Source: Seonamhaeicola sp. ML3 (GTDB taxonomy: Bacteria; Bacteroidota; Bacteroidia; Flavobacteriales; Flavobacteriaceae). From it: a stretch of DNA of 64,000 nucleotides. This document shows, one piece after another, positions 1 through 64,000 of this stretch; position 1 is the stretch's first letter, and every line of letters starts with the position of its first letter. A model generated the notes under the pieces. That model saw nothing but the letters and a program-made list of their open reading frames with translations. It was not told the origin of the DNA and made no database searches. The translations under genes and the position numbers were made by a program. The stretch spans positions 1,550,001-1,614,000 of the forward strand of contig NZ_CP096884.1 of assembly GCF_023273855.1 (NCBI RefSeq), written 5' to 3'.

Positions 1-1
1 T

Positions 2-319
2 TTAAGTACAATGATCAATTTCTACCCTTATACCGGAGAACATTTTAACATAGGAGGTTCTTTTGGTCTGTCTATCCCAATTTCAGGAGATAGTAATGTA
101 AAAGGCGTTAATTTTCTTTTAGGTCCTTCGCTACATTTTGGAAGTAAGAGTAGATTATCTGTGTCTGGAGGGTTGGCATACGGACCAGTAACTAAGTTAA
201 CAAACGGATTAGAAGTTGGAGACACCACAACCTTTGGAAGTGTAGATAACTTTACCAAAGATGTTTACGATTTCGGATACTTTTTCGGAATCTCGTTTAG
301 CCTGTTCGATTTAAATTAA
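2..319 (+). CDS. C-terminal fragment of outer-membrane beta-barrel-like protein (partial)
   Basis: The frame is open to the left edge of the window, so the 5' end is missing; the first ATG at 11 need not be the start. The visible ~105 residues are rich in alternating hydrophobic and polar strands with Gly and aromatic residues (FNIGGSFGLSIPIS, LLGPSLHFG, FGYFFGISFSLF) and end just after an aromatic-rich strand. That is the usual look of the last strands of an outer-membrane beta-barrel. It lies 7 nt before the first caspase gene in the same direction and is probably in its operon, so it may be a membrane component of that system. The barrel assignment is inference from composition, and no specific family is recognised. 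Confidence 0.55.
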   Translation, partial: LSTMINFYPYTGEHFNIGGSFGLSIPISGDSNVKGVNFLLGPSLHFGSKSRLSVSGGLAYGPVTKLTNGLEVGDTTTFGSVDNFTKDVYDFGYFFGISFSLFDLN

Positions 320-326
320 TAAGATT

Positions 327-2300
327 ATGAAAAAGTTAGTTTTACTATTGTGCTTATGTTTTAGCTTTCAGTTTATTTATGCTGAAAAATATGCCTTAAT
401 AGTTGCTGTTGGCAACTATCCTAAAAAAACAGGTTGGAGTAGTATCAGTTCGGTTAACGATGTGCCTTTAATAAAGTCTACCCTTTTAAATCAAAATTTT
501 TCTGAAGACAACATAACGGTATTAATCGACGAGCAGGCCACCTATAAAGGTATTATTGGGGCTCTGGATGATTTGTTGCGTAAAGTAGGGCCAGAGGATA
601 TTGTTGTGATTCATTACTCAGGTCATGGTCAACAGATTTTCGATAATAATGATGAGGAAATTGATGGTAAAGATGAGGCTCTTGTACCTTATGATGCTTG
701 GGTAAAATACAATAACAATTATAAAGGCGAACGTCACTTACGCGATGACGAATTGGGCAATTATATTACGAAATTCAGAAATATATTAAGTGCTAAAGGG
801 CAGTTGTTATTGCTTCTAGATAGTTGCCACTCTGGGTCTAGTACAAGAGGCGGAAAAGCTAGAGGAAGTGCCGCTGTTTTTGCCCCGGCAGATTGGGAGC
901 CCAAAAAAGATGGCGATGTATCGGGAAGTGATATGACCGAAAACTCTAAAGAAAAACTCAGTGATAATGCTGCACCTTTTGTATTAATTTCGGGAGCCTC
1001 GGCTAATGAGTTGAACTATGAGTATAAAGGAACCGGTTCTTTGAGTTATGCGTTTTCTAAAGCCATGAGTAGTTTAGGAAGTAACTTTTCATACAATCAG
1101 TTGTTTGCGAAAATTGAAAGTCAAATGAACGTGATTTCACCTAAGCAGAACCCAACCATTGAGGGCGATTTAAATGTTCAGCTATTCAATAACCAGTATG
1201 TTAAGCAACAGCCCTTTTTTAAAGTAAAATCAGTTCCGAGAGAAGATGTTATAAAGATTCAGGCAGGTAAAATACATGGGGTATTCAAAAATACAACAGT
1301 TCATGTTTTGCCATCTGGAACAACAAAAGTTGAAGAGGAAAATATCATCACTAAAGGGGTTATAACACTATCAAAGTTTAATGAATCCATTATTAAGTTA
1401 GATACACCCCTAGAAGATTTCAATGAAAAAAACTATTGGGTGTTTATAGATAAGCTTTCTTATGGCGATATAGCCGTAGATGTTTATTTTGATAGGACTG
1501 TTAAGGATAAAAAGATAGTGAATGGAGTAACCAATTTTTTATCTGATAAAAGTTTAGGGCAAGTAGTTAAGAAAATAGATTCAGCAGATGTGGTTTTGAG
1601 TCATGTTGAAGACCAAATAACATTAAAGTCTATTAACGGATTGGGAGACATAGATGCAGATGCAGATACCAGAGGCGCAACTACTATAGAAGATATTAAC
1701 CAAAAACTTTTTGCTTTTGCACAAGGGCAATATTTAAAAAACTTAGAATTCAAAAATTACAATTACGAATTCGAATTCAAATTGATTCCTATTGAATTTG
1801 ATATACTTACCGATGAGGTTGGTGAATTAAAAGATGCTTCGACATTGACTAACGACAATGGAACTTTTCAAGTCAAAGAAGACATAGATCATGTGGTTTT
1901 GCAGGTTACGAACAAGAGTGAAAAACCGCTTTATTTTAGTATTATTGAGATTAATTCAAAAGGAGAGATATTCCCGTTTATGCCCAATGATAATTGTACT
2001 TTAAATAATGATGAAAGGAAGTTAGCACCGGGTAAAAGCATGATTTTTAAAGATTGTATTTTCTCTTTTGGTCCACCTTACGAAAAACTCATTTTAAAGG
2101 GATTTGCAACATCCTCTCCAATTAATTTTCAATCAACCGTTGAAACCAGGGGTGAAGAGAGTACCAGAAGTGCATCTAATCCTTTAGAACAATTTTTAGC
2201 AAATAGTTATTCCCAATCTAGAGGTCCAAAGGCGAAAAAGGTAAGTGGAAGAATAGATGGTTTTAGTACCGAGTTTGTGTATGAGATAATTAGGAAATAG
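327..2300 (+). CDS. Secreted caspase-like peptidase (C14) with DUF4384-like C-terminus
   Basis: 657 residues. Residues 1-19 form a Sec signal peptide. The caspase fold spans about 20-290, with catalytic His100 in HYSGHG and Cys167 in DSCHSG, both intact. Directly after the Cys (residues 174-181) lies RGGKARGS, in the loop joining the large and small catalytic subunits, where caspases are cut during activation. A second basic RGPKAKK is at 632-638 near the C-terminus. Residues ~290-460 are unassigned beta-rich sequence. Residues ~530-620 resemble DUF4384, often found with bacterial caspases (LYFSIIEINSKGEIFPFMP). Caspase relatives of clan CD in bacteria usually cut after Arg or Lys. It sits 7 nt after the barrel gene and 19 nt before the next caspase gene. 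The peptidase fold is confident; substrate and role are unknown. Confidence 0.85.
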   Translation: MKKLVLLLCLCFSFQFIYAEKYALIVAVGNYPKKTGWSSISSVNDVPLIKSTLLNQNFSEDNITVLIDEQATYKGIIGALDDLLRKVGPEDIVVIHYSGHGQQIFDNNDEEIDGKDEALVPYDAWVKYNNNYKGERHLRDDELGNYITKFRNILSAKGQLLLLLDSCHSGSSTRGGKARGSAAVFAPADWEPKKDGDVSGSDMTENSKEKLSDNAAPFVLISGASANELNYEYKGTGSLSYAFSKAMSSLGSNFSYNQLFAKIESQMNVISPKQNPTIEGDLNVQLFNNQYVKQQPFFKVKSVPREDVIKIQAGKIHGVFKNTTVHVLPSGTTKVEEENIITKGVITLSKFNESIIKLDTPLEDFNEKNYWVFIDKLSYGDIAVDVYFDRTVKDKKIVNGVTNFLSDKSLGQVVKKIDSADVVLSHVEDQITLKSINGLGDIDADADTRGATTIEDINQKLFAFAQGQYLKNLEFKNYNYEFEFKLIPIEFDILTDEVGELKDASTLTNDNGTFQVKEDIDHVVLQVTNKSEKPLYFSIIEINSKGEIFPFMPNDNCTLNNDERKLAPGKSMIFKDCIFSFGPPYEKLILKGFATSSPINFQSTVETRGEESTRSASNPLEQFLANSYSQSRGPKAKKVSGRIDGFSTEFVYEIIRK

Positions 2301-2319
2301 GGTTGTTATAAAAAATATA

Positions 2320-4044
2320 ATGATGAGAAGAACTTGGTGTTTGTTTTTAATATTATTTATAAGTTCGAATCTCTTCGGGCAAAAGATTAACCCTATTGAT
2401 AGAAGAGGTTACAAACCTCAAGATGTTTATGCTTTAACTATTGGGATAAATAAATATTCTGGAACCCTTAACCCATTGAATTTATGTGTAGCAGATTCTC
2501 AGCAGCTTATTAAAAAGTTGGTTTCTGATAACAGAGAAACAGATGAACGCTTAGAATCAAAATCTGGAGCTAGAATTAATCAATACAATATAAAGGACGT
2601 TAAATATCATATGCTTAATGATGAGAAAGCTACGATAGATAATATAAGAGCAGCTTTTAAAAAAGTGATTTCTGAGGCGTCTTCAGATGATTATTTTGTA
2701 TTTATGTTTAGTGGGTATTCCCTAGAATCTCAAGATAATCAAACCTATATTGTACCTTATTTAGAGGATATTGAATTCACTTATGAATACGAAAATGGTT
2801 CCTTCAAATATACAGAGTTTGATAAATCAAAAGTTATGTCATTGGTTGAGTTGGCCAAACTAATGGAGCAAATTCCATGTAAAAACCAATTAATAATCTC
2901 TGAGGCTGGTAACGGCAATTCCTTTGGGCAAAATCTAATTACCGAATTATTTGAGTCTAATCCTTTAATAGCTGAAGGTTCAGAACGTAATAGAATTATT
3001 TTGACGACTAAAGAAATGGGAATTGAAGGGGGAAGATGTAATGGTGAGCGCATGCAAAATGGTTTTATGATGAGTTATATCTTGGAAAATGGTAATATAT
3101 TGGATGCCTTTTTCGATTTTAATGCATACGAATTCTGGCTTACTAGATCGGAAATGCTATGTCCTTATAGATCGAGAAAGTACATAGCTTCTTATCAGGA
3201 AAGGCTTTATAGACAGTTACTTTTAAATAACTACAAAAGACAAAATAGCAGGGGCTCCAAAGGTAATAAAGTACAAGTCGAGACCAAGGTAGACGATAAG
3301 ATTTCAGAAACCTATGCTTTTATCTTGGCAACAGATAGCTACAATGAAGTCCAAAACAGTTGGGAAAATTTAAAAAATCCAATTAATGATGCCAATGTTA
3401 TTGAGACCATTTTAAGGGAAAGGTACCACGTAAAAACAACCAAAGTTTACAATAAGAACAAAAATGAGGTTTTAAAAGCCTTTTTGCAGTTTAAGCAACA
3501 ATTAGGTGAGAATGATCAACTTTTGTTTTTTGTTGCAGGCCATGGATACTACAGTGAAGCATTTTCAGATGGCTATCTGGTAATGAAAGATAGCAATAGT
3601 TTAGAAGACGATATTACTCTAGATAGTTATTTGTCTATGGCAAAATTGAATCGAATTTTAGATGGGGTGAAATGCAAACAAGTGTTTTCAATATTTGATG
3701 TTTGCTATGGTGCAAGTTTTGAGTTAAACAATGCCGATTTACCAATAGAAAACTACTCAAAGACCAAGTTCGACAATGGTTTAGATGCTTTTATTCAAGA
3801 AAAAAACAAAAATTATTCCCGTATTGTATTAGCATCGGGGCAATATGAGGTTTTTGATTATTGGAAAGATTCTGAAGATCATTCGCCATTTGCAAGTAAA
3901 CTTATTAAAGCTCTAAAGAGTGAAAAGCAATTTTTGTCTCCCGGAAGAGTGTTTTCCTATTTATTAGGGAATGCTACAACGCCCATATTGAAACAATTTG
4001 GAAAGCATGAGGCTCGTGGAGATTTTCTACTAAAGGTAAAATAG
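2320..4044 (+). CDS. Secreted tandem caspase: inactive first domain, active second domain
   Basis: 574 residues with a signal peptide (about 1-20, ending FGQ). Two caspase-like domains are present. In the first (~35-290) the His position reads FSGYSL (Tyr133) and the Cys position reads SEAGNG (Gly197), so both catalytic residues are lost while the surrounding strands are kept. The second (~325-574) keeps His408 (VAGHGYY) and Cys462 (FDVCYG). The domains are joined by a basic linker containing RGSKGN at 311-316. A pseudo-enzyme fused to an active one suggests regulation, in the manner of caspase-8/cFLIP, but that is analogy only. The next gene begins 6 nt downstream. Domain calls rest on motif reading; catalytic activity of domain two is likely but unproven. 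Confidence 0.82.
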   Translation: MMRRTWCLFLILFISSNLFGQKINPIDRRGYKPQDVYALTIGINKYSGTLNPLNLCVADSQQLIKKLVSDNRETDERLESKSGARINQYNIKDVKYHMLNDEKATIDNIRAAFKKVISEASSDDYFVFMFSGYSLESQDNQTYIVPYLEDIEFTYEYENGSFKYTEFDKSKVMSLVELAKLMEQIPCKNQLIISEAGNGNSFGQNLITELFESNPLIAEGSERNRIILTTKEMGIEGGRCNGERMQNGFMMSYILENGNILDAFFDFNAYEFWLTRSEMLCPYRSRKYIASYQERLYRQLLLNNYKRQNSRGSKGNKVQVETKVDDKISETYAFILATDSYNEVQNSWENLKNPINDANVIETILRERYHVKTTKVYNKNKNEVLKAFLQFKQQLGENDQLLFFVAGHGYYSEAFSDGYLVMKDSNSLEDDITLDSYLSMAKLNRILDGVKCKQVFSIFDVCYGASFELNNADLPIENYSKTKFDNGLDAFIQEKNKNYSRIVLASGQYEVFDYWKDSEDHSPFASKLIKALKSEKQFLSPGRVFSYLLGNATTPILKQFGKHEARGDFLLKVK

Positions 4045-4050
4045 TTTCGT

Positions 4051-7000
4051 TTGAAGTTTTTTATAAACATCGTTTTAGTCTGTTTTATGTCCTATTCTGT
4101 TTTAGGGCAAGATGCTTCCCGTGGATCAAAAGCAAAAAATACTTCCGAAACAAAACAGGGTGTAAAAAGAGCCTTGATTGTTGGTATTTCAGATTATAAG
4201 GAGGAGTCTCTGAAATTAGATTACTCTGATGACGATGCCCTAATTTTCAAACAATATTTAGAAGAGGTTGAAAACATTCCAAACGAACGTCTAGTTACTT
4301 TGGTAAGCAATGATTCCATTAAAGGCGCCTCAATTACCGAACCGAGTTCGAGCAATATCCTTAGAGAGTTGAAAAAGCTCAAGGATGAAACCCAAGAAGG
4401 AGACACGGTATATTTCTATTTTGCAGGGCACGGTGATGTTGTGGACGACCAAGGATTTGAAGAGGGGTTTTTACTGGCCTCAGATACCAACGACAAGCAA
4501 GAGTATTACGGAACCCCTGGCGTGGTGTCGTTAAAACACCTAAACAGTGTAATTACTGCGGTTACAGATAAGGGTGCCAAGTTTGTTTTGGTTTTAGATG
4601 CTTGTCGTTCGGGCTTTTTATATAAAGAAGGTACGCAGAAGAACCTAGAGACTTTCAATAACAACTTTCAACATTCTACAAAGTTTTTTAGCTGCGGACC
4701 CAATCAACTATCTTATGAAAGTAAAGAATTGGGTCATGGGTATTTCACCTATTATTTGGTCTTGGGATTACTTGGTGCAGCCGATAATCTAGTACAGGAT
4801 AATAGCCTTCAGTATTTTGAAATAGCTACTTTTTTAGATGGCAAGGTAAAAAGTGAAACTAACCAAAAACAAGCGCCAATTGTTTGGCATCAAAACACCG
4901 TCGGGGTTTTTAAGGCTGTTGAGAGTAAGGATAAAGAATTGGCTCTTAAAAATCTCCAAAACGCAAGTAGTATTAAAAATATTTGGGCATCCCGTTCATT
5001 AGAAGATCTCGTTTCAAAATCAATTACAGAAAATCCTGTAGTAAAAGCGTTTAATGCGGCTTTAAATTCAGAAAACTTTCATGGCTCAGATAGTTCAGCA
5101 TACGAAATATATAAGAGGGCAGATGTCCAGAAATTAGTGGAAACTTCAGTTTTAAACAGAATGCGCTATGGGCTGATCAATGCTTTGTCTACCAATGCTC
5201 AAATCTTGATTAATACGTATATAGGGAATGCTGAGGTGTTACCCAGTAGCAAGATTTTTAAGACCAAAGCCTTTTACCTAGAATTATGCTTAGAATTACT
5301 AGAAAAAGATGATTTTATTTACGATAGAATTTACATGGGTAAACTTTTTTTAGAAGCTTATTCTGTAATTAGGGCGCGCCATTATTCAGAATACCCTGGG
5401 GCTAAAAACAAGTTAATGGAGGCTTTGGGAATTGAAGATAGAGCTGCTTACATTCATAATGCACTTGGGTTGGTTTTAAATCATGAAAATAATTTTAAAG
5501 AAGCGGAGTATCATTACAAGAAAGCAAAAAACTTAATTCCATCATGGTCGTTTCCTGTTAATAACATGGGATCCAATTATTATGAACAATACCAATATGA
5601 TCTTGCCAATTCTTTTTTGTTTGAAGCATTAAAACTAAAGGGCTCTGAAGGGAATGCCTACAATAATTTAGGAGCCATAGCACAAGATCAAGGTAATTAC
5701 ACGAAAGCCGAGGCATACTTTCATAAAGTTAAAGAGACGGAAGGAAATTATTCATCTACTACGCTTAAGAATCTTGCTAACCTATATAGAAATAGAGGTA
5801 ACATAAAAAAAGCGGTAGACTATTTCGAATTAGCCTTAAAAGAGAATCCGAGTAATGTTTATACCTATTACGATTATAGTGACCTTTTAAATGATGAAAA
5901 CTTAGATTTAAAACGAGCTGAGTTATTGCTACAACAGGCCATAGATTTAGAACCCTATTTTTCAAGGGGACATGCCGAATATGCAGATTTATTAAGGCGT
6001 TACCCAAGAGATGAAAATAGCCTTAAAACGGCCGATAGCTTATACAACTTTGCCATTAAGAATGATCCTTTTTACGAGTGGGCTTACGCCGGAAGGGGTT
6101 GGTTAAAACATAAACAAGATTTAAAATTAGAAGCTTTAGAGTCTTTCAATCAAGCAATAAAAGTGAATTCAAAAAAGCCAAAACCTTATTATAATTTGGC
6201 TGTATATTATAAGAATGGACTCAAAGAAATAGCAAAAGCCGAAGCACTTTATTTAAAAGCCATAGAGAGAGATTCATTCTACTTACCTGCTTACGAAGGT
6301 TTAATTGGCTTGTACAATAAACACAATCAGGAAGATAAGTCTATAAAGCTATTACAAAAACTTGTAGAGTGGCACAAAGAAGCGCCAGATGTGTGGAATT
6401 TACTCGGTAATACCTATTTCGACAAACGAAATTATCCAGAAGCTATTATGGCTTACAAAAAGGTAGTTCAAGTAGATTCTACCTATGCAAAAGGGTTTAC
6501 AAATTTAGCATATAGTTTAATGAAAACAGGTGACTATAAAGAGGCCTCTAAAACCTATAAGAAAGCCATTGGTTACAACCCCTTTAAAAATAAACTTGAA
6601 AATTTTTCCACACTATTGTTAGCAGAAGCAAGAAAAGCAAAACGAAGTGGTAACATGCAACAAGCTGAAAGTATTCTTAATGCTGCGTATGAATTCAATC
6701 CAGACTTTAACGCAACTTTTGCTTTGGGGGAACATTATTATTTAAATTCAAAATCTTCAGAAGCCAGTTCATTAATAATGGTATTTCCAAAAGAAGCACT
6801 TTCAAAAACACGTAAAATCAAGTTTTTGGAACTGTTATGTAAAGTGGCCATAGATTTAAATAAACACGAAGAATCGCTTTCTGTTTTAAAGGAATTGAAG
6901 CTTATTAGTCCGAGGCCTAATTACATTTTAGAGGCCTTAGTACTACTTAAAGGTGAAAAGGTAATGGAAGCTAAAGAAACCCTTTTAAAAACAAATTCAT

Positions 7001-7077
7001 TACTTTTAAGAGAAGGGTATTTAAATAAATCTTATAGTAAGCATGCTATAAACTTAATTCAACAACTTCAAGAATAA
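4051..7077 (+). CDS. Secreted caspase-TPR protein
   Basis: 1008 residues. The start is TTG at 4051; the first ATG in frame is 12 codons in and would cut away most of the signal peptide (KFFINIVLVCFMSYSVLGQ), so TTG is preferred. RGSKAK lies at 24-29, only a few residues past the expected signal-peptide cut. The caspase domain follows (~40-290) with His127 (FAGHGD) and Cys185 (LDACRSG). Residues ~430-1000 are tetratricopeptide-like helical repeats (for example AYNNLGAIAQDQGNYTKAE and NLLGNTYFDKRNYPEAIMAY), which usually bind partner proteins. The stop overlaps the next start by one base (TAATG), implying translational coupling to the YD-repeat gene. The caspase and TPR calls are firm; partner and substrate are unknown. 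Confidence 0.85.
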   Translation: MKFFINIVLVCFMSYSVLGQDASRGSKAKNTSETKQGVKRALIVGISDYKEESLKLDYSDDDALIFKQYLEEVENIPNERLVTLVSNDSIKGASITEPSSSNILRELKKLKDETQEGDTVYFYFAGHGDVVDDQGFEEGFLLASDTNDKQEYYGTPGVVSLKHLNSVITAVTDKGAKFVLVLDACRSGFLYKEGTQKNLETFNNNFQHSTKFFSCGPNQLSYESKELGHGYFTYYLVLGLLGAADNLVQDNSLQYFEIATFLDGKVKSETNQKQAPIVWHQNTVGVFKAVESKDKELALKNLQNASSIKNIWASRSLEDLVSKSITENPVVKAFNAALNSENFHGSDSSAYEIYKRADVQKLVETSVLNRMRYGLINALSTNAQILINTYIGNAEVLPSSKIFKTKAFYLELCLELLEKDDFIYDRIYMGKLFLEAYSVIRARHYSEYPGAKNKLMEALGIEDRAAYIHNALGLVLNHENNFKEAEYHYKKAKNLIPSWSFPVNNMGSNYYEQYQYDLANSFLFEALKLKGSEGNAYNNLGAIAQDQGNYTKAEAYFHKVKETEGNYSSTTLKNLANLYRNRGNIKKAVDYFELALKENPSNVYTYYDYSDLLNDENLDLKRAELLLQQAIDLEPYFSRGHAEYADLLRRYPRDENSLKTADSLYNFAIKNDPFYEWAYAGRGWLKHKQDLKLEALESFNQAIKVNSKKPKPYYNLAVYYKNGLKEIAKAEALYLKAIERDSFYLPAYEGLIGLYNKHNQEDKSIKLLQKLVEWHKEAPDVWNLLGNTYFDKRNYPEAIMAYKKVVQVDSTYAKGFTNLAYSLMKTGDYKEASKTYKKAIGYNPFKNKLENFSTLLLAEARKAKRSGNMQQAESILNAAYEFNPDFNATFALGEHYYLNSKSSEASSLIMVFPKEALSKTRKIKFLELLCKVAIDLNKHEESLSVLKELKLISPRPNYILEALVLLKGEKVMEAKETLLKTNSLLLREGYLNKSYSKHAINLIQQLQE

Positions 7078-8726
7078 TGATTAGGTATTTCAAGATATTG
7101 GTCTGCATAGGTTTTTTTTTAAGCAATCTATGTTATGCTGGTGTCAATCTTAAGAACGGAAACTATTATGTGTCTTACACAGATATTGAAATGAATGCAT
7201 TTCGTTCTGCCTATACAAGTATTGTAAGGACTTATAACTCGAAATCTACAACTGTTGGATTGTGGGGTTACGGTTGGGGTTCTGAAATTGAGACTAAATT
7301 GTATGCTTATCCAGATGGAACAATTTTAATTCAAGAGTTTGGTTCTGGTGCAACTACGTATTACAAATCAGATTTGGTAACCGATGATATGATAGAAATT
7401 ATGGTCGATGAACTTTTAGACATCACACTGTCTGAAGGCGATTTAACAGATTCACCAGATGCCATCATTGCAAGACGAAATAAACTCATGAAAGACATGG
7501 AATATAGGTCAAAGCAATGGGATAAATATGTAGAAAAAGGACTGTTGGATTATGCTTTAGATTTTCCAGAAGGTATGGAATGGGAATCTTATCAGAGAGG
7601 GAATTCGGCATTAGTTAGAACATCTAATGGTTATACAAGAACTTCACGAAGAGAAATAGAAACTTTTGATTTTAACGGAAACCTTACAAAATACGATAAA
7701 GGTAATGGCGTATATAGCATCCTAGAATATGTTGATAACAGACTTTCTAAAATGATAAGTGCCGATGGAAAAGAATTGGTCTTTACACTTAATGACGATG
7801 GATTTATAGTAAGTATAGCCTCTAGTGCAGGAAATTCCAGTTACATCTATGAAGGTAAGAAGCTGGTAGAGACTAAAGATGCCATTTCTAATATATTCAA
7901 ACATACTTATGATGATTTGTATAATATGACTTCGATAAGTTATCAAGATGGTAGTGTTTTTAGAATTGAATATCACCCTAAAACCTATAATGTAAAAAAA
8001 ATTGTTGGTAGGGATGGTACTGTCACAGGTTACGAATATCATACTTTTTATAACGAAGATGGTTCAATAAATAAAAACCATTATGCTACTTCTGTAATTA
8101 AAGAATATTATGGGACTACAAACTCCAATTATTATGAATACCTTATTGGAAGAAAGTCCAACGGCGAACCTTATAATAAAATGATTAAGACCATTGTAAA
8201 TGGGATAACAACTCAAACGCATTACGACGAGTTGTGTGGCAATCCAACAGCAATCTCCAGAAATGAACAAAAGACCACATTTAAGTACAACAACCGTTGT
8301 CTCTTAATCGAAAAGCTGTCAACCTTGGGCGACTCTATTTATTTAAAATATCACCCTAAATTTGAGAAGATAACCTATGTTAAAAATAACGATGTTGAAA
8401 CCGAATTTGGGTATGATGATAGAGGGAACTTGATTACTGCCAAAAAAGATGATGGCAACCAAATGGAATTGGTTTATGATTCTAAGGGACAAATCATCAA
8501 GATGATTCAATTTGAAAGTATTTTAATTTTTGAATATAATGACTACGGTAAAACCATTAAAATCACTAAACAAGGTTATGGTACTGTGAACATAGACTAT
8601 GACAAGAATGGAGATATGCTAAAAGTTACTAAGAAAAAAGAAAAAAGAATAATGCAAGAGGTCAATGAGGCCTTTCAAAATATGCTGACTTTGGTAAAGC
8701 CAGCGGGTGTTAATTTACAGATGTAA
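7077..8726 (+). CDS. Secreted RHS/YD-repeat protein, no toxin domain visible
   Basis: 549 residues with signal peptide (~1-21). The N-terminal part resembles the DUF6531-type start of RHS proteins (LKNGNYYVSYTDIEM, RTYNSKSTTVGLWGYGWGSE). Residues ~200-530 hold degenerate YD repeats of the form F..D..G......DG......Y (YDDLYNMTSISYQDGS, YDDRGNLITAKKDDG, YDSKGQIIKMI). RHS proteins usually build a shell around a C-terminal toxin; here there is no RHS core cleavage motif and the protein ends shortly after the last repeat. It carries no RGSK motif, unlike the flanking proteases. The start overlaps the caspase-TPR stop by one base and the stop is 12 nt before the TPR-CHAT start, so it is embedded in the protease operon. 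It may be a structural or substrate component; that role is inference. Confidence 0.75.
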   Translation: MIRYFKILVCIGFFLSNLCYAGVNLKNGNYYVSYTDIEMNAFRSAYTSIVRTYNSKSTTVGLWGYGWGSEIETKLYAYPDGTILIQEFGSGATTYYKSDLVTDDMIEIMVDELLDITLSEGDLTDSPDAIIARRNKLMKDMEYRSKQWDKYVEKGLLDYALDFPEGMEWESYQRGNSALVRTSNGYTRTSRREIETFDFNGNLTKYDKGNGVYSILEYVDNRLSKMISADGKELVFTLNDDGFIVSIASSAGNSSYIYEGKKLVETKDAISNIFKHTYDDLYNMTSISYQDGSVFRIEYHPKTYNVKKIVGRDGTVTGYEYHTFYNEDGSINKNHYATSVIKEYYGTTNSNYYEYLIGRKSNGEPYNKMIKTIVNGITTQTHYDELCGNPTAISRNEQKTTFKYNNRCLLIEKLSTLGDSIYLKYHPKFEKITYVKNNDVETEFGYDDRGNLITAKKDDGNQMELVYDSKGQIIKMIQFESILIFEYNDYGKTIKITKQGYGTVNIDYDKNGDMLKVTKKKEKRIMQEVNEAFQNMLTLVKPAGVNLQM

Positions 8727-8738
8727 AAATGAAATCTA

Positions 8739-11700
8739 ATGTACATCAAAAGGATTACCTGTATTATAATAATGGTTTTTACCATGTCTTTAAGTGCTCA
8801 AGAGGGTGAAGCTATAAAAAAGCAATGGGAAGAAAGTCTTAATCTTGGAGTGGCTTTTTTTAAAACAAACAATTTTCTTGATGCTAAGACAAAATTTAAA
8901 GAAGCCATTAAGCTTTCTAAAGAGTTATCAAATTCTTTTCCATGGGCAGGTATTAATACAAAGTACTTCTATGCAGCAACCTTATTTAGGTTAAATGATT
9001 TTGACTCTGCTAGAGCGAATTATGAGGCGGCTCTAAAAGGAGCACAGGAAACATCTGAAAGAAATATAGAGTTTGAAATCCTTGTTAAAAAGGAGATTAT
9101 TGGCATTATCTCTAAACTTGGTAATTATCAAGAAGCCATCACGAAACATAAATCGCTTAATGATTTTATAAAAAATAATTATGGCGAGAATTCAGAATTT
9201 TATGCTGGTATCCTCACCAGTTTTGGACAGCTATATTTTTCTTTAGACGACTGTGAATCTGCTTTGAGATACTACAAAAAAGCAGAGATTATATTTAATA
9301 GACTTGGAATCCAAACACAAGATGTTTCTATATTAAATAATAATCTAGGTTTATGTTATTTTCAGTCTGGGAACTATATTGATACCGATAATGCATATTC
9401 AAAAGCTTTTGATATTTTAGAAAAGGTTGGTTTTGAAGATCAAATCTATTATTCCAAACTCTTAAGTAATATTTCTGCTCTTGGATTAGTTCAGGGAGAT
9501 TATGATAATGCTAAAATTCTTCAGCAAAGATCTTTAGAAATATTATTTGAATTAAATCTTCATAATTCTATTGATTATGCAGATGGATTATTTGTTTATA
9601 GTCAATTATTGAAAGAATTAGGGAAGTTTGACAATGCGCTTTATGAAGCAAATAGAGTGATGAAATTATACTTGGAATTATTGCCGAGTAATCATCTCAA
9701 ATTTGCTAACGTATATAATATTTTAGGGGAGCTGTATCTTAATAATGGCAATACCAAATTGGCTTCTAAAAACTATAATGACGCATATAATTTATTAGAA
9801 AAATCTGAATCACAAAATTCCCCGGCTTACGGTTATACTATGCTTGGATTGGGCTATCTCAATCAAGCTTTGGGTGACTATGATAAGTCTTTAGAATATT
9901 ATATTTCAGGAGCTAATCACTTAAAAACCAATTTTTCTGAAAAACATAAAGATTACGGAATTGCCTTAATGAATATTGGAGGAATCTATAGAGCCAGAGG
10001 TGACTACCAAACAGCCTATACATTTTTAGAGACCGCAATAGATATAATTGCAGATTCTATAGGAACAGATAATACTACCTATGGTCAATTGTGCGTTATG
10101 ATTCTTCAAGTAGCATTTGCAAATCCAGAAGAAACGCTTTCAGAATTGGAGTTTTTGGCAGATTATGCTATAAAAATCTTCAGTTCCAAAGAGAACATAA
10201 ACAACCTATTTTACAATTATGCACATTTTTTCAAAGCAGTGGCAAGAATGGAAAATAAGGAATATCAAGAGGCCGTTGACTTGTTGCTTACTGTTGAGAA
10301 GGAAATAAAAAAAGATGTTGAAGAAAGTAGTCAGCTCCACAATAACGTGGTTTGTCTAATTGCCGTTAACTATCAAAACTTAAACGATTTTGAAAAGGCT
10401 TTTTCTTATTATAAAAAAGCCAACAAGTTTACTTTACAATCTATAAATGAGATATTTTCATTTAGAAGTGAAAAAGATAAAAAGAGCTATTTAAAGACCA
10501 TTGAAAATTGGTTTTCAAATGTCACTTCAATTTCTATGAAAGAGGGATTCGTTAATTCAGAGTTAACAGAATTATCCTTAAACAATCAACTGTTAAGAAA
10601 AGGTTTGTTGCTAAACAGTTCAAAAGACATTCTTACTCAATTAGAATCTCTAAAAAACGATAGTATTAGTGCTTTGGTAAAAGAATATAAATCATTTAAA
10701 GACATCATTATATATTTAGGAATACTGCCCGAACTAGATGGGGTGAAAGAGGTAGAAGCGGTGAAGAATGATATCAATCGAATTGAAACCCAATTGGTAG
10801 AATTGTATAATGAAAACTTTGATACCGAATCGGATTTTAACAAAGATTGGAAAACTATAAAATCTAGTCTAAGAGAAAATGAGGTTGCTATTGAATTTGT
10901 TTCTTATATCAATAGTGAATTAGTTGTAAAATACATAGCTTATTTAATAAAGAGTGATTCAAAAGTTCCTGAAGTGGTAACACTTTTTGATGAGCAAGAC
11001 TTGAAAAATGTTTTAAGTAGAAAAACACCCAGACAACTCTATGCAACTAGGGGCTCTAAGGGAAAAAGTATAACTGTTTCTAAAAGTATGTCTGATATCA
11101 TTTGGGAACCACTTGAACGGTTTGTTGGCAATGCTGAAACTATATATTATTCACCTGTTGGCTTGCTTAATCAAATTCCATTTGCTGCTATTAGTACAAA
11201 AGAAAGTCAACTGTTAAGCGAAAAATATAACTTGTTACAATTGAGCAGTACTAGTTTGTTGTCAAATAGTTTTAATGAACCGAATGCAGAAAACACGTTA
11301 TTTGTTGGTGGAGTTGATTATGAGTTTGTACCAAGTGCTAAAATTGAAAGTAAAAAAGACTCTGTGTTTGAGTTCTTAAAATCATCTAAGGGCACACGTA
11401 GTTTGGGGGCAAATTGGGATTATTTACCAGGAACTTTAAAGGAGGTAAAGGAATTAGGAGCTTTATTTAAACAAAACAATAAAACTTATAGTAGCTTAAC
11501 TAAAAAAGCTGCAACAGAAGAAACATTTAAAGCTTTGAGCGGGAAAAGCCCAAACATTTTACATATTGCAACACATGGTTTTTTCTTCGAAAATCTTGAT
11601 ATATCAAAAGAAGCCCGTGACCAATTGGCTTGGTCTCAAGAATCTGTTTATAGAATTTCAGAAGATCCGCTTATGCGTTCAGGCTTGATTCTTGCCGGGG

Positions 11701-12080
11701 CAAATTATGCGTGGGAGCATAACACTAATCCTCATACTAAGGAAAATGGAATTTTAACTGCTTTAGAGATTTCAAACCTCGATTTATCGAATACCGATAT
11801 GGTCGTGCTATCTGCATGCGACACGGGTTTAGGGGATATTGATGGTAGCGAAGGTGTTTACGGTTTACAGAGAGCGTTTAAAATGGCAGGGGTAGATATT
11901 ATTGTCATGAGCCTGTGGGAAGTGCCAGATAAAGAAACTGCAGAGTTTATGAAATTGTTATACAGTAATTGGTTAGGCGGAATGAAAGTAAGAGAAGCAT
12001 TCAATACTACCCAAAGAACGATGTCTGCTAAGTATAAAGATTCACCAGAAAAATGGGCGGCTTTTGTGTTATTTGAGTAG
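8739..12080 (+). CDS. Secreted TPR-CHAT protease
   Basis: 1113 residues. A signal peptide covers ~1-20 (ending SLSAQ). TPR-type repeats run from ~30 to ~590 (AGILTSFGQLYFSLDDCESALRYYKKAE-type units). A CHAT domain occupies ~705-1113 with His946 (LHIATHG) and Cys1027 (LSACDTG), followed by the typical EGVYGLQRAF and LWEVPD segments, so the catalytic pair is complete. CHAT is related to caspases and separase; TPR-CHAT proteins include the protease of type III-E CRISPR complexes, but those are cytoplasmic while this one is exported. RGSKGK at 771-776 lies in a loop just before the conserved IWEPLE segment. The gene is 12 nt behind the RHS gene. The domain call is confident; substrate unknown. 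Confidence 0.88.
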   Translation: MYIKRITCIIIMVFTMSLSAQEGEAIKKQWEESLNLGVAFFKTNNFLDAKTKFKEAIKLSKELSNSFPWAGINTKYFYAATLFRLNDFDSARANYEAALKGAQETSERNIEFEILVKKEIIGIISKLGNYQEAITKHKSLNDFIKNNYGENSEFYAGILTSFGQLYFSLDDCESALRYYKKAEIIFNRLGIQTQDVSILNNNLGLCYFQSGNYIDTDNAYSKAFDILEKVGFEDQIYYSKLLSNISALGLVQGDYDNAKILQQRSLEILFELNLHNSIDYADGLFVYSQLLKELGKFDNALYEANRVMKLYLELLPSNHLKFANVYNILGELYLNNGNTKLASKNYNDAYNLLEKSESQNSPAYGYTMLGLGYLNQALGDYDKSLEYYISGANHLKTNFSEKHKDYGIALMNIGGIYRARGDYQTAYTFLETAIDIIADSIGTDNTTYGQLCVMILQVAFANPEETLSELEFLADYAIKIFSSKENINNLFYNYAHFFKAVARMENKEYQEAVDLLLTVEKEIKKDVEESSQLHNNVVCLIAVNYQNLNDFEKAFSYYKKANKFTLQSINEIFSFRSEKDKKSYLKTIENWFSNVTSISMKEGFVNSELTELSLNNQLLRKGLLLNSSKDILTQLESLKNDSISALVKEYKSFKDIIIYLGILPELDGVKEVEAVKNDINRIETQLVELYNENFDTESDFNKDWKTIKSSLRENEVAIEFVSYINSELVVKYIAYLIKSDSKVPEVVTLFDEQDLKNVLSRKTPRQLYATRGSKGKSITVSKSMSDIIWEPLERFVGNAETIYYSPVGLLNQIPFAAISTKESQLLSEKYNLLQLSSTSLLSNSFNEPNAENTLFVGGVDYEFVPSAKIESKKDSVFEFLKSSKGTRSLGANWDYLPGTLKEVKELGALFKQNNKTYSSLTKKAATEETFKALSGKSPNILHIATHGFFFENLDISKEARDQLAWSQESVYRISEDPLMRSGLILAGANYAWEHNTNPHTKENGILTALEISNLDLSNTDMVVLSACDTGLGDIDGSEGVYGLQRAFKMAGVDIIVMSLWEVPDKETAEFMKLLYSNWLGGMKVREAFNTTQRTMSAKYKDSPEKWAAFVLFE

Positions 12081-12195
12081 AGAAAATATTGTAAACTGTA
12101 CAACGTGCCTTAAGGAGCAGACCTTTATAAGTTTAGAATTTACATTAATAAAAAAAGAGTAATTTATAGCTATAGAATTAGCTTTGAGTTTATTT
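12081..12195 (+). other. Intergenic gap within the protease cluster
   Basis: 115 nt separate TPR-CHAT from the WD40-caspase gene, the only sizeable gap in the cluster. I see no clear hairpin terminator. A promoter-like TAGCTTTG lies at its right end, so the last gene may be expressed separately from the six before it. Confidence 0.4.
12179..12186 (+). promoter_or_regulatory. -7 element TAGCTTTG for the WD40-caspase gene
   Basis: This is an exact match to the Bacteroidota -7 consensus TAnnTTTG, 9 nt before the ATG at 12196. I do not see a -33 TTG at the usual 17-23 nt spacing. The implied transcript would have almost no leader. Confidence 0.45.
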
Positions 12196-15100
12196 ATGAA
12201 ACCATCCAAAATTTTAAGCACCACTTTAGCTTTACTATTATACACTTGTTTTACTTTAAATGCACAAAATCAAAAGGTTAACCTAAGTCCAAGTAAAGGG
12301 TTAAGCATTTCTAGTTTTGATGTTTCTTCTAACGGAACAAAGATTGTTGTGTCAATTTCCCCATTTGAAGAAACAATAGTTTATGATGTGTTTTCGGGAA
12401 ATGAAATTGCGAGACTATCCGGATACCAAGGGTCTAGTTTTAAAACGATTTACTACGATAATTTAAGAGAACGGATAGTAGTTGTGCATGACTTGAAAGT
12501 TGATGTATGGGATTCAAATAATTATCAACTATTAAGTAGTTTCGATAAGCCAAATTATTGTTGGGTTAGTCATTATTGCGAGCTAACAGGTGAATTGGCA
12601 TTTTTACAACCCAATTCTATCACAGTATTAAATATTGAAAGTGGCAATAATCAATTAATCCCAATACAAGAAGAGACGAATTATACAAGGAAAATCCGGT
12701 TTTCAGGATCCGGTAACCAACTAGTTTATTTAAAGAATAAAGACAAAATAGGGGTTTTAAATAGGTCTGATAATTTTTCGAAAGTATCTTTTATAAAAGT
12801 TAAGAATGTAGAAGATTTTACGGTTAGTAAAACAAGCTTAGCTACACTTCAGAAAGACGAAAATTTAAATGCCTCATTTCAGTTTTTTCAGTTTGATGGA
12901 AGTCCCTCTGGTATTCCAAACCTTACAGGCAGAGGGGCTAACACTTTGTTTAATACCATGCAATCGTTTACAGATGAATTAGCATTATACAACTCTTATG
13001 ATGGTATTTCGCTTATTGCAAAAAGCGGAAGGCCATATACCTTTAATTATCCAGAAGGTATTGAACAGTTTAAGTTTATAAAAAATGTAGGCTTTGTTAC
13101 AAGTCATAAAAAGTATTTAGACTTTAAAGATTTTGATGGGAGATTACTAACAAGAATATATGTTAATTCCTTTTTTCATGCCAGTATGGTTTATAATACT
13201 TCAAAAAAGGTTAGTGAAGCATCTAGTTACTGTTTTATAGGTGATAAAAAATTATTTTTTATAGAAGATGAGCATTCGAAACCCGAAACTTTCGATTTAG
13301 AAAGTGCCTATATTAACAAATATGGTCTCGATAAAAATGTACTGGCTTTTGGATCTAGGGATGGAAAACTTCATATCTGGGATTTAGATGCCAAAAAAAA
13401 GGTAAAAAGCATAGTTACAAATAAAGGATACCCCCAAGATATATTGATTAATAAATGGAATGGTTTATTGGTGGCGTCTTACCATCAAGATAAAACCATA
13501 GATATTTATAATTATAAAACGAATACATTAATTAAGAAGATACAGTTAGAAGATGCTTCTCCATCGGCAATGGCTATAAGTGATTATTGGTTGTGTCTTG
13601 GCACCTCTAAGGGAGATTATTATAGTTGGAAATTAGATAGAAATAATGTTTCTGAAGTTCTAGTTAAGGAACCAGGATTAGGTAATGCTATAACCAGTTT
13701 GGAGATAATTGGCAATGAGTCTTACCTAGGGAGCTTTGGGCGAATTTTAAAGGCGCCTTTAGAAGTTAAGCTAAAGCGTGATGAAGGTGAAATTATTAAA
13801 GGGCATAACGGATTTATAGAATCTATAAAATCCAGTAGAGATGGCAAGTATTTGGCAAGTACCAGTAGAGATGGAACTACTTTGCTTTGGGATACTAAAA
13901 CAGGATATGCCTTAGAGAATTTTAAAACCGACTCTACTTGGACCAATCAACTTTTACTTAACGATGAACTTATTGTTTTAGGAAATGGGCCAGGTAATAC
14001 AGGTACGCTTTTTGGCGATGATGCTTTAATAAATAAATTGGAAAACCCTAATCCAGAATTAGTTATTCAATCTTCTAATGCTTCAGCGGTTCGTCAAATG
14101 CAGTTTTCACCCAATGGCAAATTAATAGCCAGTTCTGAAACCGATAAAGTATACGTAAGAGAAGTCAATACCGGTTTTCTTATTAGTGAGTTTACTACAA
14201 GTAAAAAAGTTGTAAATGATTTTGCCTTTGATCGCGAAGGAAAGTCAATTATAGTTGCTACAGGAAACGGTGTGGAATTTATAGATCCTTTTACGGGTAA
14301 GAGTAAAAAGAATATTTCCATGGAAACGCGAGGTAGAAGCATTCATCATATCGATGTTTTTCCAGATAGAAATAGCTTTGTTGTAAATAACATTCATGGC
14401 TGGCACCCACCTCTTTTTTACCACTCTAACTCTGGCGCGTTTTTGGGAGAGCTTAATATAAATCCTAATAGAAATCAAAAAGATAATATAATTTTTGATG
14501 TTAAAATATCTACTAGCGGAAAGATGTTGGCAACTTATGGAAGCCATTTCATAAAAGTTTTTGAAGTGGACTCTATTTTAAGAACCAAACAAATACTGGC
14601 AATTCCACGTAAGAAAATAAATGGTTCTAACACATATTGGAATAACTATCTAGATTTTAGTGATGATTCACAATATCTGTCTTATGTAGAAATGGATCAA
14701 GGAAACAATACGGTTATTTACGATATTAAAGAAAAGAAGGAGTTATATAGGTCACCCGGTAAATTGTCAAAGTTTGGGCAAGGAAACGAGTTTCTTTACA
14801 TGAATAGCGATGTAGGCTTAAGTTTAAAAAAAGTTAACTCCTCCAGTACACTAAATAGGTTTTATCCCAGTACAAATCATTATAGTTTGATTTCGGCAAT
14901 TGATTATGATTCCAATAACAAACTTTTTGCAACTGCAGATATATGGGGAAATACCAAAGTATGGAATGCCAATACAGGAAAAACTTTAAATGAGCTTAAT
15001 CGATTTGATAATTATGTATATAGCGCAGATGTTAGTACAAAAGGCGACTACATTGCTTATAACAATAAAACAGGTATCTATTTATTCGATTTAAGAAACT

Positions 15101-17364
15101 TTAAAGTCATAAAATTAAAAGGTAATAATTACCCCTATTTTGGTGCTTTTTCAAAGCAAGGAGATATGTTTTACTACCGTAACGGTAATGACTATATGGC
15201 TTTTAATCTCTTGACTCAAAAAGTTACTAAGCTTTTCGATTCAGGAGTATCTCACGAACACGCCAAAGGAACACAGCTCTCTAGAGATGGGGCGTATTTA
15301 ATGTTTGTAAATTCCGAAAACAACCACTTATTGTGTTACAACATCTCTAAAAAAGAGAAATACTTTGAATTAAATCTCGATGGTATTGGAGATTATTTAA
15401 AAGTATCTTCACCAGAACTGGTAGACTCCAATAAAAAAGTAATTAGAGCAACAGGACTCAAGAATATTAATGGTAAGCAGGTAGAAATTGAGCTTTTCAA
15501 CTATAATATAGAAACCAAGAAACTTGATAGGTTATCCCCAAAGCGAATACTTAATTTAGAAGATAAATTTAAAGATTTCTATATCAAGGCTAATATGGCT
15601 GTAAACCGTGTTTCTCCTAATGAGAAATATTATGCCTTTCAGGATGACTATCATTTAAAAATTCACGATTTAGTGACCAAAAATATTATATATAATGAGT
15701 CTTTAAAGAATATAACAAATACTATAGTCTCGGCTAGATTTTCTAGCAACAGCGAATATTTAATCTTAGCTTATCAAGATGGTAAGATTAGAATTCTATC
15801 TATTCCCGATTTTAAAGAAGTTAAGCGTTTTTACGGGGCTACTGGTGGGATTTCTGATATTGATATTAAAAGTCATTTTTTAATGGTTTTAGGAACAGAC
15901 AATAAAATTAATGTTTACGACTTTAAACAAGATTTTAAGCTATTGTACACCTCTACGTTTAAAGAAGGGGGAGAGTTTCTCATAGCTAATAAAGAAGGCT
16001 TTTATTATGCTACAAAAGGAACGATTAAATCTGTTGCCTTTAAAAAAGATGAGAAAATATATCCCTTTGAACAATTCGACCTTTATTATAACAGACCAGA
16101 TAAGGCTTTGGAAAATTTGGTAGATTTAGGTATAGTAGATTCTGTAAGAACAAAAGCGTATCGTCAGGCCTATTTTAAGCGAATTAGCAAGATGGGATTT
16201 GAAAAACTCGAGTTAACAAAAGAACTTCATATACCAGAGATTGAAATAAAGACGGCTAATATACCGGTAACGTTAGAAAACAAGAATTTCACATTTGAGA
16301 TTAAGGCTAAAGATAGTGTCTACAATTTAAATAGAATTAACCTTTGGGTAAATGACATACCTGTCTATGGCAGAAAAGGAAAGTCGTTAAAACCACTTCA
16401 ATCTAAAGAAATTACTCAAAATATTGACCTTACTTTAATTAGAGGGGGTAATAGGATACAGGTTTCTGTTACCAACGATAAGGGTGTAGAAAGTTTAAGA
16501 AAGACCTTTAATATTAATCATGTTGCTCCCAAAGCAAAAAGTAATTTATATGTAATAAGTATTGGGGTGTCTAATTATTTGAATAGTGATTATAACTTAA
16601 AATATGCTAAAAAAGATGCAATCGATGTTGGTTCATATTTTCAATCTTTAAGTGATAAATATGCTACTGTAAATAATATTAAAATATTAAATGAAAATGC
16701 AACTACTGAAAATATTCTTAAAGTGAAAGACACATTAGAGAATACAAAACCTAACGATATCGTAATCGTTTTTTTTGCAGGGCATGGCGTATTAGATAAG
16801 CACTTTGATTATTATCTCGCAACTCACGATATGAATTTTGATGCCCCAGATTTAAAAGGCTTAGCATATGAAGATTTAGAGAGTCTTTTAGACGGGATAC
16901 CAGCTAGAAAAAAGATACTTTTATTAGATGCCTGTCATTCTGGAGAGATTGATAAAGATAACACTGAGTTTACTAGTACAACTAATAACAATGGTAACAT
17001 TAAAGTTGCTTACAGGGGCTCTAAAGCTAAAAGCACAAAAAAAGCAAATGTTGGGTTGAAAAATTCATTTGAACTCATGAAGTTATTATTTGCAGATTTA
17101 AGAAAAGGTACTGGGGCTATGGTAATTAGTTCGGCTAGTGGTGTGGAGTTTGCTTATGAAGGCGATAAGTGGCAAAATGGGGTGTTTACATATGCTCTGT
17201 TAGAAGGGTTAAGAAGTGAAAAATCTGATATTAATGGAGATGGGGTGATTTCAATTTCTGAAATAAAAGATTATGTAGGTAATGAAGTGTCGCGTTTAAC
17301 GAATGGGCTTCAAAACCCTACATCTCGAGCAGAAAATTTGGAATGGGATTGGAAGTTATACTAA
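12196..17364 (+). CDS. Secreted WD40-propeller-caspase protein
   Basis: 1722 residues from ATG 12196. An upstream in-frame TTG at 12184 overlaps the promoter-like box and adds nothing to the signal peptide (ending LNAQ), so ATG is preferred. Residues ~30-1270 hold many WD40-like blades (DGKLHIWDLDAKKK, SRDGTTLLWDTKTG), probably two propellers. An Ig-like beta region occupies ~1310-1440. The caspase domain (~1445-1722) has His1530 (FAGHGV) and Cys1580 (LDACHSG). Between Cys1580 and the small-subunit region lies a long disordered insert with RGSKAK at 1607-1612. Near the end, DINGDGVISISE (1678-1689) is an EF-hand-like calcium loop; calcium control is known for metacaspases. It converges with the FecR-like gene, 3 nt away. 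The large propeller suggests a binding or sensing role; that is inference. Confidence 0.87.
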   Translation: MKPSKILSTTLALLLYTCFTLNAQNQKVNLSPSKGLSISSFDVSSNGTKIVVSISPFEETIVYDVFSGNEIARLSGYQGSSFKTIYYDNLRERIVVVHDLKVDVWDSNNYQLLSSFDKPNYCWVSHYCELTGELAFLQPNSITVLNIESGNNQLIPIQEETNYTRKIRFSGSGNQLVYLKNKDKIGVLNRSDNFSKVSFIKVKNVEDFTVSKTSLATLQKDENLNASFQFFQFDGSPSGIPNLTGRGANTLFNTMQSFTDELALYNSYDGISLIAKSGRPYTFNYPEGIEQFKFIKNVGFVTSHKKYLDFKDFDGRLLTRIYVNSFFHASMVYNTSKKVSEASSYCFIGDKKLFFIEDEHSKPETFDLESAYINKYGLDKNVLAFGSRDGKLHIWDLDAKKKVKSIVTNKGYPQDILINKWNGLLVASYHQDKTIDIYNYKTNTLIKKIQLEDASPSAMAISDYWLCLGTSKGDYYSWKLDRNNVSEVLVKEPGLGNAITSLEIIGNESYLGSFGRILKAPLEVKLKRDEGEIIKGHNGFIESIKSSRDGKYLASTSRDGTTLLWDTKTGYALENFKTDSTWTNQLLLNDELIVLGNGPGNTGTLFGDDALINKLENPNPELVIQSSNASAVRQMQFSPNGKLIASSETDKVYVREVNTGFLISEFTTSKKVVNDFAFDREGKSIIVATGNGVEFIDPFTGKSKKNISMETRGRSIHHIDVFPDRNSFVVNNIHGWHPPLFYHSNSGAFLGELNINPNRNQKDNIIFDVKISTSGKMLATYGSHFIKVFEVDSILRTKQILAIPRKKINGSNTYWNNYLDFSDDSQYLSYVEMDQGNNTVIYDIKEKKELYRSPGKLSKFGQGNEFLYMNSDVGLSLKKVNSSSTLNRFYPSTNHYSLISAIDYDSNNKLFATADIWGNTKVWNANTGKTLNELNRFDNYVYSADVSTKGDYIAYNNKTGIYLFDLRNFKVIKLKGNNYPYFGAFSKQGDMFYYRNGNDYMAFNLLTQKVTKLFDSGVSHEHAKGTQLSRDGAYLMFVNSENNHLLCYNISKKEKYFELNLDGIGDYLKVSSPELVDSNKKVIRATGLKNINGKQVEIELFNYNIETKKLDRLSPKRILNLEDKFKDFYIKANMAVNRVSPNEKYYAFQDDYHLKIHDLVTKNIIYNESLKNITNTIVSARFSSNSEYLILAYQDGKIRILSIPDFKEVKRFYGATGGISDIDIKSHFLMVLGTDNKINVYDFKQDFKLLYTSTFKEGGEFLIANKEGFYYATKGTIKSVAFKKDEKIYPFEQFDLYYNRPDKALENLVDLGIVDSVRTKAYRQAYFKRISKMGFEKLELTKELHIPEIEIKTANIPVTLENKNFTFEIKAKDSVYNLNRINLWVNDIPVYGRKGKSLKPLQSKEITQNIDLTLIRGGNRIQVSVTNDKGVESLRKTFNINHVAPKAKSNLYVISIGVSNYLNSDYNLKYAKKDAIDVGSYFQSLSDKYATVNNIKILNENATTENILKVKDTLENTKPNDIVIVFFAGHGVLDKHFDYYLATHDMNFDAPDLKGLAYEDLESLLDGIPARKKILLLDACHSGEIDKDNTEFTSTTNNNGNIKVAYRGSKAKSTKKANVGLKNSFELMKLLFADLRKGTGAMVISSASGVEFAYEGDKWQNGVFTYALLEGLRSEKSDINGDGVISISEIKDYVGNEVSRLTNGLQNPTSRAENLEWDWKLY

Positions 17365-17367
17365 GTG

Positions 17368-18147
17368 TTATTTACAAAGTTTGAAGCGTTCACAAAGTAT
17401 AGCTTCAATTTCTTCCTCTGAAACACCTAAACTTTTTAGGTCTAAGATGAAATCTTTGTAAGCCGTTTTTTCTTCTTCGTACTGGTTTCTATCAATTAAT
17501 TCAAAGGCGAAAAAAGTTAAATTATCTAAATTGGGAAATGCATCTTGCGAAACGGCCCATTCAAAGTGTGTGCTATCATAAAATATAGGAGACTCATTAT
17601 ATAGTGCCAATTGCGAACCGTTGGTTTCGATTTTCAGTAATTCATCCGTTTTAATATTTCTCAAAAACACATAGTAGAATTCGGTGTTTTCTAAAATCTG
17701 CCATTTAAATGTAATTTTAGAACTTGCTATTTTAGAATTATTATTTGGTGAAACCATTAACAAATCACTTCTAAAAACACCTGCAATTAAGGCTTTGTCT
17801 TCTTTGGTTTTTAGTAATTCATCCCATATATGTTTAAAGTACGCAGCAGTTAAGTTGGATTTCTTTTGCTCTGACTTAAAATTTAGAATATCTCTAAAAC
17901 CGTATTTCCCATTAACATTAACAAGATAGGTGTTTCCTGAATTGTCAATAGCCGTAAATTCTGCTTGTGGCAGTACTTTTACAAGGTGCTTTTTATTGAT
18001 CAACGTGCCTTTTTGAAGAAGATTTAATTTGTTATTGTGCTCAACCATAAAAGCGCCTTTACTTTTATATACACACAAGGTGTCCTGAGCTCCCAGATAT
18101 TGAAAACACAGTAATAATAAAACTAATCTAAAAGGTAACTTTTCCAT
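17368..18147 (-). CDS. Exported FecR-like small protein paired with the CHASE2 sensor
   Basis: 259 residues with a signal peptide (~1-20, ending YLGAQ). Residues ~25-90 look like a FecR-type beta domain (LLQKGTLINKKHLVKVLPQAEFTAIDNSGNTY is the region; note the small LQKGTLI step and the QAEFTAID strand). Residues ~130-205 resemble the fibronectin-like part often following such domains in CHASE2-associated proteins (ITFKWQILEN, HFEWAVS). The tail contains a short helical segment with two cysteines (CERFKLCK). Its start overlaps the end of the CHASE2 gene by 25 nt, so the two are translationally linked. No catalytic motif is visible. The family call is tentative; the exported location is well supported. 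Confidence 0.6.
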   Translation of the reverse strand: MEKLPFRLVLLLLCFQYLGAQDTLCVYKSKGAFMVEHNNKLNLLQKGTLINKKHLVKVLPQAEFTAIDNSGNTYLVNVNGKYGFRDILNFKSEQKKSNLTAAYFKHIWDELLKTKEDKALIAGVFRSDLLMVSPNNNSKIASSKITFKWQILENTEFYYVFLRNIKTDELLKIETNGSQLALYNESPIFYDSTHFEWAVSQDAFPNLDNLTFFAFELIDRNQYEEEKTAYKDFILDLKSLGVSEEEIEAILCERFKLCK

Positions 18148-19289
18148 TGGTATCGCTTTTTTAGATAATCTAAAAGATATGCATAAAAATCTATCATTTC
18201 TAGCCCAAATAAGATAAGGATCAATATGGGCGTAACAGATAAGTATACGTTAACCTTTAACAATAAGAGTGCCAAGTATAACAATACAATTGAGATGCTT
18301 AGTTGGTATAATTTAATTAAGACATCAAATGCCAAAGTACTTCTTTTGTAAAAACGCATACCGAACATAGTTAGGAAAAAGCAACAGATTATAGCTATTA
18401 AATAAACAAGGTAATCGGGAACTTTAGTTATAAAATTTCCACTGGTTAGCATTTTAATAACATTGGCGTGAATGAGCACACCATACATATCGGGAGTGGA
18501 TTTTCCTGCAAAATTCTCATTTAAAGGCGTGAAGTGTTTGTCTTCAATATCAAAAGGATTTCCAGTAGGCGTTCCTAGGTACCCTAATAACACAATTTTA
18601 TCCCTCATTGAAGGTATTGATTCTAACTCCAGTAATTCTTGAATATCAAAAATTAAGAACGCATTTAAATTTCCAAAGTAGTTAATGGGTATGCCTTCAT
18701 TTAGTTTTTTTGAATCAAAATGGCTTAATTTTCCAGATTTTAGAGCCACTTGAGTAGCAAAGGATAATTTATTTTCAGGTGTTTTATAACCTCTAAAACT
18801 TCGTATTACCTTATCCTTGTTGTCGAAGTTTACGTTAATAAAACCTTCGACGGGTTTTTCATTTCTGAAATAATCATGATTTTTAATTAAAGTATCATTT
18901 TCAAAGTAGTAGGATGTAACAATGTTGTTATGTTTGTTCAGTGCCGATTTTAAAACAGAATCTGTAAACATTTCCTTTTGTTCTTTGAATATAGCATCTA
19001 GGCCTATTACTTTTGGATTTTGTTTCTGGATTTTTTCTATGGCTTGTGCAATAGTAAATCTATCAGCATGTTGTATGTTAACTATAATAATATCCTTGTC
19101 TATCTTATTAGTTTTGTGAATTTTAGAGTGATAAATATCTGTAAAGCTAAAATCTTTAAAAGCTCTGTAGAATGGGTCTAAGATATTTACGTTGACGAAT
19201 ATAAGTAGTAAGATTCCAGAGACCAGTAAAGTGAGGATGGTGCAAAAAAAGCTATCTCTCCACAGGAGTTTTTTCTTTTCTGAAATCAT
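18123..19289 (-). CDS. CHASE2-domain membrane protein without a cytoplasmic output domain
   Basis: 388 residues. One membrane helix at ~12-33 is followed by an extracytoplasmic CHASE2 sensor domain (~40-285; typical pieces are IIIVNIQHADRF, VIGLDAIF, INYFG and DKIVLLGYLGTP). Three closely spaced membrane helices occupy ~293-375. CHASE2 proteins usually carry a kinase or cyclase domain after these helices, but this one stops about 12 residues past the last helix. It must therefore signal through a partner, or act outward. The FecR-like gene overlaps its 3' end. CHASE2 genes often lie near CHAT and caspase genes in bacteria, which supports a link to the converging protease cluster. The domain call is good; the signal sensed is unknown. 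Confidence 0.8.
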   Translation of the reverse strand: MISEKKKLLWRDSFFCTILTLLVSGILLLIFVNVNILDPFYRAFKDFSFTDIYHSKIHKTNKIDKDIIIVNIQHADRFTIAQAIEKIQKQNPKVIGLDAIFKEQKEMFTDSVLKSALNKHNNIVTSYYFENDTLIKNHDYFRNEKPVEGFINVNFDNKDKVIRSFRGYKTPENKLSFATQVALKSGKLSHFDSKKLNEGIPINYFGNLNAFLIFDIQELLELESIPSMRDKIVLLGYLGTPTGNPFDIEDKHFTPLNENFAGKSTPDMYGVLIHANVIKMLTSGNFITKVPDYLVYLIAIICCFFLTMFGMRFYKRSTLAFDVLIKLYQLSISIVLLYLALLLLKVNVYLSVTPILILILFGLEMIDFYAYLLDYLKKRYQWKSYLLD

Positions 19290-19333
19290 AAAGTAATATT
19301 CTATGTTTTAAATATATAAATTTAAATATAGAA

Positions 19334-19363
19334 CAAAAAAATAGCGACCTATTGGTCGCTATT
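19334..19363 (-). terminator. Rho-independent terminator after atpC
   Basis: A perfect 10-bp stem (AATAGCGACC with GGTCGCTATT) around a 4-nt loop at 19340-19363 is followed on the - strand by seven T. It lies 25 nt past the atpC stop and shields the CHASE2 gene from ATP synthase transcription. Confidence 0.85.
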
Positions 19364-19388
19364 CTATATTTCGAAATAAAATTATTGT

Positions 19389-19664
19389 TTAGTCTGCTAA
19401 AACAATAACCTTATTGTCTTTTAACTCTAAAGTCCCAGAATTAATTGCCAGCCAAAATCCATTATCAGATTTAGTGAATTTAGATTCAACTTCCTCATCT
19501 AAAGAAATATTACCAACAATCTTTACTTGTCCTTCTTTTAATAAAGATACAATAGGAGCGTGGTCTTTAAGCATTTGGAACTCGCCATTCACACCTGGAA
19601 CAGCAACCGACTCAACTTCTCCACTAAATAAGGTGGCTTCTGGTGATACAATTTCTAAGTACAT
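19389..19664 (-). CDS. atpC: ATP synthase F1 epsilon subunit
   Basis: 91 residues. The protein is the N-terminal beta-sandwich of F1 epsilon (MYLEIVSPEATLFSGEVESV, GVNGEFQMLKDHAPIVSLL). It lacks the C-terminal helical hairpin of the ~138-residue E. coli protein, which is common in Bacteroidota. It connects the beta-gamma part of F1 to the c-ring and helps control ATP hydrolysis. It lies 42 nt after atpD in the same transcript and ends at a clear terminator. The beta and epsilon genes alone, with no other ATP synthase genes nearby, is the normal flavobacterial layout. Without the C-terminal helices the usual epsilon inhibition by the extended helix cannot occur. Confidence 0.95.
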   Translation of the reverse strand: MYLEIVSPEATLFSGEVESVAVPGVNGEFQMLKDHAPIVSLLKEGQVKIVGNISLDEEVESKFTKSDNGFWLAINSGTLELKDNKVIVLAD

Positions 19665-19706
19665 AAATTTTTAATTAATAATTAATAATCGACAATTATT
19701 AATTGA

Positions 19707-21218
<1,512 letters not shown>

Positions 21219-21276
21219 TTATCTGTTTAATATTATGCGATTTAATTGTGTGAAAACACGATGTCGTTTTCGGCTG

Positions 21277-21284
21277 CAAAGATA
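21277..21284 (-). promoter_or_regulatory. -7 element TATCTTTG for atpDC
   Basis: On the - strand this reads TATCTTTG, an exact TAnnTTTG match, about 60 nt before the atpD ATG. A correctly spaced -33 TTG is not obvious. Confidence 0.45.
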
Positions 21285-21331
21285 TGGGTTTTAATTAAAT
21301 ATAAAACTTCTTTTCTATTCTTTTTTGGAAC

Positions 21332-21361
21332 AAAAAAACACCTTTGGGTTAAAGGTGTTTT
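21332..21361 (-). terminator. Rho-independent terminator after the SGNH lipoprotein gene
   Basis: An 11-bp stem (AAAACACCTTT with AAAGGTGTTTT) and 5-nt loop at 21335-21361, with a run of T on the - strand. It sits 24 nt after the stop of the SGNH gene, closing the TonB receptor/SGNH operon. Confidence 0.85.
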
Positions 21362-21384
21362 AAATACTATTTTTTAGTCTTATG

Positions 21385-23070
21385 TTACTGTAGTGTAGGG
21401 GAGTAATTTGTTGGATAGTTCCCTACATCGACCAGATTTCCAGAATCTTCAAAATTAGTTCCATACTGGGCATCTATGGCTTTCATAAACTCATTAGCTG
21501 CCATAGCATAACCTCTTGAAGTAAGATGAACGCCATCTAAAGAAAAAGCGCCTCCCGTTACCAGATTCGATTTTAGTATAAAATTATTATAAGGGATTCC
21601 AGTACTCGCCAACTGTGTTAACAAAGCATTTGCATCTACAAAAGCCAATCCAGCACTAGCAGCAGTGTTTTGTATAACGGTATTGTAAGCATCAATCGCT
21701 GTTTTTATTTCCTGTTGTTCACTTGGAAGTAAAACCCATTTGTCTGACAGAGGTAATGTTATACCTTCTGTAGAAAACTGATCAGCAATGGCCTCAGGCA
21801 ACTGAAACCCTTGTAGTGCATCAGATGACGTTTCGTTAACCTCACCTATAACAGAGAGACTTGGTAAAACCAGTAAGTCATTTTCGTTTGCTTGTCTAGC
21901 TTGTCCATAAACATTACCGAAAATTGTGGCTACCACTGGAGCGGCTTCTGCTGGTAAGCCGAACGATTGTAAGAAACCAGGAAATGTGGGGCTAGCTAAT
22001 AGTGCTCCTGTAATTTGAGCCGAGAGATCTGTTAGGGTTTCATCGTGAATAACAACACCATTAGCTTCGGTAGTTGAAAATGTAATGGTGCGTGATGGGT
22101 CAAGAACCGCGAAAATCTGGTTTAAAGCTCCATAAACATTGTTTAGGGTAGGGATTTGTGCTACCAGAGCAGGGCCATTATCTTCATCGTTAGGGTCTAA
22201 GGCATTATAAGGAACTGTGGTAAAGTGAGGGATGTCTGTTACATAAGGAATATTGGCAACAACCCCTTTAGCATTACCAGAAGTTAACGTTGCTACTATA
22301 GCTCCGTAGGTTTGGGTAAATCCTACTCCTGGAGGGCCATCAAGCGGGGTGATTGGGTCTGACCCATCACCTCCTGAAGTTGCATAACCCAAAACATCAT
22401 TGGAACCAATCCATAATGAGAAAAATGTAGGAGATTGAGCCATAGAAAGTTCTAATACCGAGGCATTGGGTGTAGAACCCGTCATTCGAATAAAATAAGG
22501 GTTAGCTAAACCTAGGGCAAAATTTGAAAGGTTACCATATCCTGGTGCTAACAAATGAAAACTTTTTGCTCCTGGAACACCCATATTGTTGAATGGTCCC
22601 GTTGGATTATTTAACAAGATATCTGTTGTAGACATAACGGGCCCAATGACGTCTTCTAAATTTTTAGGCGCACCGCCAGTGGTCACCAATCTGGGTTTAA
22701 GTATATGTTCACCTGTAAGTGGACTAAAGATTTTATTTCCTCCTAATATCAATCCACCAATGTTGTCATTCATAAGTGGTTGGGTGAAATCACCACCTCC
22801 CAAGAGCGCAAACTTTTGAGATAGTATATTGGGCATGGAATTCTCCTGAGTTGCCTTGAATAGTGCGTTATCGCTAAATCCAGCTGTTAGTGAGTTACCT
22901 ACAGCTACATACTTCGTAAAATCTACAGAGCCAGTTGTTAGCGCAGGTAATATAATTTCTGGTTGAGGTTCTATATTAGTATCCTTTAATACATCTTCGG
23001 GTTCATTACAGGCTGTAAGAATGAATAAGCCAACTAGTAACCATATATATTTAGTATTCATCATTTTCAT
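21385..23070 (-). CDS. SGNH/GDSL-family surface lipoprotein
   Basis: 561 residues. A lipoprotein signal ends at Cys21 (FILTAC). SGNH hydrolase blocks are visible: block I as AVGNSLTAGF (~55-65), the GxND block as WIGSNDVLG, and the C-terminal DGVHLTSRGYAMAANEF with the Asp and His of the triad. Asn replaces Asp in the usual GDS, which is tolerated in this superfamily because Ser is the nucleophile. At 561 residues it is longer than the ~200-residue core, with insertions between blocks. It starts 3 nt after the TonB receptor stop, and such pairs recur in flavobacteria, so the two proteins may act together at the outer membrane, for example on acylated or acetylated ligands. Substrate unknown. 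Confidence 0.85.
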   Translation of the reverse strand: MKMMNTKYIWLLVGLFILTACNEPEDVLKDTNIEPQPEIILPALTTGSVDFTKYVAVGNSLTAGFSDNALFKATQENSMPNILSQKFALLGGGDFTQPLMNDNIGGLILGGNKIFSPLTGEHILKPRLVTTGGAPKNLEDVIGPVMSTTDILLNNPTGPFNNMGVPGAKSFHLLAPGYGNLSNFALGLANPYFIRMTGSTPNASVLELSMAQSPTFFSLWIGSNDVLGYATSGGDGSDPITPLDGPPGVGFTQTYGAIVATLTSGNAKGVVANIPYVTDIPHFTTVPYNALDPNDEDNGPALVAQIPTLNNVYGALNQIFAVLDPSRTITFSTTEANGVVIHDETLTDLSAQITGALLASPTFPGFLQSFGLPAEAAPVVATIFGNVYGQARQANENDLLVLPSLSVIGEVNETSSDALQGFQLPEAIADQFSTEGITLPLSDKWVLLPSEQQEIKTAIDAYNTVIQNTAASAGLAFVDANALLTQLASTGIPYNNFILKSNLVTGGAFSLDGVHLTSRGYAMAANEFMKAIDAQYGTNFEDSGNLVDVGNYPTNYSPTLQ

Positions 23071-23073
23071 TTT

Positions 23074-25824
23074 TTAGTTATTAATTGTCCAAGAAATATA
23101 ATATTGAGAACCAATGAAACCAGTACCAAAGGCTGTGAAGTACTCATCACCTAATAGGTTTGTAGCCCCAGCTTTGAAGGTAGATTTAAAACTAGGTACC
23201 TTTAAATTTATTTGAGCATCTACTACATGAAATTCTGGTACCAATCCGTTTCCAAATGTTGCTTCCCAGAAATAATCATCACTAAATCTGTAAGCTATAT
23301 TAAATCCGAAATTTTTGAACAATTCTGTATTACCAAAAGAAGCTTTAAACTTGTGTTCTGGGGTGTTGAAATTGGTTGTAAAATCTGGGAATCTACTTCT
23401 GTCAAAGTCTAATTTAGCATAGGTGTAACTACCATTTAAATCGAAATCGCCAAACACTTTTGTTGATATTCCAATGGAAGCACCATAGGAGTTCACATCA
23501 GCGGGAGAATTGGTATATGTACTCCAAGGCTGAAAATCGTCGTTAGCAATGGCGGCTACTGAAAGTGAATTGTCTCCTACCGTTCCATAAAAAGGCGATA
23601 TTACGACTTCTTGAGATATGAAGTCTTTGTACCTATTGTAATAGGCACTAAAATCTACTATTAAATTTTCGAATTTACCTCTATAGCCTACCTCGACAGA
23701 AGATACTTGTTCTGGTTTTATGATGTCTGGATTTGCAACCTCTAAAACGGCTGGATTCCCAGTTTCGGCGAGTTCCATGACAGAACTTGCGGTATAAGAG
23801 TTTTCGTAGGCCACTCTTCCGGTTTGAGTAACTGAAGACCCTTGCCCAAGAGCTTGTCCTTCATTACTAATATCAAACGTTCTTGTGTATCTGTCTAAAT
23901 TATCAGGGGCTGAACCTACAAGAATAGCTCTACCGGCATCTAAACCAATAAACAAATCTTGGGTCGTTGGATTTCTAAAACCTGTTTGAACAGATGCTCG
24001 AATATTATGATTTTCATTTATTGTTAGACCAGCCGATAATCTGGGCGAATAAAAGCCATCAAAAAACTCAGATTTGTCATAACGAATAGACCCTGTTAGC
24101 TTTAGTTCCAACAAATCATTCAACTCAATATTTTTTTGTATTTGGGTATAGATACCAAATTCAGAATAATCTATTGGACCATCAGAATCGGTGTAAATTG
24201 TTCCAGAAGAATTCAAACTATACCTTCTGTAAGATCCACCAACTTGTATTTCTGCCCAATCAATTAAATGCCCAAAGTTATAATTGGCATCAGAATGATA
24301 GTATTTAGAAGCATCTTGGAATTTGGAACCCGTACTTAAATCTGGGTCATTTATACTTCTGTTAAAAGCGGCTATAAATTCAGGAGACCCTGGTTCGAAC
24401 CTTCCAGATTCGGCTTGAGCTCTAGCAGCAGCATGAGCTTGCGATTCTGTAGCGCCACCTAAGGTAGCACCTGCAAAAGTTTGAATGTACTCACCAAACC
24501 ACTGCTCGTCGCTTTTCCATGCTCTGTTAATGTTTATACCAGTGAAAACCATATCGTAGGAATCACCTGCTTTATCGGCTACAACATAACCTCTTAAAAA
24601 GAAATTATCGTTTTTAAACTCTAGCTTGTGTTGCTGCTGGAAAAAGTTAGCAATGTTATATCTGTTCGTTCCTTGGTATATTGTAGAACCTGTTCCCACT
24701 TTACCAACATATTGAATTTCGAAGTCGTCTTTCCAAGGTCTCAAATATAATCCCCAATCGGCCTTCACACTTTCAGCGTTATAATTTGTTAAATCCCTTT
24801 CGTTGTAACCAGTTCTGCTTATGTCCACATTGGGTATAATGCCTTTAACACTCTCTGGTGCGAGTGATCTGATGTTAGCAGAAACTTCATCTCCATATAC
24901 GTTAATACCATCATAATCTAAATCTGCCCTTGTTCTGGAAGGATCTATCTTATCTATTTCGCTTGTTGCTGCCCAGTCGGTACCTTTCAAATATGCAAAG
25001 TTGACTTTAGCTGCAAAAACATCATTGAATTTGTGAGCAGCTCGTATTCCAAAATCCCTGTACGTGTTGTCACCAGCAGATTCTTGAGATGTAATACCTT
25101 GTTTGTAATAGGCGCTTATACCGTGGTGGTCGAAAGGATTTTTACTACGCATGAAGAGAATACCATTAAAGGCGTTAGCACCATATAGAGCAGAAGACGC
25201 TCCTGGTAACAACTCTACGCTTTGCACATCAGTTTCTATCATACCGACTAAATTTCCTATAGGGAAGTTCAAAGCAGGCGTAGAATTATCCATTCCGTCT
25301 ACTAATTGCATAAATCGGTTATTAGCAAAAGTTGCAAATCCTCTTGTGTTAATAGATTTAAATGTTAAACTGTTGGTGTTTACATCAACACCTTTTAGAT
25401 TTTCAAGACCATCGTAAAAGTCTGCCGAAGCGGTGTTTTTGATATCCTTGATTCCAAAGCGTTCAACCGTTACAGGAGACTCGAATATACGTTCGGGTGT
25501 TCTTGAGGCAGAAATAACAACAGCATCTAGGGATGTCCCTTCTTTAAGGATAATTGCGATATTCTGACCTTTTTCTGTAATTTCTCGTGTGGTAGCTTCG
25601 AAACCGACGATACTAATTTTAATGGAAAATGGTGGGTTTTGGTTTGAGGTTAATTCAAAATTACCATCAAAATCTGATACTGTGCCCGTGGTCGTGCCAA
25701 CAATAATGATATTAGCTCCTGGTAATGGTTGGCCACTCTCATCTTTAACAGACCCCGAAATTGTTGTTTGTGAGTAAGATAAAGAACAAAACAACAAAAA
25801 AATAAAAGGAATAATTGTCTTCAT
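23074..25824 (-). CDS. TonB-dependent outer-membrane receptor
   Basis: 916 residues. Signal peptide ~1-18, then a carboxypeptidase-regulatory-like beta domain (ISGSVKDESGQPLPGANIII, ~20-100). The plug domain follows (~110-230; ISASRTPERIFESPVTVERFG, GVDVNTNSLTFKSINTRGF). A large beta-barrel makes up the rest and ends in an aromatic strand (YYISWTINN). The length and lack of a SusD partner argue against a classical SusC; the partner gene is the SGNH lipoprotein 3 nt downstream. It imports or senses a ligand using TonB energy. The ligand cannot be read from sequence. Gly- and Asn-rich barrel loops are ordinary for the family. Confidence 0.93.
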   Translation of the reverse strand: MKTIIPFIFLLFCSLSYSQTTISGSVKDESGQPLPGANIIIVGTTTGTVSDFDGNFELTSNQNPPFSIKISIVGFEATTREITEKGQNIAIILKEGTSLDAVVISASRTPERIFESPVTVERFGIKDIKNTASADFYDGLENLKGVDVNTNSLTFKSINTRGFATFANNRFMQLVDGMDNSTPALNFPIGNLVGMIETDVQSVELLPGASSALYGANAFNGILFMRSKNPFDHHGISAYYKQGITSQESAGDNTYRDFGIRAAHKFNDVFAAKVNFAYLKGTDWAATSEIDKIDPSRTRADLDYDGINVYGDEVSANIRSLAPESVKGIIPNVDISRTGYNERDLTNYNAESVKADWGLYLRPWKDDFEIQYVGKVGTGSTIYQGTNRYNIANFFQQQHKLEFKNDNFFLRGYVVADKAGDSYDMVFTGININRAWKSDEQWFGEYIQTFAGATLGGATESQAHAAARAQAESGRFEPGSPEFIAAFNRSINDPDLSTGSKFQDASKYYHSDANYNFGHLIDWAEIQVGGSYRRYSLNSSGTIYTDSDGPIDYSEFGIYTQIQKNIELNDLLELKLTGSIRYDKSEFFDGFYSPRLSAGLTINENHNIRASVQTGFRNPTTQDLFIGLDAGRAILVGSAPDNLDRYTRTFDISNEGQALGQGSSVTQTGRVAYENSYTASSVMELAETGNPAVLEVANPDIIKPEQVSSVEVGYRGKFENLIVDFSAYYNRYKDFISQEVVISPFYGTVGDNSLSVAAIANDDFQPWSTYTNSPADVNSYGASIGISTKVFGDFDLNGSYTYAKLDFDRSRFPDFTTNFNTPEHKFKASFGNTELFKNFGFNIAYRFSDDYFWEATFGNGLVPEFHVVDAQINLKVPSFKSTFKAGATNLLGDEYFTAFGTGFIGSQYYISWTINN

Positions 25825-25955
25825 TTAGAGTAAGTGAATTTTAGTTTACATAGCAATATATAAATAAATTATCAAAAAACTATGCATGCATAATATAATT
25901 TAACAAAAAACAGGTGGTAATTATGCGTTTTTGATAAAAATAGATGTGGAAAAAT

Positions 25956-25988
25956 AAAAATCTCAAGATTTTACATCTTGAGATTTTT
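25956..25988 (-). terminator. Rho-independent terminator after glmS
   Basis: A 14-bp stem (AAAAATCTCAAGAT with ATCTTGAGATTTTT) and 5-nt loop, AT-flanked on both sides, 27 nt past the glmS stop. The symmetric A and T runs would let it work in both directions, but only glmS needs it. Confidence 0.85.
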
Positions 25989-26014
25989 TTATGTTGTTGG
26001 TGAATAGTGAAATT

Positions 26015-27862
26015 TTATTCTACTGTAACAGACTTGGCTAAGTTTCTTGGTTGGTCTACATTTTTACCAAGCAATACAGCTATGTGATACGATAGTAATT
26101 GTAGAGGAATAGTAGTTAATAATGGAGAGAAAGGTTCTAACGTTTCAGGCACTTCTATCACATGATCGGCCAGTTCTTTAACTTGTACGTCTCCTTCTGT
26201 AACTACGGCAATTATTTTTCCTTTTCTTGATTTGATTTCTTGAATATTACTAACTACTTTTTCGTAGTGTCCTTTTTTAGTTGCAATAACAATTACAGGC
26301 ATATTCTCGTCAATTAGAGCAATAGGGCCATGCTTCATTTCTGCAGCAGGATAACCCTCTGCGTGGATGTAAGATATCTCCTTGAGTTTTAGGGCACCTT
26401 CTAATGCAACGGGGAAATTATAGCCTCTTCCTAAATACAAACAATTTGTAGCATCTTTATATATGTCTGATATTATTTTAATATGAGCATCAGATTCCAG
26501 AGCTTTTTCTACTTTATTAGGAATAAGTTCTAACTCTAACAAATAGCGGCGGTAATCGGAGCTACTTATGGTTCCCTTTGCTCTGGATAGTCTAAGCGCC
26601 ATTAAAGTTAAAACGGTAATTTGTGTTGTAAACGCTTTTGTTGAAGCTACACCAATTTCTGGACCAGCATGAGTGTAAGCTCCTGCATCTGTTTCTCTTG
26701 CGATAGAAGATCCAACTACGTTACAAACACCAAATACGAAAGCACCTTTAGATTTGGCAAGTTTAATTGCGGCTAAAGTATCTGCAGTTTCTCCAGATTG
26801 AGAAACGGCAATTAAAACATCATTCTCGGTAATAACAGGATTTCTATACCTAAATTCGGAAGCATATTCCACCTCTACAGGAATTCTGGCTAAATCTTCA
26901 AAAATATATTCTGCAACTAAACCAGCATGCCATGAAGTTCCACAAGCAACAATAATTATTCTGTTGGCATTTAGGAATTTTTTCATGTTGTCCTCAATAC
27001 CTGCCATTTTAATTATGGCCTCGTTACGTAAAAGCCTACCTCTGTATGTATCTGTGATTGCTTTGGGCTGTTCGTATATTTCTTTGAGCATAAAGTGGTC
27101 ATAACCTCCTTTTTCTATTTGCTCAAGATTTAATTGAAGCTTTTGTATGTATGGGTCTACTAAGGTGTCGTCTTTTATCTTTCTGATTTTAATGCCTCTG
27201 TGGAATCTAATTATAGCCATTTCTTCATCCTCTAAATAAATAGCATCTTTGGTGTATTCTATAAAAGGAGAAGCATCACTAGCTATAAAAAACTCATCTT
27301 CACCAATACCAATGGCTAACGGACTTCCTAATCTGGCAACAACAATTTCCTCTGGTTTGTTTTTATCGAAAACAGTAATTGCATAAGCTCCAATGACTTG
27401 GTTTAGAGCTATCTGTACAGCCTTTCCAAGCTTTATGTTTTCTTGTTTCTTTACGTCTTCTATTAAGTTTATTAATACTTCGGTATCTGTGTCTGATTTG
27501 AAGGTGTATCCTCGAGCAATTAACTCTTGCTTCAGGGAGTCGTAGTTTTCTATGATACCGTTATGGATAATTACTAAATCACCAGAGTTGGAAACGTGGG
27601 GATGTGAGTTTACATCATTTGGAACTCCATGAGTAGCCCAGCGTGTATGACCAATACCAACATTCCCGTGTTTGGTGATTTCTTTATCTGATATTTCTTC
27701 AAGATCTGCAACTTTACCTTTAGTTTTAGAAACTTTAAGATCGGTACCGTCAAAAAGAGCGATTCCGGCACTATCATAGCCTCTGTATTCTAAACGTTTA
27801 AGGCCTTCAACAATTATTGGGTAAGCTTCTCTGTGTCCTAAGTATCCAACTATGCCACACAT
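26015..27862 (-). CDS. glmS: Glutamine-fructose-6-phosphate aminotransferase (isomerizing)
   Basis: 615 residues, full length. It makes glucosamine-6-phosphate from fructose-6-phosphate and glutamine, the first step to UDP-GlcNAc for peptidoglycan and LPS. The N-terminal glutaminase domain starts MCGIVGYLG with Cys2 as nucleophile once Met is removed. Two sugar-isomerase (SIS) domains follow (CGTSWHAG, AVSQSGETADTLAA, LGRGYNFPVALEGALKLKEISYIHAEGYPAAEMKHGP). The C-terminus ends in KSVTVE, as expected. There is a 145-nt gap to the upstream DUF4270 gene. No glmS ribozyme is recognisable in the leader. Confidence 0.98.
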   Translation of the reverse strand: MCGIVGYLGHREAYPIIVEGLKRLEYRGYDSAGIALFDGTDLKVSKTKGKVADLEEISDKEITKHGNVGIGHTRWATHGVPNDVNSHPHVSNSGDLVIIHNGIIENYDSLKQELIARGYTFKSDTDTEVLINLIEDVKKQENIKLGKAVQIALNQVIGAYAITVFDKNKPEEIVVARLGSPLAIGIGEDEFFIASDASPFIEYTKDAIYLEDEEMAIIRFHRGIKIRKIKDDTLVDPYIQKLQLNLEQIEKGGYDHFMLKEIYEQPKAITDTYRGRLLRNEAIIKMAGIEDNMKKFLNANRIIIVACGTSWHAGLVAEYIFEDLARIPVEVEYASEFRYRNPVITENDVLIAVSQSGETADTLAAIKLAKSKGAFVFGVCNVVGSSIARETDAGAYTHAGPEIGVASTKAFTTQITVLTLMALRLSRAKGTISSSDYRRYLLELELIPNKVEKALESDAHIKIISDIYKDATNCLYLGRGYNFPVALEGALKLKEISYIHAEGYPAAEMKHGPIALIDENMPVIVIATKKGHYEKVVSNIQEIKSRKGKIIAVVTEGDVQVKELADHVIEVPETLEPFSPLLTTIPLQLLSYHIAVLLGKNVDQPRNLAKSVTVE

Positions 27863-28006
27863 ATATTATAGGTTTTGATAATTTGGGTTAATAAATAATT
27901 AGCAGCACAAATATGAAAAATAAATACCAAACCATTGTATTTATTATATGAATTAATAGTTTTTGACGACGAAATTCAACTAGATTTTTGTTTTTTTAGT
28001 CAAAAA

Positions 28007-29671
28007 CTATGGATTAACTTGCTCAGGTTCAGTAGTAAACAGTTTTAGAACCATTCTTTTTTCTGTTGCAGAACTATTGCTTCCATGTAAAATTGTTCCT
28101 CTTGGTGTAATTACGGATACTGAAGGAACTTGAGTAATATCATCGGTACTATTAAGTATTTCGGAGTTCCTTACAATATTTACATTACTAGAAAGTACTA
28201 GACCTATTTTAGTATTCGTTGAATCTTTTTGTAAAATGTTATTAAGATGTTCGGTAAGCCTTATTTTATACTTGTAGCTTCCATTGTTGTCTTTTAATCT
28301 TTGTCCTAAATGAAGTACTTTTGAAAAAAAGGGTTGTCCGGAATTTTCAGAAGGGTCAATTAAGTAATCTATGGTTGGGATGTTGTTTTTTATATCGTAA
28401 GCATAAATTCTGTCGAACCTATGGTATGTAGTGTCTACAGGTGTTATGGTTGAAGTTTCGTCTTCGTAAACTAATAAGTAAGCTTCGTTTATAAGTTTGT
28501 TAAGGATAAAGTCTCCAGTGGTTTCTTCTTGTAAAAAAGTGTTATTCCCATTAGGAATTCTAAAATCGTCTATAAAATTATCCAAATCTTCGGGTGTTGG
28601 AAATAAGTCTACCACAGCCATAGAGCCTTCCATACCCTTTAAGAACAATTTATCATCTCCTTCACTTTGATTGCCATTATTGAGTGTCCTACTAAAGTCA
28701 TTGATAAATGCATTCAGTCTATTACCAGAAAAATTTAAGGTGTAAGTATCCTGAACTCTACCTGTATTTCCACCTATGATATCTCTGGTATAGTGAAGTG
28801 TAACCTTGGCATCTGCGGAGGCCAGGTTCAACATCATTAAACTGCCATTGGCGTTCACTGCTTCTGCCTTCATATACAAACCTCTAAAGAAGTTGTTAAA
28901 ATTGTTGGCGTTGCTTAATTCTGGTTGCCCATTTTTGCTAATCAAGGTGTTTTGCCAAAATGTACTGTCGAGTTTAATTCTTATTGCTGGTACAGACCTT
29001 GTTGTATCTGCAGCTACAACAGTTATTACCGCTGTACTGTCAGGTTTAAAAGTAGTTTCACTCAATAAGTCTCCCCTAAAGTCATCAAAGTTTATTTGAG
29101 AGCTGTTGGTAAGAGCCAAATTATCTGTAGAGGCAGTATTTGCGTTTGAAAAATAACTCTGACTAGCATTTAAATTATCGGGGTTAATATTTCTTAGAAA
29201 GTAATTGTTCTGATAGACTGATAGTTTGATAGGAGCCTCTTGGTCTCCATAAATCGAATCTAACTCGTACTCTGCAAAACCTACAGAACCTTGGTTAGCA
29301 ATTCTACTAAAATATGGGATACTCAAGACGACCGAATCTAAAACAGGATTATCTCCAAATACATTTGGCCTGGTAGAAGTGGGGAATGATGTTGGGCTAA
29401 CCTGAGCTACAATACTTGCCGAAGTAGCACCAAATTCAGGGTCGTTAAAGTAACCGAGTAAATTAGCAGGTAAATTATTGATTTGTACGGCATCTAATTT
29501 TTTATTGTAAGACACTATTTTTGGAAACAGTGAATCAATAACAAAATTAGCATTGTCTTTGCCTAGTACAGCACTATCGATTTCGTAAAAGTCTTTGTCG
29601 CAAGCAACAAAAGACATCATAAGTATAAGAATGGCAACAGGCTTTCTTAGAGCTTTTGTGGTCTTTTTCAT
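28007..29671 (-). CDS. DUF4270 lipoprotein
   Basis: 554 residues. A lipoprotein signal ends at a Cys in MMSFVACDKD. The rest is beta-rich with the features I associate with DUF4270: an N-terminal stretch after FPKIVSYNKKLDAVQINNLPA, DNPVLDSVVLSIPY, a central LFLKGMEGSMAVVDLF, and a C-terminal TPRGTILHGSNS. DUF4270 is confined to Bacteroidota and recurs next to the short glycogen-synthase-like gene, which is 22 nt upstream here. The two are almost certainly one transcript. Its function is unknown; surface or periplasmic attachment is likely from the lipid anchor. Confidence 0.82.
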   Translation of the reverse strand: MKKTTKALRKPVAILILMMSFVACDKDFYEIDSAVLGKDNANFVIDSLFPKIVSYNKKLDAVQINNLPANLLGYFNDPEFGATSASIVAQVSPTSFPTSTRPNVFGDNPVLDSVVLSIPYFSRIANQGSVGFAEYELDSIYGDQEAPIKLSVYQNNYFLRNINPDNLNASQSYFSNANTASTDNLALTNSSQINFDDFRGDLLSETTFKPDSTAVITVVAADTTRSVPAIRIKLDSTFWQNTLISKNGQPELSNANNFNNFFRGLYMKAEAVNANGSLMMLNLASADAKVTLHYTRDIIGGNTGRVQDTYTLNFSGNRLNAFINDFSRTLNNGNQSEGDDKLFLKGMEGSMAVVDLFPTPEDLDNFIDDFRIPNGNNTFLQEETTGDFILNKLINEAYLLVYEDETSTITPVDTTYHRFDRIYAYDIKNNIPTIDYLIDPSENSGQPFFSKVLHLGQRLKDNNGSYKYKIRLTEHLNNILQKDSTNTKIGLVLSSNVNIVRNSEILNSTDDITQVPSVSVITPRGTILHGSNSSATEKRMVLKLFTTEPEQVNP

Positions 29672-29693
29672 AGATATTTGAAGAAAGATTGGG

Positions 29694-30503
29694 TTAGCTT
29701 AAAACGGCATCATTAACAAATGTTGTATAAGCTTCACCAAATTCATCTCTGTTTTGATATTCCAAAATAGGCTTTTCAGATGCTTTTATGTAGGTTTCCA
29801 AATCTTCAGATATATCTTCAGATCCTATAATAAGAGCGTCTGAATAATCAACAGCAATCTTCATTAAATTATTGTATGTAGGCTCTTCTAATACTTTAAT
29901 CGCATCATCGTTAATGTTGTCAAATTTAACTTTATTAACCATGTCTTTATTTAAAGTATTGTTAAAACTTTGATTGTAGACCGAAGTAATAATTTTACTC
30001 TCGTTGAACAGAGGTTCGTCTTTATAGTATTCTTTTAAATACACCGGTAATAACGAGGCTAACCAACCATGTACATGTATTACATCTGGTGACCAATTTA
30101 ATTTCTTAACAGTTTCTATAACGCCTTTGGCAAAGAAAATAGCACGCTCATCATTATCAGAAAACAATTCGCCATCTTCATCTGTAAGTGTAGCTTTTCT
30201 TTTAAAATATTCGTCGTTGTCTATGAAGTAAACTTGTATGCGTTCTTTTGGAATAGATGCCACCTTAATAATGAGTGGCATATCTAAATCGTTTATAACT
30301 AAGTTAATTCCCGAGAGTCTTATAACTTCATGTAATTGGTGTCTTCTTTCGTTTATATTTCCATATCTTGGCATGAAAATCCTAATCTGTCCACCTTGTT
30401 GATTTACAAGTCTTGGTGCTTCGAACGACATTGAAGAAATTTCGGTTTCAGGTAAATAAGGAACTACTTCAGATGATACATACAATATCCTCTTATCTTT
30501 CAT
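29694..30503 (-). CDS. Half-length glycogen/starch synthase-like protein (GT5 N-terminal domain only)
   Basis: 269 residues against ~480 for full glycogen synthase. It matches the N-terminal Rossmann domain of GT5 enzymes (ILYVSSEVVPYLPE, IRIFMPRYGNINERRHQLHEV, DVIHVHGWLASLLPVYLKEYY). The ADP-glucose-binding KTGGL motif that should follow VVPY is replaced by LPETEISSM, and the whole C-terminal domain with the nucleotide-binding site is missing. Reading frames around it show no remnant of the second half, so this is a stable short form rather than a fresh truncation. It is followed 22 nt later by the DUF4270 lipoprotein gene. It is often annotated as glycogen synthase, but catalysis on its own is unlikely. 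Confidence 0.8.
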   Translation of the reverse strand: MKDKRILYVSSEVVPYLPETEISSMSFEAPRLVNQQGGQIRIFMPRYGNINERRHQLHEVIRLSGINLVINDLDMPLIIKVASIPKERIQVYFIDNDEYFKRKATLTDEDGELFSDNDERAIFFAKGVIETVKKLNWSPDVIHVHGWLASLLPVYLKEYYKDEPLFNESKIITSVYNQSFNNTLNKDMVNKVKFDNINDDAIKVLEEPTYNNLMKIAVDYSDALIIGSEDISEDLETYIKASEKPILEYQNRDEFGEAYTTFVNDAVLS

Positions 30504-30518
30504 ATGTTTGTTTTTGTT

Positions 30519-30533
30519 GGCTTTTAAAAAGCC
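30519..30533 (-). repeat. Short inverted repeat in the leader of the half-synthase gene
   Basis: GGCTTTTAAAAAGCC can pair over 7 bp and lies 16 nt before the ATG on the - strand. There is no T run placed to make it a terminator. A leader hairpin or protein site is possible, but the evidence is only the symmetry. Confidence 0.25.
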
Positions 30534-30632
30534 ATTTAACTAGCGTTTAACGATTTCTATTTTAAAGAGAAATTTTGAAAAGCTCGGTTTTTAAAACAAG
30601 TCTCACGTTACTAATTCAAAATAAAAAACACG

Positions 30633-30640
30633 CAAAAGTA
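30633..30640 (-). promoter_or_regulatory. -7 element TACTTTTG for the half-synthase/DUF4270 operon
   Basis: On the - strand this is an exact TAnnTTTG match, 130 nt before the ATG at 30503. It is divergent from the panC promoter candidate 32 nt away. No properly spaced -33 TTG was found. Confidence 0.45.
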
Positions 30641-30671
30641 CAAAAATTTATGCAAATTGACTGTAAAATCT

Positions 30672-30679
30672 TAAGTTTG
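30672..30679 (+). promoter_or_regulatory. -7 element TAAGTTTG for panC
   Basis: An exact TAnnTTTG match 24 nt before the GTG start of panC. An upstream TTG at 30657-30659 is only 12 nt away, shorter than the usual 17-23 nt, so only the -7 box is claimed. Confidence 0.5.
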
Positions 30680-30703
30680 CAGGCGTTAATTTTTTATTAA
30701 AAA

Positions 30704-31555
30704 GTGGAGGTTTACTCAGAAAAAAAGCAAATATCAAAAGCAATATCGCTTCTAAAATCAAAAAAAGGGTCGGTAGGTTTAGTGCCTACTATGGGAGCAT
30801 TGCACCGAGGGCATTTGGCATTGGTCGAACGTGCTTTAGAAAACAATAGTCACGTTGTTGTAAGCGTTTTTGTAAATCCTACTCAATTTGATAATGAAGA
30901 TGATTTAGAAAAATATCCAAGAACTCTAGATGAGGATGTTGCGCTTTTAAGTACGCTATCAAAGGAAAGAATTCTTGTTTATGCTCCTACTGTTGATGAT
31001 ATTTATGAAGGTAACACGGTTTCGGAAAAATTTGATTTTGATGGACTAGAGTTCGAAATGGAAGGAAGATTCCGCAATGGCCATTTTGATGGTGTTGGAA
31101 CTATTGTAAAGCGTTTATTTGAAATCATAACGCCAAATAATGCCTATTTTGGGGAAAAAGATTTTCAACAATTGCAAATCATAAAAAAGCTTGTAGAGAA
31201 GTGTCATATCCCTGTGAACATTATTGGTTTCCCCATATACAGAGAATCTACAGGATTGGCTATGAGTTCTCGAAACACCAGATTAAAACCAGAGTATCTA
31301 GAGGTGTCTCCATTCATACATAAAACTTTAATAGCTGCTAAAAAAAGATTTGGCACAGAAAGTGCTAATAAAGTTACGGAATGGGTTAAAAATCAGTTTT
31401 ATAACCATGATTTGTTAGATCTTGAGTATTTTATTATTGCCGATACAGAAACCCTGAAACCAACAAAAAGAAAATCCAGTAAAAAAACATACAGAGCCTT
31501 TATAGCTGTGTATGCAGGTGATATTAGATTGATAGATAATATCGCTTTAAATTAA
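30704..31555 (+). CDS. panC: Pantothenate synthetase
   Basis: 283 residues from a GTG start. It joins pantoate and beta-alanine with ATP to give pantothenate, the coenzyme A precursor. Class motifs are intact: [15 protein letters not shown] (HxGH-type site), [34 protein letters not shown], and [10 protein letters not shown] (KMSKS-like region). No ATG lies early enough to include the first beta strand, which supports GTG. panD, which supplies beta-alanine, starts 13 nt downstream, so the two steps of the branch are together. Length is normal for the family. Confidence 0.97.
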
Positions 31556-31556
31556 T

Positions 31557-31564
31557 TATCTTTG
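31557..31564 (+). promoter_or_regulatory. -7 element TATCTTTG for panD, 4 nt before the ATG
   Basis: This exact TAnnTTTG match starts 1 nt after the panC stop codon and ends 4 nt before the panD ATG. If used, transcription would begin at or very near the start codon, giving a leaderless panD message in addition to read-through from panC. Confidence 0.45.
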
Positions 31565-31568
31565 CCGC

Positions 31569-31919
31569 ATGCAAATTCACGTTGTAAAATCGAAAATTCA
31601 TAGGGTTAAATGCACAGGTGCAGACCTTAACTATATTGGTAGTATTACTATTGATGAAGATTTAATGGACGCCGCTAACATCATTCAAGGTGAAAAGGTT
31701 CAAATTGTAAATAATGACAATGGTGAACGTTTAGAAACCTATTGTATCCCCGGACCACGAAAAAGTGGAGAAATCACGCTTAATGGTGCCGCTGCTAGAA
31801 AGGTTTCTGTAGGCGATACACTCATTTTAATTACCTATGCCATGATGGATATAGAAGAGGCTAAAGTTTTTAAACCATCTTTAGTATTTCCAGACGAAGC
31901 CACAAACTTATTAAAGTAG
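31569..31919 (+). CDS. panD: Aspartate 1-decarboxylase proenzyme
   Basis: 116 residues, usual length. It makes beta-alanine from aspartate for pantothenate synthesis. The proenzyme cuts itself between Gly24 and Ser25 (in YIGSITID) to form the pyruvoyl cofactor at the new N-terminus. Other conserved pieces are [14 protein letters not shown], the region [20 protein letters not shown], and the C-terminal [10 protein letters not shown]. It is 13 nt after panC and 7 nt before the next gene. Nothing unusual in the protein. Confidence 0.97.
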
Positions 31920-31926
31920 TATTTTT

Positions 31927-32886
31927 TTGAATTCTAAAATAAAGCGCATACTAAAAATCATACTCCCACTTTTTTTGGGAGTTTTTTTAGTCTGGTATTC
32001 CTTGTCTAAAGTATCCATAGAAGAACTTCTGGTTTATTTAAAACAATCTAATTATTGGTGGATTATTTTAGGAATGTTTTTAGGGTTACTCAGTCACCTA
32101 TCTAGAGCGTATAGATGGCGCTTTCAACTAGAGCCAATGGGGCATAACATAAAGTTGGGTAATAGTATTATGGCTGTTTTTGCTACTTACCTAATCAATT
32201 ATACAATTCCTAGAGCAGGTGAAGTAGCTAGAGCTTCAATATTAACTAATTATGAAAACGTGCCATTCGAAAAAGGTTTTGGTACCATTGTAGCAGAAAG
32301 GATTGCCGATTTAATTATTATGCTCGGCATTATAACCATAACACTCTTTTTACAGTTCGATTTCATTTATGCATTTATAATTGAAAAGTTTGACCCTATT
32401 AAAATAATTTTTGGTCTGTTAGGTTTGGCTGTTTTGGTGTTTGTGTTTACAAGATTCATTAAAAAAAGTCAATCAGGCATAGGTTTAAAAATCAAGAATT
32501 TTACGAATGGCTTAATTGAAGGCGGACTAAGCATTTTTAAAATGGAAAAGAAATGGTCATACATTGCGCATACGTTTTTTATTTGGGGAATGTATGTACT
32601 CATGTTTTATGTAACGTCGTTAGCAATTCCAGAGTTAGAGGGTATTACAGCTGGAGCAATTCTTATAGGGTTTATCGCTGCTAGTTTTAGTATCGCTGCA
32701 ACAAATGGCGGTATTGGTTCCTATCCCTTAGCTATTTATGGTGCCTTTGCTATTTTTGGTATTCCAGAAAGCCCAAGTATTGCGTTTGGTTGGATTATGT
32801 GGGCTTCCCAAACGCTTATGATTATTGTTTTTGGAGGACTTTCTTTAATTTATCTTCCTATTTATAACAGAAGTCGAAATAACTAA
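31927..32886 (+). CDS. Flippase-like integral membrane protein (UPF0104 / AglD2 family)
   Basis: 319 residues with about eight membrane helices. Family features seen are LPLFLGVFLVWYSLSKVS at the start, SHLSRAYRWRFQLEPMG, the INYTIPRAGEVARASIL motif (PRAGE is the hallmark), GFGTIVAERIADL, and a C-terminal GGIGSYPLAIYG. Members of this family (lysylphosphatidylglycerol synthase membrane region, PF03706) are thought to flip lipids; this one lacks the soluble aminoacyl-transferase domain. The start is TTG, 7 nt after panD; the next ATG would delete the first helix. The substrate is unknown. Confidence 0.85.
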   Translation: MNSKIKRILKIILPLFLGVFLVWYSLSKVSIEELLVYLKQSNYWWIILGMFLGLLSHLSRAYRWRFQLEPMGHNIKLGNSIMAVFATYLINYTIPRAGEVARASILTNYENVPFEKGFGTIVAERIADLIIMLGIITITLFLQFDFIYAFIIEKFDPIKIIFGLLGLAVLVFVFTRFIKKSQSGIGLKIKNFTNGLIEGGLSIFKMEKKWSYIAHTFFIWGMYVLMFYVTSLAIPELEGITAGAILIGFIAASFSIAATNGGIGSYPLAIYGAFAIFGIPESPSIAFGWIMWASQTLMIIVFGGLSLIYLPIYNRSRNN

Positions 32887-32959
32887 AATCTCAAAATAGA
32901 TACAAGATTTTTTAATCTGTTTCTTTATTCATTACTTTAGTGTTTAAAATCTACTATTC

Positions 32960-34108
32960 ATGAGGATAATTTGTTCCGTTTTTTTGCTTTTGATTGCTTT
33001 CTCTGGTTCAGAAGCACAGGTTAAATATGAAAATTTCCCATCTTCAATTTTAGGTGAAGAACGACAGATTAAGATTCAACTACCTCGAGGATACGAATCT
33101 AACTTAGAAAAAACATACCCGTTATTTATCGTTTTTGATGGCGATTACCTGTTTGAGGCCGTTGCCGGGAATGCAGATTATTATTCCTATTGGGAAGACA
33201 TGCCAGAGGCAATAGTAGTGGGTATAAACCAGATTGATAAACGCTACGACGATTGTTTATACTCAGAGCAAAATTCCTTGCCCATTGAGACAGGAGCTAG
33301 TTTTTTTGAGTTCGTTGGCTCAGAACTAATATCTCATATCGAAAAGAATTATAGAGTAGCAGATTTTAGGATAGCTGTTGGCCATGGAGAAACAGCGAAC
33401 TTTATAAATTATTATTTATTGAAGGCTAACCCAATTTTTAAGGCCTACATAGTTATTAGTCCTGAGTTGGCACCCCATATGCTGGATTATCTCCCGGAAA
33501 GGTTAAGTGAAATTGAGTCAAAAATATTTTATTGTTTAGCGCAAACCAAAAACGATTCGAAATCTATCACCCAGATGACCGAGGCCTTACATGCCGATAT
33601 TTCTACAATAGAAAACGAGACATTTACTTATAATTTTAAGAGTTTTGAAGGGCCATCTCATTATTCTGTACCAGCACATGCGTTACCTAGTGCTTTTGAA
33701 AGTATCTTCAAGGTTTTTCAGCCTATTTCAAGACAGGAATATAAAGAAACCATTTTGGAATTAGAAGGTTCTCCCGTCGAGTACTTAGTTAAAAAATATA
33801 CTACCATAAATGAACTTTTTGGAATACAGAAAGGCATATTAATTAACGATTTTAAAGCCATTGCTGCAGCCATTGAGAAAACAGATCAATATCAGTATTA
33901 CGAAGAATTAGGTAAAATGGCTAGAAAAGAATATCCAGAAGCACTTTTAGGGAGTTATTATTTGGCTAGATTTTATGAAGAGGCAGGGGAACCTAAAAAA
34001 GCTATGCGAACTTATCAATCGGCTTATTTGCTGGATGAAATCGCTGGGCTAACCAAAGACTTAATGTTAGAAAGAGCCGATGATATTAAACGAGATTTTG
34101 GATATTAA
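32960..34108 (+). CDS. Esterase-D/enterochelin-esterase-fold protein with nucleophile Ser replaced by Gly
   Basis: 382 residues with a signal peptide (~1-20). The alpha/beta-hydrolase domain of the PF00756 type occupies ~25-265 (QIKIQLPRGYESN, PLFIVFDGDYLF, AIVVGINQIDKRYDD). The nucleophile elbow, normally GHSxx, reads AVGHGETANF, so Gly143 is where Ser is expected. The His near the domain end is kept (GPSHYSV, His234). A helical C-terminal part with a TPR-like pair (YYLARFYEEAGEPKKAMRTYQSAY) follows. It therefore may bind rather than hydrolyse its ligand. The stop overlaps radA's start by one base. The fold is fairly sure, loss of activity is inferred from one residue. Confidence 0.75.
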   Translation: MRIICSVFLLLIAFSGSEAQVKYENFPSSILGEERQIKIQLPRGYESNLEKTYPLFIVFDGDYLFEAVAGNADYYSYWEDMPEAIVVGINQIDKRYDDCLYSEQNSLPIETGASFFEFVGSELISHIEKNYRVADFRIAVGHGETANFINYYLLKANPIFKAYIVISPELAPHMLDYLPERLSEIESKIFYCLAQTKNDSKSITQMTEALHADISTIENETFTYNFKSFEGPSHYSVPAHALPSAFESIFKVFQPISRQEYKETILELEGSPVEYLVKKYTTINELFGIQKGILINDFKAIAAAIEKTDQYQYYEELGKMARKEYPEALLGSYYLARFYEEAGEPKKAMRTYQSAYLLDEIAGLTKDLMLERADDIKRDFGY

Positions 34109-35466
34109 TGGCTAAAGTAAAAACGACGTTTTATTGTCAGAACTGTGGTGCTCAATATGCCAAATGGCAGGGGCAATGCAATGCGTGTAAGGAGTGGAAT
34201 ACCATTGCAGAGGAAGTCATTCAAAAACCAGAAAAAAATGATTGGAAAGTAGGTGAAGTATCTACCAAGCGGGTTTCAAAGCCATTAAAAATTAATGAAA
34301 TAGATGGCACGAGCGATTTAAGAATAGCAACCTACAATAAGGAATTTGATCGCGTTTTAGGGGGAGGTATCGTTCCTGGGTCGCTTACACTTTTAGGTGG
34401 AGAGCCGGGAATAGGAAAGAGCACTTTATTATTACAGATAGCATTGAAACTACCTTATAAGACACTTTACATTTCAGGGGAAGAAAGCCAAAAACAAATA
34501 AAAATGCGTGCAGAGCGCATTAACCCTAATAACAACAGTTGTTATATTCTAACAGAGACTAAAACACAAAATATCTTCAGGCAAATAGAAACCCTTGAAC
34601 CAGATATTGTGGTGGTAGACTCCATTCAAACCTTGCATAGCGATTATGTGGAATCCTCGGCCGGAAGTATCTCTCAAATTAAGGAGTGTACTACAGAACT
34701 TATAAAATTCGCTAAGGAAACGGCAACCCCAGTAATTCTTATAGGGCATATAACTAAAGATGGACACATAGCTGGTCCTAAAATATTGGAGCATATGGTA
34801 GATACGGTACTTCAGTTTGAAGGTGATCGTAATCATGTGTTTCGAGTTTTAAGAGCTAACAAAAATAGGTTTGGGTCTACCAACGAATTAGGCATTTATG
34901 AGATGCAAGGCACAGGTTTACGTGAAGTATCTAACCCCTCCGAAGTCTTAATTTCAAGAAAAGACGAAGAGCTTTCCGGTAACGCCATCTCTGCTACCCT
35001 TGAGGGTATGCGTCCATTAATGATAGAGGTACAAGCCCTAGTTAGCACTGCTGTTTACGGAACACCGCAACGTTCTGCTACAGGCTTTAATGCAAAGAGA
35101 CTCAATATGTTATTGGCAGTTTTAGAAAAGCGGGCTGGTTTTAGATTAGGAGCTAAAGATGTCTTCTTAAACATTACCGGAGGTATTACGGTAGATGATC
35201 CTGCTATAGATTTGGCTGTGGTTGCCGCCATTTTATCTTCAAATGAAGACGTTGCTTTACAACGCGATTTCTGTTTTGCAGCAGAAATAGGGCTTTCCGG
35301 AGAAGTTAGACCTGTACAGCGTGTAGAACAGCGTATTTTAGAGGCCGAAAAGCTGGGTTTTTCAACAATTTTTGTTTCTAAATACAACAAAATTACCCTG
35401 AGTAACACTAAAATTAAGATTCAGCTCATTTCTAAGATTGAAGATTTAGTAGATTTAATAGTTTGA
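34108..35466 (+). CDS. radA: DNA repair protein RadA
   Basis: 452 residues, full length. RadA is a RecA-related, DnaB-like motor that drives branch migration during recombinational repair. A zinc finger uses Cys10, Cys13, Cys24 and Cys27. The Walker A motif GGEPGIGKST is at 97-106. The RadA-specific KNRFG motif appears in RANKNRFGSTNELG, and the C-terminal Lon-protease-like domain (~280-452) contains TGGITVDDPAIDLAVVAAI. It starts on the TAATG overlap with the esterase-like gene, so it is probably coupled to it. No terminator with a T run follows. Confidence 0.97.
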   Translation: MAKVKTTFYCQNCGAQYAKWQGQCNACKEWNTIAEEVIQKPEKNDWKVGEVSTKRVSKPLKINEIDGTSDLRIATYNKEFDRVLGGGIVPGSLTLLGGEPGIGKSTLLLQIALKLPYKTLYISGEESQKQIKMRAERINPNNNSCYILTETKTQNIFRQIETLEPDIVVVDSIQTLHSDYVESSAGSISQIKECTTELIKFAKETATPVILIGHITKDGHIAGPKILEHMVDTVLQFEGDRNHVFRVLRANKNRFGSTNELGIYEMQGTGLREVSNPSEVLISRKDEELSGNAISATLEGMRPLMIEVQALVSTAVYGTPQRSATGFNAKRLNMLLAVLEKRAGFRLGAKDVFLNITGGITVDDPAIDLAVVAAILSSNEDVALQRDFCFAAEIGLSGEVRPVQRVEQRILEAEKLGFSTIFVSKYNKITLSNTKIKIQLISKIEDLVDLIV

Positions 35467-35593
35467 TGAAATTAATTGAGATAAATAACACATAAAAATG
35501 CATTTCGTCGATTTTTTATACATTTAATCGTTAAAAATAACCGTTTATTTTAGGTTTTCTTCTTCCTATATTATAATATTGCTTTGTAAAACA

Positions 35594-35616
35594 CCTGTAA
35601 AATAGGGTTTTACAGG
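35594..35616. repeat. Perfect 9-bp inverted repeat between radA and the T9SS gene
   Basis: CCTGTAAAA and TTTTACAGG flank a 5-nt TAGGG spacer. There is no following T run, so it is not a standard terminator. It may be a protein-binding site or an untranslated RNA hairpin. Confidence 0.4.
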
Positions 35617-35673
35617 AATAACACGTTTCTCTCAAGTGTTAGTTTAATCCAAGAACGCAAAGGTTGTTGTTTG

Positions 35674-35699
35674 GTATTAGATAGTTTGGTTTCTAATAC
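35674..35699 (+). repeat. Leader hairpin before the T9SS surface protein gene
   Basis: GTATTAGA and TCTAATAC form an 8-bp stem with a 10-nt loop, ending 14 nt before the ATG at 35714. It could affect translation or mRNA stability; the only evidence is pairing potential. Confidence 0.35.
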
Positions 35700-35713
35700 A
35701 TAACAATTAATCT

Positions 35714-38700
35714 ATGAAAACTCTTATTAAACAGTGTTGGGGCATTGCAGTAGTATTATGTTTCTCAATGTCGTTTGTCTCTCATGCACAAACGGTAATA
35801 GACTCTGAAGATTTCGAATCTGGAAGTTTTTCGGGAACTATTTGGAATGATGGTGGTTCCAAATGTAAAATTAAGGACGATTACAAAATGTCTGGTGAAT
35901 ATTGTGTTGAGCTAAAGGAAGATGACAGTAGCTCAAATACTTATTCAGATGATATAGATTTAACAGCTTACACATCTGTAACCATTGAGTTTGATTTTAA
36001 AACAAAGAAGTTTGATTCTGGTGAAGAGTTTTTTGTTGAGTTTTCCGATGACGGAGGAAATACATGGGAAAGTACGCCTATATTGCAATATTCCAATGGA
36101 ACAGATTTCAATAATAATACTACATATTCCAATATAACAGCAACCGCTAACAATTCAACTTACACTTTTACTTCGAATTCTAAGTTTAGATTCAGATCAG
36201 ATTCAGATTCAGGAGATGAAAAAATTTATATTGATGATATTGTTATCACCGGTTATGGCAGTACTTCAGGTGACGATGACGACGATGACGACGATGACGA
36301 TGAAGACGACGATGACGAAGATGATGACGAAGATGATGACGACGATGACGATGAGGACGATGAGGACGATGATGATGACGACGATGAAGACGATGATGAT
36401 GATGAAGATGATGATGACGACGAAGATGATGATGATGAAGATGATGGTTCTTCAGGAACAGAAACTACAATAGATTCTGAAGATTTTGAAGGAGGAAGCT
36501 TTCCATATAATATTTGGCAAGACGGTGGAGATAATGCTGTAATGACTTCTTATTATGCAATTTCTGGTTCTTATAGTCCATATATCCGAGGGAATACAAG
36601 CAGTTCACTCATATATACAAGTAATTTGGACCTCACAGGCTATGACTCGGTAACTATCGAGTTCGATTACTCGGCATGGGGTTATGATAACGGCGAAGAT
36701 TTTTTCCTGGAGTTTTCAGAAGATGGAGGTGCCAGTTGGGACAGTACGCCAGTTTTGCAATATGTTATGGGGACCGATTTTACCAACTACTACACCTATA
36801 CCGATGTTACAGTTACTGCAGAAGCTTCAACATATAATTTTACATCAACCTCAAGATTTAGATTTAGATCAAATAGTTCATCGACTTACGAAGATATAAC
36901 GCTCGATAATATTGAACTAACAGGTTTTGCAAGTTCAAGTTCGGGAGGTGGAACTAGCGCAGATGAATGCGATCCGGTAGCTTCCGGTAATACAGATACG
37001 GATGGTGATGGTGTTAGTGATGTTTGTGATGTTGATGATGATAATGATGGAATTTTAGATACCATAGAGTGTGAAAATCTCTTAATAGATAGTGGATTTG
37101 ATAATAAAACAGGCCTAAACTATGGTAACAATATAGGCGTGGATATTTCACCTTGGATTTTAGGAGGTGGTGACCAAGCCAATATTGTAAAAGTAGACGG
37201 TGCAGGAGGCTATGATTATGGAAATGGTGGTCCGTTTGAAGACGCCAATCCAGCTACTGGTTCTGGTGTGGATCAGTATTATTTAGACATTGCCTCTGGT
37301 TCCAACGATTTTTATCAGTCGTTTACCGTAGCATACGATGCTCTATTATCGTATGGAGGTTATTTTTCATCTCGCGATGGGCTAACAGGTACGGCTCGTT
37401 TAAGAATATTTACCGGTAGTTCAGGTAGTTCAGGAACCTTGGTTGCCGATAGTGGTACGTTTTCTGTAAGCCCTACTGGAGGGGATTCCTCGAATACGCC
37501 ATGGCAATTTTTTGATGATACTGTTGATGTTTCTGCAGGTACTTATTCTTTTGTGGTAAGTATGGATAACCATATGAATTTTGACGAAGGTTATGCCGGT
37601 GCTTGTTTAGACAGGGATGACGATGGTTTTTACGACTACATTGATATAGACAGTGATAATGATGGTATTCCAGATAATATTGAAGGACAATCAACTTTCG
37701 GGTATATTTTACCTAGTGGTACTGTAAATACTTCAGGGTCTTACAAAGGATTGTGGGATAACTATGGAACAGGAATAACACCAGAAGATACAGATTCCGA
37801 CTCAACGCCAGATTACTTAGATTTGAACAGTGATAATGACATGTTTAATGATGATGATGAAAATGGAATGAATAATTCGAACACTGCAGCAGATAAGGAT
37901 AATGATGGATTAGGGAATTCATACGAAACAAATGGTATAAATGATTCTGTTTGGGATGTTAATGAAGATATAGAAGACCCAACAGATTTATCGATTCTTC
38001 CGGATTCTGATTCTGATTTAACAACAGGAGGAGATTTGGATTATAGAGATGTTTTTACAGTCACTCAGGTAGGGTCTGCTTCTTTAGATTTTGATGGTGT
38101 CGATGATTACTTAAACGGTAGTAGTGTTATTAATGGATTGAGTAATGTTACCATAATGGCGTGGATTAAGATTGATTCTGATAATGCTGGTGCTACTAAA
38201 AACACTATTGCAGGTGAGGACATTGCTTGTAGGCTATTTGTTGAAGATGGTAATGAAATAGAGTTTAGTATTAGAACATCAGCAGGTGTTTTAAATATTG
38301 TTGGAGGTACCGAGATAAATTATGAAGAATGGCATCATGTAGCGGGTGTGTTTTCCTCTACAACGGGGGAGCAGAAAATTTATATAGATGGTGAAATCGT
38401 TGAAACAGATACTAATAGTAGCAACATAGGAGAAACCATCAGCCCGTCTTCAGATTGGACGGGAGATTTTGAAGTTGGTAGAATTTCTAGTTCTGTTTCA
38501 GATAGAGAATATTTTAAAGGAGCAATTGATGAGGTAAGGGTATTCAATGTTGCATTAACAGATTCTCAAATACAAAACATGATTTATCAGGAGATAGAAA
38601 ACAGCTCTAACAATGTAGCTGGAGTAATTGTACCGAAAGATATTATTGACAATGATTCTAAAGCGACCATTGCATGGAATAGTTTGGTTGCATATTATCC

Positions 38701-40687
38701 TATGACAGATATAACCGAAAGTATAGTATCTGATAATTCTGATAATAATTATGCCTTAACAATGCACAATATTACCACAGTAATGAGTCAAACTGCACCA
38801 ATGCCTTACAGAACATCAGGTGATGGTTCTTGGACTTCGGAGTCAGCTTGGCAATACGGAAATGTATGGGATATTGAGGGTGTTTCAAGCTCAAGGGAAT
38901 GGTGTATTGTTAAAATTGAAAATGACATCAGTATCTCTTCATCAATATCAACATATGGTTTAATTATAGATAGTGGGAAAACGCTAACCGTAAGCGGAAG
39001 TAACTTAGTTAAGAATACAGGTTATTTTGAATTAAACGGGACTTTAGATTTAATGAACGATTCCCAATTGGTTCAAACAAACACGAGTGATTTAGTGACT
39101 TCGACCGATGGAAAGACACTCAGACGTCAAGAAGGTACACCTAGTGCTTATTGGTATAACTATTGGACAGCACCTGTTGGTGTAACTGCAGCTACAACTT
39201 TAGTAGATAATAATGCAACAACCAATAATCCTAATAACACTGCTTTTAGTGTAGGTATGTTAAAAGATGAGTCTGGTTTCGACTTTCAATTTACAAATGG
39301 TCATACAGCAAGTGGGAATTTGAGCACCTATTGGTTTTATTCTTACAAGAATGGTAAAACTTATTGGGACTGGTCAAAACTTAGCACATCATCAAGTATA
39401 GAACCTGGTGTGGGGTATACTTCTAAAGGAACAGGAGTTTTATCTGTAGACCAGCAATACATTTTTCAAGGTAAACCTAACAATGGTACCATTTTGGTAA
39501 ACGTATCAGATGTTGGTGGTCCTGGTTCTGTACAGAATGTTTCTAAAACACAATGTCTCTTAGGTAACCCTTATCCATCTGCTTTAGATATTCATACCTT
39601 TATTGATGATAATGTTTCTGTTATTGATGGAACGCTTCAATTATGGCAACAGTGGAGTGGTTCATCTCATAACCTCAACGAATATAATGGAGGGTATGCA
39701 CAAGTAAACAAACTAGGGTCTACCAGAGCTTATCAGTTTGTTGGCATTAACGGAGAACACAACGGTTCCCAAGATGGAACACTAGTACCATCTCGATATT
39801 TGCCAATTGGGCAAGGTTTTATGGTAGAAATCATTGCCGATGGTAATGTGGAATTTAATAATGCCCAACGTATTTTTGTATTAGAAGAAGACGCCGATGG
39901 AAGTTACGATAATGGATCTGTTTTCTTAAAAAACACTAAGTCTAAATCTAAAGGAGGTAGTGCTTCGAAAACAGTAACAAGTTCAGAAATTAGTCCGTTC
40001 AAAAAAATTCGCTTGGCGTTCTCTTCTGTTGAAGGTCCTGAAACTAATAGAGAATTATTGTTAGGATTTAGTAATACGACTTCAGATGAATTTGATTACG
40101 GCTATGATTCAGAATGTGATGAGGTAAACAATAATGATTTGAACCTTAACCTTGAAGGAAAGAATATGAATATTCAAGCCTATGGAGCGTTAACAGAAGA
40201 CAAGATTATTCCCCTAAACTTTAAGTCATCGGGAAGTAATACCTTCGAAATTAAAATTACTGACTTAGAAAATATAGACGAAAATCAGGATATTTATATC
40301 AAGGATAACTTAACGAATTCTTATTTCGATTTGAGTAATGGAATGGCTTACAGTTTCTCTTCAGAACAAGGTAAGTTTAATGAACGATTCGAAATTGTAT
40401 TCCAATCTCAACAACAATCGTTGAGTACAGCAGAAGCAAGTTTCGAAGAGAATTTTATTTACTATCTAAATAGTAGACGAAGAATCTATGTGAAAAAAGT
40501 GAGTGCTTCGGTTACAAGAATGTCGTTAATAAGTATGACTGGCCAAACCGTTATGGAATTACAAGATGTCCCTTACGAACTCTTAAGTAATGGCATAGAG
40601 ATACCTAATGTTGCTTCTGGAGGCTATATTGCCTGTTTTAGAACAGACGATAACCAAGTACTTACCAAGAAAATAGTTGTGAACTAA
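35714..40687 (+). CDS. Large T9SS-exported surface protein with poly-Asp/Glu linker and LamG-like domain
   Basis: 1657 residues with signal peptide (~1-26, ending SHAQ). Two homologous ~150-residue beta domains start with IDSEDFE and end near TGYGS and TGFAS. They are separated by a linker of 58 consecutive Asp or Glu (187-244). Next come calcium-type repeats like thrombospondin type 3 (DTDGDGVSDVCDVDDDNDGI, DSDNDGIPD). A LamG/concanavalin-like domain follows (~785-960; SLDFDGVDDYLNGSS, WHHVAGVFSS, IDEVRVFNVALTDSQI). The last ~80 residues form a T9SS sorting domain (TRMSLISMTGQTVMEL, GGYIACFRTDDNQVLTKKIVV). It is predicted to be exported by type IX secretion and attached to or released from the cell surface, perhaps as an adhesin or glycan binder. 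Function is inferred only from domains. Confidence 0.85.
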   Translation: MKTLIKQCWGIAVVLCFSMSFVSHAQTVIDSEDFESGSFSGTIWNDGGSKCKIKDDYKMSGEYCVELKEDDSSSNTYSDDIDLTAYTSVTIEFDFKTKKFDSGEEFFVEFSDDGGNTWESTPILQYSNGTDFNNNTTYSNITATANNSTYTFTSNSKFRFRSDSDSGDEKIYIDDIVITGYGSTSGDDDDDDDDDDEDDDDEDDDEDDDDDDDEDDEDDDDDDDEDDDDDEDDDDDEDDDDEDDGSSGTETTIDSEDFEGGSFPYNIWQDGGDNAVMTSYYAISGSYSPYIRGNTSSSLIYTSNLDLTGYDSVTIEFDYSAWGYDNGEDFFLEFSEDGGASWDSTPVLQYVMGTDFTNYYTYTDVTVTAEASTYNFTSTSRFRFRSNSSSTYEDITLDNIELTGFASSSSGGGTSADECDPVASGNTDTDGDGVSDVCDVDDDNDGILDTIECENLLIDSGFDNKTGLNYGNNIGVDISPWILGGGDQANIVKVDGAGGYDYGNGGPFEDANPATGSGVDQYYLDIASGSNDFYQSFTVAYDALLSYGGYFSSRDGLTGTARLRIFTGSSGSSGTLVADSGTFSVSPTGGDSSNTPWQFFDDTVDVSAGTYSFVVSMDNHMNFDEGYAGACLDRDDDGFYDYIDIDSDNDGIPDNIEGQSTFGYILPSGTVNTSGSYKGLWDNYGTGITPEDTDSDSTPDYLDLNSDNDMFNDDDENGMNNSNTAADKDNDGLGNSYETNGINDSVWDVNEDIEDPTDLSILPDSDSDLTTGGDLDYRDVFTVTQVGSASLDFDGVDDYLNGSSVINGLSNVTIMAWIKIDSDNAGATKNTIAGEDIACRLFVEDGNEIEFSIRTSAGVLNIVGGTEINYEEWHHVAGVFSSTTGEQKIYIDGEIVETDTNSSNIGETISPSSDWTGDFEVGRISSSVSDREYFKGAIDEVRVFNVALTDSQIQNMIYQEIENSSNNVAGVIVPKDIIDNDSKATIAWNSLVAYYPMTDITESIVSDNSDNNYALTMHNITTVMSQTAPMPYRTSGDGSWTSESAWQYGNVWDIEGVSSSREWCIVKIENDISISSSISTYGLIIDSGKTLTVSGSNLVKNTGYFELNGTLDLMNDSQLVQTNTSDLVTSTDGKTLRRQEGTPSAYWYNYWTAPVGVTAATTLVDNNATTNNPNNTAFSVGMLKDESGFDFQFTNGHTASGNLSTYWFYSYKNGKTYWDWSKLSTSSSIEPGVGYTSKGTGVLSVDQQYIFQGKPNNGTILVNVSDVGGPGSVQNVSKTQCLLGNPYPSALDIHTFIDDNVSVIDGTLQLWQQWSGSSHNLNEYNGGYAQVNKLGSTRAYQFVGINGEHNGSQDGTLVPSRYLPIGQGFMVEIIADGNVEFNNAQRIFVLEEDADGSYDNGSVFLKNTKSKSKGGSASKTVTSSEISPFKKIRLAFSSVEGPETNRELLLGFSNTTSDEFDYGYDSECDEVNNNDLNLNLEGKNMNIQAYGALTEDKIIPLNFKSSGSNTFEIKITDLENIDENQDIYIKDNLTNSYFDLSNGMAYSFSSEQGKFNERFEIVFQSQQQSLSTAEASFEENFIYYLNSRRRIYVKKVSASVTRMSLISMTGQTVMELQDVPYELLSNGIEIPNVASGGYIACFRTDDNQVLTKKIVVN
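36272..36445 (+). repeat. GAY/GAR codon tract encoding 58 acidic residues
   Basis: 174 nt made only of GAC, GAT, GAA and GAG codons, with GATGAC and GATGAT units repeated many times. Slippage would change linker length by whole codons and leave the frame intact. An overlapping Met/Thr-rich frame is only its shadow. Confidence 0.95.
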
Positions 40688-40707
40688 CCAACCAAAAAAT
40701 CCCACTA

Positions 40708-40736
40708 AGCCAAAACGTTGTGTTTTGGCTTTTTTT
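40708..40736 (+). terminator. Rho-independent terminator after the T9SS gene
   Basis: A 9-bp stem (AGCCAAAAC with GTTTTGGCT), 5-nt loop and T7 tract, 20 nt after the stop. Confidence 0.9.
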
Positions 40737-40802
40737 ATGTTCAAAATCTACCCGTTTCAGGATAATTCATTAAATTCGCAACCTTATAATATTTTAGCGT
40801 AA

Positions 40803-43800
40803 ATGAGCAGTAAATTTCCTGAATATAAAGGACTTGACTTGCCAAATGTAGCAAACGAGATACTACAATATTGGCAAGAAAACGACATCTTTAAAAAAAG
40901 TATTGCGTCTAGGGAAGGGCAAGAATCTTTCGTGTTTTTTGAAGGGCCACCATCGGCAAACGGATTGCCAGGAATCCACCATGTTATGGCGCGAGCTATT
41001 AAAGATATTTTTTGTCGTTATAAAACCCAAAAAGGGTATCAGGTAAAACGTAAAGCAGGATGGGACACGCATGGTTTGCCAATAGAACTCGGTGTTGAAA
41101 AAGAACTAGGCATTACCAAAGAAGATATTGGAAAAACAATTTCCGTTGAAGATTACAATGCTGCCTGTAGAAAGGCTGTAATGCGCTATACCGATGTTTG
41201 GAATAACCTAACTGAAAAAATGGGGTATTGGGTAGATATGGACGACCCATACATCACCTACGAGCCCAAATATATGGAAAGTGTTTGGTGGTTGTTAAAG
41301 CAGATTTATAATAAAGATTTGCTCTATAAAGGGTATACCATTCAACCATATTCTCCAAAAGCAGGTACAGGTTTGAGTTCCCATGAGTTGAATCAGCCAG
41401 GTACATACCAAGATGTTACAGATACAACCGTAGTGGCTCAGTTTAAGATTAAGCCATTGAGTGAGCAAACCTTAGAAGTCTTCCCTTCTGGGGAAGATTT
41501 AGATGGGGCTTATTTCTTAGCATGGACAACCACACCTTGGACCTTGCCTAGTAATACAGCATTGACTGTTGGACCAAAAATAGATTATGTTTTAGTTGAA
41601 ACATTCAATCAATATACATTCGAACCAATCAAGGTAGTTTTAGGAAAACCCTTGCTGGCCAAACAATTTGCAGGTAAGTTCACTCAGGTTGAAGATAAAT
41701 CTGAATTAGAAAATTACAATGCTGGTGACAAGAAAATCCCATATTGCATAGTAAGCGAATTTAAGGGAGTAGATTTAGTAGGCATTACTTATGAACAATT
41801 ATTACCTTATGCGCTACCTAATGATAATCCAGAAAACGCTTTTAGGGTAATTTCTGGAGATTTTGTAACTACCGAAGACGGTACAGGTATTGTACACACG
41901 GCTCCTACTTTTGGTGCAGACGATGCCCTAGTAGCCAAACAAGCCACACCAGAAGTGCCACCTATGTTAGTGAAAGATGAGCATGGTAATTTGGTGCCAT
42001 TGGTAGACCTGCAAGGGCGATTCCGACCAGAGATGAAGGAGTTAGCGGGTAAATACGTTAAGAACGAATATTATGATGATGGTGAAGCACCTGAGCGCTC
42101 TGTTGATGTTGAAATTGCCATCAAATTAAAAGAAGAAAATAAAGCCTTTAAGGTTGAAAAATATAAGCACAGCTATCCAAACTGTTGGCGTACTGATAAA
42201 CCAATTCTTTACTATCCGTTAGATTCTTGGTTTATTAAAGTTACTGATGTTAAGGATCGTATGCACGAGCTCAACCAGTCTATAAACTGGAAGCCTAAAA
42301 GTACCGGTGAAGGTCGTTTTGGAAACTGGTTAGCGAATGCTAACGACTGGAACTTGTCTCGCTCACGTTATTGGGGTATCCCATTACCAATATGGCGAAC
42401 CGAAGATGGTAAAGAAGCGTTATGCATTGGTTCTGTAGAAGAGTTAAAAACCGAAATGCAGAAAGCCACAGAGGCTGGTGTTTTAAGCGAAGATATTTTT
42501 GCCGATTTTGAAGTTGGTAATATGAGTGAAGAGAACTATGCCAAATTAGATTTACATAAAAACATTGTGGATCAAATTACATTAGTCTCTCTTTCGGGTC
42601 AACCAATGAAACGCGAAAGCGATTTAATAGATGTATGGTTCGATTCAGGTTCTATGCCTTATGCCCAGTGGCACTATCCGTTTGAAAACGCAGAATTAAT
42701 AGATGAGGGCACCACCTATCCAGCAAATTTTATTGCAGAAGGTGTGGACCAAACACGAGGCTGGTTTTATACCTTACATGCCATCGGAACCATGGTATTC
42801 GATTCTGTAGCTTACAAAAATGTAGTGTCTAACGGACTGGTATTAGATAAGAACGGACAGAAAATGTCTAAGCGTTTAGGAAACGCCGTGGACCCCTTCG
42901 AAACTTTAGGGAATTACGGAGCCGATGCTACACGTTGGTACATGATTAGTAATGCCAACCCATGGGACAATCTAAAATTTGATTTAGAAGGTATAGAAGA
43001 GGTAAAGCGTAAATTTTTCGGAACACTTTATAATACTTATTCATTCTTTAGTTTGTATACCAATTTGGATAATTTCAATTATTCAGAGGCTGATATTCCA
43101 TTAGAAGAAAGACCAGAACTTGACCGTTGGATACTTTCAGAATTGTATACGCTTATTAAGAAAGTAGATGCGTATTACGCAGATTACGAACCTACCAAAG
43201 CTGCAAGGGCAATTTCAGATTTTACTCAAGATTATTTAAGTAACTGGTTTGTACGTTTAAGTAGAAGACGTTTCTGGAAAGGAGATTATCAAACCGATAA
43301 AATCTCGGCATACCAAACATTGTATACCTGTATGGTAAATATTGCTAAGTTAGGAGCGCCAATTGCACCTTTCTACATGGACAAGCTATACCAAGATTTA
43401 AATTCGGTAACCAAAAAAGAAACTGTTGAAAGTGTGCATTTAGCCAATTTCCCAGTTTACGATGAAAGTTTTGTTGATAAGACTTTAGAACGTAAAATGG
43501 AAAGTGCACAGACCATATCGTCTCTTGTATTATCGTTGAGAGCTAAAGAAAAGATAAAAGTGCGTCAGCCATTACAAAAAATCATGATTCCTGTAGATAG
43601 TGATCAACAAAAGCAAGAGATTTTAGCGGTTTCAGATTTAATAAAACACGAAGTAAACGTTAAAGAAGTTGAGCTTTTAGAAGATGCCTCCGATATTTTA
43701 GTGAAGCAGATTAAGCCCAATTTTAAGGTGTTAGGACCACGTTTTGGAAAGGATATGAAGCTGGTTGCAAATGCCATTAGAGGTTTTGAAGCGACCGATA

Positions 43801-44222
43801 TTAAAAAAATTGAACAAACTGGTAATTTAGACCTTGATATTAATGGAAAAAATATTACTTTAGGGCTTGAAGATGTAGAAATTACATCCCAAGACATTGA
43901 AGGCTGGTTAGTAGCTAACGAAGGTACTTTAACAGTCGCCCTAGATGTTACCATTTCTGAGGATTTACGAAGCGAGGGAATTGCGAGAGAACTTATCAAC
44001 CGAATTCAAAATTTACGTAAAGATTCAGGTTTTGAAGTTACCGATCGAATAGATGTTAAACTTCAAAAAAACGAGCATATAGTTAATGCTGTAGGTTCTA
44101 ATATGGCTTACATTAAAACGGAGACGTTAGCAGATGAGCTAGAAATAATTGATAAATTAGATAGTGGTATTGAGATTGCTTTTGATGATATAAATACCAA
44201 ATTGTTTATACAAAAACATTAA
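40803..44222 (+). CDS. ileS: Isoleucyl-tRNA synthetase
   Basis: 1139 residues. It charges tRNA-Ile with isoleucine and edits valine. The class I site reads NGLPGIHHVMAR, with GIHH in place of HIGH, a form I associate with Bacteroidota enzymes. The KMSKS loop is QKMSKRLGN. The editing-domain region includes AWTTTPWTLPSNTAL and EDGTGIVHTAPTFGADD. The anticodon-binding helices lie in ~700-900, including RLSRRRFWKGDYQ. The long C-terminal part and length fit the eukaryote-like clade of IleRS, some of which resist mupirocin; that resistance is not shown here. It is followed 4 nt later by the DksA-like gene. Confidence 0.97.
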   Translation: MSSKFPEYKGLDLPNVANEILQYWQENDIFKKSIASREGQESFVFFEGPPSANGLPGIHHVMARAIKDIFCRYKTQKGYQVKRKAGWDTHGLPIELGVEKELGITKEDIGKTISVEDYNAACRKAVMRYTDVWNNLTEKMGYWVDMDDPYITYEPKYMESVWWLLKQIYNKDLLYKGYTIQPYSPKAGTGLSSHELNQPGTYQDVTDTTVVAQFKIKPLSEQTLEVFPSGEDLDGAYFLAWTTTPWTLPSNTALTVGPKIDYVLVETFNQYTFEPIKVVLGKPLLAKQFAGKFTQVEDKSELENYNAGDKKIPYCIVSEFKGVDLVGITYEQLLPYALPNDNPENAFRVISGDFVTTEDGTGIVHTAPTFGADDALVAKQATPEVPPMLVKDEHGNLVPLVDLQGRFRPEMKELAGKYVKNEYYDDGEAPERSVDVEIAIKLKEENKAFKVEKYKHSYPNCWRTDKPILYYPLDSWFIKVTDVKDRMHELNQSINWKPKSTGEGRFGNWLANANDWNLSRSRYWGIPLPIWRTEDGKEALCIGSVEELKTEMQKATEAGVLSEDIFADFEVGNMSEENYAKLDLHKNIVDQITLVSLSGQPMKRESDLIDVWFDSGSMPYAQWHYPFENAELIDEGTTYPANFIAEGVDQTRGWFYTLHAIGTMVFDSVAYKNVVSNGLVLDKNGQKMSKRLGNAVDPFETLGNYGADATRWYMISNANPWDNLKFDLEGIEEVKRKFFGTLYNTYSFFSLYTNLDNFNYSEADIPLEERPELDRWILSELYTLIKKVDAYYADYEPTKAARAISDFTQDYLSNWFVRLSRRRFWKGDYQTDKISAYQTLYTCMVNIAKLGAPIAPFYMDKLYQDLNSVTKKETVESVHLANFPVYDESFVDKTLERKMESAQTISSLVLSLRAKEKIKVRQPLQKIMIPVDSDQQKQEILAVSDLIKHEVNVKEVELLEDASDILVKQIKPNFKVLGPRFGKDMKLVANAIRGFEATDIKKIEQTGNLDLDINGKNITLGLEDVEITSQDIEGWLVANEGTLTVALDVTISEDLRSEGIARELINRIQNLRKDSGFEVTDRIDVKLQKNEHIVNAVGSNMAYIKTETLADELEIIDKLDSGIEIAFDDINTKLFIQKH

Positions 44223-44226
44223 AATT

Positions 44227-44607
44227 ATGGGAGCAACAAGTGCTAGATATTCCGATGCGGATTTAGAAGAATTCAGAGCTTTAATACAGGAAAAAATTAA
44301 TAAGGCTCAGCATGATTTAGAACTTATTAAAAGTGCTTACATGAATGATCATAACAACGGCACCGATGATACCTCACCTACTTTTAAGGCCTTCGATGAA
44401 GGTAGTGAAGTAATGAGTAAAGAATCGAATTCGCAATTAGCAATCCGTCAGGAAAAATTTATTCGTGACTTGAAAAATGCTTTAATTAGAATTGAAAACA
44501 AGACTTATGGTATTTGTAGAGTTACGGGAAAACTAATTAACAAAAAACGTTTAGAACTGGTACCTCATGCAACTCTAAGTATTGAGGCCAAGAACATGCA
44601 GAAATAA
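44227..44607 (+). CDS. DksA/TraR-family protein lacking the full zinc finger
   Basis: 126 residues. It has the N-terminal coiled-coil seen in DksA-type proteins (ADLEEFRALIQEKINKAQHDLELIKSAYMND) and a C-terminal globular end (YGICRVTGKLINKKRLELVPHATLSIEAK). DksA binds RNA polymerase through its secondary channel and acts with ppGpp. The four-Cys zinc finger is reduced to one Cys (GICRVTGK), which is usual in the Bacteroidota branch. It lies 4 nt after ileS and ends at a terminator, so it is co-transcribed with ileS. The family is clear; whether it acts like E. coli DksA is not. Confidence 0.85.
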   Translation: MGATSARYSDADLEEFRALIQEKINKAQHDLELIKSAYMNDHNNGTDDTSPTFKAFDEGSEVMSKESNSQLAIRQEKFIRDLKNALIRIENKTYGICRVTGKLINKKRLELVPHATLSIEAKNMQK

Positions 44608-44642
44608 TAAATTCCTTTGGAAAAGGGAATCTAAAAATAAAG

Positions 44643-44679
44643 AAACGCCTATCATAGTTTATTGTGAAAGGCGTTTTTT
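44643..44679 (+). terminator. Rho-independent terminator after the ileS-dksA-like pair
   Basis: An 8-bp stem (AAACGCCT with AGGCGTTT) enclosing a loop of 18 nt, followed by T run to 44679. It lies 36 nt past the stop. Confidence 0.75.
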
Positions 44680-44754
44680 ATTTGTCATTCTCATATCACA
44701 CTGAACACACGATAGAAGTGTTTAAATCGCGATTCAAAAATCATAAATTCATTA

Positions 44755-45381
44755 ATGTCCATTAAAAAATCAATCATACTTATCATTATTATTTTACTTA
44801 TTGATCAGATAAGCAAAATTTACATAAAGACTAATTTTCGTTTACAAGAAAGTGTAGAGGTGTTTAGTTGGTTTCAAATCTATTTTATAGAGAATGATGG
44901 TATGGCGTGGGGAACAAAAATTAGCGATATATTTTCATTTGTAAATGATAGAACAGCCAAAGTTGCATTAACATTATTTAGAATCGTAGCTATCTGTGGC
45001 ATAGGTTATTGGCTCTATGATACCACAAAAAAATTAAAACCTAATGTTTTAATTTTGGCCATTGCTCTAATCTTCGCAGGTGCATTGGGTAATATTATCG
45101 ACTCGGTATTTTATGGTGTCCTTTTCAACGACAGTTATATGGATGTTGCCAGTTTTTTACCTGAAGAAGGGGGATATGATTCTTTATTACACGGCAAAGT
45201 TGTAGATATGCTATATTTCCCTCTGTTTGAGATAGATTTACCACAATGGATGCCTTTTTACGGTGGTAAACGTTTCAACTTTTTTGAACCAGTTTTTAAT
45301 ATTGCCGATATGGCTATTAGCACTGGCTTTATCATGCTTATTGTTTTCAACAAAAAGGCATTTCCGAAGAAAGAAAGCTAG
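44755..45381 (+). CDS. lspA: Lipoprotein signal peptidase II
   Basis: 208 residues, longer than the ~165 of E. coli as usual in Bacteroidota because of an insert before the fourth helix (~120-145). This membrane aspartic peptidase cuts the signal peptide before the lipid-modified Cys of lipoproteins. Motifs seen are LLIDQISK (17), the IENDGMAWG segment, GALGNIIDS (112), VVDMLYF with Asp151, and FNIADMAIS with Asp185; the last two Asp should be the catalytic pair. It has four membrane helices. It converges with the cyclo-ligase gene, overlapping by 4 nt at the 3' ends. Confidence 0.95.
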   Translation: MSIKKSIILIIIILLIDQISKIYIKTNFRLQESVEVFSWFQIYFIENDGMAWGTKISDIFSFVNDRTAKVALTLFRIVAICGIGYWLYDTTKKLKPNVLILAIALIFAGALGNIIDSVFYGVLFNDSYMDVASFLPEEGGYDSLLHGKVVDMLYFPLFEIDLPQWMPFYGGKRFNFFEPVFNIADMAISTGFIMLIVFNKKAFPKKES

Positions 45382-45941
45382 AAAGTATAAACCCTTTTTG
45401 GCGTTACACAAAAATCCAGTTTAATATCACCTTCAAAAACATCGGTGATTTCATTTTCAGCTTCAAAAAAAGAGAGTCCAATTTTTAGGGTTTTGGGTTT
45501 ACAGTTGGTTAAAAAACGATCATAAAATCCTTTGCCGTAACCAACGCGGTTACCTCGTTTATCAAACGCTAAAAGAGGAATAAACACGACATCAACTTTG
45601 TGATTGCCTATTTCAATGCCATCTAAAGGCTCTGGTATATTATAATGGTTCTTCTTTATTTTGGTGCTATCGGTGAATAAAAAATGGGTTAAAGTACCCG
45701 TTTCAAAATTACTTTTAGAAATTAATATGTTTTTATCCTTACCAGACAGAACACTCAAAATAAATTCGGTATTTACCTCTTTTTGCTCTTCAATAGAAAG
45801 GAAAATATGATAGAAAGATAAATCCCAAATGGGCATTTGTATGAGCTTATTTGCAATGGCCATACTTAGTTCATCTAAGGCATCAATAGATAAATTCTTC
45901 CTAAGCGTTTTATATTTCTTTCGTAATTCAGTTTTTGTCAT
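45378..45941 (-). CDS. 5-formyltetrahydrofolate cyclo-ligase
   Basis: 187 residues, typical length. It converts 5-formyl-THF to 5,10-methenyl-THF with ATP, returning a stored folate form to use. Family signatures are KTELRKKYKTLRKNL at the N-terminus and VVFIPLLAFDKRGNRVGYGKGFYDRFL (phosphate/ATP site, shown here as separate parts: LLAFDKRG and GYGKGFYDRF). Its start overlaps the upstream deacylase gene by 14 nt, so it is the last gene of the rimK operon. No terminator was needed or seen because it converges with lspA. Confidence 0.95.
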   Translation of the reverse strand: MTKTELRKKYKTLRKNLSIDALDELSMAIANKLIQMPIWDLSFYHIFLSIEEQKEVNTEFILSVLSGKDKNILISKSNFETGTLTHFLFTDSTKIKKNHYNIPEPLDGIEIGNHKVDVVFIPLLAFDKRGNRVGYGKGFYDRFLTNCKPKTLKIGLSFFEAENEITDVFEGDIKLDFCVTPKRVYTF

Positions 45942-46905
45942 TTAAAACGGTGCTAATATGAAACAAGGCATCACCTTGATATACAATAGGTGCTTCGTTA
46001 ACGTTTATGATGTACCCTGAATTAGGTGACTTTACAAAGTAGTTTAGTTTGCCATAGGGGTCGGTTATATTACCTAATAAATCACCTTTTTCTACAAAAG
46101 CATTTAAACTTATGAAGGGTTTAAACATCCCAGAGTATTTAGCACGTACCCAACGCCCCTCCTTTATAAAAACACAGTCTTTTTTTGGTTTGGAAGTTTT
46201 AAAATTCGAGTTAAGCATACCAAAGTGTTTTAATATGCGTTTGGCACCGTTAACACCAGAATTAGTGACCACATCATCTATGTGAAATGATTTCCCACCT
46301 TCAAACAACAGCAGGGGTTTGTTAAGTTTTTGGCAAGTATTTCTAAAAGACTTATTTAGATTTTTGGAATATAATACAAAAGGTGCGCCAAATATTTTTG
46401 CTAGTTGCTTAAGTTCTATATCGTCCTTAATTATTCTAACCTGTGGTGCATTAAACCTTCCTGAACCACCAGTATGAAAATCCATGATGTAATCTACATG
46501 AGGAATAATTTCGTGTATTAATTTAAAGGCTACTCTACTTGCTAAAGAACCTTTTGGGCTTCCTGGAAACACTCTATTTAAATCTCTGCCATCAGGAAAC
46601 TCACGAGACAAATTTATAAACCCAAAAATATTGATTACAGGCATGCAGATTATGGTGCCTCGCTTTGGTTTGTTAATACCTTTAGCGACTAACTGGCGTA
46701 CAATTTCTACCCCGTTAACCTCGTCACCATGTATACCGGCTGTAAAAAGTACAATAGGGCCTTCTTTTTTAGAACGCTCTATTATTACAGGAATATTTAC
46801 GGGGGTTGAGGTGTGTAAATTGGCCACATCAAAGTTTACCTCCTTGCTTTCGCCAGGAGCAATAGTTTCATTAAGAATGGTCAAAGTCTTCTTTTCTGTA
46901 CTCAT
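45928..46905 (-). CDS. Succinylglutamate desuccinylase/aspartoacylase-family zinc hydrolase
   Basis: 325 residues. Zinc-ligand motif in TAGIHGDEVNGVEIVRQL (HxxE) and a further His in YIMDFHTGG, with SREFPDGRDLNRVFPG between them, are the family hallmarks. The C-terminal beta domain (KGDLLGNITDPYG) is normal. These enzymes remove acyl groups from amino acids. Genes of this family commonly lie next to rimK, as here (27 nt behind it), suggesting it processes glutamylated or related products rather than succinylarginine-pathway intermediates. That link is inference from context. It overlaps the cyclo-ligase start by 14 nt. Confidence 0.85.
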   Translation of the reverse strand: MSTEKKTLTILNETIAPGESKEVNFDVANLHTSTPVNIPVIIERSKKEGPIVLFTAGIHGDEVNGVEIVRQLVAKGINKPKRGTIICMPVINIFGFINLSREFPDGRDLNRVFPGSPKGSLASRVAFKLIHEIIPHVDYIMDFHTGGSGRFNAPQVRIIKDDIELKQLAKIFGAPFVLYSKNLNKSFRNTCQKLNKPLLLFEGGKSFHIDDVVTNSGVNGAKRILKHFGMLNSNFKTSKPKKDCVFIKEGRWVRAKYSGMFKPFISLNAFVEKGDLLGNITDPYGKLNYFVKSPNSGYIINVNEAPIVYQGDALFHISTVLNDKN

Positions 46906-46932
46906 AAATCAAATTGTCGTGCAAATATAGAC

Positions 46933-47808
46933 TTAACGACTGTTTCTTTCTATATATGTAATAATGCTTTTGGCAATATTTTTACCAGTTGCTTGTTCAA
47001 TACCCTCTAATCCGGGTGTGGAATTAACCTCTAAGAGCAGTGGCCCTCGCTTAGATTGTAACATATCAACCCCGCAAACCGGAAGTTTTAAGGCTCTAGA
47101 TGCTTTCATGGCTACTTTAAGCTCAGCTTCGCTTAGTTTAACGATTTCGGCAGAACCTCCTCTATGTAAATTTGAACGAAATTCACCGTCTTTACCTTGG
47201 CGTTTCATAGCACCAATAACGTGTCCGTCTACCACCAAGGCTCTCAAATCGGCACCTTTTGCTTCTGCTATGTATTCTTGAACCAAAGCTCTGGCTTGTA
47301 ATCCGTTAAAGGCTTCCAAAACAGATTCTGCAGCATTTTTAGTTTCTGCTAAAACTACGCCAAGGCCTTGGGTGCCTTCTAGTAATTTTATAATTACAGG
47401 CGCACCTCCAACATGGGATAGTACTTTTTCAATGTCTCGAGAATAATTTGTAAAAACCGTTTTAGGCATACCTATACCAGCTTTAGAAAGTCTTTGGAAA
47501 CTTCTAAGTTTATCTCTAGAACGTATTATGGCATCCGACGTAACAGAAGTGAACACATTCATCATTTCAAATTGTCTTACAACAGCAGAGCCAAAAAATG
47601 TAACAGAAGCTCCTATTCTAGGTATAATAGCGTCAACATAATCTAGGTATCGGTCTTTATAGTAAATGGTGGGTTTTTCTTTTTCGATAATGAGGTCGCA
47701 TTTTAAGGGATCAATAACTTCTATTTCATGACCTCTATTTTCACCTTCTTCTATAAGTCGAGCTGTAGAATATAAATTAGCGTTCCTGGAAAGAATTACT
47801 ATGTTCAT
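46933..47808 (-). CDS. rimK: RimK-family ATP-grasp glutamate ligase
   Basis: 291 residues, as in E. coli RimK (300). The family adds glutamates to the C-terminus of ribosomal protein S6. ATP-grasp signatures are seen: [39 protein letters not shown], and at the C-terminus [30 protein letters not shown] (metal-binding EVN). The N-terminal part ([20 protein letters not shown]) is typical. It leads a three-gene operon with the zinc hydrolase and the cyclo-ligase. An unusual perfect inverted repeat sits directly upstream of the start. The S6 target is by homology only. Confidence 0.92.
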
Positions 47809-47810
47809 TG

Positions 47811-47867
47811 AAGTACTTAAAGTATCTAAAGTTAAGTTGAAATAAATATAGTAAACTTTAAGTACTT
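47811..47867 (-). repeat. 13-bp perfect inverted repeat in the rimK leader
   Basis: AAGTACTTAAAGT (47811-47823) and ACTTTAAGTACTT (47855-47867) are exact reverse complements with a 31-nt spacer. The near arm begins 2 nt upstream of the rimK ATG on the - strand. Each arm contains the palindrome AAGTACTT, so it could be a repressor operator pair or an RNA hairpin over the ribosome site. Confidence 0.6.
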
Positions 47868-48009
47868 GAAACTTTAAATTGAAAAGAATTCCTTGGTGCT
47901 ATGTATCTAGGTTTCCGAAGAAATGTCGTTTCCGTTAAAACGAATATCTCCTTGGGTAAGGTTTGTACTTTTCAAGCTAAAATAGTTTTTCTTTTTGGTC
48001 AAATCCTAA

Positions 48010-48017
48010 TACCTTTG
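48010..48017 (+). promoter_or_regulatory. -7 element TACCTTTG for uvrC, 5 nt before the ATG
   Basis: An exact TAnnTTTG match, with a nearby TTG at 47995-47997 only 12 nt upstream. The predicted message would have nearly no leader, as for panD. Confidence 0.45.
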
Positions 48018-48022
48018 GTTTG

Positions 48023-49816
48023 ATGAGTAATACACCCTTAGATATTCAGCTTAAAACCTTACCTAACGCTCCGGGGGTGTATCAATATTTCGATGCCGAA
48101 GGCACCATCATCTACGTTGGGAAAGCTAAAAATTTAAAGAAACGCGTAAGCTCTTACTTTACCAAAAACCATGATTATGGCAAAACCAGGGTTTTAGTAA
48201 AAAAGATAGCCGATATTAAACATATTGTAGTCGAAACTGAAACAGATGCTTTGTTGTTAGAAAACAATTTAATTAAAAAGCACCAGCCTAGGTACAATGT
48301 CATGTTGAAAGACGATAAGTCTTATCCTTGGATCTGTATAAAAAAAGAGCGTTTCCCAAGGGTATTTTCTACAAGACGTGTTTTTAAGGGTGGTGGTGAA
48401 TATTTTGGCCCCTACACAAGCGGGAAAACCGTGCACACTTTGTTAGATTTAATAAAAGGGTTATATCCTTTAAGAACCTGTAATTACGATTTAGCAGAAA
48501 GTAAAATTGAAGCTGGGAAATACAAAGTTTGTTTAGAATATCACTTAGGGAATTGTAAAGGAGCCTGCGAGGGTAAGGAAACCGAAACAGAATACAACGA
48601 GAACATAAAGGCGATAAGGCAAATATTAAAAGGTAATTTTAAGGATTCATTACATCAGTTTAAGGAGCAAATGAAACAATTAGCTGAAGACATGTTGTTT
48701 GAAGAAGCTCAAAAAATAAAGGAAAAAATTGAAATTTTAGAGAATTACCAAGCACGTTCTACTATTGTAAATCCTAAGATTAGCAATGTTGATGTGTTTT
48801 CCATAATGAGCGACGAGACCTACGGGTATGTTAATTTTTTGCAGTTGTCCTATGGCTCCATAATCAGGTCTCATACTTTAGAAATTAAAAAGAAGCTAGA
48901 TGAAACCGATAAGGAGCTACTCGAGTTGGCCATTACTGAAATTAGGCAGCGGTTTCATTCAAAATCAAAAGAAATATATGTGCCTTTCGAAGTGGAACTA
49001 GGCGATAAGCTCAAAGTGACCGTTCCAAAATTAGGTGACAAGAAGCATATTTTAGATTTATCTTTACGAAATGCCAAGTATTACCGTATGGAGCGGTTTA
49101 AACAAGATAAAATTGTAGATCCAGACAGACACGCTAATAGGATAATGGCACAAATGAAGGCAGATTTACGTCTATCTGAAGAACCAAGACATATAGAATG
49201 TTTCGACAACTCTAACATTCAGGGGAGCAATCCTGTGGCAGCCTGTGTGGTATTTAAAAACGGCAAACCCAGTAAGAAAGACTACAGACATTTCAATATT
49301 AAAACGGTTGAAGGTCCCGACGATTTCGCTTCTATGGAAGAGGTCGTATTCAGAAGATATAAAAGACTACGCGATGAGGAACAACCTTTACCACATTTAA
49401 TCATCATAGATGGAGGAAAGGGACAGCTGTCGTCTGCATTAAAGAGTTTAGATGTCTTAGGGTTAAGAGGTAAAATTGCCATTATTGGAATCGCTAAAAG
49501 ATTAGAGGAATTGTACTATCCAAATGATCCAATTCCATTATATTTAGATAAGAAAAGTGAAACACTTAAAATAATTCAGCAATTACGAAATGAAGCGCAC
49601 CGTTTTGGTATAGAGCACCATAGAAATAAGCGCAGTAAAAATGCGTTAAATACAGAGTTGGAAACCATTCCCGGTATTGGAGAAAAAACAGTTGTGGAAT
49701 TATTAAGACATTTTAAATCGGCCAAGCGGGTTGCCAATGCCAAACTCGATGAGTTGGAAGAAGTCGTTGGTAATAGCCGAGCCGAAAAGGTTTATAATCA
49801 TTATCACAGCAAATAG
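48023..49816 (+). CDS. uvrC: UvrABC excinuclease subunit C
   Basis: 597 residues from ATG 48023; an in-frame TTG one codon earlier is not needed. UvrC makes the two cuts around a DNA lesion in nucleotide-excision repair. The GIY-YIG nuclease (~13-90) reads PGVYQYFD and IYVGKAKNLKKRVSSYF. A Cys-containing region follows (YKVCLEYHLGNCKGACEG), then the UVR motif (~200-240), the RNase H-like endonuclease with IECFDNSNIQGSNPVAACVVF and LIIIDGGKGQLSSA, and the C-terminal helix-hairpin-helix (TIPGIGEKTVVELLRHFKS). All parts are present. It stops 8 nt before the patatin gene. Confidence 0.97.
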   Translation: MSNTPLDIQLKTLPNAPGVYQYFDAEGTIIYVGKAKNLKKRVSSYFTKNHDYGKTRVLVKKIADIKHIVVETETDALLLENNLIKKHQPRYNVMLKDDKSYPWICIKKERFPRVFSTRRVFKGGGEYFGPYTSGKTVHTLLDLIKGLYPLRTCNYDLAESKIEAGKYKVCLEYHLGNCKGACEGKETETEYNENIKAIRQILKGNFKDSLHQFKEQMKQLAEDMLFEEAQKIKEKIEILENYQARSTIVNPKISNVDVFSIMSDETYGYVNFLQLSYGSIIRSHTLEIKKKLDETDKELLELAITEIRQRFHSKSKEIYVPFEVELGDKLKVTVPKLGDKKHILDLSLRNAKYYRMERFKQDKIVDPDRHANRIMAQMKADLRLSEEPRHIECFDNSNIQGSNPVAACVVFKNGKPSKKDYRHFNIKTVEGPDDFASMEEVVFRRYKRLRDEEQPLPHLIIIDGGKGQLSSALKSLDVLGLRGKIAIIGIAKRLEELYYPNDPIPLYLDKKSETLKIIQQLRNEAHRFGIEHHRNKRSKNALNTELETIPGIGEKTVVELLRHFKSAKRVANAKLDELEEVVGNSRAEKVYNHYHSK

Positions 49817-49824
49817 TTGTTAAT

Positions 49825-52068
49825 TTGAAAAGACCAATTCTAATATTATTTTTAACTTTTTTAGGTTGTATTTCTTCACAAGCTCAAACGGAATTGAAAT
49901 CTGAAACTCCTAAAGTTGGTTTGGTCTTAAGCGGTGGCGGCGCCAAAGGTTTGGCCCATATTGGTGTACTAAAGGTTATTGATAGTTTAGGGGTTGATAT
50001 TGACTACATAGGAGGAACAAGTATGGGAGCCATAGTTGCTGGTTTATACGCATCGGGTTACTCAGGTAAAGAACTGGATTCAATTTTTAGTAAAGCTGAC
50101 TTTGAAAATATAATTATTGATAATCTGCCAAGGGCATCAAAAGGATTTTTTGAACGTAACAACGATGAAAAATATGCTATAAAACTCCCATTCGATGATT
50201 TTAAGCTCAAACTTCCATCGGCCTTGTCTAGAGGTCAAAACGCTTATAACTACTTGTTAAAATTACTGCTTCATGTTAATGAAATTGAAGACTTTAGTAA
50301 ATTGCCCATCCCATTTTTTTGTATTGCTACTAATGTAGAAACAGGACAGCAAGTTATTTTAGAAAAAGGTAATCTTCCCAAGAGTATCATGGCTAGCGGT
50401 GCTTTGCCAACGTTATTTCAACCCGTAAATCTAAATGGGCAACTATTAATAGATGGAGGAGTTGTAAATAATTATCCCATTGATGAACTAAGGGCTAGGG
50501 GCGTAGATATTGTGATTGGTGTTGATGTGCAAGACGGACTTATGAACCGAACAGAACTAACCTCTGCACCAGATGTTCTCCTTCAAATAAACAATTTTAG
50601 AACTATAAAGGATATGGAAATTAAGTCTAAAAAGACCGATATTTACATAAAACCGGACATAAAAGATTTTAACGTAGTATCTTTCGATGCTGCCAAGAAA
50701 ATAATCGATTTGGGATGGGTAGCGGCTAAACGTGCTCAGGATAAACTAAAAACATTAGCCTCAAAAGAAGGAGCGTCTTCACTTTCTCTAAACACTAAAT
50801 CTTATGTACAGGATAGTATCAAGATAAATAAAATTAGTCTCTCGGGTTTAGAAAAATACACGAGGTCTTATGTGCTAGGAAAGCTTAAACTAAAATCGGA
50901 TGAGAAAATCAGCTATTCTCAACTTAATAAAGGAATAAATAGCTTAGTTGCTACTAATAATTTTGATGTTTTAGACTACCAATTAAAGACTTCTGAAGAG
51001 AAACCTGGATATGATTTTTATGCCAATTTAAAAGAAGCGGATAATGCTACTTTTTTAAAATTTGGAGTTCATTATGATGACCTCTACAAAAGCGGAGCAT
51101 TGTTCAATATTACCAGAAAACATTTATTTTTTGATAATGACATAGCTTCCTTAGATGTTGTTCTGGGTGATAATTTGCGTTACAATTTTGATTTTTTAAT
51201 CGATAAAGGATTTTATTTGAGTGTAGGTATTCGTTCCTCATTTAACGACTTTCATAAAAACATAAGCGCAGAATTATTGCTTAATGACTCTGAGTTAGAC
51301 GCAGCCGGCCTTAATAAAATAGATGTAGAATTACAGGATCAAACCAATCAGTTTTATTTACAGACCCTGTTTCGAAAAGACTTTTCGCTTAGTCTAGGGG
51401 CAGAGCATAAAAGGTTAGAGATATCTTCAGAAACTTTAGCTGTTGGTGATGAGGATGACGAGTTTATTTTCGAAAACACAGATTATGTGAGTTTGTTTTC
51501 AACCTTGCAGTTAGACACTTATGATAATAAGTATTTTCCAAAGAAAGGCTTGTTCTTTAACGGAGATTTACATTATTACTTTTATGCCTCTCATTTTAAT
51601 GAAGGCTTTGATGCCTTTGCCATAGCAAAGGCCGATTTGGGTTATGCGTTTAGTATTTCAGATAACTTGGCCTTGAATTTACAGACGAGTGGCGGTTTTA
51701 AACTTGGGGATAAATCTACACAAACTTTAGACTTTGCACTTGGTGGATATGGGAACAACCTTATCAATAATTTTGTGCCTTTTTTGGGTTACGATTTTAT
51801 ATCCTTAACAGGAAATAGTTATGTTAAGGCTTATGCGGGCTTAGACTATGAGATTTTTAATAAACACCATGTTACACTCGAGGGTAATTGGGCCAATATT
51901 GAGGATAATATATTCGATACCGGAGAATGGTTTACTCTACCCACTTACAGAGGTTATGCCTTGGGATATGCTATAGATACATTTTTGGGACCCATACAAG
52001 TAAAGTATAGCTATTCTCCAGAGCGTAATAAGAGTATCTGGTTCTTCAATCTGGGATACTGGTTTTAG
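49825..52068 (+). CDS. Patatin-like phospholipase with outer-membrane barrel
   Basis: 747 residues from a TTG start that gives a full signal peptide (KRPILILFLTFLGCISSQAQ); there is no suitable ATG. The patatin domain (~30-300) has GGGAKG (37-42), the nucleophile elbow GGTSMG with Ser66, and Asp210 in LIDGGVVNNYP, so the Ser-Asp dyad is complete. Residues ~310-380 look like a POTRA domain (KINKISLSGLEKYTRSYVLGKL). The rest is an Omp85-type barrel ending FFNLGYWF. This layout resembles P. aeruginosa PlpD (type Vd autotransporter), in which the patatin part is moved to the surface; it is also common in Bacteroidota. It follows uvrC by 8 nt. Confidence 0.9.
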   Translation: MKRPILILFLTFLGCISSQAQTELKSETPKVGLVLSGGGAKGLAHIGVLKVIDSLGVDIDYIGGTSMGAIVAGLYASGYSGKELDSIFSKADFENIIIDNLPRASKGFFERNNDEKYAIKLPFDDFKLKLPSALSRGQNAYNYLLKLLLHVNEIEDFSKLPIPFFCIATNVETGQQVILEKGNLPKSIMASGALPTLFQPVNLNGQLLIDGGVVNNYPIDELRARGVDIVIGVDVQDGLMNRTELTSAPDVLLQINNFRTIKDMEIKSKKTDIYIKPDIKDFNVVSFDAAKKIIDLGWVAAKRAQDKLKTLASKEGASSLSLNTKSYVQDSIKINKISLSGLEKYTRSYVLGKLKLKSDEKISYSQLNKGINSLVATNNFDVLDYQLKTSEEKPGYDFYANLKEADNATFLKFGVHYDDLYKSGALFNITRKHLFFDNDIASLDVVLGDNLRYNFDFLIDKGFYLSVGIRSSFNDFHKNISAELLLNDSELDAAGLNKIDVELQDQTNQFYLQTLFRKDFSLSLGAEHKRLEISSETLAVGDEDDEFIFENTDYVSLFSTLQLDTYDNKYFPKKGLFFNGDLHYYFYASHFNEGFDAFAIAKADLGYAFSISDNLALNLQTSGGFKLGDKSTQTLDFALGGYGNNLINNFVPFLGYDFISLTGNSYVKAYAGLDYEIFNKHHVTLEGNWANIEDNIFDTGEWFTLPTYRGYALGYAIDTFLGPIQVKYSYSPERNKSIWFFNLGYWF

Positions 52069-52089
52069 AGAAACATAAAAACAGGTATA

Positions 52090-52106
52090 CTTAACGTATT
52101 GTTAAG
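52090..52106. promoter_or_regulatory. Possible operator (inverted repeat) upstream of hmgA
   Basis: CTTAAC and GTTAAG flank GTATT about 180 nt before hmgA. A weak -7-like TATCTTTA lies at 52129-52136. Position before a catabolic gene suggests a repressor site, but the 6-bp arms are short. Confidence 0.25.
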
Positions 52107-52287
52107 ATTTTGACCTAATAAAATATTGTATCTTTAGTAACGATGAATTTATTCTGGACATATCTTTTAATTCATTTACATTACCTTCTCAAGAGAAATC
52201 CTGAATAGGCAGGCACTTTTGTATGTCAATACGTACTGATATTTAAAGTTTTACAGCTTTAGTTTTTAAAATTTAAAATTTAGTAAA

Positions 52288-53442
52288 ATGCCTATATATC
52301 ACAAACTTGGAAAAATTCCGCATAAGCGTCATATTCAATTCAGAAAACCCGATGGGAGCTTATATCATGAGCAACTGTTTGGAACTATTGGTTTTGACGG
52401 TATGTCAACCAATTGCTATCATGAGCAACGACCCACACAGGTAAAAGACATAGGGAATCAATATAGTGTTGCTCCAAAAGTAACTGTTAAGAATAATATT
52501 AAATCTCACCTGTTTAAAGGGTTTTCGGTAAAAACAGAAAACGATTTTTTAAAAAGCAGAAAGACTGTATTGGTAAATAGTGATTGTGCTATCGTTCTTG
52601 CTGCTCCAAAACAATCATTAAAAGATTATTTCTACAAAAACACCGATGCCGATGAACTAATTTTTGTCCATAGAGGAACAGGAACATTAAGAACCATGTT
52701 GGGTGATCTTAACTTTAAATATGGTGATTATTTGCTTATACCTAGAGGTGTAATCTATAAAATAGATTTTGATACTCAAGATAATCGACTTTTTATAGTA
52801 GAATCACATCGGCCCATTTATACGCCAAAACGCTATCGTAACTGGTTTGGACAGTTATTAGAACACGCTCCGTTTTGCGAGAGAGACATTCGTCGACCTG
52901 AAGAATTAGAGACCTACAACGAGACAGGCGATTTTTTAATTAAAGTGAAAAAACAAAGTGATATTATAGAAATGGTTTATGCTTCGCATCCTTTTGATGT
53001 CGTGGGATATGATGGTTATAATTATCCTTATGCTTTTTCTATTCATGATTTTGAGCCAATAACGGGCAGAATACACCAGCCGCCACCTGTACATCAAACT
53101 TTTGAAACAGATGCTTTTGTGGTTTGTAGTTTCGTCCCGCGAATGTATGATTACCACCCTTTGTCGATTCCAGCACCTTATAATCACAGTAATATAGATT
53201 CTGATGAGGTTTTGTATTATGTTGATGGCGATTTTATGAGTCGAAACGCTATTGAAGAAGGACATATTTCGTTACATCCTGCAGGTATTCCACATGGACC
53301 CCATCCTGGAGCTGCGGAACGAAGTATAGGGAAGAAGGAAACAAATGAATTGGCCGTAATGGTCGATACGTTTAAACCTTTAATGATTACAGAAGAGGCC
53401 ATGAAAATTGCAGAAGAGGGTTATTATAAATCGTGGCTTTAG
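52288..53442 (+). CDS. hmgA: Homogentisate 1,2-dioxygenase
   Basis: 384 residues, slightly shorter than the ~430 of the human or Pseudomonas enzymes but with the full cupin core. It opens the homogentisate ring to maleylacetoacetate in tyrosine and phenylalanine breakdown. Typical pieces are MPIYHKLGKIPHKRHIQFRKPDG-type start (first part visible as YHKLGKIPHKRH), DADELIFVHRGTGTL, SLHPAGIPHGPHPGA with metal-ligand His residues, and ELAVMVDTFKPL near the end. HPPD, the enzyme making its substrate, follows 150 nt later in the same direction. Start ATG at 52288; the upstream 219 nt hold the promoter region. Confidence 0.95.
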   Translation: MPIYHKLGKIPHKRHIQFRKPDGSLYHEQLFGTIGFDGMSTNCYHEQRPTQVKDIGNQYSVAPKVTVKNNIKSHLFKGFSVKTENDFLKSRKTVLVNSDCAIVLAAPKQSLKDYFYKNTDADELIFVHRGTGTLRTMLGDLNFKYGDYLLIPRGVIYKIDFDTQDNRLFIVESHRPIYTPKRYRNWFGQLLEHAPFCERDIRRPEELETYNETGDFLIKVKKQSDIIEMVYASHPFDVVGYDGYNYPYAFSIHDFEPITGRIHQPPPVHQTFETDAFVVCSFVPRMYDYHPLSIPAPYNHSNIDSDEVLYYVDGDFMSRNAIEEGHISLHPAGIPHGPHPGAAERSIGKKETNELAVMVDTFKPLMITEEAMKIAEEGYYKSWL

Positions 53443-53556
53443 GCCTCTCTTAATTTTTCCGAAGGGACAGAGAATAGTGACTTAAAGATTGATTAGTAGT
53501 TCAAATTCAATTAGGTAAAATAAGATTAATAAACTCCCAGCGTCCAGTTTAGAGTT

Positions 53557-53585
53557 CCCTCCTTTTGGGAGGGTTAGGGTGGGCT
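53557..53585 (+). repeat. GC-rich REP-like palindromic element between hmgA and HPPD
   Basis: A 6-bp hairpin, CCCTCC/GGAGGG, with TTTTG loop is followed by TTAGGGTGGGC and a T5 run. It stands out in this AT-rich DNA. It resembles the CCCTCC..GGAGGGTTAGGGTGGG intergenic element that I recall as common in Flavobacteriaceae genomes. It could end or attenuate transcription; its last bases are 8 nt before the HPPD ATG. Confidence 0.55.
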
Positions 53586-53592
53586 TTTTGAA

Positions 53593-54750
53593 ATGAAAGA
53601 CATAAAACCAGTAAACTACGGTTTAGAAAAAATATTTAAAGGGGCGCAAGATTTTTTGCCGCTTCTTGGTACAGATTATATTGAGCTATACGTTGGTAAT
53701 GCCAAACAGGCAGCCCACTTTTATAAAACAGCATTTGGCTTTCAATCTTTTGCTTACAAAGGATTGGAAACAGGAAGCAAGGACACAGTATCCTATGTAG
53801 TTAAACAAGATAAAATACGATTGGTGTTAACCACGCCTTTAAATTCAAAAAACCTTATTAATAACCATATTGTTAAACATGGTGATGGTGTAAAAGTAAT
53901 AGCGCTTTGGGTTGAAGATGCCAATAAAGCCTACGAAGAAACCACGAGTAGGGGAGCCGAGTCCTACATGGAGCCATGTGTTGAAAAAGATGAGTATGGC
54001 GAGGTAGTGCGAGCAGGAATCTACACTTACGGCGAAACTGTTCACATGTTTGTAGAACGTAAAAACTACAACGGTATTTTTATGCCTAAGTTCGAAAAAT
54101 GGGACTCTGATTATAATCCAGAAACCTTAGGTTTAAAATATGTGGATCATATGGTGGGCAATGTTGGATGGGGGCAAATGAATACTTGGGTAAAATGGTA
54201 CGAAGATGTAATGGGTTTCGAGAACTTTCTCTCGTTCGATGATAAACAAATCCATACTGAATATTCTGCTCTAATGAGTAAGGTAATGAGCAATGGTAAT
54301 GGCCGAATAAAGTTTCCAATAAACGAACCGGCAGAGGGGAAGAAAAAATCTCAAATCGAGGAGTATTTAGATTTTTACGAAAGCCCTGGTGTACAGCATA
54401 TTGCTGTAGCCACAGATGATATAGTTTCAACCGTAGAAGGTATGCGAGCAAGAGGGGTAGAGTTCTTGTCTACACCCCCACATACTTACTATGAGTCGGT
54501 TCCGGAAAGATTACTGACTCATAATCATAAATTGAAAGAAGATATTAAAACGCTTCAAGATTTAGGGATTATGATAGATGCCGATGAAGAAGGGTATTTG
54601 CTTCAAATTTTCACTAAACCTGTACAAGACAGACCAACATTATTTTTTGAAATCATTCAGCGTATGGGGGCTCGAGGTTTTGGTGCCGGTAATTTTAAGG
54701 CGCTTTTTGAATCTATAGAAAGAGAACAGGCCAAAAGGGGTACGCTCTAG
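53593..54750 (+). CDS. hppD: 4-hydroxyphenylpyruvate dioxygenase
   Basis: 385 residues. It converts 4-hydroxyphenylpyruvate to homogentisate with O2 and Fe(II). Two VOC domains are visible: the first ~22-170 (YIELYVGNAKQAAHFYKTAFGF) and the catalytic second ~178-370. Iron ligands are His in KYVDHMVGNV, His in PGVQHIAVATDD, and Glu in PTLFFEIIQRMGARGFGAGNF, which also shows the C-terminal FGxGNFxxLF motif. Together with hmgA it gives two steps of tyrosine degradation; the remaining genes are not in the window. The symbol hppD is descriptive use for this enzyme. Confidence 0.96.
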   Translation: MKDIKPVNYGLEKIFKGAQDFLPLLGTDYIELYVGNAKQAAHFYKTAFGFQSFAYKGLETGSKDTVSYVVKQDKIRLVLTTPLNSKNLINNHIVKHGDGVKVIALWVEDANKAYEETTSRGAESYMEPCVEKDEYGEVVRAGIYTYGETVHMFVERKNYNGIFMPKFEKWDSDYNPETLGLKYVDHMVGNVGWGQMNTWVKWYEDVMGFENFLSFDDKQIHTEYSALMSKVMSNGNGRIKFPINEPAEGKKKSQIEEYLDFYESPGVQHIAVATDDIVSTVEGMRARGVEFLSTPPHTYYESVPERLLTHNHKLKEDIKTLQDLGIMIDADEEGYLLQIFTKPVQDRPTLFFEIIQRMGARGFGAGNFKALFESIEREQAKRGTL

Positions 54751-54812
54751 TTTTCTGTAACAAATAATTGTTAAGAACGTCTTACAAAAACAGGTGCTCC
54801 CAAGATTTTTTA

Positions 54813-54820
54813 TATTTTTG
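54813..54820 (+). promoter_or_regulatory. -7 element TATTTTTG upstream of the DUF3108 gene
   Basis: An exact TAnnTTTG match 74 nt before the ATG at 54895, in the 144-nt gap after HPPD. It would drive the DUF3108-TDO-M23-pgi run. AT-rich context weakens the case. Confidence 0.35.
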
Positions 54821-54894
54821 GAATAGTAATTGTAATTTTTTAAGTACAACAATAAATAAGTACTTAATTAGTTAGTTACATAACCCAAAGAAAA

Positions 54895-55677
54895 ATGAAA
54901 AAAATACTACTTATAATATTTGCTGTTTGCATATCAACAATATCCTATTCGCAAGAAGAATCGGCTTTTGGAGATGGCGAATGGTTTAAATTCAAAATGA
55001 GCTATAGTGGCTTTTTAAAAGCTGGTAATGCTACGCTAACCGTTAGCGATGCTACCTTGGAGAATAAAGAGGTTTACCATGTTGTTGGTAAAGGCTGGAC
55101 CACAGGTATGATTAAATGGTTTTTTAAAGTAGAGGATCGTTATGAAAGTTACTTCGATAAACAAACCATTATGCCTTATAAGTTCATCAGAAATATAGAT
55201 GAAGGTGGCTACACCAAAGACATAGAAATAGATTTTGACCAAGAAAACAATAAGGCTTACGTAAATAACAAGAAGCATAATAGACAATCTGTAATCGATA
55301 CCAGGCCAAATATTCAAGACATGGTCTCAACGTTTTATTATCTAAGGAACAATATGGATACAGATACGCTTAAAATTGGAGATGAGGTTCGTGTAGATAT
55401 GTTTTTTGATGAAGAAAATTATGGGTTTAAATTAAAGTATCTTGGCGAAGAGATTTTGGATACCGAATTTGGAGATGTGGAAACCTTAAAATTTAGACCA
55501 TATGTAATGGCAGGCCGTGTTTTTAAGGAAGAAGAAAGTTTAACCTTATGGGTCTCGAAAGACAAAAATAAGCTACCTTTACGCATTAAAGCAGACTTAG
55601 CGGTAGGTTCCTTAAGAGCAGATTTAGATGCTTTTAAGGGGCTAAAGCATCCGTTTCAAATAGTAGTTAAACGATAA
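54895..55677 (+). CDS. DUF3108 exported protein
   Basis: 260 residues with signal peptide (~1-19, ending SYSQ). The rest is a beta-rich domain of the DUF3108 type: EWFKFKMSYSGFLKAGNATLTV, KVEDRYESYFDKQTIMPYKFIRNIDEGGY (shown in part), and RPNIQDMVSTFYYLRNN. The PQDMxSxFYYLR step is a family landmark. Function is not known; a lipocalin-like or LolA-like periplasmic binding role is sometimes guessed. Its stop overlaps the tryptophan dioxygenase start by one base, so they are translationally coupled, though a functional link is not obvious. Confidence 0.82.
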   Translation: MKKILLIIFAVCISTISYSQEESAFGDGEWFKFKMSYSGFLKAGNATLTVSDATLENKEVYHVVGKGWTTGMIKWFFKVEDRYESYFDKQTIMPYKFIRNIDEGGYTKDIEIDFDQENNKAYVNNKKHNRQSVIDTRPNIQDMVSTFYYLRNNMDTDTLKIGDEVRVDMFFDEENYGFKLKYLGEEILDTEFGDVETLKFRPYVMAGRVFKEEESLTLWVSKDKNKLPLRIKADLAVGSLRADLDAFKGLKHPFQIVVKR

Positions 55678-56603
55678 TGGGGTCAGATTCCAAAATTACT
55701 AATCAGCTCGAAGAGAAATACCAAAAAATAGATCAGGATTTAGAAGATCATCTAGAAGGTCTTCTGTACAGTAAACCAATAAATTATTGGGATTACATAC
55801 AAATTGATGCACTCTTAAATTTACAAATTACAAGAACAAGTTTTCCAGATGAGAAGGTATTCATTATGTACCATCAAATTTCGGAGCTCTTGTTTAAAAT
55901 GATACTCAGTGAAATTGAGCAAATAGCAGAAAACGACTCAATAGATGCTGTTATATTCACAGATAAAATAATGCGCATTAGCCGTTATTTTGATGTGTTA
56001 ACTTCCTCTTTCAGTATTATGAAAGATGGTATGAGTATAGAACAGTATAATAAATTTAGGCAGACACTTATTCCAGCAAGCGGATTTCAAAGTGCACAAT
56101 ACAGAAAGATTGAATTTGCATCCACCGAACTTATCAATTTAATCGATAAAAGATTTCGAGATACAATCGATAGAAATTCGTCTTACGACAATGCTTTCGA
56201 ACACTTATACTGGCAAGCTGCCGGTAAGGATTATAAAACAGGCAAAAAGACCTATACTTTAGCTGTTTTTGAAGAGCGCTATAAGGAAGAATTTATTAGA
56301 TTTACTAAGTTTTACGAAAAAAATAACCTTTGGTCTAAATTTAAAAGTTTACCAAAAGAAGCTCAAAAAGATAAAGATTTGGTTAAGGCGATGCGACACT
56401 ACGATTTAACGGTTAACGTAAAGTGGGTTATGGCACACTATAATACCGCAGTTCATTACCTAAATATTGGAGGAAAAACAACAGATGCCACCGGAGGTAG
56501 TGAATGGGTTAAGTATATGCACCCGAAGTATCAAAAAAGAATATTTTTTCCAGATTTATGGACCAAAAAAGAGATAGAAGATTGGGGAACAAATATTTTA
56601 TAG
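55677..56603 (+). CDS. kynA: Tryptophan 2,3-dioxygenase
   Basis: 308 residues. A haem enzyme that opens the indole ring of tryptophan to N-formylkynurenine, the first step of the kynurenine route. Family regions are NYWDYIQIDALLNLQ, DEKVFIMYHQISELLFKMILSEI (substrate and haem pocket), RFDVLTSSFSIM-like RYFDVLTSSFSIM, and IPASGFQSAQYRKIEF. The C-terminal stretch WVMAHYNTAVHYLNIGGKTTDATGGSEW (seen in part) is also typical. No other kynurenine genes are in view. It is coupled upstream to DUF3108 and overlaps the M23 lipoprotein gene downstream. Confidence 0.92.
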   Translation: MGSDSKITNQLEEKYQKIDQDLEDHLEGLLYSKPINYWDYIQIDALLNLQITRTSFPDEKVFIMYHQISELLFKMILSEIEQIAENDSIDAVIFTDKIMRISRYFDVLTSSFSIMKDGMSIEQYNKFRQTLIPASGFQSAQYRKIEFASTELINLIDKRFRDTIDRNSSYDNAFEHLYWQAAGKDYKTGKKTYTLAVFEERYKEEFIRFTKFYEKNNLWSKFKSLPKEAQKDKDLVKAMRHYDLTVNVKWVMAHYNTAVHYLNIGGKTTDATGGSEWVKYMHPKYQKRIFFPDLWTKKEIEDWGTNIL

Positions 56604-57874
56604 TTTTAGCATTTGCACTTGTTCTTTTCAGTTCTTGTAGAGAAGATAAAAAAGAGGTTACGGAGCAAGAAATTGCTGAGGTTAAAAAACCAGTAGATGT
56701 TTATGAGTTTGGTTTTAACTTAAATAACTACATCGTAAAACGAGATACAGTAAAGGCAGGTGAAAGTTTTGGGCAAATTTTGGAGCAAAACAAGATTGGT
56801 TACCCTAAAATTTTCCATATTGCCGAAAAAACTAAAGAAACTTATAATATTGCTAGGTTTTTTCAAGCAGGCAAGCCTTATACGATTCTCTGCTCAAAAG
56901 ATTCTTTAGAATTACCGGAATCCTTTATTTATCAACCAACCAAAGAAGAGTATGTAGTTATTAATTTCAAAGATTCCATTCATGCTTTTAAAAGCAGGAA
57001 GCCTATTAAATATGTAGAAAAAACGGTTACAGGTGTTATCAATAGTAGTATTTCTGAAACTTTAGATAATAAGGGTGTAAGCGCAGTTTTGACTAACTTG
57101 TTAGCAGATAATATTTATGCATGGACTATTGACTTTAGACGTCTTCAAAAAGGTGATCGATTCAAAGTCATTTACACAGATAAATATATAGATGATTCAA
57201 TTTATACAGGTGTGCATGATGTTAAAGCGGCTTATTTTGAGCATAATTCAGAGCCGTTTTATGCCTTCCAATTTGAAACAGATTCTGTAAAGGGGATTAA
57301 GGATTATTTCAACGAAGAAGCAAAAAATTTACGTCGAGCCTTTTTAAAAGCTCCTGTTAAGTTTAGCCGTATTTCTTCACGTTATAATTTAAGGCGAAGG
57401 ATTGCGGTTTACGGTTATAAAATAAGAGCTCACAAAGGAACCGATTTTGCTGCTCCTATTGGTACGCCCATTATGGCTACAGCTAATGGAACCGTTACTA
57501 AATCTGAACGAAGAGGAGGAAACGGTAATTATGTAAAGATTAGACATAACGCTACTTACGAAACACAATACCTTCACATGAAAAAGCGTAAGGCAAAAGT
57601 GGGCGATTTTGTAAAACAGGGCGATATTATAGGTTGGGTTGGTATGACCGGAAATACTGGAGGGCCTCATGTATGTTATCGTTTTTGGGTGAACGGCAGA
57701 CAGGTAGATCCATTTAAGCAAAAACTACCCGAAGCTAAACCCATTTCAGATTCATTAAAAACACAATATTTAAAATATATAAAACCAATCAGGGTTCAAT
57801 TAGATAATATTCCTTTCGATGATGAAATACTCGAAGAACCAATGGATGAAAACCTAATAACCCAGAATTATTAA
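56558..57874 (+). CDS. M23-family peptidase lipoprotein with variant HxC zinc site
   Basis: 438 residues from ATG 56558, which overlaps kynA by 46 nt. A TTG at 56582 would give a cleaner lipoprotein signal (MGNKYFIVLAFALVLFSSC) and is equally likely. The lipid Cys is in LFSSC. Residues ~60-125 resemble a LysM/OapA-like module (VKAGESFGQILEQNKI). The LytM domain has His292 and Asp296 (HKGTDFAAP) and PHVCYRFW at 370-377, where His371 is kept but the usual second His of HxH is Cys373. Cys may still bind zinc. It likely acts on or binds peptidoglycan in the periplasm, in cell-wall turnover. pgi starts 3 nt downstream. Confidence 0.87.
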   Translation: MDQKRDRRLGNKYFIVLAFALVLFSSCREDKKEVTEQEIAEVKKPVDVYEFGFNLNNYIVKRDTVKAGESFGQILEQNKIGYPKIFHIAEKTKETYNIARFFQAGKPYTILCSKDSLELPESFIYQPTKEEYVVINFKDSIHAFKSRKPIKYVEKTVTGVINSSISETLDNKGVSAVLTNLLADNIYAWTIDFRRLQKGDRFKVIYTDKYIDDSIYTGVHDVKAAYFEHNSEPFYAFQFETDSVKGIKDYFNEEAKNLRRAFLKAPVKFSRISSRYNLRRRIAVYGYKIRAHKGTDFAAPIGTPIMATANGTVTKSERRGGNGNYVKIRHNATYETQYLHMKKRKAKVGDFVKQGDIIGWVGMTGNTGGPHVCYRFWVNGRQVDPFKQKLPEAKPISDSLKTQYLKYIKPIRVQLDNIPFDDEILEEPMDENLITQNY

Positions 57875-57877
57875 CTT

Positions 57878-59497
57878 ATGGCATTACCAACAATAAACCC
57901 TACACAAACCAATGCTTGGAAAAAACTCCAAGACCATTACAATGAAATAAACGGTCTACATATGAAAGATTTATTTGCTCAGGATAGTGAGCGGGCAAAT
58001 AAATATACCATTACATGGGATGATTTTTATGTTGATTTCTCTAAAAACAGAATCACAGAAGATACCTTTACATATTTACTGGAATTAGCCAACGATGTAA
58101 AACTAAAAGAGGCAATAGAGTCTCAATTTTCAGGTGAAAAAATAAATCAAACCGAAGGTAGAGCAGTATTACATTCGGCTTTAAGAGCACCAGAGTCTGC
58201 TGTTGTTCATGTTGATGGAGAGAATGTAATCCCAGAAGTATTTTCAGTAAAAAGAAAAATAGAGACGTTTACTAACGAAGTTGTAGATGGGTCACGAAAA
58301 GGCTATACAGGAAAAGCTTTTACCCATGTTGTGAATATTGGTATTGGCGGTTCAGATTTAGGTCCCGCTATGGTGGTAGATTCTTTGCAGTTTTACAAAA
58401 ACCATTTAACCACATATTTTGTTAGTAATGTAGATGGGGACCACGTTAATGAAATAATAAAAAAGTTAGATCCAGAGACTACGCTATTCGTAATAGTGTC
58501 AAAAACGTTTACTACTCAAGAGACCTTATCTAATGCCAACACGATTAAAGATTGGTTCTTGAAATCGGCTTCAGAAGAAGATATCGCGAAGCATTTTGTG
58601 GCGGTTTCTACGAATTTAGAAGCCGTTCAAAGTTTTGGAATTGACCCCAACAATATTTTTCCAATGTGGGATTGGGTTGGTGGACGATTTTCACTTTGGA
58701 GCGCCGTTGGCTTATCTATCAGTTTAGCGGTTGGATATGATAATTATGCCAGTTTATTAACTGGAGCCAACAAGATGGATGATCATTTTAAAAATGAAGA
58801 CTTTTCAACCAATATCCCAGTCGTCTTAGGGTTGTTGAGTATTTGGTACAATAATTTCTTTGATGCCGAAAGTGAGGTTATTATTCCTTATTCTCAGTAT
58901 CTAAACCAGTTTGCGACATACTTGCAACAAGGTATCATGGAAAGTAATGGAAAGTGTGTAGACAGAAAAGGAAATGCTATAGATTATCAAACGGGAACCC
59001 TAATATGGGGTGAGCCGGGAACAAATTCACAACATGCTTTTTTTCAATTAATACATCAAGGAACAAAATTAATTCCTGCCGATTTTATTGGTTTCACAAA
59101 AAGCTTGTATGGTAACCAAGATCACCAAGATAAATTGATTTCTAATTTTCTAGCACAAACAGAGGCTTTATTAAATGGAAAAACAGAAGAACAAGTTATT
59201 GATGAAGGTGCTAAAGCGTCTATTGTTCCATTCAAGATTTTTGAAGGCAATAAACCAACAAATACTATTTTTATTGATAAACTTACCCCAGAAAGTTTAG
59301 GGAAGTTAATAGCCATGTATGAGCATAAAATTTTTGTTCAAGGTGTTATATGGAATATTTACAGTTACGATCAATTTGGTGTTGAGCTAGGAAAGCAATT
59401 GGCTTCTAAGATTTTGAAGGAGTTTGGTGGAGGTATTACTAATGCGCATGATGCTTCAACAAGTAATCTTTTGGCGCATTATAAGAGCAAGCGATAA
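57878..59497 (+). CDS. pgi: Glucose-6-phosphate isomerase
   Basis: 539 residues, normal length. It interconverts glucose-6-phosphate and fructose-6-phosphate in glycolysis and gluconeogenesis. Class signatures include [15 protein letters not shown] (sugar-phosphate site), [16 protein letters not shown], the catalytic-Glu segment [10 protein letters not shown], and [16 protein letters not shown] with the active-site His. The C-terminal [11 protein letters not shown] carries the signature Lys region. It begins 3 nt after the M23 gene, ending a four-gene run, and a terminator follows 35 nt later. Confidence 0.98.
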
Positions 59498-59532
59498 GAT
59501 ACATAAACGTATACAATCAAATTTAAAGACTA

Positions 59533-59564
59533 GGTTCGGATTTTAAAAATTCGAGCCTTTTTTT
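59533..59564 (+). terminator. Rho-independent terminator after pgi
   Basis: GGTTCGGATTTT pairs with AAATTCGAGCC over about 11 bp with two G-U pairs, followed by a T run to 59564. It lies ~35 nt beyond the stop. Confidence 0.75.
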
Positions 59565-59909
59565 ATGAGTGCTTGTTGAATGTTTTGATAGTTTCTGCTT
59601 TGTTTATCCAATTTAGAATAGGGGCCGCTTTATAATTTTCCAAACCGTTTCAATCTGTATTATCTAGAAATTGAATTGACTTAGAAAGCGTTTTTTAATG
59701 TGGGTTAGTAAGAGGCTAAGGGCTGAAATAAAGTCTAACTTATAAAGATAGTGTACTAAACTGTATAAACAAAGAGAAAAGTATGATACTTACAATTTGT
59801 AACAAAAAACAAAAAAATAGAGAGGGTTTTTATCAATAAACATTTTAATGTGTATAAAAATTGTTAATTATTGTTAACAAATGCTTAACATTTAATGTGC
59901 TTTTATCCG

Positions 59910-59917
59910 TAAATTTG
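59910..59917 (+). promoter_or_regulatory. -7 element TAAATTTG for the TonB receptor gene
   Basis: Exact TAnnTTTG match 30 nt before the ATG at 59948. A TTG at 59871-59873 is 36 nt upstream, too far for the usual -33 box. Confidence 0.5.
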
Positions 59918-59947
59918 CATGACTAATTCAATTAATTAATTTTTCTC

Positions 59948-62494
59948 ATGAAAAAAACTACTCAATTTTTATTGTTGACTGTAGCTATGTTATTTAGCGC
60001 AACAATTTTTGCTCAGACAGTCTCAGGTACAATTGTAGAGGCTGGGACTAACGTTCCGCTTCCTGGGGCTAACGTTATTGAGAAGGGCACCTCTAATGGT
60101 GTGACTTCAGATTTTGATGGAAACTTTTCTTTAAATGCGTCTTCTTCTTCGGGAGAGGTAGTCATTTCCTTTATTGGTTACAATTCTAAAACTATTGCTT
60201 TTTCAGGCGATACAGATTTAGGTGTAATTACACTGGAATCAAGTCAGTTTGGTTTAGAAGAGGTTCAAATTATTGCATCGGTAGCTGTAGATAGAAAAAC
60301 TCCTGTGGCGGTTTCTACTATTAAATCTGCTGATATCGAATTAAAATTAGGATCTCAAGAATTTCCAGAGATTTTAAAAACAACACCAGGTATTTATGTT
60401 ACTAAAGCCGGTGGTGGATTTGGTGACGGTCAAGTTAGGATGAGAGGTTTTGGCTCTGTAAACGTGGCAGTTATGATTAACGGTATTCCAGTAAACGATA
60501 TGGAAAATGGTCGAGTATTCTGGTCTAACTGGGCAGGTCTTGGCGATGTTACAAGTACCATGCAAACGCAAAGAGGTTTAGGAGCAGCTAAAATAGCAGT
60601 GCCTTCTATTGGTGGTACAATTAATATTATAACCAAAACTACAGATGTAGAAGAAGGTGGTAATATAATCACTTCTGTTGGTAATGACGGGTATTCTAAA
60701 TACGGAGTAACATATTCAACAGGATTAATGGATAATGGGTTTGCTGCTACTGTTTCGGCAGCTAGTACTCAAGGAGATGGCTATGTAGATGGTACACAGT
60801 TTAATGGTGTGTCTTACTTTGTTAACCTTTCAAAAGAGTTCAACGATCAACATAAATTGTCTTTTTCTGCTTTTGGTGCGAAACAACAACATGGACAAAG
60901 ACAAAATAGACAACTTATAGAAACCTACAGAAATAGTGAAAGAGGTAGAAAGTTTAATGCCGATTGGGGATATTATAACGGACAGGTTACTTTCCAAGAG
61001 GATAACTTTTATCATAAACCTCAAATATCCTTAAACCACTACTGGAATTTAAATGAAAATACATCTATAAACTCCTCTGCTTATGTATCCTTCGGAACTG
61101 GAGGTGGTGGCGGTATTAGAGGTGTAAATAAGTTTACATTTAATGCCGACGGAAGTAGTGAATACAGAGATGGTCTTTATGGTCCTATCAACTTCGATAA
61201 AATTGCCGAAGAAAATGAAGCGCTTGGTGCCTTAGGTTCTGAAACTATTCTAAGAGCATCACGTAACGATCATAACTGGTACGGGTTATTAACAAACCTA
61301 AAAACAAATTTGAACGACCAAATGGTTTTACAAGTTGGTTTAGATTTTAGATCTTACAAAGGGATACATTTCCAAGAGGTTACAGACCTGCTTGGTGGAC
61401 AATACTTCTTAGACGATAATAATGCAAACAACCCTAATTTTGCTGCTGGCGTTGGTGATAAAATTAATTACGATAACGACGGGCACGTTGGTTGGATTGG
61501 AGCTTTTGGACAATTAGAATATGATGTAACAGAAAACTTCAATGCTTTTGTTGCTGCCGCTTTCTCCAATACTTCATACAGAAGGGTCGACCGTTTTAAT
61601 TATTTAGATTCAGATCCGCTTCAGGAAACAGATACCTATAATTTCATTGGTGGTAGTATTAAAGGTGGAGCGAATTATAGAATTGATGGAAATCATAATG
61701 TATTTGCAAATTTCGGTTATTTTGAAAGAGCTGCAGATTTCGATGCAGTTTTCTTAAACTTCAGTAATGATAACATCAATGACGATGCAGAAAACCAAAA
61801 AATAACAAGTTTTGAGTTGGGTTACGGATATAGAAGTGAAAAACTTGCCGCAAATGTGAACTTATACAGAACGCTTTGGAACGACAGAACAGAAATTGCT
61901 ACATTCCAACAACCTGATGGAACCCGAGCTTCTGCAAATATTCTTGGGGTTAATGCCATTCACCAAGGTATTGAGATTGATTTTGTTTACAAAGCAACAA
62001 ATCAGTTAAGTATTAATGGTATGGCTTCTATTGGTGATTGGAGATGGGATAGTAATGTAACAGATGTACAAGTATTTGATGAAGAACAAAACCTTGTAGA
62101 TACTGTAAACCTGTTTATCAAAGATGTACATGTGTCTGATGCCGCTCAAACCACTTTTGGGCTAGGAGCAAATTATAAGTTTGGTTTAGATACCAGACTT
62201 GTGGTGGACTATGTTTACAACGCAGATATTTATGCCGATTTTGACCCAAGTGACAGAAATACTCCTGGGCCAGACGCATGGAAAATGCCCGATTTTGGGT
62301 TATTCGATGTTGCCATGACTCATGGTTTCGATTTTGGGCCTTTTAGAGCCTCTTTAACAGCACGTGTTAATAATGTGTTCGATACTGAATATATTCCTGA
62401 TGCTCAGGATGGATCTGGCTCAACAGCCGAAACTGCACTCGTGTGGATTGGATTTGGTAGAACCTTTAATTTAGGTGCAAAACTTAATTTCTAA
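59948..62494 (+). CDS. TonB-dependent outer-membrane receptor
   Basis: 848 residues. Signal peptide ~1-22 (FAQ), carboxypeptidase-regulatory-like domain ~23-100 (VSGTIVEAGTNVPLPGANVI), plug ~110-230 (VKMRGFGSVNVAVMINGIPVNDMENGRVFWSNWAGL in part), and a beta-barrel ending GFGRTFNLGAKLNF. The plug phrase MINGIPVNDMENG is found in a set of flavobacterial receptors. No SusD gene follows; instead a 382-residue lipoprotein with internal repeats starts 12 nt downstream and is probably its partner. Ligand unknown. A promoter-like box lies upstream after a terminator, so this is the first gene of its operon. Confidence 0.93.
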   Translation: MKKTTQFLLLTVAMLFSATIFAQTVSGTIVEAGTNVPLPGANVIEKGTSNGVTSDFDGNFSLNASSSSGEVVISFIGYNSKTIAFSGDTDLGVITLESSQFGLEEVQIIASVAVDRKTPVAVSTIKSADIELKLGSQEFPEILKTTPGIYVTKAGGGFGDGQVRMRGFGSVNVAVMINGIPVNDMENGRVFWSNWAGLGDVTSTMQTQRGLGAAKIAVPSIGGTINIITKTTDVEEGGNIITSVGNDGYSKYGVTYSTGLMDNGFAATVSAASTQGDGYVDGTQFNGVSYFVNLSKEFNDQHKLSFSAFGAKQQHGQRQNRQLIETYRNSERGRKFNADWGYYNGQVTFQEDNFYHKPQISLNHYWNLNENTSINSSAYVSFGTGGGGGIRGVNKFTFNADGSSEYRDGLYGPINFDKIAEENEALGALGSETILRASRNDHNWYGLLTNLKTNLNDQMVLQVGLDFRSYKGIHFQEVTDLLGGQYFLDDNNANNPNFAAGVGDKINYDNDGHVGWIGAFGQLEYDVTENFNAFVAAAFSNTSYRRVDRFNYLDSDPLQETDTYNFIGGSIKGGANYRIDGNHNVFANFGYFERAADFDAVFLNFSNDNINDDAENQKITSFELGYGYRSEKLAANVNLYRTLWNDRTEIATFQQPDGTRASANILGVNAIHQGIEIDFVYKATNQLSINGMASIGDWRWDSNVTDVQVFDEEQNLVDTVNLFIKDVHVSDAAQTTFGLGANYKFGLDTRLVVDYVYNADIYADFDPSDRNTPGPDAWKMPDFGLFDVAMTHGFDFGPFRASLTARVNNVFDTEYIPDAQDGSGSTAETALVWIGFGRTFNLGAKLNF

Positions 62495-62506
62495 AAAACT
62501 TTGAAA

Positions 62507-63655
62507 ATGAAAAAAATAATTTATTTAATCACAATGGTTCTAGCGGTTGCTCTTGTAGGATGTGATCCGCTTGACGAAATTTTTCAGGATATTGATGCTA
62601 ATGCAGTGCCTATTTCTGGAGATGTAGAATTAGAATTGACCGATGAAGATTACGATGATTTAGGACTTAACTTTCCTAACTTCGGTTCAGAGGATCAAGC
62701 TAAAGAGTTAATACCTGGTTTGTTAGATGAGAAATTTCCAGCTTTAAAAGATAACTCTAGTGCTATAGTAACATACGATTTGTTCTTTCCTAAAAGAGAT
62801 GAGCGAAGCCTTATTAGATATGAGGTTACCGACCAGGATTACGATGATCTAGGCCATAGATTTGGTAATTTCGATAGAGAATCTGAAATTTTTGAGTTTT
62901 TAGAATGGAAATATCCTAGCCCAGCAGATAGAACACTCGTTTCTTTAACCTATGAGTTTTTTAATGGTAGTGTTAATGAATTCAATAACGGATACCTATT
63001 TATAAATGGTGCTTGGGAAATGATGTTAGGATTTACTGATGACGAATATACCCTAATGGGAGAAGGGTTTCCTAACTTTTCCTCGGAAGATGAAGCTGTT
63101 GCTAAAATTCCAATATTTCTAAAAGACAAACTTAAATTTGAGACTTACGAGGCTGGCGACATTATTGGTACCATGTACAAATTATTTGTTACCGATGTTG
63201 ATGATATTGATGGCGATGGTCGTACAGATGATAGAACGACTTACAGTTATGTGAAATACTTCATTTTCGATGGTGCTGAATGGGCAGAATATAATAATGT
63301 AATTACACAAGTGCTTCAGTTTGGTCATGATGGTACAACTTGGGTGCCAGACAATACTATTAAGTACACGCTTACAGGAGAAGATGTTGCCCTGATAGAA
63401 AGTTCTTTTATAGAGAAATATCCAGGACCTGCAGATAATGTTGGTTTCTTCGGAAGTTTTGATAGAAGATCAGGAAGCTCGAATTTCTGGAGTGACGATA
63501 TGCTGTTAGAGGCGTTTAATGTGGTTTTAGATACAAGAAACCCTGGTGCCGAAGACGGACAGAAGTATATTTTAACTTTTGTTGTTTACACAGGGTCTAC
63601 TGGTAATGAAACAAAAGCCGTTATCAAAGAAGGCGGTGTTTGGATTTACCAATAA
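62507..63655 (+). CDS. Lipoprotein with four internal YDxLG repeats, partner of the TonB receptor
   Basis: 382 residues from ATG 62507 (a TTG two codons earlier is less likely). Lipid Cys19 (ALVGC). Four related units of about 50-75 residues start near 42 (LTDEDYDDLGLNFPNF), 106 (VTDQDYDDLGHRFGNF), 173 (GFTDDEYTLMGEGFPNF) and 287 (YTLTGEDVALIESSF), each followed by a helix and a strand ending in VTYDLF-, LTYEFF-, TMYKLF- or LTFVVY-type sequence. The last unit has diverged. I do not recognise a named family with certainty. The gene lies 12 nt after the receptor, and a strong terminator follows, so the two form an operon. A surface ligand-binding role like that of SusD is plausible but unproven. 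Confidence 0.75.
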   Translation: MKKIIYLITMVLAVALVGCDPLDEIFQDIDANAVPISGDVELELTDEDYDDLGLNFPNFGSEDQAKELIPGLLDEKFPALKDNSSAIVTYDLFFPKRDERSLIRYEVTDQDYDDLGHRFGNFDRESEIFEFLEWKYPSPADRTLVSLTYEFFNGSVNEFNNGYLFINGAWEMMLGFTDDEYTLMGEGFPNFSSEDEAVAKIPIFLKDKLKFETYEAGDIIGTMYKLFVTDVDDIDGDGRTDDRTTYSYVKYFIFDGAEWAEYNNVITQVLQFGHDGTTWVPDNTIKYTLTGEDVALIESSFIEKYPGPADNVGFFGSFDRRSGSSNFWSDDMLLEAFNVVLDTRNPGAEDGQKYILTFVVYTGSTGNETKAVIKEGGVWIYQ

Positions 63656-63673
63656 ATTAAAAATACCTATTAG

Positions 63674-63706
63674 AAAAACCACCTCGTTTTTAGAGGTGGT
63701 TTTTTT
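63674..63706 (+). terminator. Rho-independent terminator after the repeat lipoprotein
   Basis: A 12-bp stem (AAAAACCACCTC with GAGGTGGTTTTT), 7-nt loop and T run, 18 nt after the stop. Confidence 0.92.
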
Positions 63707-63735
63707 CCTTAGGTTTTAATATCCTTTAAATTGTT

Positions 63736-64000
63736 ATGAATAAGTTAGTTGCTTCATGCCTAATTGCCGTTTTCTTTTCTTGTAGTAGTGGTGGAGATGA
63801 TTCGGTTACTCCCGAAGAAACACCTAAAGATGATGGTGTTCCAGTGGCTGTAAACGATACTGCGACCACTACCGAAGATACCGAACTCTTTTTATCTAAT
63901 CTTTTAGATAACGACACGGTTGTAGATAATGCAAGAGTAGAGTCTTTCGACAGTACCACAGCCAATGGTGGTATAGTAGTAGATGAGCGTACTCGCTATG
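63736..64000 (+). CDS. Lipoprotein with cadherin-like (Big_9-type) domain, 5' part
   Basis: Only the first 88 codons are inside the window; the gene continues to the right. A lipoprotein signal ends at a Cys in AVFFSCSSGGDD. A flexible acidic spacer (EETPKDDG) is followed by VPVAVNDTATTTEDTELFLSNLLDNDT, read here as the start of a cadherin-like or VCBS-type repeat (VAxNDxATTxEDT...LxNDT). Such repeats usually occur in tandem in long surface adhesins. Start ATG 63736 is 30 nt after the terminator. The full length and C-terminal domain cannot be seen. Confidence 0.75.
   Translation, partial: MNKLVASCLIAVFFSCSSGGDDSVTPEETPKDDGVPVAVNDTATTTEDTELFLSNLLDNDTVVDNARVESFDSTTANGGIVVDERTRY

Follow-up and report, generated by a model that had tools for sequence, protein, structure and literature searches.

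Conserved Arg-Gly and Lys-Gly dipeptides as candidate processing sites in a caspase and CHAT protease gene cluster of Bacteroidota

Gene content of the cluster

The window analysed here, a continuous stretch of 64 kb, carries the larger part of a same-strand run of nine genes that leads from a trypsin-like protease to a WD40-caspase (Table 1). A likely signal peptide, judged by eye, is present on each of the nine products. In a preliminary description of this DNA, protease folds had been assigned to five of the proteins; Pfam agrees, placing a caspase domain in the first, second, third and last of them and a CHAT domain in the fourth.

Table 1. Genes and tag sites of the locus, in window coordinates unless preceded by a locus label.
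Feature	Position	Strand	Description
trypsin-like protease with ankyrin repeats	L038:10885-12429		starts the gene run; left of the window
DUF900 alpha/beta hydrolase	L038:12485-13897		second in the run; left of the window
orf0, 3' end	1..319	+	barrel-like protein, likely signal peptide; whole gene L038:13908-15320
casp1	327..2300	+	metacaspase-like C14 protease, likely signal peptide; proposed [RK]-G-cutting enzyme
RGGKARGS	846..869	+	casp1, two RG sites (R174, R179), loop after the catalytic Cys
casp1 R449-G450	1671..1676	+	loop of low confidence (pLDDT<50 segment 444-450); RG in 5/6
casp1 R608-G609	2148..2153	+	R in 24/29 (rest N, Q, K, G, E), G in 29/29
RGPKAKK (R632)	2220..2240	+	casp1; RG in 29/29 close homologues; within pLDDT<50 segment 631-639
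dcasp	2320..4044	+	dead N-terminal caspase fold and active C-terminal caspase (predicted), likely signal peptide
RGSKGN	3250..3267	+	dcasp, linker joining its two caspase domains; RG in 5/5
caspTPR	4051..7077	+	caspase, then TPRs (Pfam); likely signal peptide
RGSKAK	4120..4137	+	caspTPR, directly after the likely signal peptide; RG in 11/12
RHS/YD-repeat protein	7077..8726	+	same gene run (Pfam); no conserved RG site
TPR-CHAT protease	8739..12080	+	Pfam CHAT 4e-59; likely signal peptide
RGSKGK (R771)	11049..11066	+	TPR-CHAT, linker between TPR part and CHAT core; RG in 27/27 cluster CHATs besides the window
WDcasp	12184..17364	+	WD40 repeats and C-terminal caspase (Pfam), likely signal peptide; His/Cys columns in 21/21
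RGSKAK	17014..17031	+	WDcasp, loop after the catalytic Cys; RG 13/20, KG 7/20 readable rows
g259	17368..18147	-	with CHASE2 beside several such clusters; this copy without RG
CHASE2-domain membrane protein	18123..19289	-	Pfam CHASE2 6e-27; near casp1-family genes in other loci

Both in sequence and in fold, casp1 is nearest to metacaspases and MALT1. It matches Pfam Peptidase_C14 (2e-20) and the PDB profile of metacaspase-1 (4f6o, 5.7e-14), and the top Foldseek matches of its model are 3bij and metacaspase 9. The caspase p20 fold is present with catalytic His and Cys, and these two residues together with two Asp are kept in 29/29 homologues. The Asp pair consists of the residue at Cys-2 and that of an N-D motif, aligned to metacaspase-1, and presumably forms the S1 pocket. 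The same pair recurs in the partner caspases: Asp at Cys-2 is found in 5/5 second domains of dcasp, 12/12 caspTPR and 21/21 WD40-caspase sequences, and the second Asp in 5/5, 12/12 and 19/21, respectively. As judged from the alignments, the Asp to be expected with a preference for Arg or Lys is retained in the putatively active caspase domains. One article (PMC5756287) describes this P1 preference as strict for those C14 members, caspases excepted, that have been characterised.

In dcasp the dyad positions of the N-terminal domain are Gly or Ala in 5/5, so that both catalytic residues are lost and the domain represents a built-in pseudo-caspase; His and Cys of the C-terminal domain are kept in 5/5. 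All 12 caspTPR sequences have His and Cys. The TPR-CHAT protein combines TPRs with a CHAT domain whose dyad is present in 18/19 (His) and 17/19 (Cys) rows, the remainder being gaps, and the fold matches of its model are led by the Craspase TPR-CHAT. The gene for the RHS/YD-repeat protein adjoins caspTPR in the window and in loci L052, L059 and L089, which suggests that the two form a functional pair; the RHS homologue of L089 likewise has no RG.

Positions and rarity of the tag

Six copies of a tag had been described in the five proteins, and all of them lie where they were reported (RGSK at 3250, 4120, 11049 and 17014, RGGK at 846 and RGPK at 2220). The residue numbers given for them also match the translations, the one of the WD40 protein if counted from an ATG four codons past the TTG. 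No copy had been noticed in the remaining proteins of the window, and these six are the sole RG[SGPAT]K in open stretches of more than 150 codons in six frames over the 64 kb.

A frequency far above chance had been claimed as well, and this is borne out by the whole genome and by related loci. A full back-translation of RGSK[AG], MGNGGNWSNAARGSN, was searched against the 3.47 Mb genome, taking RGSK followed by A or G only. It matches the DNA 17 times (19 times for the reversed control pattern), and RGSK[AG] is encoded by 5 of the 17 matches when decoded by eye: four are the window tags, and the remaining one is not part of any open frame of at least 30 codons. All in-frame copies (4/4) are located within approximately 0.4% of the coding sequence (p ~3e-10, with 90% coding assumed). 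In 29 related loci, the window excluded, the five families (79,866 residues) contain RGSK 27 times, and it is absent from the 98,314 residues of the other ORFs of at least 120 aa. Scrambled controls in the same ORFs are rare (KSGR 1, SRGK 3, RSGK 0, KGSR 2). The counts of RG against GR are 164:11 for casp1, 46:3 for orf0 and 207:162 for the other ORFs.

The tag is real and conserved. Chance, or the mere composition of lysine-rich linkers that by eye look rich in K, S, N and G, would be the simplest other explanation; given the uniqueness in the genome, the skew of RG over GR and the dipeptide scan described below, we reject it as having next to no probability.

Conservation in homologous loci

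Relatives of casp1 with 54-72% identity occur in 7/397 Flavobacteriaceae genomes and in 6/199 of another set, the window's own being counted in both. In total 79 loci were gathered, every one from a record that appears to be of Bacteroidota; a plasmid search gave one weak match in 72,556 records. Since the loci were collected via casp1, its presence as their constant gene is partly by construction. Most of the 29 closer loci start with orf0-casp1, followed by a varying mix of dcasp, caspTPR, TPR-CHAT, short CHAT, WD40-caspase, RHS, g259, CHASE2 and second casp1-like genes (comparisons covered ORFs of at least 120 aa and families of at least 4 rows). Loci L042, L043, L066 and L084 probably correspond to G439, G418, G431 and G476, respectively, so the locus comparisons and a first, six-sequence casp1 set are not independent. 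The expectation that homologous clusters retain the dipeptide in corresponding linkers despite diverging flanks agrees with what we found.

In the loop after the catalytic Cys of casp1 (within 34 residues past the Cys motif) at least one RG is present in 79/79 sequences, that is, the window and 78 others, and two are present in 71/79. The number of residues between the paired RGs varies from 3 to 13, with both still present in those 71. A single RG is found in 8/79 and GR in 4/79. These counts leave aside three truncated ORFs (L065, L067 and L100|4442), which have two or more RGs each, and four casp1-like ORFs with weaker scores (141-168 bits), all with some RG, in which a CHSG-type Cys was not found. 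In alignment A2 the invariant columns include R174, G175, R179, G180 and R632 as well as H100, C167, D45 and D165, but its 50 sequences were picked for modelling and omit 7 of the 8 single-RG ones, so that the invariant columns are overstated (L046 was left out because of an unknown base). The R449-G450 site, scored in the first set, is absent from many other homologues. In second casp1-like genes (L055:11997-14102, L057:11928-14042, L058:14851-17022 and L063:11981-14047) we found no CHSG-type catalytic Cys, while RG sites remain; possibly they are dead paralogues.

Two of the five proteins, casp1 and the TPR-CHAT protein, were modelled. The mean pLDDT of the casp1 AlphaFold model is 82.8, and its segments of at least three residues with pLDDT<50 (170-182, 196-201, 438-441, 444-450 and 631-639) comprise 39/657 residues and hold four of the five sites (R174, R179, R449 and R632). 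The fifth, R608, lies outside them, immediately ahead of a weaker block. In the TPR-CHAT model (mean pLDDT 80.0) R771 is inside the segment 761-780 with pLDDT<50. In all, 5/6 sites of these two proteins fall in segments with pLDDT<50, R608 being the exception.

For the partners, the dipeptide is kept in the linker of 27/27 TPR-CHATs and short CHATs beside casp1 (window not counted), and its R and G are 2 of the 9 invariant columns among 21 sequences. The single caspTPR without the RG after the signal peptide is that of L052. In the Cys loop of the WD40-caspases R is swapped only for K, as an Arg/Lys-specific protease would allow; one further sequence, L059|903, was not counted as its Cys motif was not found, yet it has RGSKSKT. 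A conserved linker RG site was not found in RHS, g259 and CHASE2.

The tag extends past the five proteins. In orf0 two RG linker sites, left of the window, are both present in 22/22 homologues above 130 bits, and three weaker matches carry only the first or some other site. The alpha/beta hydrolase has a linker RG in 10/10. A lipoprotein-like family near the clusters (L042:5111-6103 and eight other loci; no Pfam match for the one scanned) has two RG sites in 9/9. A small secreted protein, present in 4/29 close and 13/50 distant casp1 loci, carries RG between signal peptide and C-terminal domain in 17/17 loci (at least two in 11/17), with one to three sites ahead of this conserved domain. Its frames measure 142-186 codons (for example L069:19767-20204, L059:12076-12501 and L076:9502-9942, with 14 other loci), and no Pfam family matched the two that were scanned. 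In L076, L080 and L070 the gene directly precedes casp1; the product is possibly an effector or signal that is set free, and a candidate for the substrate cut first.

The trypsin-like protease carries RG[VI][FY]G at the junction of a putative propeptide, assigned from its position, in 19/19. Four of four further ORFs from two distant loci have RG[VAS][YFW]G, and four distant serine protease matches (L219-L222) have no RGVFG, two of them having RG further in. A known zymogen N-terminus was considered and dropped: alignments with solved relatives stop short of this part, save for an insignificant piece of 7uxg. The sites might also be cut by another exported Arg-specific protease, for instance this enzyme or an unlinked one, the caspases being mere substrates. 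Apart from its own RG junction, the protease stands at the head of the gene run, and its 6 close matches among 289 Flavobacteriaceae are all in the six casp1 genomes of the 199-genome set. On the other hand, it was found in 19/29 close loci but only in 2/50 distant ones (with limited flanks), where casp1 mostly retains its RGs, and the nearest of its solved relatives include glutamyl endopeptidases, though the kinship is weak. We hold this explanation to be unlikely.

Among 55 partner sites the P1 residue is R (48) or K (7) and P1' is always G, with S at P2' in 46 and A in 8. Further along, P3' is most often K (30) or I (13), and A, G, V or S occupies P4' in 52; on the other side of the bond, S or T stands at P2 in 30. 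The sequence is thus more constrained on the prime side than at P2, which may reflect prime-side recognition or use of the new N-terminus. Given these sites and the R/K exchange of the WD40-caspases, RGSKxK was dropped as the core: the core of the tag is [RK]-G followed by a small residue at P2', and GSK[AG] is typical of partner sites only. Conservation of the C-terminal side as far as GSK[AG] is also what one would expect from a binding peptide, that is, a docking or assembly motif rather than a cut site. Cutting, however, fits better with the variable spacing of two tags in one loop, with the exchange of R for K and with the placement at domain and propeptide boundaries, which makes the binding alternative rather improbable.

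To place the dipeptide among others, adjacent column pairs conserved in at least 80% and lying at least 0.4 above the mean of twelve flanking columns were collected from 17 neighbour families. RG makes up 10/48 of these isolated conserved dipeptides, and no other dipeptide occurs more than twice. Without the four families chosen for their RG (serine protease, hydrolase, lipoprotein and small protein) the share is 7/42, and it is 4/19 in the five initial families alone. Binomial chances at a 1% rate are 5e-11, 2e-7 and 3e-5, respectively, and are rough because this threshold was chosen among several and the sequences are related.

Candidate processing sites and known protease systems

Controls from outside the clusters show how far the dipeptide is tied to casp1. 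We compared 29 TPR-CHATs from other families of the class, one per genome, from 29 of 43 matching genomes (CHAT matches of at least 85 bits). The loop is covered in 28 of them (all except L156), and RG is found there in 4/28 (L144, L146, L147 and L148). A casp1 gene is present in the genome for 3/4 control CHATs with RG against 2/24 without (Fisher p 0.011); casp1 is on a different contig from the RG-bearing CHAT in G874 and G782. The other CHAT of the window's own genome (L125) has no RG in the corresponding loop. L146 does have the RG, and no casp1 match was found in its genome.

Caspases from elsewhere speak against a strict link: 16 of the 26 readable ones (out of 32, an orphan of the own genome included) have RG in the Cys loop, and G106 and G241 have such caspases yet no casp1 match. 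This orphan (L039:2336-5584), an unlinked large caspase outside the window, carries ASRGVAEE, a type often seen in caspases of other Bacteroidota; a search for its kin returned, apart from the query, a single relative, which is not enough for a control. A strict link between RG and casp1 is weakened by these caspases and by L146. As the Cys-loop RG occurs in caspases outside the clusters, some of them without casp1, it probably serves general self-processing there. Every protease might accordingly cut itself alone, with no shared enzyme and no processing in trans, and the self-processing of the orthocaspase MaOC1, mentioned in PMC5756287, points in the same direction. Against this, orf0, the lipoprotein, the small protein and the hydrolase keep the dipeptide and are not recognised proteases; we judge an explanation by self-cutting alone to be quite unlikely.

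The preliminary description had read the motif as a common activation or release site. Most comparative tests are in line with this, but the core has shrunk to [RK]G, more than five proteins carry it, and caspases elsewhere have it in the Cys loop. The reading that we consider probable is that Arg-Gly and Lys-Gly mark processing sites in flexible linkers of co-encoded exported zymogens, with casp1 cutting them. It draws on positions, conservation, gene order, the low-confidence loops of two models and the Asp residues; the cutting, the role of casp1 and activation are our inference, and so is export, from signal peptides judged by eye. The RG kept in linkers, the varying spacing, the R/K exchange, the scan, the pLDDT<50 segments, the specificity Asp and the association among control CHATs all argue for it. 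Points against it are the Cys-loop RG in casp1-free genomes, L146, the caspTPR of L052, and RHS, g259 and CHASE2, which have no site. In addition, casp1 R608 is not Arg in 5/29, R449 is often absent, 8/79 loops have a single RG, and the preference for GSK[AG] on the prime side exceeds what a P1-driven protease needs.

Judging by its relatives, casp1 is most likely the cutting enzyme of the tag: being metacaspase-like, it is expected to cut after Arg or Lys. It would first process its own chain in the loop that follows the catalytic Cys, and afterwards its partners at [RK]-G. Such cuts would free the CHAT core from the TPR part, separate the active half of dcasp from the dead half and remove the propeptide from the trypsin-like protease. 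They would also free the hydrolase from its N-terminal part, and the barrel-like protein likewise, and release the domain of the small secreted protein from its leader. The existence of a cascade, the trigger and the enzyme that cuts are put forward as hypotheses. Going one step further, and tentatively, the cluster could be an exported zymogen cascade of Bacteroidota with a logic like that of complement or coagulation. A metacaspase-like trigger would open caspases, a CHAT protease, a trypsin-like protease, a hydrolase, a membrane barrel and a small secreted protein via [RK]-G, and the freed GSK[AG] N-termini may be recognised by partners.

Among the literature matches listed, we saw none that describes a tag or cluster of this kind, and the likeness to known systems is partial. 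Animal zymogen cascades such as coagulation and complement involve several secreted zymogens that are opened after Arg. The cluster would share this arrangement, as predicted from sequence, but has caspase-fold proteases besides one serine protease. With metacaspases and orthocaspases (C14; 4f6o, 4af8, MaOC1) it shares the fold, the His/Cys dyad, the acidic specificity residues, the presumed cut after Arg or Lys and chain processing; unlike them, casp1 is likely exported, has a C-terminal extension with more RG sites and is adjoined by genes for tagged partners.

In type III-B CRISPR, SAVED-CHAT and a prokaryotic caspase reportedly act in a proteolytic cascade (work attributed to Steens, 2024). 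CHAT and caspase proteases are common to that system (8tl0) and the cluster, whereas the cluster has likely signal peptides and non-protease partners, and the cluster proteins scanned gave no SAVED/CARF or Cas Pfam domain. The Craspase TPR-CHAT (Csx29; 8d9f) is among the top fold matches of the CHAT model, but the cluster CHAT is likely exported, has an RG linker ahead of its core, and no Cas7-11 was seen in the cluster. EAD/EACC1 conflict systems, as described in PMC8195603, have a common toolkit in which caspases occur with trypsin-like and alpha/beta-hydrolase parts. Here the cluster differs in its likely export, and its caspases fall far below the NCBIfam EACC1 cut-off (28.3, 48.3, 48.0 and 85.4 bits with NF047832, against 140).

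To our knowledge, few substrates of bacterial caspase-family enzymes have been described. From sequence alone, this cluster points to a likely enzyme, to likely substrates and to the precise residues, all in what is probably an exported setting, and the role of such caspases becomes directly testable with a handful of purified proteins. Finally, g259 and the CHASE2 gene are convergent to the cluster and occur together again in L051, L056, L064, L082 and L088 (two of the g259 matches being weak). The CHASE2 protein, paired with g259, is a possible sensor of the cluster.
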